A stretch of DNA of 64,000 nucleotides from Rhodococcus sp. AW25M09 (GTDB lineage Bacteria; Actinomycetota; Actinomycetes; Mycobacteriales; Mycobacteriaceae), in the NCBI RefSeq assembly GCF_000333955.1, contig NZ_CAPS01000109.1, positions 62,001-126,000 on the forward strand. Direction: 5' to 3'. Shown in pieces: positions 1 to 64,000 of this stretch. Both the position numbers and the translations under genes were made by a program. Numbering within the stretch: the stretch's first letter is position 1; the number at the start of each line of letters is the position of its first letter. The notes beneath the pieces were generated by a model. It ran no database searches. It was not told the DNA's origin and worked only from the letters and a program-made list of their open reading frames with translations.

Positions 1-517
1 TGACACCCCGTCGACCCATGTCACCGTCCGTATCGATGGACAGATCGTGGTCCTCGGACGAGAGGCTGATGTCGTCGTCGTCCTTGTGCGGGTTGAAGCC
101 CTTGTCTGCCTCCGGGGCGTCGAGCAGGTCCCCGATTTCGACGGCACGCTCGTTGTACTCGGCGTATTTCGCTGCCTCCTGGTCTGCTCCCACATCCAGA
201 TCGGTCGGCAGTCCGCCCGCTACCTGCGCGCCGAGGTGTGAACGCTGCTCGTCCTCGGCATTGTCGACGAAGGCCCCGAACATCGACTCGAACGCGAGAT
301 CGAAACCGTGCTGTTCGTGGTCGTACTTCGCGCAGGTCGCGCGCAGCGCCGCCTGCAATACCGTGAGATGACGGGCCCCGAGCAGGCCGAGGACGCGTCG
401 TACCTCGATGACCTCGGCGGGCGATGCGGCGACTCCGAAGCGGCGCAGCATCCGCCCGAACACCGCCGCCAGCACGTCGAGTACCACCGATGCCGAGAAG
501 GTCTGTGCCACAGTCAT
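1..517 (-). CDS. VWA/CoxE-like protein, 3' end missing at the left edge
   Basis: The visible part is the first 172 or so codons; the gene leaves the window at base 1 without a stop. Its ATG at 517 overlaps the stop of the upstream MoxR ATPase gene in an ATGA, so the two are translationally coupled. The N-terminal half is helical and the second half turns acidic, with a run of aspartates near residue 155. No MIDAS motif is visible, but in this family the metal site lies in the missing C-terminal half. I infer a von Willebrand factor A (CoxE-like) partner of MoxR, because MoxR ATPases nearly always pair with such a protein for metal insertion or chaperone work. The name rests mainly on context. 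Confidence 0.6.
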   Translation of the reverse strand, partial: MTVAQTFSASVVLDVLAAVFGRMLRRFGVAASPAEVIEVRRVLGLLGARHLTVLQAALRATCAKYDHEQHGFDLAFESMFGAFVDNAEDEQRSHLGAQVAGGLPTDLDVGADQEAAKYAEYNERAVEIGDLLDAPEADKGFNPHKDDDDISLSSEDHDLSIDTDGDMGRRGV

Positions 518-1551
518 CGTCGTATTCCGATGCCACCCTTGTCGCGTCCACCGTGCCCGCGGAATGCCGTAGCGGTCGTATTGGCAACGACTCCCAGCGA
601 TGGTGCCGCAGAGGGTGTCTGCACGACCGGGCCGGCGAGCGCGATCTTCATGTCCGACGAGTACTTCACCAGCGCGGCGAGCAGGTATTTGCGCGTGTCG
701 TCGGTGCACCCGAGGACTGTGGCGATGCGAGCCGCGTCGATCACTTCCGAGATCGACGGACTCTTGCGAAGGGGTAACCCGCGCAGTTCCGTTGCCAGCG
801 CGACAATCTCGGCGGCGACGTCCGCCGGCACTTCGGGGGCGCGGGCGGTGACGATTTCGCGTTCCCGTGCGGCGGTCGGGTAATCGAGGTGGAAGTGCAG
901 GCAACGACGCTTGAGGGCCGAGGACAGCTCGCGAGTATCGTTGGACGTCAATATTACCCACGGATCGCTGCGCGCAGTGAAGGTGCCGACCTCGGGGATC
1001 GTCACCTGCTTCTCGGCGAGCACCTCGAGCAACAGCGCCTCCATCGATTCCTCGGTGCGGTCCACCTCGTCGACGAGCAGCACCACCGGTTCCTCGGACA
1101 GTACCGATTCCAACAGGGGCCGCACGGAGAGAAATGGCTCCGAGTACAGGCCGAAGTCCTTGGCAGCAAGCAGTGTCGAGGCATCGTCGATGTCGGTGAC
1201 ATGCTGGGTGAGTGCGCCGATGTGTTCGCGCAGCATCTGCACGTGCAGAAGCTGTTTGGCGTAGTCCCACTCGTACAGTGCGCGGTTGTCGTCGAGACCC
1301 TCGTAGCACTGCAGGCGAACCAGCTTTCGGCCGCTCGCCGCAGCGAGGGATTTCGCGAGCTCGGTCTTGCCCACTCCCGCGGGGCCTTCGAGCAACAGCG
1401 GCCGGTCCAGCGCTGTCGCCAGATGCACCACGGTGGCGAGGTCGTCGTCGGCGATGTAGTCCTGCTCCGCGAGTGCGCGCTGCAGATGAGCCGCGTCGGT
1501 GAATCGAACTGTGCCGGTGTCGTCGCTACGCACTGTCGACAGCGAGGTCAT
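514..1551 (-). CDS. MoxR-family AAA+ ATPase
   Basis: This 345-residue AAA+ ATPase has a Walker A motif GPAGVGKT at residues 56-63, a Walker B VVLLVDE at 156-162, and a sensor-1-like LTSND further on. Spacing and length fit the MoxR group (CoxD-like subfamily), which couples ATP hydrolysis to maturation of metal enzymes together with VWA proteins. It overlaps the next gene by four bases and lies 83 bases after the methanol dehydrogenase gene. A plausible job is maturation or activation of that enzyme or of a linked system, but nothing in the sequence proves the substrate. Confidence 0.9.
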   Translation of the reverse strand: MTSLSTVRSDDTGTVRFTDAAHLQRALAEQDYIADDDLATVVHLATALDRPLLLEGPAGVGKTELAKSLAAASGRKLVRLQCYEGLDDNRALYEWDYAKQLLHVQMLREHIGALTQHVTDIDDASTLLAAKDFGLYSEPFLSVRPLLESVLSEEPVVLLVDEVDRTEESMEALLLEVLAEKQVTIPEVGTFTARSDPWVILTSNDTRELSSALKRRCLHFHLDYPTAAREREIVTARAPEVPADVAAEIVALATELRGLPLRKSPSISEVIDAARIATVLGCTDDTRKYLLAALVKYSSDMKIALAGPVVQTPSAAPSLGVVANTTATAFRGHGGRDKGGIGIRR

Positions 1552-1580
1552 GTGTTTCCCTTCGGGAGGCGGCTGCGCCG

Positions 1581-1626
1581 CATGTGAGCGGAACTTCGTA
1601 CCCTGCTACGAAGTTCCGCTCACATG
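1581..1626. terminator. Perfect 20-bp hairpin after the methanol dehydrogenase gene
   Basis: Bases 1581-1600 are exactly complementary to 1607-1626 with a six-base loop. The hairpin starts nine bases after the stop of the dehydrogenase gene and sits before moxR on the same strand. There is no U-tract on the transcribed side, so it may be an actinobacterial-type terminator or an RNA 3'-end protector that lowers moxR expression relative to the dehydrogenase. Confidence 0.75.
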
Positions 1627-1634
1627 GGTGGCAG

Positions 1635-2906
1635 TTAGTACGACTCGTTGATCGCGTGCGAGACGACAGGGATCATCGACTCGACGGTCACCTCTCGGGG
1701 GTTGCCCGGGGTGCACCAGTCGTCCTGGATGTGCTCGGAGATCTTCAGAACCGACTTCTCGTCGCCCTTGATCACGTCGCCCTTACCCGCATACTTGCCG
1801 GTGTTCATCCGGTTCTTGTCATACGTCGCAGAACGAATCGAGCCGAAGTTGTCGGGAATGCCGACGTCCTTGGCGAGCCTGATAGCCGCTTCCACTGCAG
1901 CGTCGGCAGCTTGCACGGTGGTCATGTTCTTGGTGTCGACGCCCATGGCGACGGCGATCTCGGCGTATCGCTCGAAGCGCGAAGGCAGGTTGTACTCCCA
2001 CACGCGCGGCAGGGCGATGGCGTTGTTCAGACCGTGAGCGCTGTCGTAGAAGGCGCTGACGGCGTGCGAGATCGAGTGAATGACGCCGAGTCCGCCGGAG
2101 TTGAAGGCCTGCGTGGCAATGTACTGGGCGTTCATCATGCCCTCGCGTGCCTTCAGGTTGCCCGGGTCGTACACGGCCTCGCGAAGGTGCTTGGACACCA
2201 AGCCGATCGAGTAGATCGCATTGCCCAGCGACGGCGCGAAGTCCAGCCGCGACACGTACGGCTCGGCACCGTGGGCGAGGACGTCGAAGCCGCAGAACGC
2301 CGTCCACTGCTGGGGGCAGGTGTAGTAGAGCAGCGGATCATCGAGTGCCAGAGTGGGTGTGGACGCCTCGTCGAAGGCGAGCCACTTGTGCGGCTTCTCC
2401 ATGTCCGAGGTGTCGGTGATGACATAGGCCCACGAGGTCTCCGAACCCGTTCCGGCAGTGGTCGATACGGCGATGTGCGGCGGGTTCTGCTTGTTCGTGG
2501 ACTTGGAGAATCCCTCGAACTCGTTGATGTTGCGGCCGTCGTGCGCGACGACGACGCGGATGCCTTTGGCTGCATCGTGGCTCGAGCCACCACCGACGGA
2601 GATGACGCTGTCGCACTTCTCCTTCTGGTAGAGCGCGGCACCGTCCATGACGTTGTAGTCCTTGGGGTTGGACTCGACCTTGTCGTACAGAACCACCTCG
2701 ACGCCCTGGTACTCGATCTTGCCGGTCAATTCCTCGATGATTCCGGACCCGCGCAGTCCCGTGGTGACGAGCAACGCACGCTTGAATCCGAGTTCCTTCG
2801 CCTCGACGCCGATCATGTCGTGAGCGCCGACCCCCAGCTTGGCGCGCGGCAGGGGGTGAAACTCCTTGATGGGGAATTCCCAGATCTGATTGAGCTCGAT
2901 AGCCAT
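1635..2906 (-). CDS. mno: NDMA-dependent methanol dehydrogenase (nicotinoprotein, iron-type alcohol dehydrogenase fold)
   Basis: This 423-residue member of the iron-containing alcohol dehydrogenase superfamily closely resembles the methanol:N,N-dimethyl-4-nitrosoaniline oxidoreductases of Rhodococcus, Amycolatopsis and Mycobacterium. It carries the dinucleotide loop GGGSSHD and the metal-ligand segments FDVLAHGAE and HSISHAV...HGLNNA. I chose the ATG at 2906 because GAGGAG lies six bases upstream and the protein then begins MAIELNQIWEF; the frame stays open to 2942 without a better site. Family enzymes hold NAD(P) tightly and oxidise methanol and other primary alcohols to aldehydes, passing electrons to an external acceptor, in mycobacteria thought to be mycofactocin. 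No mycofactocin genes are in this window. Confidence 0.9.
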   Translation of the reverse strand: MAIELNQIWEFPIKEFHPLPRAKLGVGAHDMIGVEAKELGFKRALLVTTGLRGSGIIEELTGKIEYQGVEVVLYDKVESNPKDYNVMDGAALYQKEKCDSVISVGGGSSHDAAKGIRVVVAHDGRNINEFEGFSKSTNKQNPPHIAVSTTAGTGSETSWAYVITDTSDMEKPHKWLAFDEASTPTLALDDPLLYYTCPQQWTAFCGFDVLAHGAEPYVSRLDFAPSLGNAIYSIGLVSKHLREAVYDPGNLKAREGMMNAQYIATQAFNSGGLGVIHSISHAVSAFYDSAHGLNNAIALPRVWEYNLPSRFERYAEIAVAMGVDTKNMTTVQAADAAVEAAIRLAKDVGIPDNFGSIRSATYDKNRMNTGKYAGKGDVIKGDEKSVLKISEHIQDDWCTPGNPREVTVESMIPVVSHAINESY

Positions 2907-3100
2907 CGGTGTCTCCTCGGTGAGTGTGAGTGAAAGACGCACTGTCTTGTGATTGGCGTCTCACTGAGGACCACACTGTCTGCCCGACGGCGCAATGGGA
3001 ACACCTCGAGCTGCGAACCCTGCCAACGAGCCGGGCGAACTACCCGATCGGGCAGGACCGTTCGCTCATCGTCGGTAGGGGACGCCCGACCGAGATTGCC

Positions 3101-3140
3101 GCACTATCGATCTCGCCGCTGCTCTATCGATCTCGCCGCT
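3101..3140. repeat. Tandem duplication of 20 bases at the stop of the MFS gene
   Basis: Bases 3101-3120 and 3121-3140 match at 19 of 20 positions (A/T difference at 3103/3123). The second copy encodes the last residues (RRDR) and the stop of the MFS transporter gene; the first copy lies just beyond it. It looks like a recent slippage duplication of the gene end. Confidence 0.85.
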
Positions 3141-4356
3141 GGGCAAGCGAGAATCCGACAACTGAAATCAGTGCGAGCGCGATGACGAACGACCCGTACA
3201 ACTCCACCGTCGTGCTGAGCCCGAGTCGGTGCACGGCCAGCCCGGCAACCACCGCGGGCACGCTGAATGCCAGATAGCTGATGACGAACGTCGTGGCGAA
3301 CACTCCGCCTCGCTCGGCGGCGGGGACCAGTGCGCCGAGTGTGCGCATAGCGCCGAGAAAGGTCGCTCCCCAGCCCGCGCCGGCGATCACGGCCCCGACG
3401 AAATACGCCGCGATCGAATCGATCTGCACCGACACCAACGTCAGCGCCACGCCCGCCGCCAACACCGACGCCCCGATCATCATCACCGTGCGGGGAAACT
3501 GGTTGCGCACCACAGCCGCCGCCACCGAACCCGACGCGAACAGCGCGAAGATCTCCAACCCGCCCACGATGTGATTGTCGATACCGAAGACGGTGCCGAC
3601 GATCGACGGTCCGAGCGAGAGATGGAACCCGCCGAGCGACCAGGTCGCGAACAGAGCAGGAGCGATGAGAAGGAACGGTGCCCGTACCGATTTCGGGATC
3701 GACGCTCGTGGAAGCAGAGTCGACGCGAGGTGACGCCTGGAATCGAAGCCGCGCAACGCCGACGTCTCGGGAACGAACAGCAGCGCCAGGGCCAGGGTCA
3801 ACGCGGCGGCGATCAACAGCGCGAACACGAGGATCTCCGGCGCAGGTGCCAACTGCACCAACAGCCCGGCACCGAGCGCTCCACCCGCCAACCCGAGGGA
3901 AGGAGCGACGCTGTTGAGCAACGGTCCGGTGGAGGCGTCGGGCTGCAGATCGATGACCGCCGCGCTCATCGCACCCGTGGCTGCACCCGCTGCAATTCCC
4001 TGCACGATGCGTGCGGCAATGAGGAGAGGGACGCTGTCGGCGACGATGAACAACACCAGGCTCACGACCAGCAACAGCAGCGACGAGATCAAGATCGGTT
4101 TGCGCCCGATGTGGTCCGACAAACTGCCGACGGTGAGCAACGTCGACAGCAACGCGACCGCATAGACCGCAAAGATCACCGTGAGCGTGATCGCGCTGAA
4201 TCCCCAGGATTGCTGGTACACGGGATACAACGGGGACGGTGCCGCCGAGGATGCCATCAGAACGACGAAGGCGACGCCCACCACCCAGAAGGCATACCGA
4301 TGCGGCATCCGCACCGCAGCTCTTCCAGCACCACCCCGTACTTCGACGTCGACCAT
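3124..4356 (-). CDS. Major facilitator superfamily transporter
   Basis: A 410-residue integral membrane protein with about 12 hydrophobic segments. The MFS loop 2-3 signature appears as GSLSDHIGRKPIL, and an early segment reads SSAAPSPLYPVYQ, common in actinobacterial drug-exporter-like MFS proteins. The ATG at 4356 is preferred over an upstream GTG at 4371 because GGAGGG stands seven bases before it. The gene is separate from the methanol dehydrogenase operon (217 bases between). The substrate cannot be told; export of a small hydrophobic compound is the family default. Confidence 0.85.
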   Translation of the reverse strand: MVDVEVRGGAGRAAVRMPHRYAFWVVGVAFVVLMASSAAPSPLYPVYQQSWGFSAITLTVIFAVYAVALLSTLLTVGSLSDHIGRKPILISSLLLLVVSLVLFIVADSVPLLIAARIVQGIAAGAATGAMSAAVIDLQPDASTGPLLNSVAPSLGLAGGALGAGLLVQLAPAPEILVFALLIAAALTLALALLFVPETSALRGFDSRRHLASTLLPRASIPKSVRAPFLLIAPALFATWSLGGFHLSLGPSIVGTVFGIDNHIVGGLEIFALFASGSVAAAVVRNQFPRTVMMIGASVLAAGVALTLVSVQIDSIAAYFVGAVIAGAGWGATFLGAMRTLGALVPAAERGGVFATTFVISYLAFSVPAVVAGLAVHRLGLSTTVELYGSFVIALALISVVGFSLAQRRDR

Positions 4357-4432
4357 GTGTTTTCCCTCCACCGCACCGACCCATTAGCTCAGTGAAGGAC
4401 AACGCCTGACAACCTCGCGCATTCCCGCCGGG

Positions 4433-5209
4433 TCAGTGTTGGTCGGCTCCGACCCCTTCGAGCAGCAGCTTTCCCTCGCGGTAGCGCTGCGCGCTCACGG
4501 GCAATTCGCCCTCGACCCCACTGAGCCACACCGATACGCGGCCGGTACCGGAACTGCTCGAACCGACCTCGTCCACGCGTCGTACCGTCTGGTTGGCGAC
4601 GGCCTCGGCGCTGTCGAACATCGTGACGTCGCTGGGCAGCTGCGAGACGATCTCCTCGAGTACCAGCGGGTAATGCGTGCAACCCATCACGATCGACTCG
4701 ACATCGTCCGGAGTGGCTGCCACCGCGGCGGCGATGGCTGCGCTGATACCGCGCGCATCTCCCCGGTCGATCGAGTCGGCCAAACCGTGGCACGCCACGC
4801 TCGTCACCGTCCGACGCGAAGCGAACTCCTCGATCAAGCGCGCTTGATACGCGCTGGCCGTCGTTGCTGCCGTTGCCCAGATCGCGATGCGATCACTGAC
4901 CGCCGCAGCGGGTTTGATCGCGGGAACCGTACCCACCACAGGTACCGATTCGCCCAGCGCGGCCCGGACGTGGCTCAGCGCCGTCACACTGGCGGTATTG
5001 CACGGTAGTACGACCACCTCGGCACCGAGTTCGACGGCATGTTGCGCCGTGCCGACCACCCGATCGACTACCCACGCGTCCGGCTTCGGTCCCCACGGGG
5101 CGTTCTCGGGATCCATCATCAGCACCAGATCGAGCTCGGGACGCAGGTGGCGCAGCCTCGCTGCCGTCGGAACCATTCCCAGGCCCGAGTCGATCAGTGC
5201 GACGATCAT
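4433..5209 (-). CDS. Aspartate/glutamate racemase family protein (glutamate racemase-like)
   Basis: This 258-residue protein keeps both catalytic cysteine motifs of cofactor-independent glutamate racemases, PCNTAS near residue 70 and GCTHYP near residue 180, and opens with a DSGLG loop in place of the usual DSGVGG. That supports a racemase that interconverts L- and D-glutamate or a related acid. The gene begins inside the end of metB (ATGA overlap at 5206-5209), an unusual setting for the housekeeping murI, which in relatives is usually elsewhere. It may therefore be a paralogue with another substrate. Confidence 0.8.
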   Translation of the reverse strand: MIVALIDSGLGMVPTAARLRHLRPELDLVLMMDPENAPWGPKPDAWVVDRVVGTAQHAVELGAEVVVLPCNTASVTALSHVRAALGESVPVVGTVPAIKPAAAVSDRIAIWATAATTASAYQARLIEEFASRRTVTSVACHGLADSIDRGDARGISAAIAAAVAATPDDVESIVMGCTHYPLVLEEIVSQLPSDVTMFDSAEAVANQTVRRVDEVGSSSSGTGRVSVWLSGVEGELPVSAQRYREGKLLLEGVGADQH

Positions 5210-6378
5210 GCCAATGCTTGCTCGACGTCACCGACCAGGTCGGCACCGTCCTCGATACCCACCGACAGCCGCACCAGGTCGTCGGGCACCTCGAGCAACG
5301 AACCGGCCGTCGATGCGTGTGTCATCGCACCGGGGTGCTCGATCAACGATTCGACGCCGCCCAGCGACTCGGCGAGAGTGAAGATCTCGGTCTTCGCGCA
5401 GAAGTCGAGCGCTGCCTGCTTGCCGCCGGCCAACCGCACCGAGACCATGCCGCCGAAGCGTCGCATCTGCTTCGCGGCGACCGCGTGGGACGGGTGGGAT
5501 TCGAGTCCGGGGTAGATGACCTGAGAGATAGCCGGATGGCTGTCGAGGAATTCGACGATCTTCTCGGCGTTGGTGCTGTGCTGCTCCATGCGCAGAGCGA
5601 GCGTCTTGATGCCGCGCATCGTCAGGAACGCGTCGAACGGGCCCGGTACGCCGCCGGAACCGTTCTGCAGGAATGCGAAGCCGGTGTCGAGCTCTTCGTC
5701 GTTGGTGATCAGTGCGCCGCCGACCACATCGGAGTGTCCGCCGATGTACTTGGTGGTCGAATGCAGCACTATGTCGGCCCCTAGTGTGAGGGGCTGCTGC
5801 AGGTAGGGAGACGCAAAGGTGTTGTCCACCAACATCTTCGTTCCGGCCTCGTGCGCGACGGCCGCCAGTGCTTCGATGTCGCCGACGTTGAGCAGCGGGT
5901 TGGTGGGGGTCTCGACCCAGACGAGCTTGGTGTTCGGCCGAATGGCGTCGCGCACGGCGTCGACGTCGGACACCGGTGCCACCGAATACTCGATGCCCCA
6001 CTGGGTGAAGACCTTGTCGATCAACCGAAACGTGCCGCCGTATGCGTCGTTCGGAATGACGAGGTGATCGCCGGGCCGCAGGATGGTGCGCAGCGCGCAG
6101 TCCGTAGCTGCCATACCGGAGGAGAACGCCCTCCCGAAGTGACCGGACTCCAGCGCCGCCAGGTTGGCCTCGAGCGGCCGACGCGTCGGGTTGCCGGTGC
6201 GCGCGTACTCGAATCCGCTGCGCATGCCGCCGACGCCGTCCTGCGCGAAGGTGGAGCTGGCGTAGATCGGCACATTCACTGCGCCGGTCAGGGGATCCGG
6301 CTCGTAACCGGCATGCACCGCCTTGGTGGAAAAGCCCTGCCAGGACGAGTTGTCTGCCTTGCTGCGCTGCTCACTCAT
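5206..6378 (-). CDS. metB: Cystathionine gamma-synthase
   Basis: This 390-residue member of the Cys/Met metabolism PLP-enzyme family has the PLP-binding lysine, K210, in HSTTKYIGGHSD and the fold-I signatures ARTGNPTRRPLE and VETPTNPLL. It joins an activated homoserine ester with cysteine to give cystathionine, and may also have gamma-lyase activity. It lies two genes from cbs, as in the M. tuberculosis Rv1077-Rv1079 region, which supports a transsulfuration role. The start at 6378 (MSEQRS) gives the usual length; a GTG nine bases upstream is possible, and neither has a well-spaced ribosome site. Confidence 0.92.
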   Translation of the reverse strand: MSEQRSKADNSSWQGFSTKAVHAGYEPDPLTGAVNVPIYASSTFAQDGVGGMRSGFEYARTGNPTRRPLEANLAALESGHFGRAFSSGMAATDCALRTILRPGDHLVIPNDAYGGTFRLIDKVFTQWGIEYSVAPVSDVDAVRDAIRPNTKLVWVETPTNPLLNVGDIEALAAVAHEAGTKMLVDNTFASPYLQQPLTLGADIVLHSTTKYIGGHSDVVGGALITNDEELDTGFAFLQNGSGGVPGPFDAFLTMRGIKTLALRMEQHSTNAEKIVEFLDSHPAISQVIYPGLESHPSHAVAAKQMRRFGGMVSVRLAGGKQAALDFCAKTEIFTLAESLGGVESLIEHPGAMTHASTAGSLLEVPDDLVRLSVGIEDGADLVGDVEQALA

Positions 6379-6459
6379 GGCCTCCACAGTAATCGGCCTG
6401 CGTCATCGGCTGCGGGCGTGGGTAGCCTGCGAAGACCACCCCCAGCGGAAAGAGGCACC

Positions 6460-7632
6460 GTGGCCAACTCCCAGAGCGTCGACGAACTGTTCGCGATCGA
6501 TTCACTCCTCGACGACGAGGAACGCCAGATCCGAGATACCGTCCGCAAGCTCGGCAACGAACGCATCAGACCGCACATCGCCGATTGGTTCGAAGAAGGC
6601 ACGGTGCCGGTCCGCGAACTGGCCAAAGAGCTGGGGTCTCTCGGACTGCTGGGCATGCACCTCGAGGGCTACGGCTGCGCCGGAACGTCTGCGACGGCAT
6701 ACGGCCTGGCCTGCCTCGAACTCGAAGCCATCGATTCCGGCATCCGCTCGCTGGTCTCGGTACAGGGTTCGCTGGCGATGTTCGCCATCTGGAAGTACGG
6801 CTCGGAGGAGCAGAAGCAGCAGTGGCTACCGGGGATGGCCGAGGGATCGCTGATCGGCTGCTTCGGGCTCACCGAAGCCGATTTCGGCTCCAATCCCGGC
6901 GGCATGCTCACCCGCGCCAAGCGCGACGGTGACGATTGGATTCTCAACGGCAGCAAGATGTGGATCACCAACGGTCCGGTCGCCGACGTCGCCGTCGTGT
7001 GGGCGCAGACCGACGACAAGGTCCGCGGTTTCGTCGTCCCCACCGACAGCCCGGGATTCACCGCCAACACGGTGAAGAAGAAGCTGTCGCTGCGGGCGTC
7101 GATCACCGGTGAGCTGGTCTTCGACGACGTCCGATTGCCGGCAGACGCCATGCTGCCCGAGGCCCGCGGCCTGAGCGGACCGTTGAGCTGCCTGAACGAG
7201 GCTCGCTTCGGCATCATCTTCGGCGCGATGGGCGCGGCTCGAGATTGCATCGAATCGGCCGTCGAGTACTCCACGACCCGCGCGGTGTTCGACAAGCCCC
7301 TCGCCGCGTACCAGCTCACGCAGGCCAAGCTTGCGAACATGGCTCTCGAACTCGGCAAGGGCGAGCTGCTCGCGCTGCACCTGGGCCGACTCAAGGACAA
7401 GGGCGAGCTGCCCGGCGAACGGGTGTCGCTGGGCAAGCTCAACAATGTGCGCGAGGCCATCAAGATCGCTCGCGAGTGCCGAACAATTCTGGCCGCCAAC
7501 GGAATCACACTGGAGTACCCGGTGCTCCGTCACGCCAACAACCTCGAATCCGTACTCACCTACGAGGGCACGTCCGAGGTTCATCAACTGGTGATCGGGC
7601 AGGCACTGACCGGCTCGAGCGCGTTCAGGTAG
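6460..7632 (+). CDS. Glutaryl-CoA dehydrogenase-like acyl-CoA dehydrogenase
   Basis: A 390-residue acyl-CoA dehydrogenase. The segments GYGCAGTSATAYG, DSGIRSLVSVQGSL and CFGLTEADFGSNPGG follow the glutaryl-CoA dehydrogenase pattern rather than that of short-chain enzymes, and the catalytic base is the glutamate in TYEGTSE (about residue 369). It would convert glutaryl-CoA to crotonyl-CoA with FAD, the late step of lysine or tryptophan breakdown. The start is GTG at 6460 with a GGAAAGAGG ribosome site; the longer open frame upstream runs antisense to metB and is not coding. The gene is divergent from metB and interrupts the metB-cbs neighbourhood seen in mycobacteria. Confidence 0.88.
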   Translation: MANSQSVDELFAIDSLLDDEERQIRDTVRKLGNERIRPHIADWFEEGTVPVRELAKELGSLGLLGMHLEGYGCAGTSATAYGLACLELEAIDSGIRSLVSVQGSLAMFAIWKYGSEEQKQQWLPGMAEGSLIGCFGLTEADFGSNPGGMLTRAKRDGDDWILNGSKMWITNGPVADVAVVWAQTDDKVRGFVVPTDSPGFTANTVKKKLSLRASITGELVFDDVRLPADAMLPEARGLSGPLSCLNEARFGIIFGAMGAARDCIESAVEYSTTRAVFDKPLAAYQLTQAKLANMALELGKGELLALHLGRLKDKGELPGERVSLGKLNNVREAIKIARECRTILAANGITLEYPVLRHANNLESVLTYEGTSEVHQLVIGQALTGSSAFR

Positions 7633-7640
7633 GGCTTCGC

Positions 7641-7688
7641 CCTCGTGCGCCTTTTGCACCCCTCCAGGTATGCAAAAGGCGCACGAGG
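7641..7688. terminator. Bidirectional terminator hairpin (18-bp stem)
   Basis: Bases 7641-7658 pair perfectly with 7671-7688 around a 12-base loop. The hairpin fills the 65 bases between the convergent glutaryl-CoA dehydrogenase and cbs genes and can serve both. Confidence 0.85.
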
Positions 7689-7697
7689 CCGCCAGGC

Positions 7698-9080
7698 CTA
7701 GGCCTTGCTGAGGAATCCGAGCAGGTCGTGCCGGGTGATGACGCCGACGGGCTTACCTTCTTCGACGACCATCAGCGCATCGGATTCGCCGAGTGCCTTG
7801 GTGGCGTCGGAGACGGTTTCACCGGCACCGATGAGCGGGAACGGCTCGCTCATGTGCTGGGCGACCGGGTCGGCCAATGTGGCGCGACCCTCGAACACGG
7901 CGCTGAGCAGATCGCGTTCGGTGACGCTGCCGGCGACCTCGCCTGCCATGACGGGCGGCTCGGCACCGACGACCGGCATCTGCGAGACGCCGTATTCACG
8001 CAGGATCTCGATGGCGTCGCGCACGGTCTCCGACGGGTGGGTGTGCACCAGGTCCGGCAGGGCACCGGACTTTCCGCGCAAGACAGCGCCGACCGACGTC
8101 TCCTTCGTGGTGCCGTCCAGACGTGAACGCAGGAACCCGTACGAGGACATCCACGAGTCGTTGAAGATCTTGGCCAGGTAGCCGCGACCGCCGTCGGGCA
8201 GTAGCACGACGACCAGTGCGTCGGGCCCTTCGCGCTCGGCGACCTGGATCGCAGCCACAGCAGCCATGCCGCACGAGCCGCCGACCAACAGGCCCTCTTC
8301 CCGTGCGAGGCGACGGGTCATGTCGAACGAGTCGTTGTCGGACACGGCGATGATCTCGTCCGGGATGGACGGGTCGTAGGCGGTCGGCCAGAAGTCCTCA
8401 CCGACGCCCTCGACGAGGTACGGCCGTCCGGTGCCGCCCGAGTACACCGAGCCCTCGGGGTCGACGCCGATGACCTTGACCTTGCCGCCGGAGACCTCCT
8501 TGAGGTACTTGCCGGTGCCGGAGATGGTTCCGCCGGTACCGACTCCCGCGACGAAGTGCGTGATCTTGCCATCGGTGTCGGCCCAGATCTCGGGACCGGT
8601 GGTCTCGTAGTGGCTGGCCGGGCCGGCCGGATTGGAGTACTGGTTCGGCTTCCAGGCTCCGTCGATCTCGCGGACGAGTCGATCGGAGACGCTGTAGTAG
8701 CTGTTGGGGTCGTCGGGCGCAACGGCCGTGGGGCAGACGACGACCTCGGCTCCGTAGGCGCGCAGCACGTTGCGCTTGTCCTCACCGACCTTGTCGGGGC
8801 ACACGAACACGCACTTGTAGCCGCGCTGCTGAGCAACGAGTGCGAGGCCGACGCCGGTGTTGCCGGACGTCGGTTCGACGATGGTGCCGCCGGGCTTCAA
8901 TTCGCCGGACGCCTCGGCTGCGTCGATCATCTTCACCGCGATGCGGTCCTTGGACGAACCCCCCGGGTTGAGGTACTCGATCTTGGCCGCGACCGTTCCG
9001 GCACCGTCGCCGATGACGGTGGACAACTTCACCAACGGGGTGTTGCCGATGAGTTCGGTGATGTGCTGAGCAATGCGCAT
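7698..9080 (-). CDS. cbs: Cystathionine beta-synthase with CBS-domain pair
   Basis: A 460-residue protein. The fold-II PLP catalytic domain fills residues 1 to about 320, with the PLP lysine K44 in NPGGSSKDR, the substrate loop PTSGNTG and the phosphate-binding GVGTGGTISG. A C-terminal pair of CBS domains starts near residue 335 and suits allosteric control. It condenses serine and homocysteine to cystathionine. Unlike the human enzyme it has no N-terminal heme segment. The gene is divergent from the SGNH esterase gene. Confidence 0.94.
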   Translation of the reverse strand: MRIAQHITELIGNTPLVKLSTVIGDGAGTVAAKIEYLNPGGSSKDRIAVKMIDAAEASGELKPGGTIVEPTSGNTGVGLALVAQQRGYKCVFVCPDKVGEDKRNVLRAYGAEVVVCPTAVAPDDPNSYYSVSDRLVREIDGAWKPNQYSNPAGPASHYETTGPEIWADTDGKITHFVAGVGTGGTISGTGKYLKEVSGGKVKVIGVDPEGSVYSGGTGRPYLVEGVGEDFWPTAYDPSIPDEIIAVSDNDSFDMTRRLAREEGLLVGGSCGMAAVAAIQVAEREGPDALVVVLLPDGGRGYLAKIFNDSWMSSYGFLRSRLDGTTKETSVGAVLRGKSGALPDLVHTHPSETVRDAIEILREYGVSQMPVVGAEPPVMAGEVAGSVTERDLLSAVFEGRATLADPVAQHMSEPFPLIGAGETVSDATKALGESDALMVVEEGKPVGVITRHDLLGFLSKA

Positions 9081-9177
9081 TGCCCCATCTTCCCAGATGC
9101 GCGTATTTCACTCTCGGTCACGGCCGTCGATACCCCGCATACGATGGTGTCGACGGCGCGAGGAGAGGGATCGATCT

Positions 9178-10191
9178 GTGACGGCGAGCGGATGGCGTAC
9201 CGCTGCGAAGGCGAGCGCCGCAACGGTACTTGCAGGCTCCGGAGCAGGGACGGCGTCCTGGGCCGCGTACCGACATTTGATGGGCCAGGCCGCTGCGGCG
9301 CGCGGGGTGATCGGGCGCACCACCGCCAAACCACCCGAGGCGGACGGCGTCTACACCGCGGGCTGCGCGGCCCCGGAACGGTGGCGGATGGGAAGTTCAG
9401 CAGATATTCATCTGATGATCTTCGGCGACTCCACCGCGGCCGGCGTGGGCTGCATCGTTGCCGACGAAGTGCCCGGCGTATTGCTCGCTCGCGGGCTGGC
9501 CGAGGAAACCGGCCAACGAATTCGATTGAGTACCAAAGCAATCGCCGGTGCCACCTCCAAGGGACTCGAAGGCCAGGTCGACGCCATGTTCGTCGCCGGA
9601 CCGCCACCCGACGCTGCGGTGATCTTCATCGGCGCGAACGACGTCACCAAGAAGTTCTCCATTCCCGCATCGGCGGCAAGACTGGGTGACGCGGTCGAGC
9701 GACTGACGGCCAAGGGCTGCGTCGTCGCCGTGGGCACGTGCCCGGATCTCGGCGTCGTGACGGCCATTCCGCAGCCGCTGCGCACCGTCGTCCGCAATTG
9801 GGGTCGACGCCTCGCCCATGCCCAGACGGCCAGGACTCTCGGCGCGGGCGGCCATCCGGTGGCGCTGGCGGATCTGCTCTCCCCCGAGTTTCTCGCGGCC
9901 CCGGACACCATGTTCTCGGCGGACCGCTTCCACCCGTCGGCGGCGGGGTACGAATTGGCCGCCCAACAGATTCTGCCGGTGCTCGCGTCCGCCTTGGGTG
10001 TATGGCACGGTGGCCCGTTGCCCGAGCTACCGACCGTCTCCGCTGCCGCCGAATCACGCAGAGCAATCCCCCGCGCCACGGCCGCATTCGACCGCTTCCT
10101 CCGGCGAAGAACCGCTGAGCTCGACGCCGAAATCAGCACAGCGTCGGAGGATCTCGTACGTCCTGTCGGGGGCGGATCGGCAGCGTTGTAA
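9178..10191 (+). CDS. SGNH/GDSL-type esterase, probably exported or membrane-linked
   Basis: A 337-residue hydrolase with the nucleophile block IFGDSTAAGVG (Ser near residue 85), the oxyanion Asn in GANDV, and a C-terminal DRFHPS carrying the catalytic Asp and His. GTG at 9178 is chosen because AGGAGAGGGA stands just before it. The N-terminus is alanine-rich and weakly hydrophobic, so it may be a membrane anchor or poor signal peptide. It resembles the position and family of M. tuberculosis Rv1075c, a GDSL esterase near cbs and fadA3. The substrate is unknown; short-chain esters are likely. Confidence 0.85.
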   Translation: MTASGWRTAAKASAATVLAGSGAGTASWAAYRHLMGQAAAARGVIGRTTAKPPEADGVYTAGCAAPERWRMGSSADIHLMIFGDSTAAGVGCIVADEVPGVLLARGLAEETGQRIRLSTKAIAGATSKGLEGQVDAMFVAGPPPDAAVIFIGANDVTKKFSIPASAARLGDAVERLTAKGCVVAVGTCPDLGVVTAIPQPLRTVVRNWGRRLAHAQTARTLGAGGHPVALADLLSPEFLAAPDTMFSADRFHPSAAGYELAAQQILPVLASALGVWHGGPLPELPTVSAAAESRRAIPRATAAFDRFLRRRTAELDAEISTASEDLVRPVGGGSAAL

Positions 10192-10263
10192 GTTCGGACA
10201 GGAGACATCGCCTACCCGGCGGTAACACAGCAGTTCGGCAATATCGATTCACAAGGAGATCTC

Positions 10264-11484
10264 ATGCCAGAGGCAGTCATCGTCGCCACCGCGCGCTCAC
10301 CGATCGGCCGAGCGATGAAGGGTTCGCTCAAAGACATTCGTCCCGACGACCTCACCGCTCAGATGGTCGCCGCTGCGCTGGCCAAGGTGCCCTCGCTCGA
10401 TCCGAAGGACATCGACGATCTACTCCTGGGCTGTGGCCTGCCCGGCGGCATGCAGGGCAACAACCTCGCCCGGATCGTCGCAGTGCAGCTCGGCTACGAC
10501 TCTCTGCCCGGAACGACGATCACCCGATACTGCTCGTCTTCGCTGCAGACCACCCGGATGGCGCTGCACGCGATCAAGGCAGGCGAGGGTGACGTGTTCA
10601 TCTCCGCCGGCGTCGAGAGTGTGTCGAGCTTCATCCACGGCAGCTCCGACTCGCTTCCCGAGAGCCACAACCCGATCTTCGCCGACGCCGAGGCCCGCAC
10701 CAAGAAGGCACAGGAAGAGGGCGCGGACAGCTGGACCGACCCCCGCGAGAACGGCGAGCTGCCCGACGCGTACATCGCGATGGGCCAGACGGCCGAGAAC
10801 GTCGCCCTGCTCACCGGCATCAGCCGTGAGGATCAGGACCACTGGGGCGTCCGCAGCCAGAACCGCGCCGAAGAGGCCATCAACTCCGGCTTCTTCGAGC
10901 GCGAGATCACCCCGGTGACCTTGCCCGACGGCACCGTCGTCAACACCGACGATGGGCCCCGCGCCGGCACCACGTACGAGAAGATCAGCCAGCTCAAGCC
11001 GGTCTTCCGTCCGAACGGCACCATCACCGCCGGTAACGCGTGCCCGCTGAACGACGGCGCAGCAGCGCTCGTCATCATGAGCGACACCAAGGCCAAGGAA
11101 CTCGGCCTGACGCCGCTGGCCCGCATCGTTTCCACCGGAGTCACCGGCACGTCTCCCGAGATCATGGGCCTGGGACCCATCGAGGCCACCCGCAAGGCAC
11201 TGAAGATCGCGGGCATGTCGATCTCCGACATCGACCTGTTCGAGATCAACGAGGCCTTCGCAGTGCAGGTCCTCGGTTCGGCCCGCGACCTCGGCATCGA
11301 GGAGGACAAGCTGAACATCTCCGGTGGCGCTATTGCGGTCGGCCACCCGTTCGGAATGACCGGTGCCCGCATCACCACCACGCTGCTCAACAACCTGACG
11401 ACACAGGACAAGACGTTCGGCGTCGAGACCATGTGCGTCGGCGGCGGCATGGGTATGGCCATGGTGCTGGAACGACTCAGCTGA
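10264..11484 (+). CDS. Acetyl-CoA C-acyltransferase (thiolase)
   Basis: A 406-residue thiolase with the acyl-accepting Cys90 in TRYCSSSLQ, the histidine motif GGAIAVGHPFGMTGAR and the second catalytic cysteine in CVGGGMGMA. It performs thiolytic cleavage or condensation of acyl-CoA in beta-oxidation. Start ATG at 10264 has AAGGAG seven bases before it. It follows the SGNH gene by 72 bases on the same strand, matching the fadA3-Rv1075c pairing in mycobacteria, and is closed by a strong terminator. Confidence 0.93.
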   Translation: MPEAVIVATARSPIGRAMKGSLKDIRPDDLTAQMVAAALAKVPSLDPKDIDDLLLGCGLPGGMQGNNLARIVAVQLGYDSLPGTTITRYCSSSLQTTRMALHAIKAGEGDVFISAGVESVSSFIHGSSDSLPESHNPIFADAEARTKKAQEEGADSWTDPRENGELPDAYIAMGQTAENVALLTGISREDQDHWGVRSQNRAEEAINSGFFEREITPVTLPDGTVVNTDDGPRAGTTYEKISQLKPVFRPNGTITAGNACPLNDGAAALVIMSDTKAKELGLTPLARIVSTGVTGTSPEIMGLGPIEATRKALKIAGMSISDIDLFEINEAFAVQVLGSARDLGIEEDKLNISGGAIAVGHPFGMTGARITTTLLNNLTTQDKTFGVETMCVGGGMGMAMVLERLS

Positions 11485-11507
11485 GCCGTAGCTCCCTTGG
11501 ACAACGA

Positions 11508-11544
11508 AAAAGCCCCGCCCTCTTCGATGGAGTGCGGGGCTTTT
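11508..11544. terminator. Intrinsic terminator, bidirectional
   Basis: An 11-bp perfect stem pairs 11508-11518 with 11534-11544 and carries A- and T-runs on its outer sides, so it works in both directions between the convergent thiolase and Bax-inhibitor-like genes. Confidence 0.9.
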
Positions 11545-11554
11545 CTCGTGAGTA

Positions 11555-12403
11555 CTAGTCGTTCTGGAAGTAGCTCAGCAGACGCAGGATTTCGACGTAC
11601 AGCCACACCAGGGTGATGGTCAGGCCGAGGGCGACGCCCCAGGCTGCCTTCTCGGGAGCCTGTGCACGGATCAGCTGATCCGCCTGGTCGAAGTCGAGCA
11701 GGAAGCTGAACGCTGCGATACCGATGCAGACGAGGCTGAAGATGATGGCGATGGGTCCGCCGTCACGCAGTCCGAATCCACCGTCCATGAAGAAGCTGGC
11801 AACCAGGTTGCCGAGCATCAGTACGACGACGCCGATCAGGGCACCGACGATCATGCGGGTCAAACGCGGGGTGACCCGAATTGCGCCGGTCTTGTAGACG
11901 ATCAGCATGCCGAAGAACACGCCGAACGTGCCGAGGATTGCCTGGCCGATGAGTGCGGACCCGCCACTCATTCCGAACGACTCACCGGTGAACACCAGCG
12001 ACAGTGCGCCGAGGAATACTCCCTCCGCGGCAGCGTAGGCAAGCACGATGAACTTGTTGTCCATTTTGCGCCCGAATGTCGCGAACATGACCAGACCGAA
12101 GCCGATGAGGCCACCGGCGATGAGCAGCGCGGGCGCTACCGATGGATTCGCCGAGGCGTACAGGTACGAGATGATCGCGGTGACGCTCAGCACGCCGAGG
12201 GTGATGCCGGTCTTGGTGACGACGTCGTCGATCGTCATGGCCCGCTGCGCGGGCTGTGTGGTGTAGGGCTCGGCCTGCGTTCCGGGATGCTGGCCGAAGG
12301 TTGCGGCCTGCGAGGCTCCAGCCGTCGCAGATCCGAATGTGGCGTAGCCGCCGCCCTGCTGTTTGGGCAGGTTGCGGAACACCGGGTTGCTGGAGGTGCG
12401 CAC
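11555..12403 (-). CDS. Bax inhibitor-1/YccA family membrane protein
   Basis: A 282-residue protein with a 70-residue polar N-terminus opening SSNPVFRNLP, a sequence typical of the actinobacterial branch, then about seven hydrophobic helices. The family includes pH-sensitive calcium leak channels (BsYetJ) and the FtsH modulator YccA. The start is GTG at 12403 after GAAGGGAAGAG. It corresponds in place and type to Rv1072 near fadA3. Its exact role in actinobacteria is unknown. Confidence 0.88.
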   Translation of the reverse strand: MRTSSNPVFRNLPKQQGGGYATFGSATAGASQAATFGQHPGTQAEPYTTQPAQRAMTIDDVVTKTGITLGVLSVTAIISYLYASANPSVAPALLIAGGLIGFGLVMFATFGRKMDNKFIVLAYAAAEGVFLGALSLVFTGESFGMSGGSALIGQAILGTFGVFFGMLIVYKTGAIRVTPRLTRMIVGALIGVVVLMLGNLVASFFMDGGFGLRDGGPIAIIFSLVCIGIAAFSFLLDFDQADQLIRAQAPEKAAWGVALGLTITLVWLYVEILRLLSYFQND

Positions 12404-12599
12404 CGTGTCTCTTCCCTTCGTAAGTTCTGATCCCCACCGGGGATCTCCCCGTCGGTCATCATGTCAACGTCCGACATCCGGACAAAAGTTCCCGAGGGGA
12501 TACTTCGACGACGGACAAAACGGACTCTACCGGGTGCAACCTCGACACGCGTGGACGACCGCGTGTGTGACACCGAATCGAAACGGGCACTATGAGGGA

Positions 12600-13025
12600 A
12601 TGGCAATCGAAGACGGACCCGACCAGACTTTGGACACCAGCGAAAGCGTCGACTCGGACGAGGTACGCAACGACGACGGCGACACCGTGGTCGATGCCCC
12701 CGACCATTGGAGCGAGGCCAACAGTTTCGGAACCACCGCTCGTGAGGCTTCCGAGGGCGAGAGCCTCGACCTCAAGCTCAGCGAGGAAGAGCCCGATGTC
12801 AGCGTCGAGGAAGATCTGGACCGCCCGGTCGCCGAGACTCCCGACGCCGAGTTGACCGAGGAATTGGTCGACCATGTCGTCGAGGAATCGGACGAGGATC
12901 CCGACATCGACTACGCGGAAGGTCAGCGTCAGGCCGAGATCGTCGAGGGCACTCTCGTCGAGGACCTCGGCCGCAACCGGGGCCAGATCGACGGATCTCC
13001 GGAAGACGGCGGCCCCGTCACCTGA
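12600..13025 (+). CDS. Small acidic protein (DUF5709-like)
   Basis: A 141-residue, very acidic, probably flexible protein with Glu/Asp in about a third of positions and no membrane segment. The block GESLDLKLSEEEPD and the C-terminal AEIVEG...VEDLGRNRGQI resemble actinobacterial DUF5709 proteins of unknown function. I start at ATG 12600 because the conserved-looking sequence begins there; no well-spaced ribosome site precedes it, so a leaderless message or an upstream GTG is possible. Its stop is three bases from that of the convergent methyltransferase gene. Confidence 0.7.
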   Translation: MAIEDGPDQTLDTSESVDSDEVRNDDGDTVVDAPDHWSEANSFGTTAREASEGESLDLKLSEEEPDVSVEEDLDRPVAETPDAELTEELVDHVVEESDEDPDIDYAEGQRQAEIVEGTLVEDLGRNRGQIDGSPEDGGPVT

Positions 13026-13026
13026 C

Positions 13027-13068
13027 GTTCACCGCTCGCTCGGGCGTACCGAGCGAGCGACGGTGAAC
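13027..13068. terminator. Terminator hairpin overlapping the end of the methyltransferase gene
   Basis: Arms 13027-13043 and 13049-13068 pair over 17 bases with one three-base bulge and a five-base loop. It follows the acidic-protein gene and overlaps the last codons of the opposite-strand methyltransferase gene. Confidence 0.7.
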
Positions 13069-14153
13069 TTGCTGTTGCGTCCCATCGAGTCGGTCGGGCC
13101 CACGGCGTCGGCCAGTTCGCGTCGATAGTTCAGATGAGTGTTGTACACCGTCCACAGTTGTCCGCCCGGCCGCAGGACCCGACCGGCGGCGGCGAACAAT
13201 TTGCTCGCTCCACCCGTGTGCACTGCCGCGCCCTCGTGGAACGGCGGGTTGCACACCACCAGGTCGATCGACTCGGACTCGAATGTCGACATCGCGTCGT
13301 CCGCGACGACCGAAATCGTGGTTCCGTTGGCCACCGCTGTCGCCGCCGCCGAGGCGGTGGCTGCAGACGAGCGGTCGGTGGCGATCACGTCGAGACCGGG
13401 CCTGGTGCGAGCGAGTTCGGTTGCGAGAATTCCTGTGCCGCAACCCAAGTCGACAGCCGTGCGAGCTCGCGGCGACATCTTGGGAACGTACTCGAGCAGA
13501 AACCGCGTGCCCAGGTCGAGACCGGCTCCCGCGAACACCGCACCGTGCGCGACGACCGTCATGTCCAGGTCTGCGATTCGCTTGCTCACCGGATACGTCG
13601 GGCCCGACGCCACCGCCCCGGTTGCGGTGAGCACTCGCGCCTTCTGCCGTCCTCGGCCGGCCGTGACCGTCTCGAACGACCGTCGCAGTACGTCGTTCAT
13701 CGCGGGGGTCATGTGCTTGTCCCGCCCACCGGCCAGTACGACGACGTCCGCCCGCGCATGGGCCGCGATGTGCTCGGCCATCTCGGTGAGCTCGGCCAGA
13801 CCTCGCGGCAACTGCATCAACACCGTGCCGACGCCGTCGAGCAGCGCGGCACCGAGTTCGTGCTGGGTGTACGAGCCGATCATCGACACCCGCGCGGCGT
13901 TCAACTCGAGTGCCCGTATGCCGGTGACCGCGTCCTGGTGAACCCGCACGTTCGTGAATCCCAACCCGACGGCACCGAGCGTGAGAGCACCGTATCGGTC
14001 ACCGATCACCGCGATCGGTGCCGTTCTGTCGATGTCCGGCCGCTCGTCGACGGTGTCGAGAACGAGTCGATCCGCGGCGTCGACGGCGTGCAGGTTGGGT
14101 GCCTCGGCGTCGGGCTCGCGGCGCAGGGCGTCGAACAGGGATTCATCGGGCAT
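13029..14153 (-). CDS. RlmG/RsmC-like class I SAM methyltransferase
   Basis: A 374-residue protein with two tandem Rossmann-type halves. The N-terminal half is degenerate; the C-terminal half holds the SAM motif VDLGCGTGILA and the catalytic NPPFHEG. This layout is that of the rRNA guanine-N2 methyltransferases RlmG and RsmC, which modify 23S or 16S rRNA. The start at ATG 14153 (MPDESLFD) is chosen because the 49 codons of open frame upstream do not look coding and run across a divergent small gene. Which rRNA base is modified cannot be told. Confidence 0.85.
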   Translation of the reverse strand: MPDESLFDALRREPDAEAPNLHAVDAADRLVLDTVDERPDIDRTAPIAVIGDRYGALTLGAVGLGFTNVRVHQDAVTGIRALELNAARVSMIGSYTQHELGAALLDGVGTVLMQLPRGLAELTEMAEHIAAHARADVVVLAGGRDKHMTPAMNDVLRRSFETVTAGRGRQKARVLTATGAVASGPTYPVSKRIADLDMTVVAHGAVFAGAGLDLGTRFLLEYVPKMSPRARTAVDLGCGTGILATELARTRPGLDVIATDRSSAATASAAATAVANGTTISVVADDAMSTFESESIDLVVCNPPFHEGAAVHTGGASKLFAAAGRVLRPGGQLWTVYNTHLNYRRELADAVGPTDSMGRNSKFTVARSVRPSER

Positions 14154-14234
14154 CCGAGCAGTATCCCATCCGGTACGCGTGCATATTGCGCGCGGCGAGT
14201 GGCTATTGCAGTCGATCAGGGGCATGCTCGAGGA

Positions 14235-14357
14235 ATGGAACACAAAGAAAAGAACGAGGCGCTCTTCAGCCACCCCGACGATGCGTCCACCGATGCGCAC
14301 GCCGAGTCGTCGAAGCCGGCCGTCTACACCGCTCTGTTCAGCGGCACCAACGAATAA
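14235..14357 (+). CDS. Possible 40-residue hydrophilic protein
   Basis: A short open frame with strongly GC-biased third positions and a TAA stop encodes a 40-residue charged peptide (begins MEHKEKNEALF, ends ALFSGTNE). GAGG stands right before the ATG, which is closer than usual. It lies between divergent and convergent neighbours that do not explain it. No function is recognised; it could be a small stress or regulatory protein, or chance. Confidence 0.45.
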   Translation: MEHKEKNEALFSHPDDASTDAHAESSKPAVYTALFSGTNE

Positions 14358-14372
14358 CGACGCACTGCACCG

Positions 14373-14897
14373 TCACGACAGGTAGCGCAGGTACTCCAAT
14401 GCCTTGGTCGCATGGACATGACCGCGCTCGCTCTGCACCACCATTCGCACCACTCGCTGTCGATCGATCACGAACGTCGTCCGCTTGACGGACAGCAATT
14501 GCCGCAACAGACCTCGTCGAGCGGCGTTCGAGTGCCCGCGTTCGAGCTCACGAAGCCGATGCCTGCGGGCGAACCACCCACCCCGCCGCACCCCGAACTG
14601 CTCGGCGACCGCGCCATCCGAATCGGACAGCAACGGAAAATCGAACGACCTCTGCAGCGCGAAATGAAGATTTCTGTCGCGGGTGTCGGTGCTGATGCCG
14701 ACCCGCTGAGCGCCGAACCTGTCGAATTCCGCACCCAGGTCCCGAAAGTGACAAGCCTCGGCGGTGCAGATGGGAGTGTTGGCGGCCGGGTAGAAGAACA
14801 GGACGACCGGCCCCGCTGCAGTCAGCTCCGTGAGTGCACGAAATTCGCCGGAATGATCCGGTAGGTCGAAATCCGGTGCCGTCGTCCCGATACGCAT
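14373..14897 (-). CDS. BCP-type peroxiredoxin
   Basis: A 174-residue AhpC/TSA-fold protein. The active site reads YPAANTPICTAEAC, with peroxidatic Cys44 and a second Cys49 five residues on, as in BCP peroxiredoxins with intramolecular disulfide. A basic insertion between residues 105 and 135 (arginine-rich) is unusual and may bind a partner or membrane. It would reduce hydrogen peroxide or organic peroxides with a thioredoxin-type donor. It lies downstream of the tyrosine phosphatase gene with 15 bases between and may share its transcript. Confidence 0.88.
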   Translation of the reverse strand: MRIGTTAPDFDLPDHSGEFRALTELTAAGPVVLFFYPAANTPICTAEACHFRDLGAEFDRFGAQRVGISTDTRDRNLHFALQRSFDFPLLSDSDGAVAEQFGVRRGGWFARRHRLRELERGHSNAARRGLLRQLLSVKRTTFVIDRQRVVRMVVQSERGHVHATKALEYLRYLS

Positions 14898-14912
14898 GCG
14901 GCGAGGCTACCG

Positions 14913-15683
14913 CTACGAATCGACCAGGGCCGCACTCAATCGCCGTCGTAGATCGGAATCGATCCCCAGATGTGCCAGATACCCATCGAACGAGCCGTGC
15001 GCCGACTCCATGGCCGCCATACCGTGCTCGAGATAGGACACGCGCACGCCCAACATCGCGTCGGCGGCAAAGCCGTCCGCGTCGGCGGCTCCCGCCCAGG
15101 TTCGACGCACGTGAGCCAGCAGCGGCGCCATGGCGTCATTGCTCTTCAGGTAGTCCGCGACGATGTCGTCCTCGCTGACCCCGGCCGCCCGCAGGACGGT
15201 CGCGACCGTCCAGCCCGCGCGGTCCTTGCCCGCGGCGCAATGCACCAGAACTCCACCGCGCCGCTCGGCGAGTGCGTCCACCACCCGCTTGATCGCGTGT
15301 GACGCCCCGTCGAGGGTCGGGAACGACGCATAGGCCCGCATCATGTAGTCCACTTGACTGTGCTCGTCCTGAATCGGCGCCTCGTGTGGGGCGCGCTCGC
15401 CTCGTTCGTTGTCGAACGGTACCGAGATCGACTCCACGCCTGACGGAACTCGATCTTTGCCGCTTCGACCGATCTCCGAGTCACCACGGAAGTCGAACAC
15501 CGTGCTGATTCCGAGGCCTGCGACAGCGCGCCGGCCTTCGTCGCTCAGGGCGCTCAATTCGGAAGCGCGATAGAACGATCCGGGGCGGACGGCCGCACCG
15601 TCCCTCGCGCGCACACCGCCGAGATCGCGGAAGTTCCATGCCCCGTCGAGGAAGAATTGATCGTCTACACAGGCGTCCGGCAT
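14913..15683 (-). CDS. Tyrosine-protein phosphatase (PtpB-like)
   Basis: A 256-residue protein with the active-site loop HCAAGKDRAG (Cys149), the atypical P-loop shared with M. tuberculosis PtpB and other Tyr-phosphatase-3 proteins, and the N-terminal NFRDLGG signature. ATG 15683 is chosen because the family-like sequence begins there; the open frame upstream is not family-like. Substrates could be phosphotyrosine or phosphoinositides, as reported for PtpB. No secretion signal is visible. Confidence 0.9.
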   Translation of the reverse strand: MPDACVDDQFFLDGAWNFRDLGGVRARDGAAVRPGSFYRASELSALSDEGRRAVAGLGISTVFDFRGDSEIGRSGKDRVPSGVESISVPFDNERGERAPHEAPIQDEHSQVDYMMRAYASFPTLDGASHAIKRVVDALAERRGGVLVHCAAGKDRAGWTVATVLRAAGVSEDDIVADYLKSNDAMAPLLAHVRRTWAGAADADGFAADAMLGVRVSYLEHGMAAMESAHGSFDGYLAHLGIDSDLRRRLSAALVDS

Positions 15684-15715
15684 GGGCTCGACTGTACCGA
15701 AGGCCGACACCTGTT

Positions 15716-16288
15716 CTAGCTGCGCGGCACCAGCCACCGGCGCAGCCGCGCAGTGACGAACGGCATCACGACGTACACCATGAGCGGCGTACACATCATC
15801 ACCACGAGGGCAGTGCGCAGCGCTACGTTCACACTCGTCAGGTGCGGCGTGACGACGATGTTGACCAGCAGACTGACGGCATAGAAGGCCACACCGATCG
15901 ACACGGCCTGCTTCCACCGCGGCGGCGGACCACCGATCACTCGAACCGCCTCGGTGAGGTTGGACTGCGGCTCGAACCACCCCTCCACACCGGACAGTCG
16001 ATGTGTCGCAACATCATCGGCGATGGAACGGCCGGTGCTGAGCCAGCCGCGTCGAGCCTGGGACTGCAGCCATGCGTCGAGGTGATCGTGGGTCTCGAAT
16101 CGGTACATCACGTGGTAATCGGTCGAGTCGCCGGAACTGCGCAACCAACCGCCACCGAGGAATCCGGGAAAGGTTCGGACGAGATCGATTCCGCGCTCGG
16201 TCCACTCCACGAACTCTGCTTCGTAGCCCTGGCGAACACGTCGCGCAACCGAGGTCGTGACGTGATCGAGCGTGTCGGCCGTGGTCAT
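15716..16288 (-). CDS. Antibiotic biosynthesis monooxygenase-domain membrane protein
   Basis: A 190-residue protein. Residues 10-105 form an ABM-like ferredoxin-fold domain (FVEWTERGIDLVRTFPGF and YHVMYRFETHDHL), followed by two hydrophobic helices near residues 125-145 and 155-180. Start ATG 16288 has AAGGGG seven bases upstream. Stand-alone ABM domains oxidise small aromatics or degrade heme; membrane-anchored forms are common in actinobacteria and uncharacterised. It is divergent from the Lrp-type regulator gene, which may control it. Confidence 0.8.
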   Translation of the reverse strand: MTTADTLDHVTTSVARRVRQGYEAEFVEWTERGIDLVRTFPGFLGGGWLRSSGDSTDYHVMYRFETHDHLDAWLQSQARRGWLSTGRSIADDVATHRLSGVEGWFEPQSNLTEAVRVIGGPPPRWKQAVSIGVAFYAVSLLVNIVVTPHLTSVNVALRTALVVMMCTPLMVYVVMPFVTARLRRWLVPRS

Positions 16289-16305
16289 TCGGTACCCCTT
16301 CTGCG

Positions 16306-16329
16306 TGTTCTCCCTGAACATGGATGTTC
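16306..16329. promoter_or_regulatory. Candidate operator of three TGTTC/GAACA half-sites
   Basis: TGTTC (16306-16310), GAACA (16316-16320) and TGTTC (16325-16329) lie in alternating orientation at 9-10-base steps just before the ABM gene and facing the Lrp gene. The central two make the perfect palindrome GAACATGGATGTTC. A site for the divergent Lrp-type regulator is the simplest reading. Confidence 0.4.
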
Positions 16330-16457
16330 TACACAGCCTGGTTCCTGGTGGACCTAACATCAAACCGAGAGCACAATCGAAGATTGATGGCTCCCACCGG
16401 AGCTGCGTGTGACGATTCGTCCACGATTGCCTCTCTCGAACGACCTGGAGTGGACGG

Positions 16458-16979
16458 ATGGCACAGACCGAACCCGAGTACGAACCCGAGTACGAACCCG
16501 AGTACGAACTCGACGACGTGGATCGACGCATCGTCACCGAGCTCAGCCGCGACGGACGCATGTCCATGCGGGCCCTGGCCGAAGCGACCCACATCTCCCG
16601 AGCGCATGCTTACGTGCGCGTCGATCGGCTCATCGACGAAGGCGTCATCGAGGGCTTCACCGCGCGCATCGCATACGAGAAGGCCGGTTTGAGCGCATCC
16701 GCCTACGTGGCACTGTCCATTCGGCAGGATTCGTGGCGTGCCGTCGCCGACGACCTGAGCACCTTTCCGTTCGTCGAACACGTCAGCCTCATGGGCGGTG
16801 ATTTCGACGCGCTCGTTCTGGTCCGGGCTCCAGATACGTCGGCGCTGCGACATCTGGTGCTCGACAAGCTCCAGGGACTCGACGGGATACTGTCGACGCG
16901 AACCTGGCTGATCTTCGACGAGGCGATCGGGCCCGGCGCGCAGTGGTCTGCGGAGAAGACGAAAGGGAGAAAGCCATGA
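16458..16979 (+). CDS. Lrp/AsnC-family transcriptional regulator
   Basis: A 173-residue regulator with an N-terminal winged helix-turn-helix (LDDVDRRIVTELSRDGRMSMRALAEATHISRAHAYVR split over residues 17-55) and a C-terminal RAM ligand-binding domain with the glycine turn MGGDFDALV. An unusual N-terminal tail repeats EPEY three times, encoded by a 12-base tandem repeat. The stop overlaps the start of the amino-acid-oxidase-family gene in an ATGA, so that gene is the likely target and its amino acid the likely ligand. Confidence 0.9.
   Translation: MAQTEPEYEPEYEPEYELDDVDRRIVTELSRDGRMSMRALAEATHISRAHAYVRVDRLIDEGVIEGFTARIAYEKAGLSASAYVALSIRQDSWRAVADDLSTFPFVEHVSLMGGDFDALVLVRAPDTSALRHLVLDKLQGLDGILSTRTWLIFDEAIGPGAQWSAEKTKGRKP
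16470..16505 (+). repeat. 12-base tandem repeat, three copies
   Basis: Three perfect copies of GAACCCGAGTAC run from 16470 to 16505 and add Glu-Pro-Glu-Tyr units to the N-terminus of the Lrp regulator. Copy-number change would keep the frame. Confidence 0.9.
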
Positions 16980-18141
16980 ACACTTCCAACGGCGACACGA
17001 ACCGTAGCGACGTGATCGTCGTCGGGGGTGGAATCGGTGGCGTATCGCTCGGCTACGAGCTTGCGAGCGATCGCCGAGTCACGCTGCTCGAGCGCGAGAA
17101 GACCCTGGCCTTTCACACCACCGGGCGCTCGGCTGCGCTGTTCCTCGAAACCTACGGCAACAGCACCATTCGCGCCCTGACGACGGCCAGTCGAGACTTC
17201 TTGGTGAACCCACCGGAGCACTTTCGATCCGAACTCCTCACCCCGCGCCCACTGCTGCAGCTCGCGGCCACCGGACGTGGCCACGCGTTGGAAGCGATGT
17301 ACGCCGACATCACCGGCCTCACCCCGGACGCGCAGCTCATTTCCCCTTCCGAGGCTCGTGAGTTCTTTCCGCCACTACGCCCCGAACTGATCGATTGCGC
17401 TCTGTACGAGCCACATTCGATGGAGGTCGATGTGCACGCGTTGCATCAGGGCTTCGTGCGGGGGTTGCGCGATCGCGGCGGACGAGTACACACCGGAGCC
17501 GGGGTGACATCACTCGAGCGCGTCGACGGCCTGTGGCATATCACCACCTCGGACGGCTCCAGATTCACGGCTCCCCTCGTCGTCGACGCGGCCGGCGCGT
17601 GGGCGGATGTCCTCGGCGCGATGGCCGGGGCCCACCCCATCGGACTCGTACCCATGCGCCGATCGGTGTTCATGGTTGCCGCACCCGACGGCCTGAGTAC
17701 CGCAGATCTGGCGACCTTGAGCGATATCGACGAGAAGTTCTACATCAAACCCGAAGGCGCACAACTCCTGTGCTCACCTGCCGATGAAACCCCACCGAGC
17801 CGAGTGACGCCCGCCCGGACGAGCTCGAGATCGCGCGGGCGTTCGACGACATTGCCGAGGCCACCACGTTGACTGCGCGGCATGTTCGTTCGTCCTGGGC
17901 CGGTCTACGCAGTTTCGTTCCCGACCGCACCCCGGTCGTCGGATTCGATTCGGAAGTCGAGGGTTTCTTCTGGTGCGCCGGGCAGGGTGGCTACGGGATC
18001 CAGACGTGTGCGGCACTCGCCAGAGTGGGCGCGGCACTCGTTCGTGGACAGGCACTTCCGGAGGACGTAGCGGACAGAGGTCTACGCGGCGTCGATCTGT
18101 CGGCCGATCGACCGGGTCTGTCGACACCCGCCGAGCACTGA
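16976..18141 (+). pseudogene. DAO-family FAD oxidoreductase interrupted by a -1 frameshift
   Basis: Residues 12-30 form the FAD-binding motif VVGGGIGGVSLGYEL, and the body resembles glycine/D-amino-acid oxidase-type enzymes (FHTTGRSAALF, DAAGAWAD). The reading frame runs from ATG 16976 to about 17793, then the matching C-terminal sequence (RSFVPDRTPVVGFDSEVEGFFWCAGQGGYG split by the family into two blocks) continues in another frame to 18141. Adding one C to the four-C run at 17790-17793 restores an open frame of about 389 codons. So this is either a very recent frameshift or a one-base sequencing error. It is coupled to the Lrp gene by ATGA. Confidence 0.85.
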
Positions 18142-18152
18142 TTCAGCAGTAC

Positions 18153-19484
18153 TCAGCCCAGAGCGATCAGGTTCAGCGGATCGGACAACAATCGCCCGAC
18201 GAGGGCGAGGAACTCAGACCCTTGCCGGCCGTCGACGAGCCGGTGATCGAACGACAGTGACAACGTCGTCACCGACCGCAAAGCGATCTCGCCCTGATAT
18301 TCCCAGGGCATACGGCGGATCGAACCGAAACACAGGATGCCGGCTTCGCCGGGGTTGAGGATCGGCGTACCGGCATCGACTCCGAAAACGCCCACATTGG
18401 TGATCGTGATCGTGCCGTCGGAAAGATCGACCGGACTGCTCTTGCCTTCTTTGGCGGTGCGGGTCAGATCTGCCAGTGCGCGCGCGAGGTCCACGAACGA
18501 GAGTTCGTGCGCATTCTTGATGTTGGGCACCATCAATCCGCGTGGGGTCGCCGCGGCGATCCCCAGGTTGACGTAGTACTTGGTGACGATCTCCTGATTC
18601 GCCTCGTCCCACGAGGAGTTCAGCGACGGATTCGATTTCAACGCCACAAGAACCGCTTTGGCCACCAATGCCAGCGGGGTCAGCCGAACCTCCGCGAAGT
18701 GGGCCGAGGACCGCAGCGAGTCCAACAACGTCAGGGTCTCGGTGACGTCCACAGTGACGAATTCGGTGACATGCGGGGCCGTGAACGCACTGCGCACCAT
18801 GGCATCCGCGGTGTGTTTGCGCACCCCTTTGATCGGGGTGCGCTCTTCACGGCCGCTTCGCTGCGGTTCCACCTCTCCTACCGTGTTCTCTCCCTGCAGG
18901 TACGACTCGACGTCCTCGCGGGTGACGTCACCGCGCGTTCCGGTCGCGGGTATCTCGGCAAGGTCGACCGCGTTGTCCTTCGCGAGCTTTCGCACCGGCG
19001 GCGCCGCCAACGGCTTGCCGTTCTGCCCGTTCGGCACCGTCGAGACCGGTGCTCCCGCTCTACCGCCGCGTCGACTCGAGCCTTCCTTCACCACTCCGTA
19101 TCCGACCAGAACCGGAACGCGCTCCTCGCCGTCCTCGGGCGAGCGTGCTCGGTCCGCCTCGGGAGCGTCCTCGACACTCTCGGGGGCTGGGCTCTCGGCT
19201 GCTGGGCTCTCGGGCGCGGCCACGTCCTCGTCGCCACCGTCGACCCTGATGTCGATGATCGGCACCCCGACCTCGACGGTGTCGCCTTCGGACACGTGCA
19301 GTGCAGCGACGACACCCGCGAACGGTGACGGAAGTTCGACGGCCGCCTTGGCTGTTTCGACCTCGGCGATGTTCTGGTTCAACTCGACGGTGTCACCGAC
19401 GCCGACCAGCCAGGTCAACAGATCGGCCTCGGTGAGGCCCTCCCCGAGATCGGGCAACGGAAAGCTCTTGATGGTGGGCATCAT
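18153..19484 (-). CDS. bkdC: Dihydrolipoamide acyltransferase E2 of branched-chain 2-oxoacid dehydrogenase
   Basis: A 443-residue E2. It has one lipoyl domain (Lys46 in EVETAKAAVE), an acidic linker to about residue 150, a peripheral-subunit-binding domain (PVRKLAKDNAVDL...GDVTREDV, about 160-200), and a catalytic domain ending with the active-site block SFDHRLVDG. Together with the two E1 genes upstream it forms the decarboxylating and acyl-transfer core that turns 2-oxo acids from Val, Leu and Ile into acyl-CoA. No E3 gene is nearby, so a shared lipoamide dehydrogenase is expected. The order E1alpha-E1beta-E2 matches Rv2497c-Rv2495c. Confidence 0.92.
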   Translation of the reverse strand: MMPTIKSFPLPDLGEGLTEADLLTWLVGVGDTVELNQNIAEVETAKAAVELPSPFAGVVAALHVSEGDTVEVGVPIIDIRVDGGDEDVAAPESPAAESPAPESVEDAPEADRARSPEDGEERVPVLVGYGVVKEGSSRRGGRAGAPVSTVPNGQNGKPLAAPPVRKLAKDNAVDLAEIPATGTRGDVTREDVESYLQGENTVGEVEPQRSGREERTPIKGVRKHTADAMVRSAFTAPHVTEFVTVDVTETLTLLDSLRSSAHFAEVRLTPLALVAKAVLVALKSNPSLNSSWDEANQEIVTKYYVNLGIAAATPRGLMVPNIKNAHELSFVDLARALADLTRTAKEGKSSPVDLSDGTITITNVGVFGVDAGTPILNPGEAGILCFGSIRRMPWEYQGEIALRSVTTLSLSFDHRLVDGRQGSEFLALVGRLLSDPLNLIALG

Positions 19485-19529
19485 CGAATCCTGTTCGGTA
19501 TGCAGCGTCAGTGGTCGGTGTAGGCGAGG

Positions 19530-20549
19530 TCAGTGAGAGCGGCAGCGGTCTACCGCGTCGAGCATCCGGTCTACGTCGGGTAGGTAGAACTTCTCGAGTT
19601 TCGACGCGGGGTACGGGGTGCCGAATCCGCCGACGCGTAGCACCGGTGCTTCGAGGTTGTAGAAACACCGTTCGGAAATTCGGGCGGCGATCTCCGATCC
19701 GAGTCCCATGAATACCGGAGCCTCATGGGTTACCACCAGCCGTCCGGTCTTGCGCACCGAGGCCTCGATGGTCTCGAAGTCGATCGGCGAGAGCGATCGC
19801 AGATCGATGACCTCGATCGAGATGCCCTCGTGCGCAGCAACTTCGGCGGCTTTGCGGGCGGTGGAGACGAGCGGCCCGTAGGCGAGCAGGGTGACATCGG
19901 TGCCCTCGGTGACCACCCGTGCCCGATGCAGTGGATACGCCCCGGCCAGATCGGTGTCATCCAGATCGATCGGGCCCTTCTCCCAGTACCGGCGCTTGGG
20001 CTCGAAGAACAGCACCGGGTCGTCGCTGGCGATGGCCTGCTGAATCATCGAGTAGCCGTCGGCGGCGTTGGCGCAGGTGACGACGCGAAGGCCCGCGGTC
20101 TGCGCGAAATATCCCTCGGGAGACTCCGAATGGTGCTCTACGGCACCGATTCCGCCGCCGTACGGCACTCGAATCGTCATCGGAATCTTGACATTTCCGC
20201 TCGTGCGGTAATGCAGTTTGGCGACCTGAGAGACGATTTGGTCGAACGCCGGGTAGATGAAACCGTCGAACTGGATCTCGCACACCGGCCGAAATCCCCG
20301 CATCGCCAGGCCGACTGCGGTGCCGATGATGCCCGACTCGGCCAGTGGCATATCGAGTACGCGGCCGGGACCGAAGTCCTTCTGCAGGCCGTCGGTGATG
20401 CGGAAGACGCCACCGAGCTTGCCGATGTCCTCGCCCATCAGCAGGACTTTCGGATCGTCCTCCATCGCTCGCCGCAGACCTGCGTTGATGGCCTTGCCCA
20501 ACGGAAGGCCGGTGGGCCGTTGCTGCACAGGATGCTCCAGCGTGGTCAT
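19530..20549 (-). CDS. bkdB: 2-oxoacid dehydrogenase E1 beta subunit
   Basis: A 339-residue transketolase-type subunit with the TPP-site and interface blocks LMGEDIGKLGGVFRIT, MPLAESGIIGTAVGLAMRG, and EHHSESPEGYFAQ, and a C-terminal transketolase C domain. The start ATG at 20549 overlaps the E1alpha stop (ATGA), so the two subunits are made in step. The open frame extends upstream to 21056 but only antisense-like, low-complexity sequence lies there and is not part of the protein. It acts with E1alpha in TPP-dependent decarboxylation. Confidence 0.92.
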   Translation of the reverse strand: MTTLEHPVQQRPTGLPLGKAINAGLRRAMEDDPKVLLMGEDIGKLGGVFRITDGLQKDFGPGRVLDMPLAESGIIGTAVGLAMRGFRPVCEIQFDGFIYPAFDQIVSQVAKLHYRTSGNVKIPMTIRVPYGGGIGAVEHHSESPEGYFAQTAGLRVVTCANAADGYSMIQQAIASDDPVLFFEPKRRYWEKGPIDLDDTDLAGAYPLHRARVVTEGTDVTLLAYGPLVSTARKAAEVAAHEGISIEVIDLRSLSPIDFETIEASVRKTGRLVVTHEAPVFMGLGSEIAARISERCFYNLEAPVLRVGGFGTPYPASKLEKFYLPDVDRMLDAVDRCRSH

Positions 20550-21628
20550 GACGTGGCTCCTTCGAATCCGGCCTGGTACGCGGCGTATTGCGCGCGTTCC
20601 TCGTCCAGGAGGGGGTGCGGGTCGGCGTATACGTTGTCGAACACCGACATCGCCGGGGGTTCGACGGTCTCGAGGCACCCACGACGAAGCTCGGCGGCGA
20701 CGTCGTCGGCGGTGCGCTTCACCGAGGCGACGAATGCGTCGTCGAACACGCCGATTCGTGTGAGCAGCTTCTCGATTCGGTCGATCGGATCTTTCGCACG
20801 CCATTCGTCGTCGGTGGCACCGGAGCGGTACCGCGTCGGATCGTCGGACGTGGTGTGCGGGCCCATGCGGTAGGTGACGGCCTCGATGAGCGTCGGGCCA
20901 CTGCCTTCCCGTGCTCGGGCCAGCGCCGCCCTGGTCACCGCCAGTACGGCGAGAACGTCGTTGCCGTCGACGCGCACCGAGGGGATTCCGTACCCCTCGC
21001 CTCGGGCTGCGATCGTCGCCTTCGTCTGCACGGTCACCGGTTCGGAGATCGCCCACTGGTTGTTCTGACAGAAGAACACCACCGGAGCGTGGAAGCTGGC
21101 CGCGAAACCGAGCGCCTCGGAGATGTCCCCCTGGCTGGTCGCGCCATCACCGAAGTAGGTGATGGCGGCACCGTCGGCACCCTCGAGCTGCATGCCGATT
21201 GCGTACCCGGTCGCGTGCAGGCCCTGCGATCCGACGATGATCGCCGGAGTGGTCATGCGGTATTCGTACGGGTCCCAACCGGACAGGGTCGATCCACGCC
21301 AGAACCGCAGCATCCGGGTGGGATCCACACCGCGGCAGTAGGCGACGCCGTGCTCTCGGTAGCTGGCGAACACGAAGTCCTCGGTCTCCAGCGCCCGCGC
21401 CGAACCGACCTGCGCTGCTTCCTGACCCAGCAACGGTGCCCACAACCCCAGTTCACCTTGTCTCTGCAGCGCAGTGGCCTCGGTATCGATGCGTCGAACG
21501 ACAACGAGATCGCGATACATATCCATCATTGCGGCGGTGTCGATGTCTGCAACGAGAGGCGAGTAGGTCTCGTTGCGGACCACGGTTCCCGACTCTTTGA
21601 TCAGCTGTACCAGCGAGGTGGTGTTCAT
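20546..21628 (-). CDS. bkdA: 2-oxoacid dehydrogenase E1 alpha subunit
   Basis: A 360-residue subunit with the TPP/Mg motif GDGATSQGDISEALGFA ending in QNN, and the phosphorylation-loop-like YRMGPHTTSDDPTRYR. ATG 21628 (MNTTSLVQL) is chosen because family similarity starts soon after it; GGAGAG lies about 11 bases upstream. It is the first gene of the bkd operon and is divergent from an Lrp-type regulator gene with a palindrome-rich 134-base spacer. Branched-chain specificity is inferred from the neighbouring regulator and amino-acid dehydrogenase. Confidence 0.92.
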   Translation of the reverse strand: MNTTSLVQLIKESGTVVRNETYSPLVADIDTAAMMDMYRDLVVVRRIDTEATALQRQGELGLWAPLLGQEAAQVGSARALETEDFVFASYREHGVAYCRGVDPTRMLRFWRGSTLSGWDPYEYRMTTPAIIVGSQGLHATGYAIGMQLEGADGAAITYFGDGATSQGDISEALGFAASFHAPVVFFCQNNQWAISEPVTVQTKATIAARGEGYGIPSVRVDGNDVLAVLAVTRAALARAREGSGPTLIEAVTYRMGPHTTSDDPTRYRSGATDDEWRAKDPIDRIEKLLTRIGVFDDAFVASVKRTADDVAAELRRGCLETVEPPAMSVFDNVYADPHPLLDEERAQYAAYQAGFEGATS

Positions 21629-21656
21629 GGTCGCGGCACTCTCCGTCCTGGTGTGA

Positions 21657-21729
21657 TGTCCTTCACAAGGACACCACCGACGTCCAGTGTGCACAAGTGA
21701 TGACTTCACAACTGCGCACCATGCACAAT
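21657..21729. promoter_or_regulatory. bkdA/Lrp divergent control region with palindromes
   Basis: TGTCCTT-CAC-AAGGACA (21657-21673) is a perfect palindrome, GTGATGACTTCAC follows, and TGCGCACCATGCAC (21713-21726) closely resembles a site before the amino-acid dehydrogenase gene at 22284. These are candidate binding sites for the divergent Lrp-type regulator. Confidence 0.5.
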
Positions 21730-21762
21730 ATTGGGTGACGACCGAGCTACAGGAAGTGCGCA

Positions 21763-22242
21763 ATGACCGATCTGGACAAGACCGACGCCCGACTCCTCCT
21801 CGCCCTCTGCGGTAAGCCGCGGGCCACCGGCGTCGAGCTGGCGACGACGCTCGGCCTGTCTCGCAACACGGTGCAGGCGCGGCTCGGCCGATGGGACGAG
21901 AAGGGGTCGCTCACCCCGATCGATCACCGCATCCCGCCGAGATCGTTGGGTCGCCCGCTGCAGGCCTTCGTCACTGCACAGGTCAACCAACACACCCTGG
22001 CAGCGGTAACCGAGCACCTGCGCACGATCCCGGAGGTACTCGAAGTGTTCGGACTGTCGGGGGCCGCGGACATGCATATTCGTATCGCCGCTGTCGACGC
22101 CGAGGACCTCTATCGCATTGCCGGTCTCATCCTCGACATCCCAGGAGTCGAGCGCACCAATATGTCCATCGCGATGTCGGAGCTCATCCAGTACCGCACC
22201 AAGCCGCTGCTCGAACAACTCGCCGAGGACGGACGCCGCTGA
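21763..22242 (+). CDS. bkdR: Lrp/AsnC-family regulator, probable BkdR
   Basis: A 159-residue regulator: winged helix-turn-helix at residues 4-48 (DARLLLALCGKPRATGVELATTLGLSRNTVQ over two stretches), then a RAM domain with the ligand turn GLSGAADMHIRI. It is divergent from bkdABC and upstream of a branched-chain amino-acid dehydrogenase, the classic position of BkdR, which senses branched-chain amino acids. Both flanking operons carry a shared GCAnCATGCAC site. It is quite different from the other Lrp protein in the window. Confidence 0.87.
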   Translation: MTDLDKTDARLLLALCGKPRATGVELATTLGLSRNTVQARLGRWDEKGSLTPIDHRIPPRSLGRPLQAFVTAQVNQHTLAAVTEHLRTIPEVLEVFGLSGAADMHIRIAAVDAEDLYRIAGLILDIPGVERTNMSIAMSELIQYRTKPLLEQLAEDGRR

Positions 22243-22280
22243 GCATGCCGACCACCGCTGCCGGGTCGAGCCGGGGCCAC

Positions 22281-22300
22281 ACCGTGCAACATGCACGTTT
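22281..22300. promoter_or_regulatory. Second GTGCAACATGCAC site, before the amino-acid dehydrogenase
   Basis: GTGCA-ACA-TGCAC (22284-22296) is a perfect dyad about 115 bases before the dehydrogenase start. It matches the bkdA-side site in GCAnCATGCAC, suggesting one regulator for both transcription units. Confidence 0.45.
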
Positions 22301-22410
22301 TCGGCAGCCGAGGTTGACCACCGTGCACCTTCGCGACAGTCTCTGACGAACAAGCCTTCCCGGGTATCACCGTCTCGGGTGCCGCCGTTCATCACCGAAA
22401 GAGTCCGCCT

Positions 22411-23529
22411 GTGTCCGTCGTTGCCGACCGTTCCGCCGCCGTATCCAGCCCCTCGTCCGACGCGTCCTCAGCCGCAGCAGGCGTCTTCGACCGTCCTGAT
22501 ATGCCGCACGACTCGGCGCACGAACGCGTCGTGTTCTGCCAGGATCGCGACACCGGGCTGCGAGCGATCATCGCGGTCCACTCCACTGCACTCGGACCGG
22601 CTCTGGGCGGAACGCGCTTCTACCCCTACGCATCCGAGCAGGACGCGTTGACCGATGTGCTGCGGCTCTCGCGCGGGATGACCTACAAGGCGGCGGTTGC
22701 GGGAGTCGATCTCGGTGGCGGCAAAGCGGTGATCATCGGCGATCCCACTGCCGTCAAGACCCCGACGTTGCTGAACGCCTACGGCCGGTTCGTCGAGTCG
22801 CTCGGTGGAAGCTACGTCACGGCAGGCGATGTGGGCACGAACAGTGACGATCTCGACATCATCGCAGAAGAGACCACACACGTGGTGGGCAAGAACACCA
22901 CCGCCGGCGGCACCGGCGACAGTGGACCGCAGACTGCGCTCGGGGTCTTTCTCTCGCTCCGCGCTGCAGCCGAATCATGCTGGGGCTCCGATGATCTGGC
23001 CGGAAGGCGCGTCGGCGTCGAAGGTGCGGGCAAAGTGGGCTACAACCTCGTCGGCCTACTCCGAGATGCCGGCGCCGAGGTGGTCGTCGGCGACTCCTAC
23101 GCGCCCGCACTCGATCGCATCGTCGACAACTTCCCCGGCGTCACCATCGGATCCGACATCATCGGTGCCGATATCGACGTCTACGCACCGTGCGCCATGG
23201 GAGCAACCCTCGACGCAACCTCGGTGGCCCGTTTGTCGGCATCCATCGTCTGCGGCGCGGCCAACAACCAGCTGCTCACGCCCGACGTCGAGATGATGCT
23301 GGCTGCGCGCGGAATCGTCTGGGTGCCCGATTACGTCGCCAACGCAGGCGGGTTGATCCAGGTGGAAGGTGAACTGCGCGGCAAGGATTCGGCCGAGGTG
23401 ATGGCCACGATCGGACAGATCCGCGACACCGTTGCCGGCATCTTCGCCATCGCGCGGGCCGAGGGCATGCTGCTGGGTGCAGCGGCCGATCGCCTGGCCG
23501 AGAACCGCATCGCGGCCGCCGGGCACTGA
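22411..23529 (+). CDS. Leu/Phe/Val dehydrogenase (probable valine dehydrogenase)
   Basis: A 372-residue Glu/Leu/Phe/Val dehydrogenase. The substrate domain has the two lysines K93 (MTYKAAVAG) and catalytic K105 (LGGGKAVI); the NAD domain has the Rossmann glycines GVEGAGKVGYN near residue 195. It deaminates a branched-chain or aromatic L-amino acid to the 2-oxo acid that bkdABC then oxidises, so the whole set breaks down Val, Leu or Ile. The start is GTG 22411 with AAAGAG upstream. An unusual alanine/serine-rich stretch of about 28 residues precedes the domain, so a later start is possible. Confidence 0.87.
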   Translation: MSVVADRSAAVSSPSSDASSAAAGVFDRPDMPHDSAHERVVFCQDRDTGLRAIIAVHSTALGPALGGTRFYPYASEQDALTDVLRLSRGMTYKAAVAGVDLGGGKAVIIGDPTAVKTPTLLNAYGRFVESLGGSYVTAGDVGTNSDDLDIIAEETTHVVGKNTTAGGTGDSGPQTALGVFLSLRAAAESCWGSDDLAGRRVGVEGAGKVGYNLVGLLRDAGAEVVVGDSYAPALDRIVDNFPGVTIGSDIIGADIDVYAPCAMGATLDATSVARLSASIVCGAANNQLLTPDVEMMLAARGIVWVPDYVANAGGLIQVEGELRGKDSAEVMATIGQIRDTVAGIFAIARAEGMLLGAAADRLAENRIAAAGH

Positions 23530-23547
23530 GCAACGGCCGAGCACTTC

Positions 23548-23607
23548 TCGCTCCACTCCGGGCTGTCGATCAGGGATTACCGGATCCTCTGCCATGGAGT
23601 GGAGCGA
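23548..23607. terminator. Long-loop hairpin between convergent genes
   Basis: TCGCTCCACTCC (23548-23559) is the exact complement of 23596-23607, with 36 bases between that can fold weakly. It lies between the convergent amino-acid dehydrogenase and gabD genes and probably ends both transcripts. Confidence 0.6.
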
Positions 23608-23618
23608 TACGTGCACGT

Positions 23619-25070
23619 CTATGCAAGCGCGATGTACTTGGTCTCGAGGTATTCCTCGATGCCTTCCGAGCCGCCCTCGCGTCCGAATCCCGATTCCTTG
23701 ACGCCTCCGAAGGGAGCTGCGGCGTCGGAGATGGCACCACGATTGACGCCGACCATCCCGGTGTCGAGCGCCGCCGATACCCGCAGGGTGCGGTCGAGGC
23801 TCTCGGTGAAGAAGTACGCCACCAAACCGTATCGGGTGTCGTTCGCCGCAGCGATCGCCTCGTCCTCGGTGTCGAATCCGACGATCACCGCGACCGGCCC
23901 GAAGATCTCCTCCTGCAACAGATGTGCATCCACGGGTATCCGGTCCAGCACCGTGGGCGCATAGAAGAATCCGGGCCCCTCCTTCGCCTTTCCTCCGGTG
24001 CGCACCCGAGCACCCTTTGCGACGGCATCGTCGACGAGTGCAGACACGGTCTTGCGCTGCTTGTCGTTGATGAGCGGCCCGATGTCGGTACCGTTCCGAT
24101 CACCCGGTCCCACTGTCAGCGCCTCGATCCGCGCGGTCAACTTCGCGGTGAACTCCTCACGTACGGAGTTCGCGACGTACAGACGGTTGGCCGCCGTGCA
24201 CGCCTCGCCGCCGTTGCGCATCTTGGCCAGCATCGCCCCGTCGACGGCGGCGTCGATGTTCGCGTCGTCGAACACGATGAACGGGGCGTTGCCGCCGAGC
24301 TCCATCGAGGTGCGCAGCAATCGATCGGCGGCGTTACGTACCAACAGCTTTCCCACGCCGGTCGATCCGGTGAACGTGATCTTCCTGAGTCTCGGATCAT
24401 CCATCAACGGGCCGCTGACGGCCGCCGCATCGGAGGTCGGGAGGATCGAAAGCACGCCGCTGGGCAGACCGGCGTCGGCGAAGACCTGCCCGAGAAGAAG
24501 CATCGTCAGCGGAGTGTCCTCGGCCGGCTTGACGATGACGGTGCACCCCGCGGCCAGTGCGGGCCCGATCTTGCGAGTACCCATCGCCAACGGAAAATTC
24601 CAGGGCGTGATGGCCAAGACCGGGCCGACCGGCGACTTGGTCACCAGGATTCGGCCGTTACCTGCCGGTGCAGAGCTGAACCGACCACCGATCCGCACGG
24701 CCTCCTCGCTGAACCAGCGCAGGAATTCGCTGCCGTAGTTCACCTCACCGCGGCTCTCCGCCAACGACTTTCCCATTTCGAGTGTCATCAGCAGAGCGAA
24801 ATCGGCTGCGCGGTCCTGTAGTAGCTCGAACGCACGCCGCAGAATCTCCGCTCGCTCGCGCGGAGGCGTCGCCGCCCACTCCGGTTGTACCGCAGCCGCG
24901 AGATCCAGTGCCGTGATGCCGTCGGCCGCTGTGGCGTCGGCGACGGTCGTGAGTTCGTCGCCGGTGGCCGGGTCGATCACAGCGAATCGCGCCCCCGAGG
25001 CGGCCGGGGTCTGCTGCCCGCCGAGCCACAGGTCGGTGGGCAAAGAAGAGATCAGCTCGCGGACCACCAT
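23619..25070 (-). CDS. gabD: Succinate-semialdehyde dehydrogenase family (GabD-like)
   Basis: A 483-residue aldehyde dehydrogenase with the general base E257 in MELGGNAPF, the nucleophile C291 in GGEACTAANR, the cofactor block ITPWNFPLAM and FTGSTGVGK. The C-terminal GREGGSEGIEEYLETKYI is typical of the GabD/DavD branch. It would oxidise succinate semialdehyde (or glutarate semialdehyde) with NAD(P). The start ATG 25070 is one base after the gabT stop, so both are on one message. With gabT it completes GABA breakdown to succinate. Confidence 0.9.
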   Translation of the reverse strand: MVVRELISSLPTDLWLGGQQTPAASGARFAVIDPATGDELTTVADATAADGITALDLAAAVQPEWAATPPRERAEILRRAFELLQDRAADFALLMTLEMGKSLAESRGEVNYGSEFLRWFSEEAVRIGGRFSSAPAGNGRILVTKSPVGPVLAITPWNFPLAMGTRKIGPALAAGCTVIVKPAEDTPLTMLLLGQVFADAGLPSGVLSILPTSDAAAVSGPLMDDPRLRKITFTGSTGVGKLLVRNAADRLLRTSMELGGNAPFIVFDDANIDAAVDGAMLAKMRNGGEACTAANRLYVANSVREEFTAKLTARIEALTVGPGDRNGTDIGPLINDKQRKTVSALVDDAVAKGARVRTGGKAKEGPGFFYAPTVLDRIPVDAHLLQEEIFGPVAVIVGFDTEDEAIAAANDTRYGLVAYFFTESLDRTLRVSAALDTGMVGVNRGAISDAAAPFGGVKESGFGREGGSEGIEEYLETKYIALA

Positions 25071-25071
25071 G

Positions 25072-26436
25072 TCAGTGGGCCTGTGCCGCGTTGCGAAGCG
25101 CGTCCTCGAGGACGGTGAGCGCCTCATCGAGCAGCTCGTCCGAGATCACCAGTGGCGGGAGCAGACGGATCACGTTGCCGTAGGTGCCGCACGTCAGCAC
25201 GATGACGCCGGCCTCGAGTGCCGCAGCCGCAACTGCTTTGGTGGCCTCGGGGTTCGGCTCGCGCCCACCCGGTACGACGAGCTCCACGGCCAGCATGGCT
25301 CCGCGGCCCCGGACCTCACCGATGATGCCGACGGCGGGTGTCAATGCGTTGAGTCGATCGAGCACGATGCGCTCGATGTCGCGAGCACGCGCGTTGAGAT
25401 CGAGAGTGTCCATCTGCTCGATCGACGCCAGCGCTGCGGCGCAGGCAACGGGGTTGCCGCCGTAGGTACCGCCGAGTCCGCCCGGGTGCACGGCATCGAT
25501 CAGGTCGGCGCGGCCGGTGACCGCCGCCAGCGGCATCCCGCCCGCAATTCCTTTCGCCATCGTGATCAGGTCCGGCACGATGCCCTCGTGATCGCTGGCG
25601 AACCAGGCCCCCGTGCGGGTGAATCCGGACTGCACCTCATCGGCGATGAACACGACGTCGTTCTCTCGCGCCCAGGTGGCCAGTGCAGGCAAGAACCCTT
25701 CTGCAGGAACCACGAACCCGCCTTCGCCCTGAATCGGCTCGATCAGAATGGCGGCGAGATTACCTGCACCCACCTGCTTTTCGATCGCAGAGATCGCTCG
25801 GGCAGCAGCGTCGGCACCGGTCACCGAGGAACCGTCGGCGTTCAGGCCCTCGCGGAACGGGTAGGACATCGGAACCCGGTACACCTCGGGAGCGAACGGG
25901 CCGAAACCACTCTTGTACGGCATCGACTTCGAGGTCAGTGCCATCGTCAGGTTGGTGCGTCCGTGGTAGGCGTGGTCGAACACGACGACAGCGGAGCGGC
26001 CGGTGGCATGACGCGCGATCTTGACTGCATTCTCGACGGCCTCGGCCCCGCTGTTGAACAACACAGTGCGCTTGTCGTGATCACCGGGTGTCAGTTCGGC
26101 CAGCTTCTCGGCAACCGCGATGTAGCCCTCGTACGGGGCGATCATGAAACAGGTGTGGGTGAAGTGCGCGACCTGATCCTGCACGGCGGCAACGACGGCC
26201 GGGTTGGAGGCACCCACGGTCGTCACAGCGATTCCGGCGCCCAGGTCGATCAACGAGTTGCCGTCCACATCGACGACGACGCCGCCGTTTGCGTCGGCCA
26301 CGTAGACCGGCAGCGTCGACGCCACCCCTGCACCGACAACGGCCTTACGCCGCTCCGCCAACGCGGACGATCTGGGTCCGGGGAACGCGGTGACGATCTT
26401 GCGCTCCTGCGGAAGTCGGTACTCGATCGAGGCCAT
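25072..26436 (-). CDS. gabT: 4-aminobutyrate aminotransferase
   Basis: A 454-residue class III aminotransferase with the PLP lysine K295 in ITMAKGIAGGMPL, the cofactor aspartate in IADEVQSGFTRTG, and LFNSGAEAVENAVK. It transfers the amino group of GABA (or 5-aminovalerate) to 2-oxoglutarate and gives the semialdehyde for gabD. ATG 26436 has AAAGGTG upstream. The operon is divergent from a PucR regulator gene, with two direct repeats between them as likely operators. Confidence 0.92.
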   Translation of the reverse strand: MASIEYRLPQERKIVTAFPGPRSSALAERRKAVVGAGVASTLPVYVADANGGVVVDVDGNSLIDLGAGIAVTTVGASNPAVVAAVQDQVAHFTHTCFMIAPYEGYIAVAEKLAELTPGDHDKRTVLFNSGAEAVENAVKIARHATGRSAVVVFDHAYHGRTNLTMALTSKSMPYKSGFGPFAPEVYRVPMSYPFREGLNADGSSVTGADAAARAISAIEKQVGAGNLAAILIEPIQGEGGFVVPAEGFLPALATWARENDVVFIADEVQSGFTRTGAWFASDHEGIVPDLITMAKGIAGGMPLAAVTGRADLIDAVHPGGLGGTYGGNPVACAAALASIEQMDTLDLNARARDIERIVLDRLNALTPAVGIIGEVRGRGAMLAVELVVPGGREPNPEATKAVAAAALEAGVIVLTCGTYGNVIRLLPPLVISDELLDEALTVLEDALRNAAQAH

Positions 26437-26500
26437 GGTCGCACCTTTCGTCTGGGCTTGTTCAGCAAGTATGCGACTGTCCACCCCGAGGGAACGCGTG

Positions 26501-26544
26501 CCATTTCGTCCAGTACATGGAGCAGTTGCACACCATTTCGTCCA
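26501..26544. promoter_or_regulatory. Two direct repeats CCATTTCGTCCA in the gabT-pucR spacer
   Basis: Perfect 12-base copies start at 26501 and 26533, 32 bases apart (three helix turns), in the 130-base spacer between gabT and the PucR-type regulator gene. Direct repeats on one face of the helix fit binding by a PucR-family dimer. Confidence 0.55.
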
Positions 26545-26566
26545 TAGGTCGATTACAGTGCACCGA

Positions 26567-28069
26567 GTGAGCGTGCAGATGTCCTGGCTGCTGAGGCAGC
26601 GACACCTTCGACTGAGCCATCGCGGCGGACCCGAGCGCAGCGCTGCACCCATCACGTTCGCGCAGGCGACCGAGCTCACCGATCCCAGCCCCTGGCTGTC
26701 GGGCGGTGAGCTGATTCTGACCACCGGTCTCGGTTTCGACTCCGACGGCCCCTCGCTCGACACCTACGTCCGAACCCTGGCGACTGCCGGCGTTGCCTGC
26801 CTCGGTTTCGGAATCGGCCTCTCGCACAGCACCATTCCGCGGAATATTCTCGATGCGGCAGACGACGTGGGACTTCCGGTCGTGGAGGTTCCCTACGACA
26901 TTCCGTTCGCTGCCGTCATTCGCGCGATCATGAAACGTATTTCCGAGCAGGAGTACGAGCAGGTCGTTCGTGCTGCGTCGGTGCAGAACCGGATCACCCG
27001 GGCAGCCCTGCACGGCGGGGTCGACGCGATCGTCCGTGAACTCGCCCTTGCCACGTCGACGGCGGTGGCGCTGATCGGCAGGCGCACCGAGTCGTTCCAT
27101 CCGATGGACGCATCCGATCTCGTGGAGCAGGCCGGCGAGATCGCGCGCAGCATCCGCCCGTCCTCGGCGCCGGCCACGGTGTCGGTGAGCGAACCGGGGC
27201 GCACCGTGAGCCTGCACTCCGTGCCGATCACCGGCAGCGCTCCGACCTTCCTGGCCATTCGAACCACCGGCCCGATGACGGGAGTCGAGCAAATCCTGCT
27301 GGGCCATGCCGTATCGCTGGTGACCCTCGAACTCGAGAAGCCAACGCGGCTACGCGCCGAGCAATCTCGACTCAACAGCCTCGCACTCGGGTTGCTGCTC
27401 GACGGGCATCTGCTCTCTGCCCTCGATGAGCACCCGCCGAGTTATCTCGCCGATGCTGCCGACGACGACTCGGCAATCCGGGTCGCGGTGGTCCGCGGAC
27501 CGTCCGAGCGGATCGTCGAGGCACTCGATGCGCAGTGCCGGCTCAGGTCACGGCCCACCTTCGCCCGAGTCACCGACACCGGCTGCGACCTCCTGCTGCG
27601 CGGCTCCGACGACGCTGCGTTCGTTGCACGCCTCGTCGATTCACTTCCGCGCTCGGTGTGTGTCGGTCTCAGTTCTCGCCTACCCATCACCGAATCCCCC
27701 GCGGGTCTGCGACAAGCCACGCTCGCGTGCGCCGCCGCCGGGCCCCACGATCGCACCGTGGAGTTCTCCGGGTCGATGCTGCTGGCCTCGGAACCGGTGC
27801 AGGAATCGTTGCGCGCCATGGCCGCCATGACCATCGCGGTACTCGCGGAGTACGACCGCAGCCACAGTGCCGATCTGGTGGGTTCACTTCGCGCTTTCCT
27901 CGAGGCCAACGGGCATTGGGAAACCGCCGCGGTGCGCCTGTCCGTTCATCGTCACACGCTGCGCAACCGGATCACGCGGTGCGAGGAATTGCTGGCGGTG
28001 GATCTGACGTCGGCCCGGGTGCGCGCGGAATTGTTGCTGTCACTTCTCGCCGCATCGTCGAAGGGCTAG
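26567..28069 (+). CDS. PucR-family transcriptional regulator of the gab genes
   Basis: A roughly 500-residue regulator. Residues 1-125 form a PucR N-terminal domain (WLLRQRHLRL, LTDPSPWLSGGELILTTG over two stretches), a GGDEF-like CdaR middle follows, and the C-terminus is the PucR helix-turn-helix (LRAFLEANGHWETAA...LSVHRHTLRNRI). Several GTG starts (26558, 26567, 26573) and ATG 26579 are possible; 26567 is a compromise. It is divergent from gabTD, the position of GabR-type PucR activators that respond to GABA or succinate semialdehyde. Its stop overlaps that of the convergent flavoenzyme gene in CTAG. Confidence 0.88.
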   Translation: MSVQMSWLLRQRHLRLSHRGGPERSAAPITFAQATELTDPSPWLSGGELILTTGLGFDSDGPSLDTYVRTLATAGVACLGFGIGLSHSTIPRNILDAADDVGLPVVEVPYDIPFAAVIRAIMKRISEQEYEQVVRAASVQNRITRAALHGGVDAIVRELALATSTAVALIGRRTESFHPMDASDLVEQAGEIARSIRPSSAPATVSVSEPGRTVSLHSVPITGSAPTFLAIRTTGPMTGVEQILLGHAVSLVTLELEKPTRLRAEQSRLNSLALGLLLDGHLLSALDEHPPSYLADAADDDSAIRVAVVRGPSERIVEALDAQCRLRSRPTFARVTDTGCDLLLRGSDDAAFVARLVDSLPRSVCVGLSSRLPITESPAGLRQATLACAAAGPHDRTVEFSGSMLLASEPVQESLRAMAAMTIAVLAEYDRSHSADLVGSLRAFLEANGHWETAAVRLSVHRHTLRNRITRCEELLAVDLTSARVRAELLLSLLAASSKG

Positions 28070-29751
28070 TCGCCCAACCGAAGCGGTGCGATGGACTCGA
28101 AGACGTCGCCCGGTCCCGGGTTGCTTTCGGCCGACGCTCCGCCCAGGTGATGCACCACGCCCCAGACGGCGTTCAGTGCGGTGTGGATAGCACCTTCCGC
28201 CCAACCTGCGGTCCAGGAGATGTCGTCGCCGGCGAGGAAGATTCCTCGGTGCCGAGGCTCGAGTTCGTCCTGAACGAAGTGGGTGAACAGTCTTTCCTGG
28301 TACCGGTAGTGCCCCGGCAGGTTTGCCTTGAATGCACCCATGAAATTGCGCTCGGTTTCCCAGGAGAGCGTCACCGGTGTGGAGATGATGTGGCTGCGGA
28401 AGTCGACCCCGGGATAGATCTCTTCCAGGGATCGCAGCATGATGTTCATCCGCTCGGTCGGGTCGAGGGCGAGCAGCTTGAGCGAGTCGTCGGACCAGGT
28501 GTAGGACAGGCAGATAAGTCCCGGCTTACCCTCGCCCTGATCGAGTAGGTAGGTTCCGCGGCTCATCCTGTCGGTCAGCGTCATGCTGACCAGGTCGCGA
28601 CCGGTGACCGGATCCTTGTCCTTCCAGAACGGTCGATCGACTAGTGCGAATACTTTGGTCGACCCCATGTAGTGGGTGCGCTCGATGGCCGTCCAGTGAT
28701 CGATGGGGAACAGATCGTCGTCACATCTGATGTTGCTGAGCAACATCCAACTCTGGGCGGTCACCACGGCAGCGGCGTACGTACGGATGTTGCCGCGATC
28801 GTCGTGGATCGTGGTTCCCCCGTCGGTGCGCCTGATTTCGGTGACGCGAGGCATGGTGGCACCGCCGCCCAGCGAAGCCACCGAGGTGCCCTCGGGCCAG
28901 TGCACCATGTTCGCGGGCGAGTCGGTCCACAGCCGCATCGGCAACTGCTGTGACCCTCCGACAATCCCTCGATGGTGGTCGTCCGCCGCCGTGCTGACGA
29001 CTCGAAGGATCTCGAGGATGGAGTTGGGATAGTCGGTGTCCCAACCACCCGTTCCGAAACCGACCTGGCCGAACAGCTCTCGCGTCCGAAACGACGAGAA
29101 ATGCTCGGACGCGGCGAGGAATCCGTAGAACGTCTGATCGTCGAACTTCACGATCAGTTCGTTCCAGATTCGTTTGATCTCCGCTACGTCCCGCATTCGA
29201 ATGGCGCGCTGCAGTGGAACCAGTTCGGCGTGTTCCTCGAGCGTGTTGTTCCACGCCTCGGCAACTTCGGCGAATATCGGGGGGAGGTCGTCCAGCTTCT
29301 GCGCGTAATGGCTCTCGCCTTTGAGGTCGATCACCGTGCTGGGGGTCACCTCGGCCAGAGGATTCGGGAACGGCGTCGTCTCGAGCCCGACGGCATCGAG
29401 GTAGTGGAACAGTGCCGTAGACGACGGCGGAAACCGCATCGCACCCATCTCGGCCACCACACCTGGATATCCGTCGAACGGAACCGAGCGCATTCGTCCG
29501 CCGATCCGATCCGATTCGTACACAACCGGTTCGAGACCGAGACGCAGCAGTTCATGGGCGACGACCATGCCCGCGAGGCCACCGCCGATCACGGCAACCT
29601 GGGTACCGAGGGCCGCGTCGGGAATGCTGCCGAGACCGGCCGGGTGCGCGAGGTAGTCGTCGTAGGCAAACGGGAAGTCCGGGCCGAACATGGTCAGCGG
29701 CTGCTCGTCCTCGGATGCGATTGCGCTGTCCGGGGTGACGGGTGTGGTCAT
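28066..29751 (-). CDS. Flavin-dependent basic amino-acid 2-monooxygenase/oxidase (arginine or lysine type)
   Basis: A 561-residue flavin amine oxidase with the FAD motif VIGGGLAGMVVAHEL at residues 54-68 and the Arg-rich GGRMRS. The opening MFGPDFPFAYDDYLAHPAG, the block QVGFGTGGWDTDYPNS and the ending NPGPGDVFE recall Pseudomonas lysine 2-monooxygenase (DavB), which turns an amino acid into a shortened amide with CO2 loss. The C-N hydrolase gene overlaps its start (ATGA 29748-29751), as DavA goes with DavB. Because a ureohydrolase and gabTD flank it, arginine, giving 4-guanidinobutyramide, is my preferred substrate; lysine is the alternative. A plain L-amino-acid oxidase cannot be excluded. 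Confidence 0.82.
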   Translation of the reverse strand: MTTPVTPDSAIASEDEQPLTMFGPDFPFAYDDYLAHPAGLGSIPDAALGTQVAVIGGGLAGMVVAHELLRLGLEPVVYESDRIGGRMRSVPFDGYPGVVAEMGAMRFPPSSTALFHYLDAVGLETTPFPNPLAEVTPSTVIDLKGESHYAQKLDDLPPIFAEVAEAWNNTLEEHAELVPLQRAIRMRDVAEIKRIWNELIVKFDDQTFYGFLAASEHFSSFRTRELFGQVGFGTGGWDTDYPNSILEILRVVSTAADDHHRGIVGGSQQLPMRLWTDSPANMVHWPEGTSVASLGGGATMPRVTEIRRTDGGTTIHDDRGNIRTYAAAVVTAQSWMLLSNIRCDDDLFPIDHWTAIERTHYMGSTKVFALVDRPFWKDKDPVTGRDLVSMTLTDRMSRGTYLLDQGEGKPGLICLSYTWSDDSLKLLALDPTERMNIMLRSLEEIYPGVDFRSHIISTPVTLSWETERNFMGAFKANLPGHYRYQERLFTHFVQDELEPRHRGIFLAGDDISWTAGWAEGAIHTALNAVWGVVHHLGGASAESNPGPGDVFESIAPLRLGD

Positions 29752-30584
29752 CGGTCGGTCTCCTGCTCGGCCCGCGAGGGTCCTGTCGGGTAGAGAACTG
29801 TCCGGTACAGATCGGGTCGGCGATCGGTCAGATGGGTGTTGACGGCGCGTGATCGAGTGAGTTCGGCGGGATCGAGCTGCACCGTCAGAAGTTGTTCGTG
29901 TGCACCGGCTCGCGCGATGTCGTTGCCACCCGGCGCGACAGCACAGCTCAACCCGCAGTACGTCAGGCTCGCCTCGGTTCCACAGCGGTTGACGTAGGTG
30001 ATGAACAGTTGGCTCTCGTACGCCCTCGTCGGAACCACATGGGTTGCGATGATCTCGAACGGGGTCATCAAACCGGTAGGAACGATCAACCATTGCGTTC
30101 CGGCATCGGCGTGCGCGCGCACCGTTTCCGGGAATTCGACGTCGTAGCAGGTGAGCAGACCGCAGCGCAGGCCGTCGAAGTCGAACTGCACCAGCAACTC
30201 CGGCCCGGGAGCGAAGTGAGTGCGATCGAGTTCGCCGAACAGGTGGGTCTTGCGGTAGCGCGCCAGTGATCGTCCGGATGCATCGACCACCTGCACCGAA
30301 TTGAACACCGAGTCACCACTGCGCTCGGGATATCCGTACACGATTGCGACAGAACGGGTTCGAGCGATCGCGGCGACGCGCTGAAAGTTGGGACCGTCGA
30401 ACGGCTCCGCCCGCTCGAGCACGAGGTCACCGATGTCGTAGCCGCTGACCGACATCTCCGGGGTCACCAGGATCGACGCCCCCGCTGCGGCCGCGCCGGC
30501 CGCAGCGGCGTCGAGCGCGGCGAGGTTGGCCTCGACATCGCCGGAAAGTTCGGGCCCTTGAAAGAGGGACACGGTTGCTGTCAC
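29748..30584 (-). CDS. Carbon-nitrogen hydrolase (amide hydrolase partner of the monooxygenase)
   Basis: A 278-residue nitrilase-superfamily enzyme with the full triad E43 (TPEMSVSGY), K112 (YRKTHLFGELD) and C146 (LLTCYDVEFPE). GYPERSGDSVFNSVQ and the C-terminal YCGLSCAVAPGG resemble DavA-type omega-amidases. It should hydrolyse the amide made by the flavoenzyme, 4-guanidinobutyramide or 5-aminovaleramide, to the acid. The start is GTG 30584 with AGGAG eight bases before it. It overlaps the XRE-cupin gene (GTGA) and the flavoenzyme gene (ATGA), so three proteins come from one coupled message. Confidence 0.87.
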   Translation of the reverse strand: MTATVSLFQGPELSGDVEANLAALDAAAAGAAAAGASILVTPEMSVSGYDIGDLVLERAEPFDGPNFQRVAAIARTRSVAIVYGYPERSGDSVFNSVQVVDASGRSLARYRKTHLFGELDRTHFAPGPELLVQFDFDGLRCGLLTCYDVEFPETVRAHADAGTQWLIVPTGLMTPFEIIATHVVPTRAYESQLFITYVNRCGTEASLTYCGLSCAVAPGGNDIARAGAHEQLLTVQLDPAELTRSRAVNTHLTDRRPDLYRTVLYPTGPSRAEQETDR

Positions 30585-31213
30585 GATCGAAACTCCTGTT
30601 TCTTCATGGGCAACTCCTCGGGCAGCGCCGGGGCCAATACCCACAGAACTCGGGCATCGCCGCCCCCTTCGCTGCGAAAGCTGTGCGGTCGCCGCGGTGA
30701 GAACGTGAATGCGTCGCCCGCGCCGAGCAGAACGTCGTCACTGCCGAAAGTGCCGTCGGGATCGGCCTCGAAGATCACCCGAACCTCGCCGGACAGCACA
30801 TGCACGAAGGTGACGTCCAACGGCAGGGTGTACGCCTCCGCACCGCTCCCGCCGCCGGCCTCGATGTGGCCCAGCAGCACTTGAACGCGACGCTCCCCCA
30901 CCGGCGTCAGCAGATACTCGGTCATTGCCTCGCCCCCGAAGACGATGCGCGGCAGCGACTCTGCCCGCACCACCTCACCCGCCGGAGCATCGTCGAACAG
31001 CGAGCCGACCGGCACGTCGAGGGCAGCGCAGACCCGCACCAACGACGCGACCGACGCGTTCACCTGATCGCGCTCGAGCTTGGACAGGTACCCCTTGGTG
31101 ACCCCACAGGTGTCGGCGAGCGCGTCGAGAGTCAGTCGCTTCTTCTGCCGCGCCTCCTTGAGCCGCGCACCGATACGCGGTGCGTCGTTCTCGACCGACG
31201 TAGCAACAGACAC
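30581..31213 (-). CDS. XRE-family regulator with cupin sensor domain
   Basis: A 210-residue protein: helix-turn-helix at residues 12-66 (RLKEARQKKRLTLDALAD then GVTKGYLSKLERD) and a cupin domain from about 100 to 200 (TFVHVLSGEVRVIFEAD, GDAFTFSPRRPHSF). This layout is that of PuuR-like repressors that sense polyamines or their products. GTG 31213 is chosen over GTG 31222 because GAGAGG lies at proper distance. It heads the hydrolase-flavoenzyme operon and is divergent from the ureohydrolase gene, so it likely represses both and is released by an arginine-pathway intermediate. Confidence 0.88.
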   Translation of the reverse strand: MSVATSVENDAPRIGARLKEARQKKRLTLDALADTCGVTKGYLSKLERDQVNASVASLVRVCAALDVPVGSLFDDAPAGEVVRAESLPRIVFGGEAMTEYLLTPVGERRVQVLLGHIEAGGGSGAEAYTLPLDVTFVHVLSGEVRVIFEADPDGTFGSDDVLLGAGDAFTFSPRRPHSFRSEGGGDARVLWVLAPALPEELPMKKQEFRS

Positions 31214-31239
31214 CGTTCTCACCTCTCAGGAAACTCGTG

Positions 31240-31267
31240 TTGACAAGATCGTGCATCAGAGTAACGC
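31240..31267 (+). promoter_or_regulatory. Probable promoter of the ureohydrolase gene
   Basis: TTGACA (31240-31245), a 16-base spacer and TAACGC (31262-31267) form a plausible housekeeping promoter 64 bases before the ureohydrolase ATG. It lies in the spacer shared with the XRE-cupin gene, where that repressor would act. Confidence 0.5.
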
Positions 31268-31330
31268 TTGCCGAGCGAACTGGTCGACTCAACTGTCACC
31301 GGACTCCTCGACTTCGAAAAGGAATTCTCG

Positions 31331-32290
31331 ATGAACCCGAGCAATCCCGAGCACCCACCGGTCGGTCCGGTCGACGCCACCAAGGTTCCGCGCTTCGCCG
31401 AACCGACCACGTTCGCCCGGCTACCCCGACTCGACGAGGTCTCTCGTGCCGACGTCACCATCCTCGGCGTGCCGTTCGATTCCGGGGTGAGCTATCGGCC
31501 CGGTGCACGTTTCGGTCCGGGCCACATCAGAGCGGCCTCGAAGCTGTTGCGGCCCTACAACCCCGCCCTGAAGGTCTCGCCCTTCGCCCGTCAGCAAGTG
31601 GCGGACTTCGGTGATATCGGGGTCAATCCGTTCGACATCACCGAGGCGCTGACCACGGTGCACGACGCGGTGACGGACCTGCGCGCCGACGGCTCGGCGG
31701 TTCTGACTCTCGGCGGCGATCACACCATCGCTCTGCCGATCCTGCGTTCGCTCGCACGCGACCACGGACCGATAGCAGTGCTGCACTTCGATGCTCACCT
31801 CGACACCTGGGACACATACTTCGGTGCGCCCTACACGCACGGCACCCCCTTCCGGCGGGCCAGCGAGGAGGGACTCATCGACCTCGAACGATCACAGCAC
31901 ATCGGTATTCGTGGCCCGCTCTACAGCGAGCAGGATCTCGAGGACGATCGTGTGCTCGGTTTCCAGGTGATTCGTTCCGACGACTACGAGGTCGACGGAG
32001 TGGCCAGCATCGTCGAGCGCATGCGTAAACGCCTCGACGGCGGCCCCGTCTACGTCTCGGTCGACATCGACGTTCTCGACCCCGCACACGCGCCGGGCAC
32101 CGGCACTCCCGAGGCCGGCGGCATGACCTCCCGCGAACTGTTGAACACTCTGCGCGGACTGGTCGGGCTGAACGTGGTCGGTGCCGACATCGTCGAGGTG
32201 GCACCCGCATACGACCACGCCGAGATCACCGGAATCGCGGCGGCTCACGTTGCCTACGAATTGCTTTCGGTACTGGCACTCAACCGCTGA
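31331..32290 (+). CDS. Ureohydrolase (guanidinobutyrase/agmatinase family)
   Basis: A 319-residue arginase-superfamily enzyme keeping every manganese ligand: H131 (GGDHTIA), D154/H156/D158 (HFDAHLDTW), D245/D247 (VDIDVLDP). [11 protein letters not shown] marks the agmatinase/guanidinobutyrase/guanidinopropionase branch rather than true arginase. ATG 31331 is preceded by AAGGA. It splits a guanidino compound to urea and an amine. With a 4-guanidinobutyramide-forming pair across the promoter and gabTD nearby, 4-guanidinobutyrate to GABA plus urea is the best-fitting reaction. Agmatine or guanidinopropionate remain possible. Confidence 0.88.
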
Positions 32291-32305
32291 CGTCGATCCC
32301 GGCAG

Positions 32306-33205
32306 TCACCGCCGCGGCAACACCAGGATCGGGACCGGTGAATGACGAATGATCTTGGTTGCCCGTGAGCCGAGGAACACGCGAGCAATCGGTCCCAGTG
32401 GTCCGGACGATCCGATGGTCAGCACCTCGCCGTCCTGCCACTGCAGTTCGTCGAGGGCTTCGCGCCAACTACCGGCCGAGGCCAGTTCGGTCGTCACCTG
32501 ATCTGCCGATAGTCCCACCGCCACTGCGTCGTCCACCGCGGCGGTGAGTGCCTCGCTCAGCCCTCGAGAAAGCTCGGCGGCCACGTCGTCCTCTGCGCGT
32601 AGTCCCACTTCGGGTGGATACATCGACGCCCCGCGGACGACGAACGACGCCAGCCTCAGCGGAATTCCCGCATCCCGGGCCAGCTCCGCAGTCGGCCCCA
32701 CCACACGCGAGGCCTCACTGTCACCGGAGAACGCAACCGTGATCCGCGTCAGGGTCGCCCGTTCGCGCACGCGGTAACCGCGAGGTGCCAGGGCCACGGT
32801 CACCGGCGAGGAGTGCAGAAGTTTGTCTGCTGTCGACCCCACGACGACCTGTCCGAGTGCGCCGTCGCCCGATGACCCGAGTACCAGCACCGATGCCGAC
32901 AGGCTCTGTGCGGCTTCCGTCAACGCCGTCGACACCGAGCGGTGGGCCAGGCGGTGGAACGACGCGGCGATGTCGGGTGCCCGATCCTCGAGGTAGTGCC
33001 GCGCCTTCGCCTCCGACTCGGCTGCCGTGGCCGCAGCCCAGTCCGCGAACTCGGCATCGACGCGTGCCATCGACGGCGTCGACCACGGCTTGGGCACCAC
33101 CGTCGCGACGTCGATCGTCGTTCCCGACGACCTTGCCAATTGCGCCCCGAGATCGAGTGCGCCCACACTTCCCTTTCCCGGCGCGAAGGCGATCAGAGTG
33201 CTCAT
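32306..33205 (-). CDS. Universal stress protein, two tandem Usp domains
   Basis: A 299-residue protein with two Usp domains (about 1-145 and 155-299). The first has the ATP-binding GSSGDGALGQVVVGS and the second GSSGPLGPIARVFLGS, both matching G-2x-G-9x-G(S/T), so ATP binding is likely. The start overlaps the permease stop (ATGA), and Usp proteins fused or coupled to APC permeases are a known theme, perhaps regulating transport. ORFs upstream in this frame are antisense-like and omitted. Confidence 0.9.
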   Translation of the reverse strand: MSTLIAFAPGKGSVGALDLGAQLARSSGTTIDVATVVPKPWSTPSMARVDAEFADWAAATAAESEAKARHYLEDRAPDIAASFHRLAHRSVSTALTEAAQSLSASVLVLGSSGDGALGQVVVGSTADKLLHSSPVTVALAPRGYRVRERATLTRITVAFSGDSEASRVVGPTAELARDAGIPLRLASFVVRGASMYPPEVGLRAEDDVAAELSRGLSEALTAAVDDAVAVGLSADQVTTELASAGSWREALDELQWQDGEVLTIGSSGPLGPIARVFLGSRATKIIRHSPVPILVLPRR

Positions 33206-34644
33206 CGCGCATCCTTTGCGACCGATCGGAGCGCCGAATGATGCCGACCCCACAGAAAGTAGAACGCGAGAACCACTGCGAGCCAGAGCCCGAACCAGAA
33301 CCACGTCGTCCACCGCAGGCCGGAGAGGATGTACACACAGGCCAGGACCGACAGCACCGGCGTCACCGGATATCCCGGTACCTTGAACGGCCGTTCGAGG
33401 TTCGGCATGGTCCGACGAAGCACCATCACCCCGATCGCCACGACGATGAACGCGACGAGGGTGCCGATCGACACCAGATCGGCCAGCTTGTCCAGAGGAA
33501 CGAACGCAGCGAGAATCGAGATTATCACTGCAACGACGATCGTATTGTTCACCGGGGTGTGAGTACGGGGACTGACCTTGGCGAAGGCTTTGGGCAACAT
33601 GCCGTCTCGCCCCATCGCGAAGAGAATACGAGTCTGCCCGTACATCGTCACCAGCGTCACCGAGAAGATCGAGATCACTGCTCCCGCGGCGAGGATCGTT
33701 GCGGGCCAGGCCCGCCCGGTGACGTTGCGCAGGATCTCGGCCAACCCGGCTTCCTCCTGGCCCGCGAAGGCGGTCCACGGTTGGGTGCCGAGAGCGGCCA
33801 CCGCAACCACGAGGTAGAAGACGATGACGACGATCAGCGCAGCAATGATGGCTCGCGGCATGGTCTTCTGCGGATTTTTCACCTCGTCGCCTGCGGTGGA
33901 CACCGCATCGAGACCGATGAACGAGAAGAAGATGGTCCCTGCGGCAGCAGTGACACCTGCCGTTCCCAGCGGCATGAAATCGGAGAAATTGCCCGAGTCG
34001 AAGGCACTGAATCCGACGATGGCGAACAGCGCCAATACACCGAGTTTGATGACGACCATGACTGCGTTGACGGCCGCGGATTCGCTGGCACCGCGAATGA
34101 GCAACAGAGCGCACAGCACTATCAGCACGACGGCGGGCAGATTCATGACGCCAGGGTCGGAGTCGCCGGGCGCAGCGGACAGCGCGTGCGGGATGGTGAA
34201 GCCGAAGAGGTTGTTCAGCAGTTCGTTGAGGTAACCGCTCCACCCGACGGCAACGGCAGCGCTCGACACTCCGTACTCGAGCAGCAGGCAGGCCGCGACT
34301 CCCATCGCGACCACCTCGCCCATCGTCACGTAGGCGTAGGAATAGGTCGAGCCCGATACCGGCACCGCCGAGGCCATTTCGGCGTAACAGATAGCGGCGA
34401 GACCGGCCGCGATACCCGCCGCCAGGAACGAAAGCACCACTGCAGGACCGGCTTCGGGGACCGCCAGCGACAGCACGAAGAAGATACCGGTGCCGATGGT
34501 GGCACCGACACCGAACATGGTCAGCTGGAACGTGCCGATGGTCCGTTCCAGTCCGCCGTCCGCTTGCTGGTCGGGATCGGTGATCGGCTTCTTGCGGAGC
34601 AGCTGTGCTCTCAGGCCCGATGCGGGTCTGCTCGACGAGGTCAT
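33202..34644 (-). CDS. APC-family amino-acid permease (cationic type)
   Basis: A 480-residue integral membrane protein with about 12-14 helices. The first helix has the APC signature FGVGATIGTGIFFVLS, followed by EMASAVPVSGSTYSYAY and FFSFIGLDAVSTAGDEVKNPQ, typical of the CAT (cationic amino-acid transporter) branch. ATG 34644 has GGAG eight bases before it. It is coupled to the Usp gene and divergent from a second PucR regulator. As the cationic branch takes arginine and lysine, it probably feeds the catabolic genes beside it. Confidence 0.88.
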   Translation of the reverse strand: MTSSSRPASGLRAQLLRKKPITDPDQQADGGLERTIGTFQLTMFGVGATIGTGIFFVLSLAVPEAGPAVVLSFLAAGIAAGLAAICYAEMASAVPVSGSTYSYAYVTMGEVVAMGVAACLLLEYGVSSAAVAVGWSGYLNELLNNLFGFTIPHALSAAPGDSDPGVMNLPAVVLIVLCALLLIRGASESAAVNAVMVVIKLGVLALFAIVGFSAFDSGNFSDFMPLGTAGVTAAAGTIFFSFIGLDAVSTAGDEVKNPQKTMPRAIIAALIVVIVFYLVVAVAALGTQPWTAFAGQEEAGLAEILRNVTGRAWPATILAAGAVISIFSVTLVTMYGQTRILFAMGRDGMLPKAFAKVSPRTHTPVNNTIVVAVIISILAAFVPLDKLADLVSIGTLVAFIVVAIGVMVLRRTMPNLERPFKVPGYPVTPVLSVLACVYILSGLRWTTWFWFGLWLAVVLAFYFLWGRHHSALRSVAKDAR

Positions 34645-34818
34645 GTAACCGACTCCCAACGTGGAGACGAACGTGCGGATCGGCTGATTGTGCTCCCAGG
34701 TAGCGCCTCTCGCACATCGAACACGCCACGAAATGCGCCGATAGAGGCAGAGAAAGTTTCAGGACCGGCGTTGCGGTGCCTACCATTGACCTTCAGTCGG
34801 ATGGGAGATACGAGAGAG

Positions 34819-36033
34819 ATGGCCACACAGCGGGACGCGGGACCGCTCGACGCAGTCGCTGCGCTGGCTGCGTCGGACGCCGGCGGACTCGACGCCACCC
34901 TCCTGGGCAGCTTTCTGGACGTTCTCACCGATGCAGTGGATGCAGGCGTCCCGTTGAGCCGCAAGCAACTACGCGAATTTCGCGCGCAGGGCGACGCCGC
35001 GGCCCGCGCAGGCGTGGCACTGCGCGCCCTGCTCGACCTGTATCTGAGCTCCGCGTGGCGGCTGTGGCGAGAGCTGCCCGCGGTGAAGGCGGCCGCCGAG
35101 AATCCCGCCGGTGTCGTCACAGCAGGCGAGGTCATGCTGCGTGCCGTCGACGACGCGGTGGCCGAACTGGCCGAGGGCTATCAGCTCGCCCGACGCACCC
35201 TTGTGCGCGTCGAGGTGCTTGCCCGGCGTGAATTCGTCGACGATCTGCTCTCGGGTACCGCCGATCTCGCAGGCGTACTCGGGCGAGCCCGGACATTCGG
35301 ACTCGACCTGTCGAGTCCGCACACGGTGGCCGTGGTGACGTCGACCAAGCCCTTCACCGATGCCAGCTCTGCTATCGGCCTCGTCGAACGCAGCGTGCAG
35401 GGCAGCAAGGGTGATGCCGAATTGCTCGTCGCAACCAAGCAGGACCGGTTGGTCCTGGTGTTCCCGGCACCCGATCGCGAGGCCGTCGACCACGTGCTCA
35501 CTCGGGCCGGGCGTGCCCTGGGAATGTCCCCGCGCGGTCCGAGTGGATCGGTGGACCTCCGGCGGAAGGGTGAGTACGGGCGGGCGCAGATCGGCGTCGG
35601 CCGCGCCCGCAGTGGAGCGGTCGGGGTGGCGGCGTCCTACCGAGAGGCGCTCGACGCACTCGAACTGGCCTCTGTGCTCGGGCTCGATACACCCATGGTC
35701 GATGCCCGTGATCTGCTCGTCTACCGAGTTCTGATCAGTGATCGCGCCGCCATCGCCGATCTGATCGACACACTGCTGACCCCGCTGCTCGCTGCCCGCG
35801 GTGGTCCGGGCCCACTGATGCAGACATTGCAGGTGTACTTCGACACCGGCGCGAATTCCGCGTCCACCGCCAGACGAATGCACCTGTCCGTGCGAGCAGT
35901 CACGTACAGGTTGTCGCGAATAAAGGATCTGACCGGCCAGGATGTGAGCAATCCCGTCGAGGCATTCGCGCTGCACACGGCGGTGCTCGGCGCAACGCTG
36001 CTCGACTGGCCGAACAACCGCCGACCGACCTAG
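34819..36033 (+). CDS. PucR/CdaR-type transcriptional regulator
   Basis: A 404-residue regulator: a helical N-terminal region (residues 20-115), a GGDEF-like CdaR middle (about 140-280), and a PucR helix-turn-helix at the C-terminus (YFDTGANSASTARRMHLSVRAVTYRLSRI in two stretches). ATG 34819 follows GAGAGAG; an in-frame ATG at 34801 lacks such a site. The long open frame to the left is antisense to the permease and is not coding. It is divergent from the permease-Usp operon, its probable target. Confidence 0.87.
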   Translation: MATQRDAGPLDAVAALAASDAGGLDATLLGSFLDVLTDAVDAGVPLSRKQLREFRAQGDAAARAGVALRALLDLYLSSAWRLWRELPAVKAAAENPAGVVTAGEVMLRAVDDAVAELAEGYQLARRTLVRVEVLARREFVDDLLSGTADLAGVLGRARTFGLDLSSPHTVAVVTSTKPFTDASSAIGLVERSVQGSKGDAELLVATKQDRLVLVFPAPDREAVDHVLTRAGRALGMSPRGPSGSVDLRRKGEYGRAQIGVGRARSGAVGVAASYREALDALELASVLGLDTPMVDARDLLVYRVLISDRAAIADLIDTLLTPLLAARGGPGPLMQTLQVYFDTGANSASTARRMHLSVRAVTYRLSRIKDLTGQDVSNPVEAFALHTAVLGATLLDWPNNRRPT

Positions 36034-36052
36034 CCTTCGTCGGCGCAGTCGA

Positions 36053-36071
36053 ATTGCCGTAACCCGGCAAT
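36053..36071. terminator. Short hairpin after the PucR gene
   Basis: ATTGCCG (36053-36059) pairs with CGGCAAT (36065-36071) around a five-base loop, 20 bases after the regulator stop. There is no U-tract, so termination is uncertain. Confidence 0.4.
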
Positions 36072-36192
36072 CGAATCAGACGAAACATATCCGCAAAACG
36101 ACCATGCCTGCAGGAAACCGAACAGCCACACTGGAGTAATCGCGGTCGAACCGCACGATCGGACAGACGAGAACGTAAGGAGCGTGTGCCAG

Positions 36193-36249
36193 ATGGCATC
36201 GACGCAGAAGCTCGGCAGCACATTCACGAGTGAGGGGGCCCGTTCATGA
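36193..36249 (+). CDS. 18-residue leader ORF coupled to the TerC gene
   Basis: AAGGAG at 36177-36182 precedes an ATG that opens an 18-residue frame (MASTQKLGSTFTSEGARS) ending in a TGA overlapping the TerC ATG (ATGA, 36246-36249). The strong ribosome site and exact overlap suggest a translated leader that controls terC by coupling or ribosome pausing. It has no domain of its own. Confidence 0.5.
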   Translation: MASTQKLGSTFTSEGARS

Positions 36250-37313
36250 GTGTCCCGTGGTGGGCATGGGCGGCATTCGGTGCCGTCGTCCTGATCCTCT
36301 TGGCAATCGACCTACTGGCGCACCGCGGTGCGCACATCATCGGCTTCAAGGAGGCCGCCTGGTGGAGTGCCCTCTGGGTCGGCGTGGCGATCGTCTTCGG
36401 CATCGTCGTGTTCTTCACGCTGGGCACCACGGCCGGCGTCGAATACACCACGGCTTGGCTGCTGGAGAAGAGTCTGTCGGTCGACAATCTCTTCGTCTTC
36501 GCGTTGATCTTCGGCTACTTCAAGGTTCCCCGTGAGTACCAGCACCGGGTGCTGTTCTTCGGTGTGATCGGTGCCCTCGTGTTCCGGGCGATCTTCCTGG
36601 CCGCAGGCGTGGCCATCGTCAGCAAGTTCGCTGCAGTTCTGTTCGTCTTCGCGGCCATCCTGCTCTACAGCGCATGGAAGCTGATGAAAGACGAGGAAGA
36701 GTCGTACGACCCGAGCACCTCGATCGCGGTTCGACTGCTCCGCAAGATCGTGCCCGTCCGTGACGAGTACGCCGGCACCAAGTTCTTCGTCAAGGAAGCC
36801 GGCAAGCGCGTGGCCACGCCACTGCTCGCCGTCGTGGTGGCGATCGAGGCCGCCGACCTGGTGTTCGCGGTGGACAGCGTCCCTGCGGTTCTGGCGGTGA
36901 CCGATGACCCGTTCATCGTCTACTCCTCGAACGCGTTCGCCATCCTCGGCCTGCGTGCCCTGTACTTCCTGCTCGCAGGGCTGCTGGAGAAGTTCCACTA
37001 CCTGTCCAAGGGACTGGCGATCATCCTCGCGTTCATCGGTGTGAAGCTGATTCTGCAGGCCGGACACAAGGTGATCAGCACCTCGATCCCCGAGATTCCG
37101 TCGTTGGTCAGCCTGGTCGTCATCATCGCGGTTCTGGCAGGATCGATCGTCCTGAGCCTGAAGAACCCCCCGAAGGAAGACGACACTGCCGACGTGATCG
37201 AGGAGGTGGCTGCCGACAGCCCGATCGTCGACCCGACCGACGGAACGTCCTCGGCCGGCACTTCGCCCGGCGGAACGTCGGGTAGGGAGACACCGAGACT
37301 CGACGAGTCCTGA
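36246..37313 (+). CDS. TerC-family integral membrane protein
   Basis: A 355-residue protein with eight or nine hydrophobic segments and the TerC signatures EKSLSVDNLFVFALIF and EAADLVFAVDSVPAVLAV; the acidic residues in these helices are thought to bind metal. Family members (Alx, YceF) export manganese or help load metal into secreted proteins and respond to stress. The C-terminal 60 residues are acidic and Gly/Ser/Thr-rich, probably a cytoplasmic tail. Its start overlaps a leader ORF. I searched the upstream 200 bases for a yybP-ykoY manganese riboswitch and see none. Confidence 0.9.
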   Translation: MSVPWWAWAAFGAVVLILLAIDLLAHRGAHIIGFKEAAWWSALWVGVAIVFGIVVFFTLGTTAGVEYTTAWLLEKSLSVDNLFVFALIFGYFKVPREYQHRVLFFGVIGALVFRAIFLAAGVAIVSKFAAVLFVFAAILLYSAWKLMKDEEESYDPSTSIAVRLLRKIVPVRDEYAGTKFFVKEAGKRVATPLLAVVVAIEAADLVFAVDSVPAVLAVTDDPFIVYSSNAFAILGLRALYFLLAGLLEKFHYLSKGLAIILAFIGVKLILQAGHKVISTSIPEIPSLVSLVVIIAVLAGSIVLSLKNPPKEDDTADVIEEVAADSPIVDPTDGTSSAGTSPGGTSGRETPRLDES

Positions 37314-37327
37314 CCCGTCGTCACTCG

Positions 37328-37355
37328 TGCCCCGCCGATTCGGTTCGGCGGGGCA
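37328..37355 (+). terminator. Intrinsic terminator after terC
   Basis: TGCCCCGCCGA (37328-37338) pairs exactly with 37345-37355 over a six-base loop and is followed by TGTTTGTG. It separates terC from dps, only 30 bases downstream. Confidence 0.85.
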
Positions 37356-37385
37356 TGTTTGTGTTCGGAAGGGTTGGGGCAAACC

Positions 37386-37940
37386 ATGAACATGGCTGAA
37401 AAGAACTCGTACACCGTTCCCGGACTCACCTCGGAAAAGGGCGCACGCGTCGCCGCGATTCTGCAGGATCGTCTCAACGCATTCAACGATCTCCACCTGA
37501 CGCTCAAGCACATCCACTGGAACGTCGTCGGGCCGAATTTCATCTCGGTTCACGAGATGCTCGATCCGCAGGTCGAAGCGGTTCGCGGATTTGCGGACGA
37601 CGTTGCCGAGCGCATCGCGACGCTGGGCTCGTCGGCCAAGGGCACACCAGGGACCATCGTTTCCGAACGCACCTGGGACGACTACTCGATCGGCCGCGCA
37701 ACTGCGATCGAACACCTCGGCGCTCTCGACCTGGTCTACACCGGCGTCATCGAGACCACCCGCAAGAACATCGCGGAGGTCGGCGATATCGACCCCATCA
37801 CCGAGGACATGCTCATCGGTCAGAGCGCTCAGCTCGAGCTTTTCCACTGGTTCGTCCGTGCGCACCTGGAGAACTCCGGCGGCCAGCTGTCCACCGCGCA
37901 CGCCGACAGCGAGATCGACGCAGCGTCGCAGGCAGGCTGA
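37386..37940 (+). CDS. Dps-family ferritin-like DNA protection protein
   Basis: A 184-residue Dps protein with the ferroxidase-site residues HIHWNVVGPNF, HEMLDPQVEAVRGFADDVAERI and the usual dodecamer-forming helices. It stores iron by using H2O2 and shields DNA during oxidative stress. The start ATG 37386 (MNMAEK) follows a G-rich stretch; ATG 37392 is an alternative. The C-terminal tail after residue 160 is acidic rather than basic, so DNA binding by it is unlikely. A strong terminator follows. Confidence 0.9.
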   Translation: MNMAEKNSYTVPGLTSEKGARVAAILQDRLNAFNDLHLTLKHIHWNVVGPNFISVHEMLDPQVEAVRGFADDVAERIATLGSSAKGTPGTIVSERTWDDYSIGRATAIEHLGALDLVYTGVIETTRKNIAEVGDIDPITEDMLIGQSAQLELFHWFVRAHLENSGGQLSTAHADSEIDAASQAG

Positions 37941-37954
37941 AAAATCACGCCCCG

Positions 37955-37995
37955 AGCACCGACCCCGCCGCTACCGGCGCGGGTCGGTGCTTTTT
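37955..37995 (+). terminator. Intrinsic terminator after dps
   Basis: A 16-bp stem with one bulged base (AGCACCGACCCC... against GGGTCGGTGCT) ends in five T residues at 37991-37995, a textbook intrinsic terminator. Confidence 0.9.
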
Positions 37996-38012
37996 CAGAT
38001 GTACGACCAGCG

Positions 38013-38465
38013 TCAATCGGACGGTCGCGCTTCGTGCCCGCTACGGCCATGGGTTCGACGGCGCTCCTTCATTTCGGCTTCGAAAACGTGGCGACGGCCC
38101 TCCAGCAACTCGTCCCGAACAGCCCGATCGTGCTCGCGCAGTGGACTCCAGTATCCGTCGTCGAATTCCTCGACGAGCTGGAACGTCCAGCGCCCGGGCG
38201 CGATGTTTCTGCCGATCATGTCGTCGTCGATTCGCTGCGCGATCGCCTCGTGGCCCGCTTCGGCCAAGGCCTCGACGGCTTCTCCGAGCAAGAGGTCGGA
38301 GTGCCCCATCAATTGGTGGAACGAATAGAGGTGGCCTCGGGCACGCTCGACGCATTCGAGCGCCTCGGACAGCTTCCCCGTGGCGGCCACGGTTGCATCA
38401 TCCACACCGCTCGGACGCTGATGTGCGGGCGAGGGCGTCTGCTGTGCACTGATCTCTGAATTCAT
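38013..38465 (-). CDS. Conserved-looking hypothetical protein
   Basis: A 150-residue soluble protein with a disordered N-terminus (to about residue 30) and a helical body containing HLYSFHQLMGHSDLLLGEAVEAL and a tryptophan-bearing RWTFQLVEEFDDGYWSPL, split by histidines and acidic residues. I do not recognise a named family. It is divergent from the CsbD gene and convergent with dps, so a link to stress is only contextual. Confidence 0.6.
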   Translation of the reverse strand: MNSEISAQQTPSPAHQRPSGVDDATVAATGKLSEALECVERARGHLYSFHQLMGHSDLLLGEAVEALAEAGHEAIAQRIDDDMIGRNIAPGRWTFQLVEEFDDGYWSPLREHDRAVRDELLEGRRHVFEAEMKERRRTHGRSGHEARPSD

Positions 38466-38514
38466 GGCCGACGCTTACCCGGATCACACCCGAACAACCC
38501 GACCAGGCATCGAT

Positions 38515-38539
38515 GATTACTGCTTTCGTTCCCGGGTAT
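38515..38539 (+). promoter_or_regulatory. Possible general-stress sigma-factor promoter of the CsbD gene
   Basis: GGGTAT at 38534-38539 matches the actinobacterial SigB/SigF -10 box; GATT (38515-38518) stands 15 bases upstream in place of GTTT. It lies 44 bases before the CsbD start, and CsbD proteins are typical stress-regulon members. Confidence 0.4.
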
Positions 38540-38582
38540 AGCTTCTGCGGAAGGATAGAACAATCGATCTCGAGGAGTGCAC

Positions 38583-38780
38583 ATGGCTGATTTCATCGAC
38601 AAGGCAAAGCACAAGGCTGAAGAGCTCATGGGCAACGCCAAGGAAACTGCCGGCGAGAAGACCGACAACGACGACCTTGCTGCCGAAGGCGCGAAGGATC
38701 AGGCGTCGGGCAAGACCAAGCAGGTCGGCGACGACATCTCCGATACCGCAGGCGACATCAAGGACAAGTTCACGAACTGA
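38583..38780 (+). CDS. CsbD-family small stress protein
   Basis: A 65-residue, highly charged, glutamate/lysine/glycine-rich helical protein with repeated KxKAxEL and GKTKQVGDDISDTAGDIKDK-like segments, the CsbD pattern (a general stress protein under SigB in Bacillus). ATG 38583 has GAGGAG six bases upstream. Its molecular role is unknown in all species. Confidence 0.88.
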   Translation: MADFIDKAKHKAEELMGNAKETAGEKTDNDDLAAEGAKDQASGKTKQVGDDISDTAGDIKDKFTN

Positions 38781-38802
38781 ACGGATCGATCGGTCTGTCA
38801 GG

Positions 38803-38843
38803 ACCCCGTACCCAGGCTCATCGGCCTTCGAAGGGTGCGGGGT
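38803..38843 (+). terminator. Terminator hairpin after the CsbD gene
   Basis: ACCCCGTACCC (38803-38813) pairs with GGGTGCGGGGT (38833-38843) with one G-U pair, followed by TCTTCGTTTCC. Confidence 0.75.
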
Positions 38844-38869
38844 TCTTCGTTTCCACAACTCGTCTGTCG

Positions 38870-39592
38870 TCAGATGCTGGGCAGTGGCATCGGGCGACCG
38901 AACAGCCACCCTTGCCCCAGGGTTGCGCCGAGCGCTATCGCTCGACGAAGGTGCCGGCGGTTCTCGATCCCTTCGGCCAGCAGGACTGCATCGCTCGTTC
39001 GCACATATGCTTGCACTTGCCGCATCGCGGCGCGCGACCGGAACGGTGACCGCACAATCGATGCGTCGAGTTTGACGATGTCCGGCGCGACCGCAGCCAG
39101 CAACTCCAGTGTTGCCGGCGTAGCCCCGACATCGTCCATGGCCACCGCCAGTCCGCGGGCGCGAGCACCTCGAACCAGAGCCATCAACAGCGGTACGTTG
39201 CGGTCGAGGTCACGCTCGGTTATCTCGAGCACGACGTCCAGATCGTCACCGATCGCGTCGAGGTGCGCGTCGACATCCTGTTCGTCGACGAAGCAGCCCG
39301 GTTCGATGTTGAGAAAGAACCGCACCCGATGCGAGTACGCGCGCTCGCGGGCTGCCCGCAGCGCAGCCGCCCTGCATGCGACATCGACGCGGCCCACCAT
39401 TCCGCGCTCACGGGCCAGGGCGAACACGTCCTCGGGAAGCGCCAGGCTCGGAGAAGGCCACCTGGCCAGAGCCTCGTATCCGACGACGGTCCCGGTGGAC
39501 AGCTCGACAACGGGTTGAAACATCGCAGCGACGGACTCGACCGAGTCGAGCGCTGCCGATGCTGCCAGCACAGCACCGTTCGGAACCGTCAT
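38870..39592 (-). CDS. EAL-domain c-di-GMP phosphodiesterase
   Basis: A 240-residue stand-alone EAL domain with EAL at residues 40-42 (GYEALARW), the metal ligands in NIEP, EITERD, the MDDVGA loop (DDFG in canonical enzymes), KLDASIV and AEGIE. Most catalytic residues are kept, so hydrolysis of c-di-GMP is plausible, although the loop 6 Phe-to-Val change and short N-terminus may reduce activity. The start overlaps the stop of the PucR-type gene (ATGA), coupling it to that regulator. Confidence 0.85.
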   Translation of the reverse strand: MTVPNGAVLAASAALDSVESVAAMFQPVVELSTGTVVGYEALARWPSPSLALPEDVFALARERGMVGRVDVACRAAALRAARERAYSHRVRFFLNIEPGCFVDEQDVDAHLDAIGDDLDVVLEITERDLDRNVPLLMALVRGARARGLAVAMDDVGATPATLELLAAVAPDIVKLDASIVRSPFRSRAAMRQVQAYVRTSDAVLLAEGIENRRHLRRAIALGATLGQGWLFGRPMPLPSI

Positions 39593-40845
39593 AGTTGTCG
39601 CTCGTCCACCGTGACTCGACGTGCTTCGAGGCGGTCGGCGATCAGCGCAGCGTGAAGACGGCGAAGTCCGGACGGCTTCATCGGATCGAGTCCGGTGAGC
39701 TGTTCCACCCGCTTGAGCCGGTAATCGACGGTATTGGGGTGCACCGTCAGCCAGGTGGCAGTCTTCTTTCGGTTGGAATCCGAGTCGACGAACGCGTGCA
39801 GCGTCGGCAGCAGATCGACCGAGTCGCGCAGCGGATCGATCAAGGTCACGAGGTGCTTGCGACCCAGGCCCGGCCTGCTCACCTGGTACTCGAACACCAG
39901 ATCCGACATCCGATACAGACCCGGCGCGTACCGCAGCCGGCGAACGAGACCGAGCAGTTCGTACAGGTGCGGTGCGGTGACGGCGATGTCGTCGGCCGCA
40001 GCGGACCCGGTTGTCGCCGTCACCGGAACCTGACCGGCCTCCGCGAGCCGCTCGACGAGCTCGCCGACGTCGGTGCCTGCGACGTCGGGCAGCAGAACGG
40101 TTCCACCGTTGGTGCTCATCGACGCGATCGGGGCACCCTCTCCGTCGTACGTCGCCAGCGCCGCGTGAATCCGTCGCAGCTTTCTTGCCGCCATCATAGC
40201 TGTGTCGCCGCGCCTGCCGCCTTCGTCGGTATGCGCCGGAAAGTGCAGGGCGACAACGTGATAATCCTCAGCAAGCAGCGCTCCCATACGATCAGCGATC
40301 TTGCGAGCCGTCCCGTCACCGGTGAGCAGCGCATCGAGCAGTTCCGCATCGTGCCGGGGACCGTTCTGAGTCAGGGTGCGAAATTCTGCAAGGTAGGCAT
40401 CGGACACTGCTTCGGTGACGACGTCGAGGAGCTCCATGACAAGGATGGTGCCGTCGACCACCGGACTGCTCGCACTCTCCTCGACCACGCGCGACCCACT
40501 GCGCAATCCCAGTGCGCAGCCCTCGTTGATCGCGTGCTGGATCCGCCCGAGCGGAACGCCGTCGCGGGCCCAACGGGTGGCCGCGTCGCGAAAGATGTCC
40601 ATGGCACCCGCTACGGGTAGCCGACCGGAATCGAGGACTCCTGCCGCCAGTTCGCAGCAGGTCGTCGTCATGTCGTCGAGCTCACCACGGGCACAATCAC
40701 GCGGCGGTGGAGTGTCCTCGGGTTCAGCTATGTACTGATCCAACATCCGCGCTGCCGTCTCCCGCGGCGTCCGCAGACGGTCCGAGGCTCGGCGCCCACC
40801 GACGTAATCCTCTTGCGGCACATGCACGCTTTCAGTCGCGGTCAC
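39589..40845 (-). CDS. CdaR/PucR-type transcriptional regulator, coupled to the EAL gene
   Basis: A 418-residue protein: helical sensor-like N-terminus (residues 30-160, RIQHAINEGCALGL), a GGDEF-like CdaR middle, and a PucR helix-turn-helix (FVDSDSNRKKTATWLTVHPNTVDYRLKRVEQLTGLD across two stretches). The start is GTG 40845 after GAGGGGTGGG; the in-frame TTG at 40848 is less likely. The target is unknown; it may act upstream of the EAL gene it is translated with or on the lipase gene across the spacer. Confidence 0.85.
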   Translation of the reverse strand: MTATESVHVPQEDYVGGRRASDRLRTPRETAARMLDQYIAEPEDTPPPRDCARGELDDMTTTCCELAAGVLDSGRLPVAGAMDIFRDAATRWARDGVPLGRIQHAINEGCALGLRSGSRVVEESASSPVVDGTILVMELLDVVTEAVSDAYLAEFRTLTQNGPRHDAELLDALLTGDGTARKIADRMGALLAEDYHVVALHFPAHTDEGGRRGDTAMMAARKLRRIHAALATYDGEGAPIASMSTNGGTVLLPDVAGTDVGELVERLAEAGQVPVTATTGSAAADDIAVTAPHLYELLGLVRRLRYAPGLYRMSDLVFEYQVSRPGLGRKHLVTLIDPLRDSVDLLPTLHAFVDSDSNRKKTATWLTVHPNTVDYRLKRVEQLTGLDPMKPSGLRRLHAALIADRLEARRVTVDERQL

Positions 40846-41066
40846 CAAAACCCACCCCTCGAACTCGAAACCTGCAACAGGTCTGTGTCAACTTCGGTCG
40901 ATGCCCGCACGCTGCAGCACCGACCATGTCCGTCGCTCGACTGCACCCAGCACCGATCCGATGACGGATGAGCAGCCTCACGAATACTAGGCCAAAAATC
41001 AAACCCAAGGATTGTTTTCGCCAATCTATCCGGCAGTCCGTTCGGAAATCGGGCGGATCCCGTCAG

Positions 41067-41085
41067 TTGTGATCCCATCTCACAA
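41067..41085. promoter_or_regulatory. Perfect dyad TTGTGA-N7-TCACAA before the lipase gene
   Basis: The dyad lies 115 bases before the lipase start. It resembles a CRP box but has a seven-base centre (CRP sites have six), so another dimeric regulator is as likely. The rest of the 354-base spacer 40846-41199 holds no gene I can support; it is A/T-richer than its surroundings and probably carries both promoters. Confidence 0.4.
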
Positions 41086-41199
41086 ATGACGCATCGGTTA
41101 CCGGCAGATTCCAAACGCCATGCCAGTGAGCATGATTCGACGAAACGGAGGCCTACTGTTCCGACTTGTCCAAGCAACCCTCGTCGAAAGTCAGGCTCA

Positions 41200-42387
41200 A
41201 TGACCACTACTCGGTCCACCTTCCGCACAACGAGGAAGGCCACCACGGTGCGCGCTGCGATGATTGCGGCAATGGCGTGCTCTCTTGCCCTCGGTTCCGG
41301 TGTTGCGGCACAGGCCCAGCCCGCTACCGCTCCCGCTCCGCCCGCCACCGTGCAGGGAGACGAAGTCATCCCGCCCGAACCGACCGAGGCGACACCCAAG
41401 GCTGCCGACCAGGGCATCGTTCCGCCGAGCATCGACTCCGCTACCCCCGCGACCAGCACCTACGATCCGCAGACCGAGACCAAGGGATACGGGCCGGCGT
41501 TCACGAACTTCCTGGCCGGCTTCCTCTACAGCGTCGTCAACCCCGACGTAGCGCCGCAGGGTGCCAACGACTGGAACTGCAAGCCGTCCGCGGCGCATCC
41601 GCGTCCGGTGGTTCTGCTGCACGGTACCTGGGAGAACGCCTTCAACAACTTCGCGCGCATGTCGCCTTCTCTGAAAAAGGAGGGCTACTGCGTCTTCGCG
41701 TTGAACTACGGTGACCAGGACGCGAGCGCGGTCGGTCACCTCAAGTCGCTGCGCGGCACGGCCTCCGTCGCCTCGAGCGCCAAGGAGATCGCCACCTACG
41801 TCGACGCAGTCCGGGCCGCCACCGGCTCCGCCCAGGTCGATATCGTCGGCCACTCGCAGGGTGGACTCGTCACCCGTCAGTACCTACGTTTCGAGGGCGG
41901 TGCCAACCTGGCCGACCCCACGCAGAACAAGGTGAACACCGTCGTCAGCGTCGCCGGCTCCAACCACGGCACGACTCTCGTCGGAATCGGCACCCTGGGT
42001 CGCACCATCAACAACCTGGGTCTGAACGTGCTCGGCGTCGTCGGTGCCATCGCCGGGCCGGCCGCCTCGGATCAGGTCATCGACTCACCGCTGGTCAAGG
42101 GATTGGCTGTGGGCGGTGACACCGACCCCGGCATCAACTACACCGTGATCGGCACCAAGTACGACGAGGTCGTCACTCCGTACAAGACGACGTTTCTCAC
42201 CGCGGGCCCCGGTGCCACGGTCAAGAACGTCACCCTGCAGGACGGCTGCCCGATCGACCTGTCGGACCACCTGTCCATTTCGGTCTCGCTGCGTGCCATC
42301 GGAATCGTGAAGAATGCACTGGATCCGAAGGGCTTCTCCACGAAGTCGATCCCATGTGCATACAACTCGCCCATCACCGGCGGATAA
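41200..42387 (+). CDS. Secreted triacylglycerol lipase (alpha/beta hydrolase)
   Basis: A 395-residue lipase with a Sec signal peptide (basic RTTRKATTVR, a hydrophobic core, and AQA cleavage site near residue 40). A Pro/Ala/Thr-rich linker runs to about residue 85. The catalytic domain has LLHGTWENAF, the nucleophile elbow GHSQGG (Ser219) and a C-terminal DHLSIS bearing the histidine. It resembles lipase class 2/EstA-type enzymes. It would be exported and cleave extracellular triglycerides or esters. A strong terminator follows. Confidence 0.9.
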   Translation: MTTTRSTFRTTRKATTVRAAMIAAMACSLALGSGVAAQAQPATAPAPPATVQGDEVIPPEPTEATPKAADQGIVPPSIDSATPATSTYDPQTETKGYGPAFTNFLAGFLYSVVNPDVAPQGANDWNCKPSAAHPRPVVLLHGTWENAFNNFARMSPSLKKEGYCVFALNYGDQDASAVGHLKSLRGTASVASSAKEIATYVDAVRAATGSAQVDIVGHSQGGLVTRQYLRFEGGANLADPTQNKVNTVVSVAGSNHGTTLVGIGTLGRTINNLGLNVLGVVGAIAGPAASDQVIDSPLVKGLAVGGDTDPGINYTVIGTKYDEVVTPYKTTFLTAGPGATVKNVTLQDGCPIDLSDHLSISVSLRAIGIVKNALDPKGFSTKSIPCAYNSPITGG

Positions 42388-42407
42388 TCAACTCGCGCAG
42401 CTCTACC

Positions 42408-42447
42408 CAGTGCGGGCGATCGGCCGGACGGCCGATCGCCCGCACTG
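42408..42447. terminator. Bidirectional terminator hairpin (18-bp stem)
   Basis: Bases 42408-42425 pair perfectly with 42430-42447 over a four-base loop, between the convergent lipase and glycosyltransferase genes. Stem is extremely GC-rich. Confidence 0.9.
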
Positions 42448-42461
42448 CTGCGCGCATCGAT

Positions 42462-43280
42462 TCATCCGGCAGTGCGGCGAATCCCGATGGCGTCGAACTC
42501 GACGAGCCCGCGGGCTGCGAAGGCGTCGAGCCAGCCGATCATCGGCCACCGTCCCCATCGATCGAAGAACGTTCGGGCATTGAGCACGATGTCGTCGAGG
42601 TGCTCGACCGGAGGATCGGACACCGGATGGAACTGGTGATAGGCGTGCGCCCCGCCCACCCACCGCAACCCCATTCCCGACGCCTCCGCGGTAGCAGCGA
42701 AATCGGTGTCCTCGCCGCCGTAACCGGTGTAGTCCTCACAGAAACCACCGAGTTCGCGCCAGGTTGCGCTGTCGACCGCGAAAGACAGAGACCAGAACAG
42801 GTCGAAGTTGTCGCCGTGCTCGACGGCACCGACGGGCGGATTCGGGCGCGCTGGATGCGGCGCGGTCAGTGAGGCCAGCGCCGCGGTATCAGTGGCGACG
42901 TCTTCCTTCAAATAGGTCACCGGGCCGCAGAGCAAGGACCGTTCGTTACCGGGTGTTGTTGCAGCGCCGCGGTATCGCTCGATCAACTCCGCGCCTGGGA
43001 TGCAGTCGACGTCGAGAAACACGAGCAATTCGGCACCGCGAGCGACGGCCGCCGCCGCGCCGAGGTTGCGCGCCCGTGCCAGCGGCAGCGTGTTGTTCGC
43101 AGGCATCTCGATACACGTGGCAGAAGAACCGCAGCGGGCGAGGACGCCGGCAATAGCCGTGTCGCCCATGGATACGACAATGTGCTCGACCGGTGCCACG
43201 GTGGAGCTCTGCAGGCCGCGTACCTGCGCGACCAGGTGCTCGTGGCGACCCGACACCACGGTGACGAGGACGATCTTCAC
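42462..43280 (-). CDS. GT2-family glycosyltransferase
   Basis: A 272-residue GT-A enzyme with LVFLDVDCIPG carrying the metal-binding DxD, and the C-terminal GYGGEDTDF motif of the Glyco_transf_7C (galactosyltransferase-like) domain. The start is GTG 43280, overlapping the preceding gene's stop (GTGA). It is the last of four overlapping minus-strand glycosyltransferase genes. Donor and acceptor are unknown; it may add hexose to the island's glycan. Confidence 0.87.
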   Translation of the reverse strand: MKIVLVTVVSGRHEHLVAQVRGLQSSTVAPVEHIVVSMGDTAIAGVLARCGSSATCIEMPANNTLPLARARNLGAAAAVARGAELLVFLDVDCIPGAELIERYRGAATTPGNERSLLCGPVTYLKEDVATDTAALASLTAPHPARPNPPVGAVEHGDNFDLFWSLSFAVDSATWRELGGFCEDYTGYGGEDTDFAATAEASGMGLRWVGGAHAYHQFHPVSDPPVEHLDDIVLNARTFFDRWGRWPMIGWLDAFAARGLVEFDAIGIRRTAG

Positions 43281-44281
43281 TTCCGGCTCCGCCTGGTTGC
43301 CGCCTGCTCGATGGCCTGTGCCGCTCGCGCGGGTGCGCCGTCGGTGTGCAGCATCGACCACCCGTCGCCCCCCAGATCGAGAGCTCGGTCCGCAGCAGCG
43401 CACCACTGTGCGACGGACGGCCACGCGTCGAGTACTTCGGCGATCGAGCAGTCCGCCAATGCCTTACCCGTCGCGCGCTGCTCGCCGAAGGGCCGAGCCT
43501 GCGGCACGACGATGGCGGGTACGCCGGACGCGGCCACGTCGGCGACGGCATTCTGCCCGGCATGGGTGATTACGAGTGCCGCCGAGCACAACAGCGGCCA
43601 GACGTCGTCCACCCAACCGCCGCCGGCGACCCCGAGTGCGCGAAACTCGAAGCGGGCGTCCACCGCCGACCAGGAAGCCACCAGATCCCGGTTCAGCGAC
43701 GTACCGCCTGCCGCACCCAGAATCACGACAGTCCGATCCCTGGGCACCGACGTTCGCTCGCGACCGGCGAATCGGCTGATCGAGCCCGAGTACGTCGTCT
43801 TGTCGGCATGGGGGTGCAACCAGACCGGGTCGTAGACCTGTTGTGACCACGGCGCGACGATGTGCGTCGCCGCCCGATAGGCGATGCTGTGGATCGGATC
43901 CTCTCGCTCCCCCGGTACGGCCATGACGATGACCCGAACACCCATGAGACGCAGAAACATCGCCACTTCCACCGATACGTCGACCACGACCGCCGACGGG
44001 TTCTCGCGAGCCACCCACTCCGCGATCAATGCCATCCGCTCGGTCAGGCCGTCCACGTCGTGCGGGGCCCAGTGCAGCACACCTCCCGCCGAACTGTCCT
44101 GTGCGAGAGCGTCCGTGGACTCGTCCACATCGAGCGGCAGTGAGAGCCACTCGGTCGCCGCATGCCCTGCCGGTCGACTACGCGAGGACAGCACGGTCAC
44201 CGACTGCGCCATCGAGCGCGCGATGGCGTCGGCGCGGGTGATGTGCCCGACCCCTTGGTGGTGCGCGTAGTAGCCGATCAT
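43277..44281 (-). CDS. GT-B glycosyltransferase (MGT/MurG-like fold)
   Basis: A 334-residue protein with GHITRADAIA in the N-terminus and the donor-site-like AGQNAVADVAASGVPAIVVPQARPFGEQ region, typical of GT1/GT28-like transferases. The N-terminal HHQGVGH is a glycine loop seen in this group. Both ends overlap the neighbouring genes by four bases, so it is in the same translationally coupled operon. No membrane helix is seen; it is probably cytosolic. Confidence 0.82.
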   Translation of the reverse strand: MIGYYAHHQGVGHITRADAIARSMAQSVTVLSSRSRPAGHAATEWLSLPLDVDESTDALAQDSSAGGVLHWAPHDVDGLTERMALIAEWVARENPSAVVVDVSVEVAMFLRLMGVRVIVMAVPGEREDPIHSIAYRAATHIVAPWSQQVYDPVWLHPHADKTTYSGSISRFAGRERTSVPRDRTVVILGAAGGTSLNRDLVASWSAVDARFEFRALGVAGGGWVDDVWPLLCSAALVITHAGQNAVADVAASGVPAIVVPQARPFGEQRATGKALADCSIAEVLDAWPSVAQWCAAADRALDLGGDGWSMLHTDGAPARAAQAIEQAATRRSRK

Positions 44282-45387
44282 GCGATCGCGAGCCGATCGT
44301 CGATCGAGTCGACGGCCGGGGCAAGCGTCGAGCGATACAGCTCCTCGTACTCGTCGACCATTCGATCCATCGAGCACACGTCTTCGGCTCGCGCCCGGAC
44401 ATCACGTCTGTTCAGAGCGGCCGCCTGCGGGATTGCCGCGGCGAGGCCCTGCACATCGTCGGCCGGGACGAGAACTCCCGAGGACGCGTCGACGATCTCC
44501 GGAATACCGCCTCTGGCGAACGCGGCAACGGGGGTGCCGCACGCCAACGCTTCCGCAACCACAAGACCGTACGGCTCGGACCACACCGGCGAGACCAGCG
44601 CGACCTCGGCACCGGCCACCAACGCCGCCAACGCGGGCTGATCGAGGTGCCCGACGTAGCGAATATCGTCGTCCAGCAGCGGTTCGACGGCGGTGTGGAA
44701 GTAGTCGAGGTTGCTCAGTGGGCCCGCGATGCGCAGCGTGCGTCCTGCGTGCTTCGCGGCGGCGATGGCCAGGTGCAATCCCTTTTCCGGGACCACCCTC
44801 CCCGACCACACCAGGTAGTCACCGCCGGTGCCGAAGGGCCACTCCTCCAACGAAATCCCGTTGCGAATGACGACGGTCCCGGCAGTCACATCGGCCCATT
44901 GCGAGGCAGCGAACTCACTGACCGCAGCGAAGGTATTGACACCTGGAGGGGCCAGGGCCACGGCCGACTCCAACCACGCGAACGGCGGCGTGTGCAGGGT
45001 CGTCACCATCGGCACCGACAGCGTGGACGACATCGCCAGCGGCAGGTAGTGCAAGCTGTGGTTGTGGACGATGTCGAACGACTCCGACAGTGTCCCGGCC
45101 AGTTCCATCATGATCGCCAGATACGCGTGATGTTCGCGAATGGCGACCGGTGTGATCGCGACGTCGGCGATGGATATCGGGGTCAGGTCCAGTGTCCTCA
45201 CCGGCAACAGCGTGGCGTCCAGATCGATACTCGATCCCGGTGCTGCGAACAGACTCACCTGATGCCCACGCTCGGTGAGCGCCCGCACCAGGTTGTAGAC
45301 ATGTGCCTCCAGACCGCCCGCGAAAGGCTGCGCCACCGGAAAACTCGACGATGCCAGCACCGCGATGCGAAGTGGATTCTCGTTCAA
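44278..45387 (-). CDS. GT4-family glycosyltransferase
   Basis: A 369-residue GT-B enzyme with GGLEAHVYNLVRALTERGH in the acceptor half and the GT4 donor motif E-x7-E visible in SEPYGLVVAEALACGTPVAA. It starts at TTG 45387 in a TTGA overlap with the upstream stop, with GAGGAG five bases before it. TTG start use is unusual in this window. Its position in an operon of four transferases implies sequential addition of sugars. Confidence 0.88.
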   Translation of the reverse strand: MNENPLRIAVLASSSFPVAQPFAGGLEAHVYNLVRALTERGHQVSLFAAPGSSIDLDATLLPVRTLDLTPISIADVAITPVAIREHHAYLAIMMELAGTLSESFDIVHNHSLHYLPLAMSSTLSVPMVTTLHTPPFAWLESAVALAPPGVNTFAAVSEFAASQWADVTAGTVVIRNGISLEEWPFGTGGDYLVWSGRVVPEKGLHLAIAAAKHAGRTLRIAGPLSNLDYFHTAVEPLLDDDIRYVGHLDQPALAALVAGAEVALVSPVWSEPYGLVVAEALACGTPVAAFARGGIPEIVDASSGVLVPADDVQGLAAAIPQAAALNRRDVRARAEDVCSMDRMVDEYEELYRSTLAPAVDSIDDRLAIA

Positions 45388-46469
45388 CGCATCTCCTCTG
45401 TCACTGCCGAATAGATTGCTGCATGGGTGTGCGCTATTCGCTGCCTTTGCTCCGCGCGGACAGCAGGATCGAGAGCGGGCGCGCGATGGGTGTGTGATGC
45501 CCGAACGGCAGCGACGAGGGTGTCTGCATCGAACGAATCGAGTCCCATTCGGAAGCTGTGCACCGAGGCCTGGTCTGCATGGAAACCGCAATCCGATACC
45601 ACCACGGACGTTCCGAGATCGCGGCACGCTTCGAGCCAGCCCGAGTGGGTGCCGAATCGATACGGCAGCACCGAGACGTCGATCTCGCAGAGATAATCCC
45701 ACAGTTCGTCGTCGTCGAAACGGCGGTGCACTCGCACATCGACATCAGGAAAAGCGTTGTAGTTCAATAATTTTGCCCCGATTGTCGGGTTGTACCAATG
45801 ACTGGTGTACTCGAAGACGTCCTCGTCGATATCCAATCGAACCGTCGCGTCGGGCAGCGATCTCGCGCTCTCGACCACCGCATCCATCACTGCCAACGGG
45901 TCGATGTTGGCCCGCAAATTCTTGGCGTGCACGCCGATCACGAACGAGTCCGACGGCGAACGTGCACGGTTCATTCGTTCGAGCGGCACGACATGCGGAT
46001 GCTCCACCACCGTCGTCCGCACCCCCCAACGATCGTGGATCCAGCCGGCCGCGCCTGTGGTCAAGGTGATCACGGCATCGGCACCGCGCACCAGAACGTC
46101 CAGTTGCCGCAGGTGAACGCTGTCGTCCGCGAAATGCGGATTGTGCAGATCGTGCACGGTCAGAACCAGCGGCTGACGGTGGGCACGCAGATGGGCGACG
46201 GTACGCGCCAGCTCCTCGGGATCGAACGATTCGAATCCGAAGTGGACGTGCAGGACGTCGAAGTCGACATCGGTCTGTTCGGAGAGCCATTGGGCATCGA
46301 GCAATCGCGGCGGCCACCACTGCCCTGGTACATCCACGCGGACCGGGGAAGGATCGGGCAGCAACGTGAACGATCCACGGGTGGACCCCGCTGCGTCGGT
46401 ACTGCCGAACACGGTCTGCAGATGCTGCACGTAGACGTGCGAAGACGGAACCGATGCCACGCGAATCAT
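45384..46469 (-). CDS. GT4-like glycosyltransferase
   Basis: A 361-residue GT-B-like protein. The N-terminal half holds VHFGFESFDPEELARTVAHL and HDLHNPHFAD; the C-terminal half has RFGTHSGWLEACRDLGTSVVVSD over the position of the usual GT4 donor site, but with E-x7-E weakly kept. It heads the four-gene minus-strand operon. A 129-base spacer separates it from the divergent WcbI-like gene. It may start the glycan on a carrier or act later. Confidence 0.75.
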   Translation of the reverse strand: MIRVASVPSSHVYVQHLQTVFGSTDAAGSTRGSFTLLPDPSPVRVDVPGQWWPPRLLDAQWLSEQTDVDFDVLHVHFGFESFDPEELARTVAHLRAHRQPLVLTVHDLHNPHFADDSVHLRQLDVLVRGADAVITLTTGAAGWIHDRWGVRTTVVEHPHVVPLERMNRARSPSDSFVIGVHAKNLRANIDPLAVMDAVVESARSLPDATVRLDIDEDVFEYTSHWYNPTIGAKLLNYNAFPDVDVRVHRRFDDDELWDYLCEIDVSVLPYRFGTHSGWLEACRDLGTSVVVSDCGFHADQASVHSFRMGLDSFDADTLVAAVRASHTHRAPALDPAVRAEQRQRIAHTHAAIYSAVTEEMR

Positions 46470-46598
46470 GATGTCCTTCGGGTGTGAGCTGGTGAATCGT
46501 GCCTGTTCCCGACACGCGACAAGTCTCCAGTACCCACTTGCCGCGGGCTTCAATCCGGGTTGGCGCAGCGGGTCTGCCGGGGCTACGTTGACGAGAGA

Positions 46599-47579
46599 AT
46601 GGACCAACACGAACCAATTCACGACGCCGGGGCACGCATGGACGGTCACACCCGCCACTACGGCGATTTCTACGCGCTGACAGACCTCGATCGTTCCGCC
46701 GCGACGGACGACCACAGGCCACTACTTCTCGTGTGGGGAAATTGTCAGGCAGAGGCATTGCGCATCCTGCTCGCTTCGGATCCGACCATGCCCCTGAGGA
46801 CAGTGCGTGTGCCGCCCGTTCACGAACTCGACGCCTCGGACCTACGCCATGTCGGCCGGCTCCTCGATCGGACATCGGTGCTTCTCACCCAACCGGTTCG
46901 GGCCGGCTATCGTTCACTACCGCTCGGGGTTCCGGACCTCGTCGAGGCACTGCCCCCCGACGCAACTGTCGTGCGATGGCCAGTGCTCAGGTATGCGGGG
47001 CTGCACCCTTTTCAGGTCATCGTCAGACACCCGAGCGACCCCGCGGCCGTCCCGGACATGGTGCCCTACCACGATTTACGCACGATAATCGCAGCTCGGC
47101 TCGGACTCGACGAAGCCGAACCCTGGGACCGGACGGTCTCGAACGACGGCCTACGACGCGCAGCCGAGGCGAGCCTCGACGAGCTACGTCGACGCGAGAG
47201 CCGAGACACCGACATCGCTGTATCCGACCTGTTCGCGGACGCCGAGCACAACGCGACCCACACGATCAACCACCCGACGAATGTGGTGCTCACTGCTCTG
47301 GCCCAGCGGATACTCGACCACCTCGATACCGGCTGCATCGTCCGGGATCCGGGTCGCGAGTTGCTCGGTGGTGTCCGGGCTCCCGTCGAGCGGCGAGTGC
47401 TCGACGCTCTCGGCTTCGACGGTGATGCACGGACGGACTGGTCGGTGAACGGCACCGCGTACTCACCGGACTCGGTCCACCGTGCTCACTTACATTGGTA
47501 CGCAGCCCATCCCGAGTTCGTCGATGCCGCGCTGGTCCGGCACGCCGAACTGGTTCGCATTCTGGAGCTGTTGCCGTGA
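46599..47579 (+). CDS. WcbI-like polysaccharide biosynthesis putative acetyltransferase
   Basis: A 326-residue protein with VWGNCQAEALR (GNCQ at residues 47-50), the signature of WcbI-type proteins implicated in capsule assembly in Burkholderia and other bacteria, later HPSDPAAVPDMVPYHD and a C-terminal NHPTNVVL. The ATG at 46599 has GAGAGA upstream; ATG 46638 is possible. The next gene's GTG overlaps its stop. WcbI has an acetyltransferase-like fold and binds CoA; its exact reaction is unknown. Confidence 0.75.
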   Translation: MDQHEPIHDAGARMDGHTRHYGDFYALTDLDRSAATDDHRPLLLVWGNCQAEALRILLASDPTMPLRTVRVPPVHELDASDLRHVGRLLDRTSVLLTQPVRAGYRSLPLGVPDLVEALPPDATVVRWPVLRYAGLHPFQVIVRHPSDPAAVPDMVPYHDLRTIIAARLGLDEAEPWDRTVSNDGLRRAAEASLDELRRRESRDTDIAVSDLFADAEHNATHTINHPTNVVLTALAQRILDHLDTGCIVRDPGRELLGGVRAPVERRVLDALGFDGDARTDWSVNGTAYSPDSVHRAHLHWYAAHPEFVDAALVRHAELVRILELLP

Positions 47580-49897
47580 CGCACCCGGTGCACCACCTCG
47601 TCACGGGCCCACCCGAGCACGGCGTCGTTCGCTGCGCGCGCGAGTTGGCCGCCGCGACTGCCAGTCCGATGATCTCCGACTTGCAGGAGCTCCCCTCCGA
47701 TGTTCCCGTTCACATACATTTCACCGACCGGCTCTTCGGCCGAACCGCGGACGAGGCCGCTGACGCATTCGTCTCAGCGGCGACACGGCACCGAGCTCCG
47801 ATCACCGTCACGCTGCACGACATCCCGCAGCCATCGGACGGACGTGCATTCGACGTGCGGAAGGATTGCTACCGACGGGTGATCGACTGCGCCTCTGCGG
47901 TCGTCGTATCCAGCATGCACGAGCGGCTGCTACTCGATGACGTACCGCACCGTCGTGTCGACGTTCGCGTCATCCCGCTCCCGATCGACCGCGCCACGCC
48001 GCCCCCAGGACAGCGCGGCACCGTGCTCAGCGCCGTCGGCGTGCTGGGTTTCGTGTACCCGGGCAAGGGGCACGAGGAGGTACTCGCGGCCATGAGGTCT
48101 CTGGATACCGCTGTCGACCTCCTCTCGATCGGATCCGCATCGCCGGGCCACGAGACCATGATCGACGAACTTGCTTGTACTGCAAAGACACTCGGCCGCT
48201 CGTTCGATTCGACCGGTTTCGTTCCCGATGCCGATCTCGACGAGCTACTTCGGTCGATCGCAATACCGGTCGCATTTCACCGTCACCTGTCGGCATCCGG
48301 TTCGATCAACTCCTGGATCGCGGCAGGCCGCAGACCGCTCGTCCCGCGCGGTCGGTACGTGGAGGAGATCGAGGCGAATTCTCCGGGGACACTCTGGATT
48401 CACGAGAACTCCGTCGACGGCCTCGCTGCGGCGATGACCGACGCGATGCGTCGTCCCGACAAGACCTGGCAGCGGCCGGGCGTCGTTCCCTATCCGACGC
48501 TTCACCAGGCAGCCGCTCTGTACCGCGCACTGTTTCGCGAGCAGCGTCCCTCGAGCGCGCAGGAGCTACCCGACGGCCGCTGGGTGGTACCGGGCAATCG
48601 GTGGGACTCGGCGCCGGCCGTCGACCGGGCCCCGTTGGTGTCGGTGGTGATTCCGTACTTCGAGCAGCAACGCCGGTTGGCGTTCGTTCTGACGGCGCTG
48701 ACCGTGCAAACGTATCCGGCCGCTCGTATTCAAGTGATCGTGGCCGACGACGGGTCCCCCGAACCGCCGAACGTCGATGCCTTTCGTTCGATGCTCGACG
48801 TCACTGTCGTACGGCAGCCCGATCTCGGCTTTCGTGCGGCGGCCGCGCGCAATCTCGGCGCGTCGGTCGCGGTGGGTGAGATTCTCTGTTTTCTCGACGC
48901 GGATACCGTTCCCGAGCCCGGATACGTCGCGGAATCGGCTCGGCTGATCTCTGCCGTCCCCGACGCCCTCGCCGTGGGGCGCCGACGACACGCCGATCTG
49001 GACGGCTGGTCCGGCGAGGACGTTCGAGAGTGGCTCGTCGGACGATCGGCCGGACCGCCGGAATTGCCGGAGCCGCAGTGGCTCCGGGACGGGTACGCGG
49101 ACTCCCGTGATTTGCTCGACGCCGATCGACGGTCATACCGGTACATCATCAGTGCCGTCATGTCGTGCACTCGTGAACTCTTCACGGAGATCGGCGGATT
49201 CGACGAGAGCATCGTCGGATACGGCGGAGAGGACTGGGATTTCGCGCACCGCGCCTACGACGCCGGCGCGGTGCTGGCGCACCTGCCCCGCGCAATCGCC
49301 TGGCACGACGGGCCGGACTGGGCCGAGCGGACGGGCGGAGACCGCGAACGAAAGAACCTGGAGGCCATGATGCTGGCCTCGCGCATCACGGACCCGGCCG
49401 CGCGCACCCACGGTCTGGTCTACGCCGTACCCGAGATCGTGGCCTTCGTCGATTCCGCGGGACACACCTCGGCTTCTCTACTTCGAACGGTTGGATCTGT
49501 CCTGCGCGAACGTGATTGCGCGGTGTGGATTCACGGCCCCGCCGCAGCCGAGTTACGGCGGCCGTGGGGGGACATCGATCCGCGGGTGAACGAGGGGCAG
49601 CCGAGCGATACCGGGCGAAGCCACGCCGTCGTGCACGTCCGCGGCCCGGTGTTGTTCGGCGAGCAGTCTCTTCGCCGAATGCTTGCCAGCGGGGCCGACC
49701 GAATGACAGTGGACGTCGGCGGTACGGGAGTCGTCGAGTTCTGTAGTTCACGGTCGAGTGCGCGTGCGGCGCGGTGGGCACCGATCCTCGGGCACGCACC
49801 GCAGGAATTGGCGGAGTCGTTGTTCGGTTGTTCGCATCGCACGGGTGTCGAATTCGGGTTGTCGATCGGCGAGCAGCAGCCGCACCTGGCCTGGTAA
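47576..49897 (+). CDS. Two-domain glycosyltransferase (GT-B-like plus GT2)
   Basis: A 773-residue protein. Residues 1-340 look like a GT-B-type transferase (LGFVYPGKGHEEVLAAM, SASGSINSWIAAGRRPLVP), with no firm GT4 glutamate pair. Residues about 355-640 are a GT2 domain (VSVVIPYFEQQ, VADDGS, LDADTVPEPGY) with the 7C motif GYGGEDWDF near residue 548. The last 130 residues are poorly conserved. GTG 47576 overlaps the WcbI-like gene (GTGA). One protein with two transferase sites could add two successive sugars, or one half may only bind. Confidence 0.85.
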   Translation: MTHPVHHLVTGPPEHGVVRCARELAAATASPMISDLQELPSDVPVHIHFTDRLFGRTADEAADAFVSAATRHRAPITVTLHDIPQPSDGRAFDVRKDCYRRVIDCASAVVVSSMHERLLLDDVPHRRVDVRVIPLPIDRATPPPGQRGTVLSAVGVLGFVYPGKGHEEVLAAMRSLDTAVDLLSIGSASPGHETMIDELACTAKTLGRSFDSTGFVPDADLDELLRSIAIPVAFHRHLSASGSINSWIAAGRRPLVPRGRYVEEIEANSPGTLWIHENSVDGLAAAMTDAMRRPDKTWQRPGVVPYPTLHQAAALYRALFREQRPSSAQELPDGRWVVPGNRWDSAPAVDRAPLVSVVIPYFEQQRRLAFVLTALTVQTYPAARIQVIVADDGSPEPPNVDAFRSMLDVTVVRQPDLGFRAAAARNLGASVAVGEILCFLDADTVPEPGYVAESARLISAVPDALAVGRRRHADLDGWSGEDVREWLVGRSAGPPELPEPQWLRDGYADSRDLLDADRRSYRYIISAVMSCTRELFTEIGGFDESIVGYGGEDWDFAHRAYDAGAVLAHLPRAIAWHDGPDWAERTGGDRERKNLEAMMLASRITDPAARTHGLVYAVPEIVAFVDSAGHTSASLLRTVGSVLRERDCAVWIHGPAAAELRRPWGDIDPRVNEGQPSDTGRSHAVVHVRGPVLFGEQSLRRMLASGADRMTVDVGGTGVVEFCSSRSSARAARWAPILGHAPQELAESLFGCSHRTGVEFGLSIGEQQPHLAW

Positions 49898-50002
49898 CGG
49901 GTAATACCGTGTCGGAACAGAGCGAACCATTCAGTGAAGATCGTTGAGGAAAGAACATGTCAGAGCTGGTCGGGACGACGTGAACAGCAAGGTCGGGTAG
50001 AG

Positions 50003-50233
50003 ATGAACAGAACGCTGTATTCGATGATCTGCATGATGGCGATCATCGCCTTCGTTGCATTGTTATGGGGCACAGTCGGTTACGTCTATGCCGAAGCGCA
50101 TCCGCTGCGCCGCGCGGCGTTCGTAGGTGGCGGCGTACTGATCTCGGGATGGTTGATCGTGCTCGCGGCCGTGAGCATCAAGATCGCTCGGTTGAAGGCA
50201 CGCAGGCGAGAGAGCAACTCCGACACCGATTGA
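50003..50233 (+). CDS. Small membrane protein
   Basis: A 76-residue protein with two hydrophobic helices (residues 7-28 and 38-60) and a charged C-terminal tail (KARRRESNSD). ATG 50003 is preceded by GGGTAGAG. I do not recognise a family. It follows the glycan island by 106 bases and precedes the CDP-alcohol phosphotransferase gene. Confidence 0.6.
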   Translation: MNRTLYSMICMMAIIAFVALLWGTVGYVYAEAHPLRRAAFVGGGVLISGWLIVLAAVSIKIARLKARRRESNSDTD

Positions 50234-50331
50234 GACTGCCTGCGACGGGTACTCGGAATGGAAGTCTCGACCACACCGCGTGTTCGGTTGATCGTCGGGT
50301 CTCCAGTATCGGTGCCGAGCAAGGATCGTCG

Positions 50332-51099
50332 ATGGTCAATCAACGCAGTGCGTCCAGTCAGGGCAATGCGTCCAGTCAGGGCAATGCGTCCAGTCAGGGC
50401 AATGCGTCCAGTCGGCTGGACGCTCCGGTTCGCCCGGCGACCCGCGCCGAATACATGTCGACGTGGTCGACGCTGCACAACGACATCGATCCGTCCTCGT
50501 CGACGCTGGTCAGGTGGTGGCTCAGAGCGGTCTACGCGCTGAGTGCTCCGCTGGTCCGAGCATCCGTGTCCGCCCATGCCGTCACCTGCACCGCCGTCGT
50601 CGTAGCCGGGGCGGCGGTCGCGCTGTCTCGGCCCGGCACCTCGGCACCGCTGCTCGCGGCCGTGCTCATCGCCCTCTCCGGCCTGCTCGACAGTATCGAC
50701 GGCGGCGTCGCGATGATCGGCCGTTCCCAATCTCAGTGGGGTTATCTGCTCGATACCGTCGCGGATCGCTGCAGCGACCTGCTGCTGCTGGCGAGCGGGT
50801 TCGCGCTGGGAGCCCCGATGCCTCTCGTCGTCGCTGTCGGGGTGACGACATTGCTGCACGAGATGGCCCGAGCCCGGGCAGTGGGTGCGGGCATCCCCGA
50901 CGTCGGCTTTCTGACGGTGTGGGAGCGTCCTTCTCGGGTGATCGCTGCAGCGGTCACGGCAACGGTTGCCGGTGCCGCTCCGGCGAGTGCCGGTACTTCG
51001 GCGACCATCGGTATTTCCGTGACGTGCACACTTGCCGTTCTCGGCTTCACCCAGTTGATGTTCGGGTTGCATCGTCGGGCCGATCGAGCTCCGCGGTGA
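50332..51099 (+). CDS. CDP-alcohol phosphatidyltransferase family protein with atypical motif
   Basis: A 255-residue membrane protein with five or six helices. The family motif D-x2-DG-x2-AR-x8-G-x3-D-x3-D is present near residues 120-143 as DSIDGGVAM...GYLLDTVAD, with all four Asp but Met in place of the conserved Arg after Ala. AAGGA stands six bases before ATG 50332. The N-terminal tail contains NASSQG three times in a row. It may still transfer a phospho-alcohol from a CDP donor (for example to inositol or glycerol). The change could alter or weaken the reaction. Confidence 0.8.
   Translation: MVNQRSASSQGNASSQGNASSQGNASSRLDAPVRPATRAEYMSTWSTLHNDIDPSSSTLVRWWLRAVYALSAPLVRASVSAHAVTCTAVVVAGAAVALSRPGTSAPLLAAVLIALSGLLDSIDGGVAMIGRSQSQWGYLLDTVADRCSDLLLLASGFALGAPMPLVVAVGVTTLLHEMARARAVGAGIPDVGFLTVWERPSRVIAAAVTATVAGAAPASAGTSATIGISVTCTLAVLGFTQLMFGLHRRADRAPR
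50349..50413 (+). repeat. 18-base tandem repeat, 3.6 copies
   Basis: TGCGTCCAGTCAGGGCAA is repeated at 50349, 50367 and 50385, with an 11-base partial copy from 50403. It encodes the NASSQG repeats and a slippage event would change protein length without frameshift. Confidence 0.92.
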
Positions 51100-51901
51100 C
51101 CAGCCAGCCGGCGAGTGCCAACACATGAAATACGAACATCCACAGCATGATTGCCACACCCCCGCCGATAGCAGTGAGGCCGCCGAACGGCGCACCCAGA
51201 TCCACCGGTATGGCCAGGAAGAGGATGAACCCGTGTACGAAACCGGTGACTATGGACGAGGTGACCAGTGATCCGACCGTCAACGCCCGCCACCCGACAG
51301 CGCGCGGCGCGATCACCCGATACGTCCATGCCAGGGGGATCGCCAAGATCAGCCACAGGCAATTGAAGCCGAGGAACACGCGCACCGCCATGGCACCGAC
51401 GCCGCCGCCACCGGTCGTTGCTTCGAGAAGCCGCGCAACGGCCAGCACACCTGCCAGCAGTATCGGTGCGGCCGCGAAGAACGGCACCATCGCCAATCGG
51501 CCGCGCCAGCCGGTGAAGGATTCCCGCGTCGGAGAGAACCGCACGATTGCCCTGCGTAGTCCTTCCCCGTAGAACGTTGCCGGAAAGATCGAGATCAGGA
51601 CCCCGAGCGGACCGAGTTCGATTCCGGCGGTAGCCAAACCGTTCACCGCAGCCCGCGCGTCCAACGCATCGGGTAGCAGAGCCGACACGGCATCGAATCC
51701 GGCACGCACCCATTCCGCCGATCCCAGCAGAGCAGTGGCGCGAATGGTGAGCAGGAGCAGTGGCACGACGGCGATGACGGCGTAGAAGGTGAGGCCACCC
51801 GCGATCAACGTGGTGTCCTCGCGGGCAAAGCCGGCTCTGATCGCGTCGAGCCCCCTACCCGCCCGGGTACGAATCGTCGTCACGTGGGAAATGTGCCACA
51901 C
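51047..51901 (-). CDS. YihY/BrkB-family membrane protein
   Basis: A 284-residue protein with six or so helices and the YihY signatures GGLTFYAVIAVVPLLLL and SIFPATFYGEGLRRAI. The family was once thought to be RNase BN and its real role in envelope integrity is unknown. GTG 51901 or 51883 may be the start; neither has a clear ribosome site. Its 3' end overlaps the convergent CDP-alcohol gene by 53 bases. It follows OsmC by 15 bases on the same strand. Confidence 0.85.
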   Translation of the reverse strand: MWHISHVTTIRTRAGRGLDAIRAGFAREDTTLIAGGLTFYAVIAVVPLLLLTIRATALLGSAEWVRAGFDAVSALLPDALDARAAVNGLATAGIELGPLGVLISIFPATFYGEGLRRAIVRFSPTRESFTGWRGRLAMVPFFAAAPILLAGVLAVARLLEATTGGGGVGAMAVRVFLGFNCLWLILAIPLAWTYRVIAPRAVGWRALTVGSLVTSSIVTGFVHGFILFLAIPVDLGAPFGGLTAIGGGVAIMLWMFVFHVLALAGWLVTAELDRPDDATRTSTG

Positions 51902-51916
51902 GACGCCGATACGGCG

Positions 51917-52309
51917 TCATTCAAGGGTCACGTCCACACCGTCGATGACCTTCAAGAACGGGCAGATCGACGTAGCTTGTGCCAGTACCGCTTCGGGGTT
52001 GTCCGTGCCGGGCAGCGAAACCGAGAGCGCGAACGACGCGTCGTAACCGGATTCGTCCGAGTCGGTGAGAACGACGATGCCTTTCACTGCCATCTCATCG
52101 GTGCTGCCGCCGACCGTTCCCAGCGCGATACGCAGAGACTCGACCAGGCAACTCGACAGAGCGGCGGCCATCAACTGCTCGGGGTTGGTGGCATTCCCCG
52201 GCCCTCCGAGCGGCTCGGGTTCGCGTACTTCGAGCGAAAGGCCCCCATCGTCGGAGGTCACTCCCGTTGCGGTGGCAGAGACTGTTGCTGTGTAGAGCGC
52301 GGTGTTCAT
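51917..52309 (-). CDS. OsmC/Ohr-family peroxide reductase
   Basis: A 130-residue OsmC-fold protein with the two redox cysteines in LSSCLVES and ICPFLKVI and the family block NPEQLMAAAL. Such proteins reduce organic hydroperoxides. ATG 52309 (MNTALYTA) is chosen as family members begin so; the ribosome site is weak. It may be co-transcribed with the YihY gene. Confidence 0.85.
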   Translation of the reverse strand: MNTALYTATVSATATGVTSDDGGLSLEVREPEPLGGPGNATNPEQLMAAALSSCLVESLRIALGTVGGSTDEMAVKGIVVLTDSDESGYDASFALSVSLPGTDNPEAVLAQATSICPFLKVIDGVDVTLE

Positions 52310-52413
52310 CGGTCTCGGATGTCCACTCGGCGGTCGGTCGAAACCGACGCATCTGGACGGCTCACGAACACAACCGACCGGTACGTGTCGCTGTTCACAC
52401 ATCCGCGACTCCT

Positions 52414-52439
52414 GTTTGATCGAACCTACCGACGGGTAA
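52414..52439 (+). promoter_or_regulatory. Stress sigma-factor promoter (GTTT-N16-GGGTAA) before the ferritin-like gene
   Basis: GTTT (52414-52417) and GGGTAA (52434-52439) are separated by 16 bases, matching the SigB/SigF-type consensus. The start of the ferritin-like gene lies 80 bases downstream, so its expression in stress is likely. Confidence 0.55.
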
Positions 52440-52518
52440 TGACCGAACAGGGCCGAGTATGACGCTGTGACCCACAAGCATCGGCCGTAAGAAATCGACC
52501 ACCACCGGAAGGGGCACC

Positions 52519-53472
52519 ATGAGCACGAACACGTTGATCGCCCAGTTGCGCGTAGCGCTGCAGCTGACGAACACCGAGATCCAGATCGCGGAAACCCGCG
52601 TCGTTCAGGCGCGCACCGAGGCGGTTCGTAGGGAATTGACCCAGAACGCCGCGAACGGCCGCGACCGCGCTGTCGCCATCGAGGAGGCACTTCGCCATCT
52701 CGGCGGATTGCCCGATGTCATCGCGCCGTTCCTGGGACGCACGCTCGCGGCAGTGAAGTCGGTTGCCGAGCAGGCGCAGCCGTTCGACGAAGCCCTGCTG
52801 GGCGATCTCGCACTCGAGCAGCAGCTGCTGGGCCGCGCCAAGTACATCAAGGCACTGGCGACCGCAGCGAACGAACCGACCGTGGTCGCTCTGGCAACTC
52901 GGCTGTCCACGGCGCATGCTGCCACAGTCGACTGGCTCGAGACCGTGCTCGCAGAAGACGCTCTGGGCGGACCCGCGGCACTGCGCCGCACCCCGTTCCA
53001 GGCTGCCGCGGGTACAGCGGTGAAGATCGTCAACGCTCCGGCCAACTGGTCTGCGCGTGGTCTCGACCGGGCACTCGACGCTGCTCGCGGCACGCCGGAC
53101 CGGCTCAGCGCCTTGCTCGGTCGCGGCGCACACGCCGGAGACGTGGCAGTCAAAACGCTGGCGGCAAGCCGCGACGCAGCTCTCGAGGCAGCCGAGGACT
53201 TCACCCGCAGCGAGGGAGTCGACTCGGTGGCCGACGCAATTCACACCGCCCGCTCCGCCGGCGGAATTCTCGACGCCGACGAGCTGCCGATTGCAGATTA
53301 CGACGACCTCAACGTCTCGGACGCCGTCGCAGCTATCAAGGACCTCACGAATCCGTCCGACGTTCGCACCGTCGTGACCTACGAGGAGGCACACAAGAAC
53401 CGCCATGGAGTCGTGTCCGCAGGACAGACTCGCGTGGCAGCGATCGCCAAGGACGTCATCTCCGTCGATTGA
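52519..53472 (+). CDS. Ferritin-like domain protein
   Basis: A 317-residue protein. The N-terminal 140 residues form a long-helix bundle like the DUF892/YciE group (EEALRHLGGLPDV, LEQQLLGRAKYIKALAT). A charged middle (residues 150-240) and a C-terminal helical module (LPIADYDDLNVSDAVAAIKDL and VVTYEEAHKNRHGV split) follow. GGAAGGGG stands before ATG 52519. This two-part architecture is common in actinobacteria. Diiron or storage function is inferred; clear ferroxidase ligands are not seen. Probably stress-induced. Confidence 0.72.
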   Translation: MSTNTLIAQLRVALQLTNTEIQIAETRVVQARTEAVRRELTQNAANGRDRAVAIEEALRHLGGLPDVIAPFLGRTLAAVKSVAEQAQPFDEALLGDLALEQQLLGRAKYIKALATAANEPTVVALATRLSTAHAATVDWLETVLAEDALGGPAALRRTPFQAAAGTAVKIVNAPANWSARGLDRALDAARGTPDRLSALLGRGAHAGDVAVKTLAASRDAALEAAEDFTRSEGVDSVADAIHTARSAGGILDADELPIADYDDLNVSDAVAAIKDLTNPSDVRTVVTYEEAHKNRHGVVSAGQTRVAAIAKDVISVD

Positions 53473-53501
53473 TGTAGATCGACCGATCCTTTTGCGAATA
53501 C

Positions 53502-53533
53502 CGATGCGGCCCGTGATATTCCGGGCCGCATCG
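53502..53533. terminator. Bidirectional terminator hairpin (12-bp stem)
   Basis: CGATGCGGCCCG (53502-53513) pairs exactly with 53522-53533 over an eight-base loop, between the convergent ferritin-like and alcohol dehydrogenase genes. Confidence 0.85.
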
Positions 53534-53547
53534 CTGTATTCGAAGCC

Positions 53548-54729
53548 CTACGGCTTCAGCAGGACCTTGATGGCACCGTCCTGCTTCTTCTGGAAGATCT
53601 CGTATGCATGCGGAGCCTCCTCGATCGAAAGCTCGTGCGTGGCGAACGAATCGACTCCGAGAGGATCGTCGTCGCCGAGCAACGGCATGATGTCGTCGAC
53701 CCACTTCTTGATGTTCGCCTGCCCCATGCGGAGCTGAATCTGCTTGTCGAACATGGTCATCAGCGGCAGCGGATCGGCCATGCCGCCGTACACCCCGATG
53801 ATCGAGATGGTTCCGCCGCGGCGGACGATATCGATGGCCGAGTACAGCGCGCCGAGTCGATCGACACCGGCCTTCTGCATCATCGGGGCAGCAACGGCGT
53901 CGGGGAGCATTCCGACGATCTGTTGCGCCATCTTGCCGACGGGTGATCCGTGCGCCTCCATGCCCACCGCGTCGATGACTGCGTCCGTGCCCCGGCCTTC
54001 GGTCATCTCGCGGATCACGTCACCGACGCCACCGCTGTGTTCGGCGAGGTTCACCGTCTCGATCCCTCGCGCAGCCGCGCGGGCAAGTCGCTCGGGAACG
54101 AGGTCCACTGCTATCACCCGGGCACCCTTGTGCTGTGCGATGCGCGCGGCCATGTCTCCGATGGGCCCGAGGCCGAGAACCGTCACGGAGCCGCCCTTGG
54201 GAACGGCCGCGTATTCCACCGACTGCCAGGCTGTGGGCAAAACATCCGAGAGGTAGACGAACCGCGAATCAGGCGGTCCCTCGGGGACTTTGATATGCGT
54301 GAACTGTGCCTGCGGGACGCGGAGGTACTCGGCCTGCCCACCGGGGACCTGACCGTAGAGTTTGGAGAATCCGAACAGCGCTGCGCCCATACCCTGGTCG
54401 CGAACCTGTGTGGTCTCGCACTGGGTGTACAGGCTCGAATTGCACATGTAGCAGTGTCCGCAGGAGATCTGGAACGGTATCACAACTCGATCGCCGACTG
54501 CCAAATCACCTGTCTGCGAGCCGACTTCCTCGACGATGCCCATGGGCTCGTGGCCCAGGATGTCGCCCTCGTCCATGAATGCGCCGAGAGTTTCGTACAG
54601 GTGCAGATCCGAGCCGCAAATGTTGGTGGTCGTGATTTTGACGATCGCGTCCGTCGGCTGCTCGATCCGCGGATCGGGAACGGTGTCCACGCTGACATTT
54701 CTCTTGCCCTGCCAGGTCACTGCGCGCAT
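53548..54729 (-). CDS. Zinc-dependent alcohol dehydrogenase (formaldehyde dehydrogenase-like)
   Basis: A 393-residue medium-chain dehydrogenase with catalytic-zinc ligands in NICGSDLHLYE and GHEPMG, the structural-zinc cysteines in CGHCYMCNSSLYTQC, and the NAD motif VLGLGPIGDMAA. The long family block suggests the glutathione-independent formaldehyde dehydrogenase-like group, but the substrate is open. ATG 54729 has GGAAGGA upstream. It may process aldehydes or alcohols made in the methanol or stress pathways, though it lies far from mno. Confidence 0.88.
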   Translation of the reverse strand: MRAVTWQGKRNVSVDTVPDPRIEQPTDAIVKITTTNICGSDLHLYETLGAFMDEGDILGHEPMGIVEEVGSQTGDLAVGDRVVIPFQISCGHCYMCNSSLYTQCETTQVRDQGMGAALFGFSKLYGQVPGGQAEYLRVPQAQFTHIKVPEGPPDSRFVYLSDVLPTAWQSVEYAAVPKGGSVTVLGLGPIGDMAARIAQHKGARVIAVDLVPERLARAAARGIETVNLAEHSGGVGDVIREMTEGRGTDAVIDAVGMEAHGSPVGKMAQQIVGMLPDAVAAPMMQKAGVDRLGALYSAIDIVRRGGTISIIGVYGGMADPLPLMTMFDKQIQLRMGQANIKKWVDDIMPLLGDDDPLGVDSFATHELSIEEAPHAYEIFQKKQDGAIKVLLKP

Positions 54730-54852
54730 GAGGTCCTTCCGGTGGAGCGACACCGAAGTTCGATGTCGTACCCGACGCATTGCCGGTTGTGACGGCTCAC
54801 AAACACATGCGCGGACCGAGATTGGGAGACCTCGCGATGGGTAGTCTCAGGT

Positions 54853-55860
54853 ATGACCGCTTCTCTGTCCGTCAGCTCGACCGTCGCGCGCTCCGCCGCC
54901 TTGCCTGTGCCCTGCGGGCCGATCTCGGAGGCCGTCATCCGGTGCTTGGCCGCAGGCGAGCCGGGCAAAGAGGTGCTCTTACCGACGCCGACCGAGGTCG
55001 ATTCCACGTCCAGAGACGTGCAACTCGCACTTCTGATCTGTTACGAGCTGCACTATCGCGGATTCGAGAGCGTTTCCGATGCGTGGGAATGGGACCCCGA
55101 TCTTCTGCGGCTGCGAGCAACTCTCGAGGCCGCTTTCCTGGACTACGTCCGTGCGCACGTCGAACCCGGGAACGATGCGGCGGCCGAGATGGAGGCACTG
55201 TCCGTCGAGGCGACTTCCGGAAGCGGACCGTCGTGGTTTCTCCGCGATGAGGGTACGTGGGAGCAGATGCGCGAGTATTTCGTGCACCGGTCCGTCTACC
55301 ATCTCAAGGAAGCCGACCCGCACGCTTGGGCGATCCCCCGATTGACCGGTCAGGCCAAAGCTTCTTACGTCGCAGTCGAATTCGACGAGTACGGCGGTGG
55401 CAGGGGCGATCGCGTGCACCAGCATCTCTGGGCCGAATCCATGGTGGCCGCCGACCTCGACGCGTCGTACCTCGGATATGTGAACCGGGTGCCTGCGCAG
55501 ACATTGGCGTGGGTCAACCTGATGTCTCTCTTCGGCCTGCACCGCGGACTGCGTGGTGCCACGGTCGGACACCTTGCCGCCACCGAAATCACGTCGTCGC
55601 CGGGCTCACAGCGGTACGTACAGGGGCTGCAGAGGTTGAAGGCCCCGTCGGCATGTATCGCGTTCTATGCGGAACACGTCGAGGCCGATGCGGTACACGA
55701 GCAGGTACTACGTCACGATGTGGTCGGTAACCTGCTTCGCGATGAGCCCGAGCTCGAGGCCGATGTGGTATTCGGAATGCGCGCACTGGATTTTGTGGAG
55801 AACGAGCTCGCCGAGCACGTGATGTCACGCTGGTCGGCCGGTCAGTCCTCGCTCGACTGA
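54853..55860 (+). CDS. Heme-oxygenase-like diiron oxidase/oxygenase (iron-containing redox enzyme family)
   Basis: A 335-residue all-helical protein. Candidate iron ligands are in YELHYRGF (E65, H67), VYHLKEADPHAW (H150, E153), HQHLWAESM (H191, E195), GHLAATEITSS (E245) and FYAEHVEADAVHEQV (E274, H275, H282). This is the HDO family (SznF and UndA relatives), which uses O2 at a non-heme diiron centre for N-oxygenation, decarboxylation or C-C cleavage. A GGGTAG motif stands eight bases before the ATG, so a near-leaderless transcript is possible. Its 3' end overlaps that of the convergent CDGSH gene by 19 bases. The substrate is unknown. Confidence 0.82.
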   Translation: MTASLSVSSTVARSAALPVPCGPISEAVIRCLAAGEPGKEVLLPTPTEVDSTSRDVQLALLICYELHYRGFESVSDAWEWDPDLLRLRATLEAAFLDYVRAHVEPGNDAAAEMEALSVEATSGSGPSWFLRDEGTWEQMREYFVHRSVYHLKEADPHAWAIPRLTGQAKASYVAVEFDEYGGGRGDRVHQHLWAESMVAADLDASYLGYVNRVPAQTLAWVNLMSLFGLHRGLRGATVGHLAATEITSSPGSQRYVQGLQRLKAPSACIAFYAEHVEADAVHEQVLRHDVVGNLLRDEPELEADVVFGMRALDFVENELAEHVMSRWSAGQSSLD

Positions 55861-56105
55861 GACGGGCGCTTCTTCGCACGATGGCTGGTGTCGCACAGCG
55901 GATAGTTCTTGCTACGCCGACACGTGCACACCGCGACCGCGAATCGGTCGGAAGTCACGCGTGTGCCGTCGTCCAACTCGATCTCGACGGGACCATCGAT
56001 GACGATGGGTCCACCCTTGACGATACGGACGGTGGTGCGCTCGCGTGCCTCGGCTGCGGACACATCATCGCCGTCCGCGCCATCGCCCTCAGCGTCGATC
56101 GGCAC
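55842..56105 (-). CDS. CDGSH iron-sulfur domain protein
   Basis: An 87-residue protein with the complete 2Fe-2S ligand set C60, C62, C71 and H75 in CTCRRSKNYPLCDTSH, the three-Cys-one-His CDGSH signature. A negatively charged N-terminus precedes it; no membrane anchor is seen. It starts at GTG 56105 and overlaps the end of the methyltransferase gene by 17 bases, so they are co-translated. It could carry electrons or a cluster to the neighbouring diiron enzyme. Confidence 0.9.
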   Translation of the reverse strand: MPIDAEGDGADGDDVSAAEARERTTVRIVKGGPIVIDGPVEIELDDGTRVTSDRFAVAVCTCRRSKNYPLCDTSHRAKKRPSQSSED

Positions 56106-56775
56106 GGATGACCACCAGATCCTCGATATCGCGGGATGCTTCGAGCAGTCCGACCTGTTCGAGCCATGCTGCCCGTTGCGTCATGACCGGGCCGAACGAG
56201 ATGGATCGACGTGCCGCTGTGGACACCGTCATGTCCTTGCTGCGCAGCATCGCCTCGGTCCGTTCGGGATTCGAATACTCCGAATGCACCAACATCAGCG
56301 TCCCGCCGGGAACGAGCAGTCCGTGCGCGGCCTCGCACAGCGGATCGAGGACGATGCGGCCGTCGTGGCCGCCGTCCCACGCTCGGTGCGGGCCCTCACC
56401 TGCGGGCACCGCTTCCGAGGGCACGTACGGCGGATTGCAGAGGATCACATCGAAGGGCTGCAGCGCCGCTGCGTCCGCGAACGATCCGTGACGGACATCG
56501 ACATCGACACCGAGATCAGCGGCATTGCGCCGGGCGCACGCTACCGCGAGTGGTGAGATGTCGAAGGCAACAACTTCACGCGCGCCCATCGACGCAGCCG
56601 CGAGAGCAACGGCACCGCTACCGGTACACATGTCCAGCACACGGGCTCCCCGCACCACCCCGGCCTGCGATGCCATCTCGCACAGCAACCACGAATCGTC
56701 TTGAGGTTCATAGACTCCGGGGTCGGCATGTACTGCACGAGTGGATCTGAAGGTTTCGAATTCGGCCGTGGTCAT
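56089..56775 (-). CDS. HemK2-like class I SAM methyltransferase
   Basis: A 228-residue enzyme with the SAM motif VLDMCTGSGAVALAAA and the catalytic NPPYVPSE, which in the HemK/PrmC/HEMK2 group methylates glutamine, lysine or small amines. It lacks the N-terminal domain of PrmC. The start ATG 56775 has GAGAGGAC upstream. It is translated with the CDGSH gene and faces the diiron enzyme. A role in a small-molecule pathway is an inference from this packing. Confidence 0.87.
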   Translation of the reverse strand: MTTAEFETFRSTRAVHADPGVYEPQDDSWLLCEMASQAGVVRGARVLDMCTGSGAVALAAASMGAREVVAFDISPLAVACARRNAADLGVDVDVRHGSFADAAALQPFDVILCNPPYVPSEAVPAGEGPHRAWDGGHDGRIVLDPLCEAAHGLLVPGGTLMLVHSEYSNPERTEAMLRSKDMTVSTAARRSISFGPVMTQRAAWLEQVGLLEASRDIEDLVVIRADRR

Positions 56776-57023
56776 CGAGGTGTCCTCTCGGAGATCGTCG
56801 TCGGGGGACGTCACCCTTTCGGGCTGTGTGCCGAGCGTGGACTCCACTCGAAGGTGGCTATCGTATGCCCGATCGAGTCGATCGCAAACAAGTCGCTTGA
56901 AACCGGGCTTATCGGGTACTCACAGACAACTCGCGGTAAAGATGATGCCGCCATTCACCCAGGTCGGGCTTACACGCACTACGTCGGAGTTCTTCCGGGC
57001 GTGGCTCATGAAGGAGTCTTTCC

Positions 57024-57401
57024 ATGACAGTTCTTCCATCGATCGATCCCGTCTCCGTGGTCGTCGTACCGTCGCTGCGGCAAGTGATGCCGGCACCCAC
57101 CGCCGGTGTGGGCATCAGCGTCACGGAGTTCGGCGGTGCCACCGTCGTCCGGGTCGCCGGGACCCTCGGCGACCGGGATCTCGGTGCCCTGGCGGAAACT
57201 CTCGGCGAGGCCTCGGTCGAGGGTTCGCAGTTGATACTCGATTTGACCGAGGTCGACTCGGTGCCGGTGGGCACCCGAGCAATTCTCGACGCCACGTCGA
57301 TGCATCTGAGCCGGTGGGCTACTCGGTTGTCGGTGGCTGCACCGACCGACATTGCGCAGACCTTGGGTGCGGAACCGTCGGGCCGCACGGTATTCCACTA
57401 G
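57024..57401 (+). CDS. STAS-domain protein
   Basis: A 125-residue protein with a STAS fold from residue 30 (GISVTEFGGATVVRVAGTLGDRDL and LILDLTEVDSVPVGTRAIL). The serine that is phosphorylated in SpoIIAA-type antagonists lies in an altered DSVPVG context, so phospho-control is doubtful. AAGGAG is eight bases before ATG 57024. A free STAS protein usually binds an anti-sigma factor; none is near, but the glutaminase next door carries a STAS domain. Confidence 0.78.
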   Translation: MTVLPSIDPVSVVVVPSLRQVMPAPTAGVGISVTEFGGATVVRVAGTLGDRDLGALAETLGEASVEGSQLILDLTEVDSVPVGTRAILDATSMHLSRWATRLSVAAPTDIAQTLGAEPSGRTVFH

Positions 57402-57439
57402 TCGCTCGTTGCCGCTCTCGCGCTCGACGAGTACTCGGC

Positions 57440-58120
57440 TTGACCTCGCATGCCGTCGACGGCCACTACGACGTGCTCTTCCTGGGTGGCGGCAACGCCG
57501 GAGTGAGCGCGGCGGCACGCGCGATTCGCCTCGGTCTCACCGATGTAGCGGTGGTGGGGGGGTCGACCCCCACGAGAAGGTCGCCACGACCGCGTCCGGT
57601 CGGCGATTCGGTTATCGAGACCTGATCGTCGGCACCGGTCTGGTACCGGATGACGGCGCTCTTCCCGGAATTGACGCGGCCGCCGACTCCGCTGCGGTGA
57701 CGAGCAACTATCTGGGCCGAGCAGAGAAAACCTGGCAGCTGATATCCGATTTTCCGCAATCCCAGAGTGGCCCGTCCTCCGAGCGCAGCACTGCGGTGTT
57801 CACGGTGCCGCGACCACCCGTAGGCTGCACCGGGACCACCCTCAAACCGCTGTTCCTGGCCGCCGCCCACTGGCGAGAGACCGGGCAACTCGACGACATC
57901 GACATCAAGCTGGTGGTCGACCGCGAGGTGCTACTCGATGTACCCCAGCTGGATTCGGTGCTGCCGTCTCATCGCGGCAGAGTTCGATCGCACCGGGACT
58001 CTCACACCCTCGCTACCGTCGTTTCTCGATCCGGTGAAGGCGCGCCGGTCCGCCTGGTTGTTCGATCGCTACGGACTGCCACTGACCTACTGGAACATGA
58101 TTCTCCGCGGACGGCTCTGA
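57440..58120 (+). pseudogene. Sulfide:quinone oxidoreductase-like flavoprotein, frameshifted and internally deleted
   Basis: Three fragments of one FAD-dependent enzyme lie in order in two frames. The N-terminal YDVLFLGGGNAGVSAAAR (57466-57520) is followed by YRDLIVGTGLVPDDGALPG...TVPRPPVGCTGTTLKPLFLAAAHW in another frame, then a C-terminal FDRTGTLTPSLPSFLDP...FDRYGLPLTYWNM back in the first frame, ending at TGA 58120. From memory of relatives of about 390 residues, some 40 residues are missing after the first block and over 130 before the last. It cannot make a working enzyme. Confidence 0.85.
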
Positions 58121-58135
58121 GGCACCTGACACGGA

Positions 58136-59341
58136 TCATTCGGGGTCGGGCACGGTCATCGATCCGTGCGGGTCGTCGATGTCGACGTCGTGGCCGTCTT
58201 CTCGGAGACCGGCGACGGCGTCGTCGAGCAATCGACGCGCCACATCGTCCATCGAGCGAACGTGGCCCAGATCGAGGGTGATCCGGCGGCGGGGGTCGAT
58301 GCCCGTCGCCAGCATTGCCAGCACCGATTCCGCTCCGGCGAAACGTAGGTCGCCTTGCAGTTGCACGTTCGTGGCGTCCTCGCCCGTCACCCCACGAATG
58401 GCCGACGAACCACTCGGTGCCACATGCATCATGTGCAATTCGAGATCTCTGGAAAGACGCTCGAACACTGCGACTCCCCGCACACTGTTGCCGTGTTCGT
58501 TCAACTTGGGCGACAACACAGCCAACCCGACCTGCCCCGGCAGCACACCGATTATGGCACCTGCCACCCCGCTCTTGGCTGGAATGCCCACCGTCGCAAC
58601 CCAACTCCCCGATCCGTCGTACATACCACAGGTCGACATCACCGACAGCACGTGTCGATTGACCGCCCCGTCGATCAGCCGTTCCTCGGTGGTGGGATCG
58701 ACTCCCCCGTTGGCCATCACCGACGCAATGGTGGCCAGGTCCACGCAGTTGACGTCCACCGAACATTGGCGGGCGTAGCCGTCGACCACCTCGGCCGGAT
58801 CGGCTGCGAGCACTCCGACGGATTTGAGAAGATGTGCGATCGCCGTGTTGCGATCGTCCGACTCGATCTCGGCTTCGTAGACGGCCGTGTTTGTGCTCAA
58901 TTGCCTTCCCGCGCAGCGGCTGTGCAGATCTCTGACGCGGTCGGCACGCTCCTGGGCGCAATTGCCTCGAATCATCGAGTGCACAGCGAGCGCGCCGGCA
59001 TTGATCAGTGGATTGCGCGGTCTTCCGGTGGAGTGTTCGAGGGAGATCTCGTTGAACGAGTCACCGGACGGTTCGACGTCGGTGGCCTCGAGCATCCGTT
59101 CGAGGCCGTTGTCGTCGAGCGCCACAGCGTATGCAAGGGCTTTGGAAATGGATTGAATCGAGAACTCGACGTCGCAGTCCCCTGCGGAATAGATCGATCC
59201 GCCGACGGTGGCCAGGGCCACCGCGAAGGCATTCGGATCTGCTCGCTCCAGTTCGGCGTTGCCCTCTGCGATCGCCCCGCCGTCGAGTTCTCGGCAGTCG
59301 TCGAGAACGGACTCGAGGTAGCGGGTGATCGGTGACTGCAT
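58136..59341 (-). CDS. glsA: Glutaminase with C-terminal STAS domain
   Basis: A 401-residue protein. Residues 1-300 form a serine-dependent glutaminase with the beta-lactamase-like S64-x-x-K67 (FSIQSISKAL), RNPLINAGA and VATVGIPAKSGVAG. Residues about 310-400 are a STAS domain (LATGIDPRRRITLDLGHVRSMDDVARRL in two pieces). It hydrolyses glutamine to glutamate and ammonia. Fusions of glutaminase to STAS occur in actinobacteria, with an unproven regulatory function. The ATG at 59341 fits the family start (MQSPITRYL). Confidence 0.88.
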   Translation of the reverse strand: MQSPITRYLESVLDDCRELDGGAIAEGNAELERADPNAFAVALATVGGSIYSAGDCDVEFSIQSISKALAYAVALDDNGLERMLEATDVEPSGDSFNEISLEHSTGRPRNPLINAGALAVHSMIRGNCAQERADRVRDLHSRCAGRQLSTNTAVYEAEIESDDRNTAIAHLLKSVGVLAADPAEVVDGYARQCSVDVNCVDLATIASVMANGGVDPTTEERLIDGAVNRHVLSVMSTCGMYDGSGSWVATVGIPAKSGVAGAIIGVLPGQVGLAVLSPKLNEHGNSVRGVAVFERLSRDLELHMMHVAPSGSSAIRGVTGEDATNVQLQGDLRFAGAESVLAMLATGIDPRRRITLDLGHVRSMDDVARRLLDDAVAGLREDGHDVDIDDPHGSMTVPDPE

Positions 59342-59739
59342 CACTCCACGCTAACTCGGCGTGGAGCAACCAGACACATCGCGCGAGTCAGCGCTCGCGC
59401 TCTCGGTCCCCTGTAGATGCGCTCTGAAACATTTCCAGAAAAGATCCGAAGCTCTGAGCGCTGGTACTCGCATTTCCGCTGTGGTCCGGTAGGGGTCCGA
59501 CCGCCGCATCGTCTGTTTCCATGAAAGAAATACTGCCGTTTCGACATGACAGCCAACCGGGGGTAAATATCACGAATCAGCAACGGAATATAACGAATGG
59601 ATAACGCACTCCCGGTGTGCCACGTTTGGTGACGCGTGACAACAAACGACGATCTTGTCGGGGCAGCGCCAGGCCGCACCCCGACGTGTGATGCCGGATG
59701 GATCGATATCTGTAAAGTCGGGCCCGAAGAGAGGACGAT
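59342..59739. other. Intergenic spacer of 398 bases between divergent genes
   Basis: The spacer separates the divergent glutaminase and molybdenum hydroxylase genes. It is locally A/T-richer (around 59550-59600) than its surroundings, as expected for promoters. GTCGGGG and CCCCGAC pair at 59656 and 59678 as a 7-bp stem before the molybdenum gene. I see no gene or known riboswitch in it. Confidence 0.6.
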
Positions 59740-61941
59740 GTGACCGACGTGACACCCCGACGGAACGCCGTATCGCGTCGATCCTTCCTCACCGCTCTGG
59801 TGGTCGGCTCCACTCTGACGCTGGTGGCACGGCCGATCGCGTCCGCGGACCCGACCGGCAGCGCCTCCGGCACCGACGGCGACCCCGACCAGGTCCTCAC
59901 CGCATTGCCCGCCGACTCCAACCTGGTGATCCTCGAAGTACGAGGGGACGGGTCCGTGCACTGTGCACTGCCTCGGGCCGAAATCGGACAGGGGCTGACC
60001 ACGTCGGTGGCAATGCTGGTCGCCGAGGAGATGGACATTTCCCTCGACAAGGTCGTCGCGTCGCTCTCACGCGGTCGACAGGAATTGATCGGGAACCACT
60101 ACACGGGCGGCTCCAATTCCATTCGGTCCCTCTGGGATCCGGTTCGATCCATCGCCGCGACGGCACGAGCTCGGCTGCTGCGCGCAGCAGCGAACCGCTG
60201 GAGTGCGGACCTCGGCACGCTGACCATCGTCGACGGGATCGTCACGGCACCGGACGGACGGTCGGCGCACTTCGGTGAGCTGGCGGCTGCCGCAGCCGAC
60301 CCCGGCCTGCGTTTCGATTCGGCGGACCCGAAATCGGTGGACGATACGACCGTTGTCGGTCGACCGGCCGCACGCCAGGATGCCCGCGCAATCGTGACCG
60401 GTCAGCTGACCTACACCCTCGACCTGGACGTGCCGAACGCCATGCCCGTCGTCGTCCGGCGTCCCCCGACGATCAACGGGACCGTCGCCTCGGTGGACGA
60501 GACGGCGCTTCGAACGATGCCCGGGGTCATCGACGTGGCCGTCGTGTCCTCCGGCGTCGCCATCATGGCGCGCACCTTCGGATATGCGCTCGCCGCGAAA
60601 GACGCCGCGGTAGTGACGTGGAACGCCGGTACGATCGACGCCGAGTCCACTGAGTCCATCCAGGACAGGCTTCGACGCAGTACGCCGGCATTCACCGGCT
60701 TCGGCGGGGTGGGTAGGTCCGAGTTGCCGGGCGAGACAAAGCTGAATGTCGATTTCGACTTCGCACCCGTCTCGCACGCAGCGATGGAGACGAACTCCGC
60801 GGTTGCCGACGTACGAGCCGACCGCGCAGACATCTGGGCATCGATGCAGCTACCCAATTACGCGGGGCAGAAAATTGCTCTTGCGCTGGGGATTCCGTTA
60901 AATCGGGTCACCACTCACGTAATGAACGGGGGTGGGTCGTTCGGCCGAAGATTGTACCTGGACGGCCCGCTCGAAGCTGCTGTCATCTCCCGCACAATGG
61001 GTAAACCCGTCAGATTGATGTGGTCGCGAGTGGACGACATGCGCCACGGCCGAGCCCGGCCGGCGGTGCACACCAAGTTCGACGCGGTCCTCGCACGCGG
61101 CAAGGTGATCTCCTGGGAGCAGCGCGTGGCCGCCGTGGCCACCGATTTCGACGGTGGCTTCGGCGACCTGATCACCGACGCTCTGGCACCGTCCCCGCTG
61201 ATCTCGCAGGCGCTGTTCCACAGCACCCGCGACCCGTACTCGTTCACCGACGGCAGCATCAGAACGCTCGTCGAAGTGCCGGTGGCGATGCCGACCGGCA
61301 GTTGGCGATCGGTGTTCTCCGGGACCGTCCGCACCGCCGCCGAGATCATGGTGGACCGCATCGCCGACGCTCTCGATGCCGATCCGCTGGAGTTGCGCAT
61401 CGCGACGGTCGACGACGATCGCCACGGCGACGTTCTGCGCAGGCTGGCCGCAGAGGGCAACTGGGGTGCGGATCTCGGCCCCGGTCGAGCACAGGGCATC
61501 GGCTTCCACGCCGAATTCCGCTCCAGTGCAGGCTATCTCGTCGAGATCGACGCACGAGACCCGCGAGCGCCCCGCGTGACGAGGGCTGTGATCGTGGTCG
61601 ACGTGGGCCGTGTCGTCAATCCGCGCGGCCTCGAGGCCCAGATGATCGGCTGCCTGATGGACGGCATCTCGACCACGCTTCGGGCCGGACTGCATTACGA
61701 GCAGGGACTGCCGCTCGAGGGCAGCTACTCGCAGTTCCACTACGCCCGTCAACGCGACTCGCCACCCGATGTTCGGGTGGTGATCATGCCCGCCAACACC
61801 GAAAGTCCGGGCGGTGCAGGCGAGTTGGGAGTTCCGGCTGCGGCAGCGGCGGTGGCCAACGCGTACGCGCGCGCCACCGGTACCACCCCCACCAGCTTCC
61901 CGATCCTGTTCGATGTCGACTTCGAGCCGCTTCCGAAATGA
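59740..61941 (+). CDS. Tat-exported molybdenum hydroxylase large subunit (IorB-like)
   Basis: A 733-residue protein of the xanthine dehydrogenase/aldehyde oxidase molybdopterin-binding type, close in layout to isoquinoline 1-oxidoreductase beta. It has a twin-arginine signal (VSRRSFLTALVV) with an ASA cleavage site near residue 37, two tandem molybdopterin-binding halves, NGGGSFGRR and the C-terminal catalytic region GGAGELGVPAAAAAVANAY. The start is GTG 59740 after GAGAGGA. It hydroxylates an N-heterocycle or oxidises an aldehyde outside the cytoplasm. No FAD subunit or XdhC-type chaperone is nearby. Confidence 0.87.
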   Translation: MTDVTPRRNAVSRRSFLTALVVGSTLTLVARPIASADPTGSASGTDGDPDQVLTALPADSNLVILEVRGDGSVHCALPRAEIGQGLTTSVAMLVAEEMDISLDKVVASLSRGRQELIGNHYTGGSNSIRSLWDPVRSIAATARARLLRAAANRWSADLGTLTIVDGIVTAPDGRSAHFGELAAAAADPGLRFDSADPKSVDDTTVVGRPAARQDARAIVTGQLTYTLDLDVPNAMPVVVRRPPTINGTVASVDETALRTMPGVIDVAVVSSGVAIMARTFGYALAAKDAAVVTWNAGTIDAESTESIQDRLRRSTPAFTGFGGVGRSELPGETKLNVDFDFAPVSHAAMETNSAVADVRADRADIWASMQLPNYAGQKIALALGIPLNRVTTHVMNGGGSFGRRLYLDGPLEAAVISRTMGKPVRLMWSRVDDMRHGRARPAVHTKFDAVLARGKVISWEQRVAAVATDFDGGFGDLITDALAPSPLISQALFHSTRDPYSFTDGSIRTLVEVPVAMPTGSWRSVFSGTVRTAAEIMVDRIADALDADPLELRIATVDDDRHGDVLRRLAAEGNWGADLGPGRAQGIGFHAEFRSSAGYLVEIDARDPRAPRVTRAVIVVDVGRVVNPRGLEAQMIGCLMDGISTTLRAGLHYEQGLPLEGSYSQFHYARQRDSPPDVRVVIMPANTESPGGAGELGVPAAAAAVANAYARATGTTPTSFPILFDVDFEPLPK

Positions 61942-61947
61942 GGACCC

Positions 61948-62412
61948 ATGCCTGAACAGAAGTTTTACGTCAACGGGGCATCGGTATCGGTCGATCTGCC
62001 CGACGACATGCCGTTGCTCTGGGCCCTGCGTGACGAGCTCGGCGTCCGCGGGCCCAAGTACGGGTGCGGGATCGGCGTCTGTCACGCCTGTACCAGCCAT
62101 CTCGACGGACAGGAGATTCTCGCCTGTGTCACACCGGTCTCCGAGGTCGTCGACAAAGAGGTCACGACCATCGAGGGACTCGCCGACGGAGACGTTCTGC
62201 ATCCGGTGCAGCAGGCGTGGATCGACGAGGACGTCTCCCAGTGCGGGTACTGCCAGCCGGGCCAGATCATGGCTGCCGTCGCGCTGTTGAAGCGCACCCC
62301 GGACCCGACCGATGAGGACATCGACACCATCGAGAACGTGTGCCGATGCGGCACGTATCCCCGAATTCGACGGGCCATCAAGGCGGCCGCGAAAGCAATG
62401 TCCGAACGCTGA
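61948..62412 (+). CDS. 2Fe-2S subunit of the molybdenum hydroxylase (IorA-like)
   Basis: A 154-residue protein binding two 2Fe-2S clusters: plant-ferredoxin type C40, C45, C48, C60 and the helical type C99, C102, C132, C134 ([15 protein letters not shown]). It lies six bases after the large-subunit gene. It carries electrons from the Mo site to an outside acceptor. It has no signal peptide, so if it acts outside it must travel with the Tat-targeted large subunit. Confidence 0.93.
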
Positions 62413-62430
62413 CTGCAACTCCGTACAGCA

Positions 62431-62465
62431 CGACACCCCGCGAACCACAGGTTCGCGGGGTGTCG
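62431..62465. terminator. Bidirectional terminator hairpin (15-bp stem)
   Basis: Bases 62431-62445 pair perfectly with 62451-62465 over a five-base loop, between the convergent 2Fe-2S subunit and katG genes. Confidence 0.9.
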
Positions 62466-62490
62466 GCTTACTCGGGTGCTGCTATCGAAA

Positions 62491-64000
<1,510 letters not shown>

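Follow-up and report, generated by a model that had tools for sequence, protein, structure and literature searches.

A Rhodococcus locus with a predicted gene set for L-arginine catabolism by the monooxygenase route

The sequence of positions 23619-34644 of the window, the 64,000-nucleotide stretch of Rhodococcus sp. AW25M09 analysed here, makes it very probable that this locus encodes L-arginine catabolism by the monooxygenase route. Gene content, linkage, co-occurrence, residues and motif distribution are observed, and from them we infer the substrates of all enzymes in the route. The features are as follows.

23619..25070, minus strand: gabD-like aldehyde dehydrogenase, putative succinate semialdehyde dehydrogenase (TIGR01780 below cut-off; PF00171)
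25072..26436, minus strand: gabT, 4-aminobutyrate transaminase (NF004714 and TIGR00700 over cut-off)
26579..28069, plus strand: PucR-family regulator, PucR1 (PF07905 and PF13556 over cut-off)
28066..29751, minus strand: flavin 2-monooxygenase, proposed arginine 2-monooxygenase (PF01593; relative of 3we0)
29748..30584, minus strand: C-N hydrolase, proposed 4-guanidinobutyramide amidohydrolase (PF00795)
30581..31222, minus strand: XRE-cupin transcription regulator, first in the amidase-flavoenzyme operon (PF01381 and PF07883 over cut-off)
31229..31244, plus strand: operator-like motif GGAAACTCGTGTTGAC between xre and the ureohydrolase gene (sole exact copy in the genome; kept in relatives)
31331..32290, plus strand: ureohydrolase, proposed guanidinobutyrase (PF00491; alternative TTG start at 31268 possible)
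32306..33205, minus strand: two-domain universal stress protein, Usp (PF00582 in two stretches)
33202..34644, minus strand: APC amino-acid permease, proposed importer (PF13520, PF13906)
~34819..36033, plus strand: PucR/CdaR-type regulator, divergent from the permease gene (PF17853 and PF13556 over cut-off; start 34801 or 34819)

All genes named by the initial annotation were recovered at 23619-34644 as reading frames with family profile matches, and the second PucR-type regulator falls just outside. Overlaps of 4 nt join the XRE and C-N hydrolase genes, the C-N hydrolase and flavoenzyme genes, and the APC and Usp genes. How would the route proceed? The permease would import the amino acid that is its presumed substrate, and the flavoenzyme would use O2 for the oxidative decarboxylation of arginine to 4-guanidinobutyramide. 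The C-N hydrolase would convert the amide to 4-guanidinobutyrate and ammonia, and the ureohydrolase would release GABA and urea. The urea would pass to urease, whose genes are present in the genome outside the locus, while GabT and GabD would take GABA through succinate semialdehyde to succinate. Both the route and the enzymes of its first two steps are already known: arginine 2-monooxygenase (EC 1.13.12.1) belongs to classical actinobacterial enzymology, and the oxygen-dependent arginine route is known mainly from enzymology. The locus supplies candidate genes and a candidate operator for it. The genome also contains an arginine deiminase gene, hence a second possible arginine route, a point that counts against the proposal.

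Why arginine and not lysine? The preference for arginine expressed in the initial annotation is supported, at the level of sequence, by several kinds of comparison. Co-occurrence within the genus favors arginine: the flavoenzyme is encoded in 31 of 37 genus genomes and the ureohydrolase in the same 31, on the same contig, at a distance of at most 3.3 kb in 30 of them and 9.0 kb in one. Five of the six genomes without the flavoenzyme also have no arginase-family gene, and the sixth has a more distant one. A genome-locus scan, from which the best 80 of 591 confirmed stretches were kept, so that the 80 named loci are the most similar ones, places the flavoenzyme and C-N hydrolase genes next to each other and in the same direction in 77 of these 80; this adjacency exceeds chance. 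Two results of the scan count against the proposal. L080, L082 and L088, among the best 80 of 591, have no whole C-N hydrolase beside the flavoenzyme, and no ureohydrolase was found within the fetched stretch in 44 of the best 80 of 591, including all 43 loci of Streptomyces, Amycolatopsis, Actinacidiphila and Saccharopolyspora. In three amidase-less Rhodococcus genomes (G011, G012 and G016), amidase homologues of 43-46% identity occur elsewhere. A Tsukamurella plasmid carries ureohydrolase, permease, C-N hydrolase and flavoenzyme genes in one run, the first annotated speB. Arginine is further favored by what appears to be an independent assembly in a distant lineage, L061, where the flavoenzyme gene adjoins that of an unrelated amidase-signature enzyme and a clear GbuA-type ureohydrolase is present (497 bits to 3nio).

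The nearest solved relative of the flavoenzyme is 3we0 (735.7 bits, 55% identity), the L-lysine oxidase/monooxygenase of Pseudomonas sp. AIU 813 (also 5yb6-5yb8; PMC5832979). In AIU 813 numbering, Arg102, Trp235, Tyr416, Trp418, Phe473 and Trp516 are identical in all six cases, and Asp238, which binds basic side chains, is kept at a position that varies within the family (Ser in L044, Asn in L166). The likeness to the AIU 813 enzyme thus covers family, Asp238 and most active-site residues. The differences are the ureohydrolase linkage and three pocket positions, at which the window enzyme has Ala254, His258 and Gly515 where the lysine-enzyme pocket has C/L, Q and A (Cys, Gln and Ala in AIU 813 itself). 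Gly at 515 is also found in the Trp and Phe enzymes, whose pockets are wider. Across 141 flavoenzyme rows (L171, with no flavoenzyme frame, was omitted), Gly515 is present in all 53 that are linked to a ureohydrolase, a count that is suggestive only. Ala515 is present in four rows, all without a nearby ureohydrolase, two of which adjoin lysine-route-like genes. This contrast, drawn from only four Ala515 rows, too few for a statistical test, and from sequences that are related to one another, also favors arginine. Residue, motif and R72 counts include repeats, as named and unnamed loci come partly from the same genomes. The lysine-route-like loci L150 and L151 combine AIU 813-type residues (WDCQA) with the absence of a ureohydrolase and favor arginine for the window. 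Residue 515 makes the choice between lysine and arginine directly testable and offers a one-residue specificity hypothesis for the arginine route.

Table 2 of PMC5832979 gives Lys, Orn and Arg as substrates of the AIU 813 enzyme, so the residues by themselves cannot settle the substrate. Could the window flavoenzyme likewise serve arginine, ornithine and lysine, with the ureohydrolase acting in the arginine branch only and GabT and GabD handling all products? Such a broad basic-amino-acid enzyme has that precedent, but its pocket residues 254, 258 and 515 are unlike those of the four lysine-type rows, and the genome encodes a protein of the lysine 6-aminotransferase family, scoring over cut-off, that gives lysine another possible route. 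We consider this reading unlikely.

A dedicated lysine route would run from the flavoenzyme and amidase through 5-aminovaleramide and 5-aminovalerate, then by GabT and GabD to glutarate, with an acyl-CoA dehydrogenase to finish and the ureohydrolase as a bystander. Besides the lysine enzyme as nearest solved relative, it can draw on an acyl-CoA dehydrogenase gene inside the window, at 6430-7629 (plus strand), ~16 kb from gabD. The initial annotation had placed a glutaryl-CoA dehydrogenase 17 kb away; an acyl-CoA dehydrogenase is indeed there, but its best NCBIfam models are FadE, acryloyl-CoA reductase and only then glutaryl-CoA dehydrogenase, all below cut-off. It lies between genes for cystathionine gamma-synthase (5206-6387) and cystathionine beta-synthase (7698-9080). 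This position, the aminotransferase-family gene, the presence of the ureohydrolase in every one of the 31 genus genomes that have the flavoenzyme, and the residues and gene content of L150 and L151 leave the lysine route very improbable. In one relative, L058, a ureohydrolase occurs together with an acyl-CoA dehydrogenase that shares 68.7% identity with the glutaryl-CoA-dehydrogenase-like protein of the window, so lysine-type and ureohydrolase-type neighbourhoods are not fully separate.

Equally improbable, in our estimate, is that the flavoenzyme acts mainly as an L-amino-acid oxidase yielding 2-ketoarginine, from which CO2 would be lost chemically or through another enzyme to give 4-guanidinobutyrate. 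According to PMC5832979, the AIU 813 homologue has both activities and Cys254 is the key residue for the oxidase/monooxygenase balance; the window enzyme has Ala254. A TPP enzyme is encoded directly after the ureohydrolase in L058, with 5-guanidino-2-oxopentanoate decarboxylase as its best model, below cut-off; for the TPP enzyme of L086 the same model is only second best, also below cut-off. The TPP enzyme of L058 speaks for the main reading, arginine catabolism, as well. Against an oxidase stand two arrangements: an amide hydrolase gene beside that of the flavoenzyme in 77 loci of the best 80 of 591, and an unrelated amidase gene next to it in L061.

The ureohydrolase belongs to the arginase fold family (PF00491, E 3.1e-95) and is the sole gene of its kind in the genome. 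Its nearest solved relatives are GpuA and GbuA of Pseudomonas aeruginosa (3nip and 3nio), with 281.8 and 273.9 bits respectively, values that do not separate the two; proclavaminate amidinohydrolase (244.4 bits) and agmatinase (210.4 bits) follow. According to PMC9772407 and PMC10833137, R72 is the site-capping Arg of GbuA and Y157 the reference position in GpuA, where GbuA carries Met161; the window enzyme has Tyr there, like GpuA. At the R72 position the window enzyme has Arg, as do all 53 rows with 58% identity or more; the seven more distant paralogues, of which six align poorly, all have it too, and the column does not discriminate among ureohydrolases. NCBIfam names the protein an agmatinase (TIGR01230, 234.6 bits, cut-off 174.3; NF002564, 307.6 bits, cut-off 302). 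A role in polyamine synthesis, with the gene lying next to that of the flavoenzyme only by accident, is hardly credible despite these two models and the speB labels of relatives such as the Tsukamurella plasmid, given that guanidino-acid hydrolases outscore agmatinases, that the gene co-occurs and has a common motif with the flavoenzyme, and that the genome has no recognised arginine decarboxylase of the two families searched (no PF01276 match; speA only partial and below cut-off). The automatic 'agmatinase' label is thereby called into question.

The motif GGAAACnnGnGTTGAC, a directional element recovered from an alignment, lies upstream of the ureohydrolase gene and, in some relatives, also upstream of the amidase/flavoenzyme unit. 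This sharing favors arginine over lysine as well. Across the relatives' loci, its presence accompanies an adjacent XRE-cupin regulator gene, and the common motif and common inheritance suggest a joint function of the core genes. The XRE-cupin protein, with a presumed ligand and sign of action, probably acts through GGAAACnnGnGTTGAC on two divergent units, that of the ureohydrolase and that of xre, amidase and flavoenzyme. Exact inverted repeats in the gap between the XRE and ureohydrolase genes were absent from the Rhodococcus fascians-group gaps, and none was common across genera. A scan of the window allowing three mismatches returned only the exact site, where 0.21 matches were expected, and is uninformative alone, since 19 of 100 shuffles gave at least one match. 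A consensus scan of 31150-31400 found no sigma-70-type promoter, so the idea that GTTGAC overlaps a -35 box stays a guess. An RNA element upstream of the ureohydrolase was also sought: no Rfam match exceeded its gathering score in 20000-38000, and the leader is no more stably folded than its shuffled versions (z -0.49).

How far do the remaining genes belong to the pathway? GabT exceeds its curated cut-off (TIGR00700, 611.7 against 506.65 bits), and the best NCBIfam model for GabD, the SSADH model TIGR01780, scores 542.6 bits and falls short of the 646.35 that its cut-off demands. Both genes are present in the locus, as the initial annotation required for its pathway, but they lie near the flavoenzyme in only 14 of the best 80 of 591 loci. 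A PucR1 homologue is found in 13 of those 14 loci with gabT, still among the best 80 of 591; since it travels with gabT, PucR1 is probably a regulator of gabTD. The proposal of three dedicated regulators narrows to one, the XRE-cupin protein, tied to the ureohydrolase, amidase and flavoenzyme. The label 'cationic' is not supported for the permease: its best NCBIfam match is the branched-chain BcaP model, itself below cut-off, and the cationic model scores lower. A permease homologue of at least 45% identity occurs in 47 of the best 80 of 591 loci.

A joint reading, to which we give somewhat less than even credence, would extend the arginine route beyond the window. The XRE-cupin protein would sense a guanidino or amide intermediate and, via GGAAACnnGnGTTGAC, define an unnamed arginine-monooxygenase catabolic regulon in Rhodococcus, Tsukamurella and Geodermatophilaceae. 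Arginine use would have arisen at least twice in the flavoenzyme family by the same Ala515 to Gly pocket change; one of these origins would be L061, where a lineage of the lysine type took up an unrelated amidase and a GbuA, and the 'agmatinases' of the clusters would be guanidinobutyrases. The tree comprised 50 rows once near-duplicates were removed.

A literature search, largely at title level, found no description of a catabolic gene set with an XRE-cupin regulator. The database pathway named for arginine monooxygenase degradation, ARGDEG-V-PWY, has in outline a like reaction order, to which the window adds a complete gene set and a candidate operator. The cyanobacterial arginine oxidase/dehydrogenase pathway, as proposed in PMC2242806, shares the later intermediates 4-guanidinobutyrate, GABA and succinate but, unlike the route proposed here, runs through 2-ketoarginine without an amide hydrolase step. 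Closer are the arginine monooxygenase and 4-guanidinobutyramide hydrolase of Streptomyces making azalomycin-type polyketides (Hong, Fill and Leadlay 2013, as stated in PMC5082578), which by that account carry out the same first two reactions as proposed for the window and feed their products to modular polyketide synthases. Streptomyces relatives of the window flavoenzyme among the best 80 of 591 loci are 66-70% identical to it and likewise adjoin a C-N hydrolase. The Streptomyces product, going by the description of the characterised enzyme in that source, is a polyketide starter, whereas the ureohydrolase, GabT and GabD of the window point to catabolism. A catabolic cluster would thus be linked to Streptomyces enzymes that make arginine-derived polyketide starters, and the arginine reading gains from two relatives whose loci adjoin modular polyketide synthases.

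All genes that the initial annotation had assigned to arginine breakdown through 4-guanidinobutyramide were found: gabD, gabT, a PucR regulator, a flavin amine-oxidase-family enzyme, a C-N hydrolase, an XRE-cupin regulator, an arginase-family ureohydrolase, Usp and an APC permease. A second PucR-type regulator lies just beyond the claimed cluster limits. The arginine interpretation of this locus is well supported, and we consider it likely to be correct. The window is part of contig 58 in the 5.64 Mb genome, and its central genes are:

28066-29751, minus strand: flavoenzyme
29748-30584, minus strand: C-N hydrolase
30581-31222, minus strand: XRE-cupin regulator
31331-32290, plus strand: ureohydrolase

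The three minus-strand genes overlap by 4 nt at each junction and look like a single operon, from which the ureohydrolase gene diverges at the XRE gene. At 18153-23529 the cluster is flanked by a 2-oxoacid-dehydrogenase-like operon, a gene resembling Lrp (21763-22242) and another resembling Trp/Leu dehydrogenase. An Lrp homologue (80-84% identity) directly adjoins the flavoenzyme in ten loci, repeats counted, suggesting that gabTD may be a later arrival in the window, inserted between the two.

The flavoenzyme, with a presence threshold of at least 75% identity, occurs in 31 of 37 genus genomes. The ureohydrolase occurs in the same 31, always on the same contig, within 3.3 kb in 30 and at 9.0 kb in one (G031); this co-occurrence is given as a plain count, related strains not being independent. 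Among the six genomes that lack the flavoenzyme, G006 has a weaker arginase-family match and the other five have none; extra, distant matches of this family occur in G010, G017 and G027. In the 80 named loci (the best 80 of 591 confirmed flavoenzyme stretches), strains of Rhodococcus and Rhodococcoides fascians stand nearest, their flavoenzymes being 94-96% identical to the window's. The C-N hydrolase adjoins the flavoenzyme in 77 of these 80; a ureohydrolase is nearby in 36, XRE in 32, an APC permease (at least 45% identity) in 47 and gabT (at least 60% identity) in 14. Within this best 80, the ureohydrolase accompanies all Rhodococcus/Rhodococcoides (21/21), Tsukamurella (5/5), Geodermatophilus (5/5) and Blastococcus (2/2) loci and single Nocardioides, Antrihabitans and Haloechinothrix loci; it is nearby in 0/43 Streptomyces, Amycolatopsis, Actinacidiphila and Saccharopolyspora loci and absent near one Intrasporangiaceae MAG locus. 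A plasmid of Tsukamurella tyrosinosolvens carries ureohydrolase, permease, C-N hydrolase and flavoenzyme in a single run, with XRE divergent. In Blastococcus saxobsidens (L088:2882-3250), a frame beside the flavoenzyme retains, by eye, both C-N hydrolase ends with the middle absent.

NCBIfam names the window ureohydrolase agmatinase, over cut-off. Solved proteins rank GpuA first (281.8 bits), followed by GbuA (273.9), proclavaminate amidinohydrolase (244.4) and the best agmatinase (210.4). The genome holds no second PF00491 gene, and neither a PF01276 decarboxylase nor speA exceeded cut-off in it. Passages on GbuA describe R72 as capping the site, where it could meet the substrate carboxylate (PMC9772407). 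Arg occupies this position in the window and in 53/53 ureohydrolases of at least 58% identity; it does not discriminate between ureohydrolase kinds, because 7/7 less similar paralogues, six of them poorly aligned, also show Arg. The Y157/M161 position, as identified in PMC10833137, is Tyr in the window and in 53/53, and Glu (six) or Met (one, the GbuA of locus L061) in the seven paralogues.

Could the flavoenzyme instead serve lysine, the rival substrate? Its best solved relative is the Pseudomonas sp. AIU 813 lysine oxidase/monooxygenase (735.7 bits, 55% identity). According to PMC5832979, Asp238 contacts Lys, Orn or Arg at the charged end, Cys254 is key to the oxidase/monooxygenase balance, and Ala515 corresponds to Gly in Trp and Phe enzymes with wider pockets. 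The window enzyme has Asp238, Ala254, His258 and Gly515, and its pattern at 235, 238, 254, 258 and 515 is common to 132/141 flavoenzyme rows taken from the fetched loci, with repeats counted. Gly515 occurs in 53/53 ureohydrolase-linked rows of that set; Ala515 occurs in 4/141 (L060, L144, L150, L151), with no ureohydrolase in any of their fetched stretches. The association of Gly515 with ureohydrolase linkage is suggestive, the count not being significant. In a midpoint-rooted tree of 50 rows, the AIU 813 enzyme, these four and L061 form a six-row group, separate from the remaining 44 (100/100). L061 has a long branch and a weakly placed exact position (81/9), and it carries Gly515. An amidase-signature enzyme stands there at the place of the C-N hydrolase, with a convergent ureohydrolase (GbuA 497 bits, GpuA 340); we read this set as an independent assembly, and it fits the arginine-route prediction of an amide hydrolase of any family plus a guanidinobutyrase. 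Two family members depart at position 238: L044:9167-10840, the second flavoenzyme of G009 (52% identity; Ser at the Asp238 position, Cys254), adjoins a C-N hydrolase and a TctA-type transporter gene and probably acts on a different, non-basic substrate, and L166:9125-10792, adjoining a C-N hydrolase, has Asn.

Two of these loci serve as lysine-type controls. L151 combines C-N hydrolase and flavoenzyme with GabT and an acyl-CoA dehydrogenase (64% and 57% identical to their window counterparts) and with a CoA-transferase that matches the succinate-glutarate CoA-transferase model best, though below cut-off; its locus has no ureohydrolase. In L150 a GabD-like aldehyde dehydrogenase accompanies C-N hydrolase, flavoenzyme and GabT. 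The window gene proposed as glutaryl-CoA dehydrogenase is an acyl-CoA dehydrogenase gene at 6430-7629; all its NCBIfam matches fall below cut-off, with FadE first and glutaryl-CoA dehydrogenase third, and cystathionine gamma-synthase and beta-synthase genes flank it. L058 counts against a clean split of neighbourhoods: its ureohydrolase and window-type residues occur together with an acyl-CoA dehydrogenase 68.7% identical to the window's. TPP-dependent enzymes at L058:10366-12102 and L086:17802-19424 resemble 5-guanidino-2-oxopentanoate decarboxylase below cut-off (best model for the former, second for the latter) and adjoin aldehyde dehydrogenase and ureohydrolase; they are perhaps an outlet for 2-ketoarginine from an oxidase side reaction.

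Alignment of 22 XRE-ureohydrolase gaps revealed a conserved block, GGAAAC..G.GTTGAC, from which few deviate. Scanning 142 loci (5.77 million bases, both strands counted) gave 41 sites, spread over 35 loci. Of these, 35 lie upstream of the ureohydrolase; the other six are second sites, pointing towards the C-N hydrolase in L070, L072 and L085 and towards the permease, which there precedes C-N hydrolase and flavoenzyme, in L074, L075 and L078. No site lay elsewhere in these loci. The 37 whole genomes hold 20 exact copies of the motif: by coordinates, 19 immediately precede the ureohydrolase and one (G008, contig 76) does not; the reversed control pattern matched once. At the ureohydrolase, an exact copy is missing from 12 of the 31 genomes that carry the flavoenzyme. 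Where a divergent XRE adjoins the ureohydrolase (n=40), 35 loci carry the exact motif, three one mismatch and two two mismatches; without it (n=13), L086 alone has a copy, with one mismatch, and the other 12 show no match even when two mismatches are allowed. Since the motif follows the adjacent XRE, we take the latter as its putative reader.

This kind of system is already known; what is new here is its gene set, the motif and the hypothesis about Gly515. Passages of the azalomycin paper (PMC5082578) describe an arginine monooxygenase and a 4-guanidinobutyramide hydrolase that make a polyketide starter; an arginoketide paper (PMC10322714) belongs to the same background, cyanobacterial arginine routes are surveyed in PMC2242806, and a passage of a soil metagenome paper (PMC13270027) names arginine monooxygenase in passing. 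Modular polyketide synthase genes (L163:12126-18482 and L164:14940-19853) adjoin the flavoenzyme in two relatives, L164 also having a ureohydrolase; these loci look like arginine-derived polyketide clusters, and L163 and L164 fall in a three-row group next to the 37-row clade holding the window in the midpoint-rooted tree.

Elsewhere in the genome (G000) are urease genes outside the cluster, a lysine 6-aminotransferase-family gene over cut-off, and an arginine deiminase gene (NF002381 over cut-off, TIGR01078 below) side by side with a carbamoyltransferase gene (contig 162, L148). This last pair would provide a second arginine route, so that the monooxygenase route is predicted not to be the sole one in this genome.
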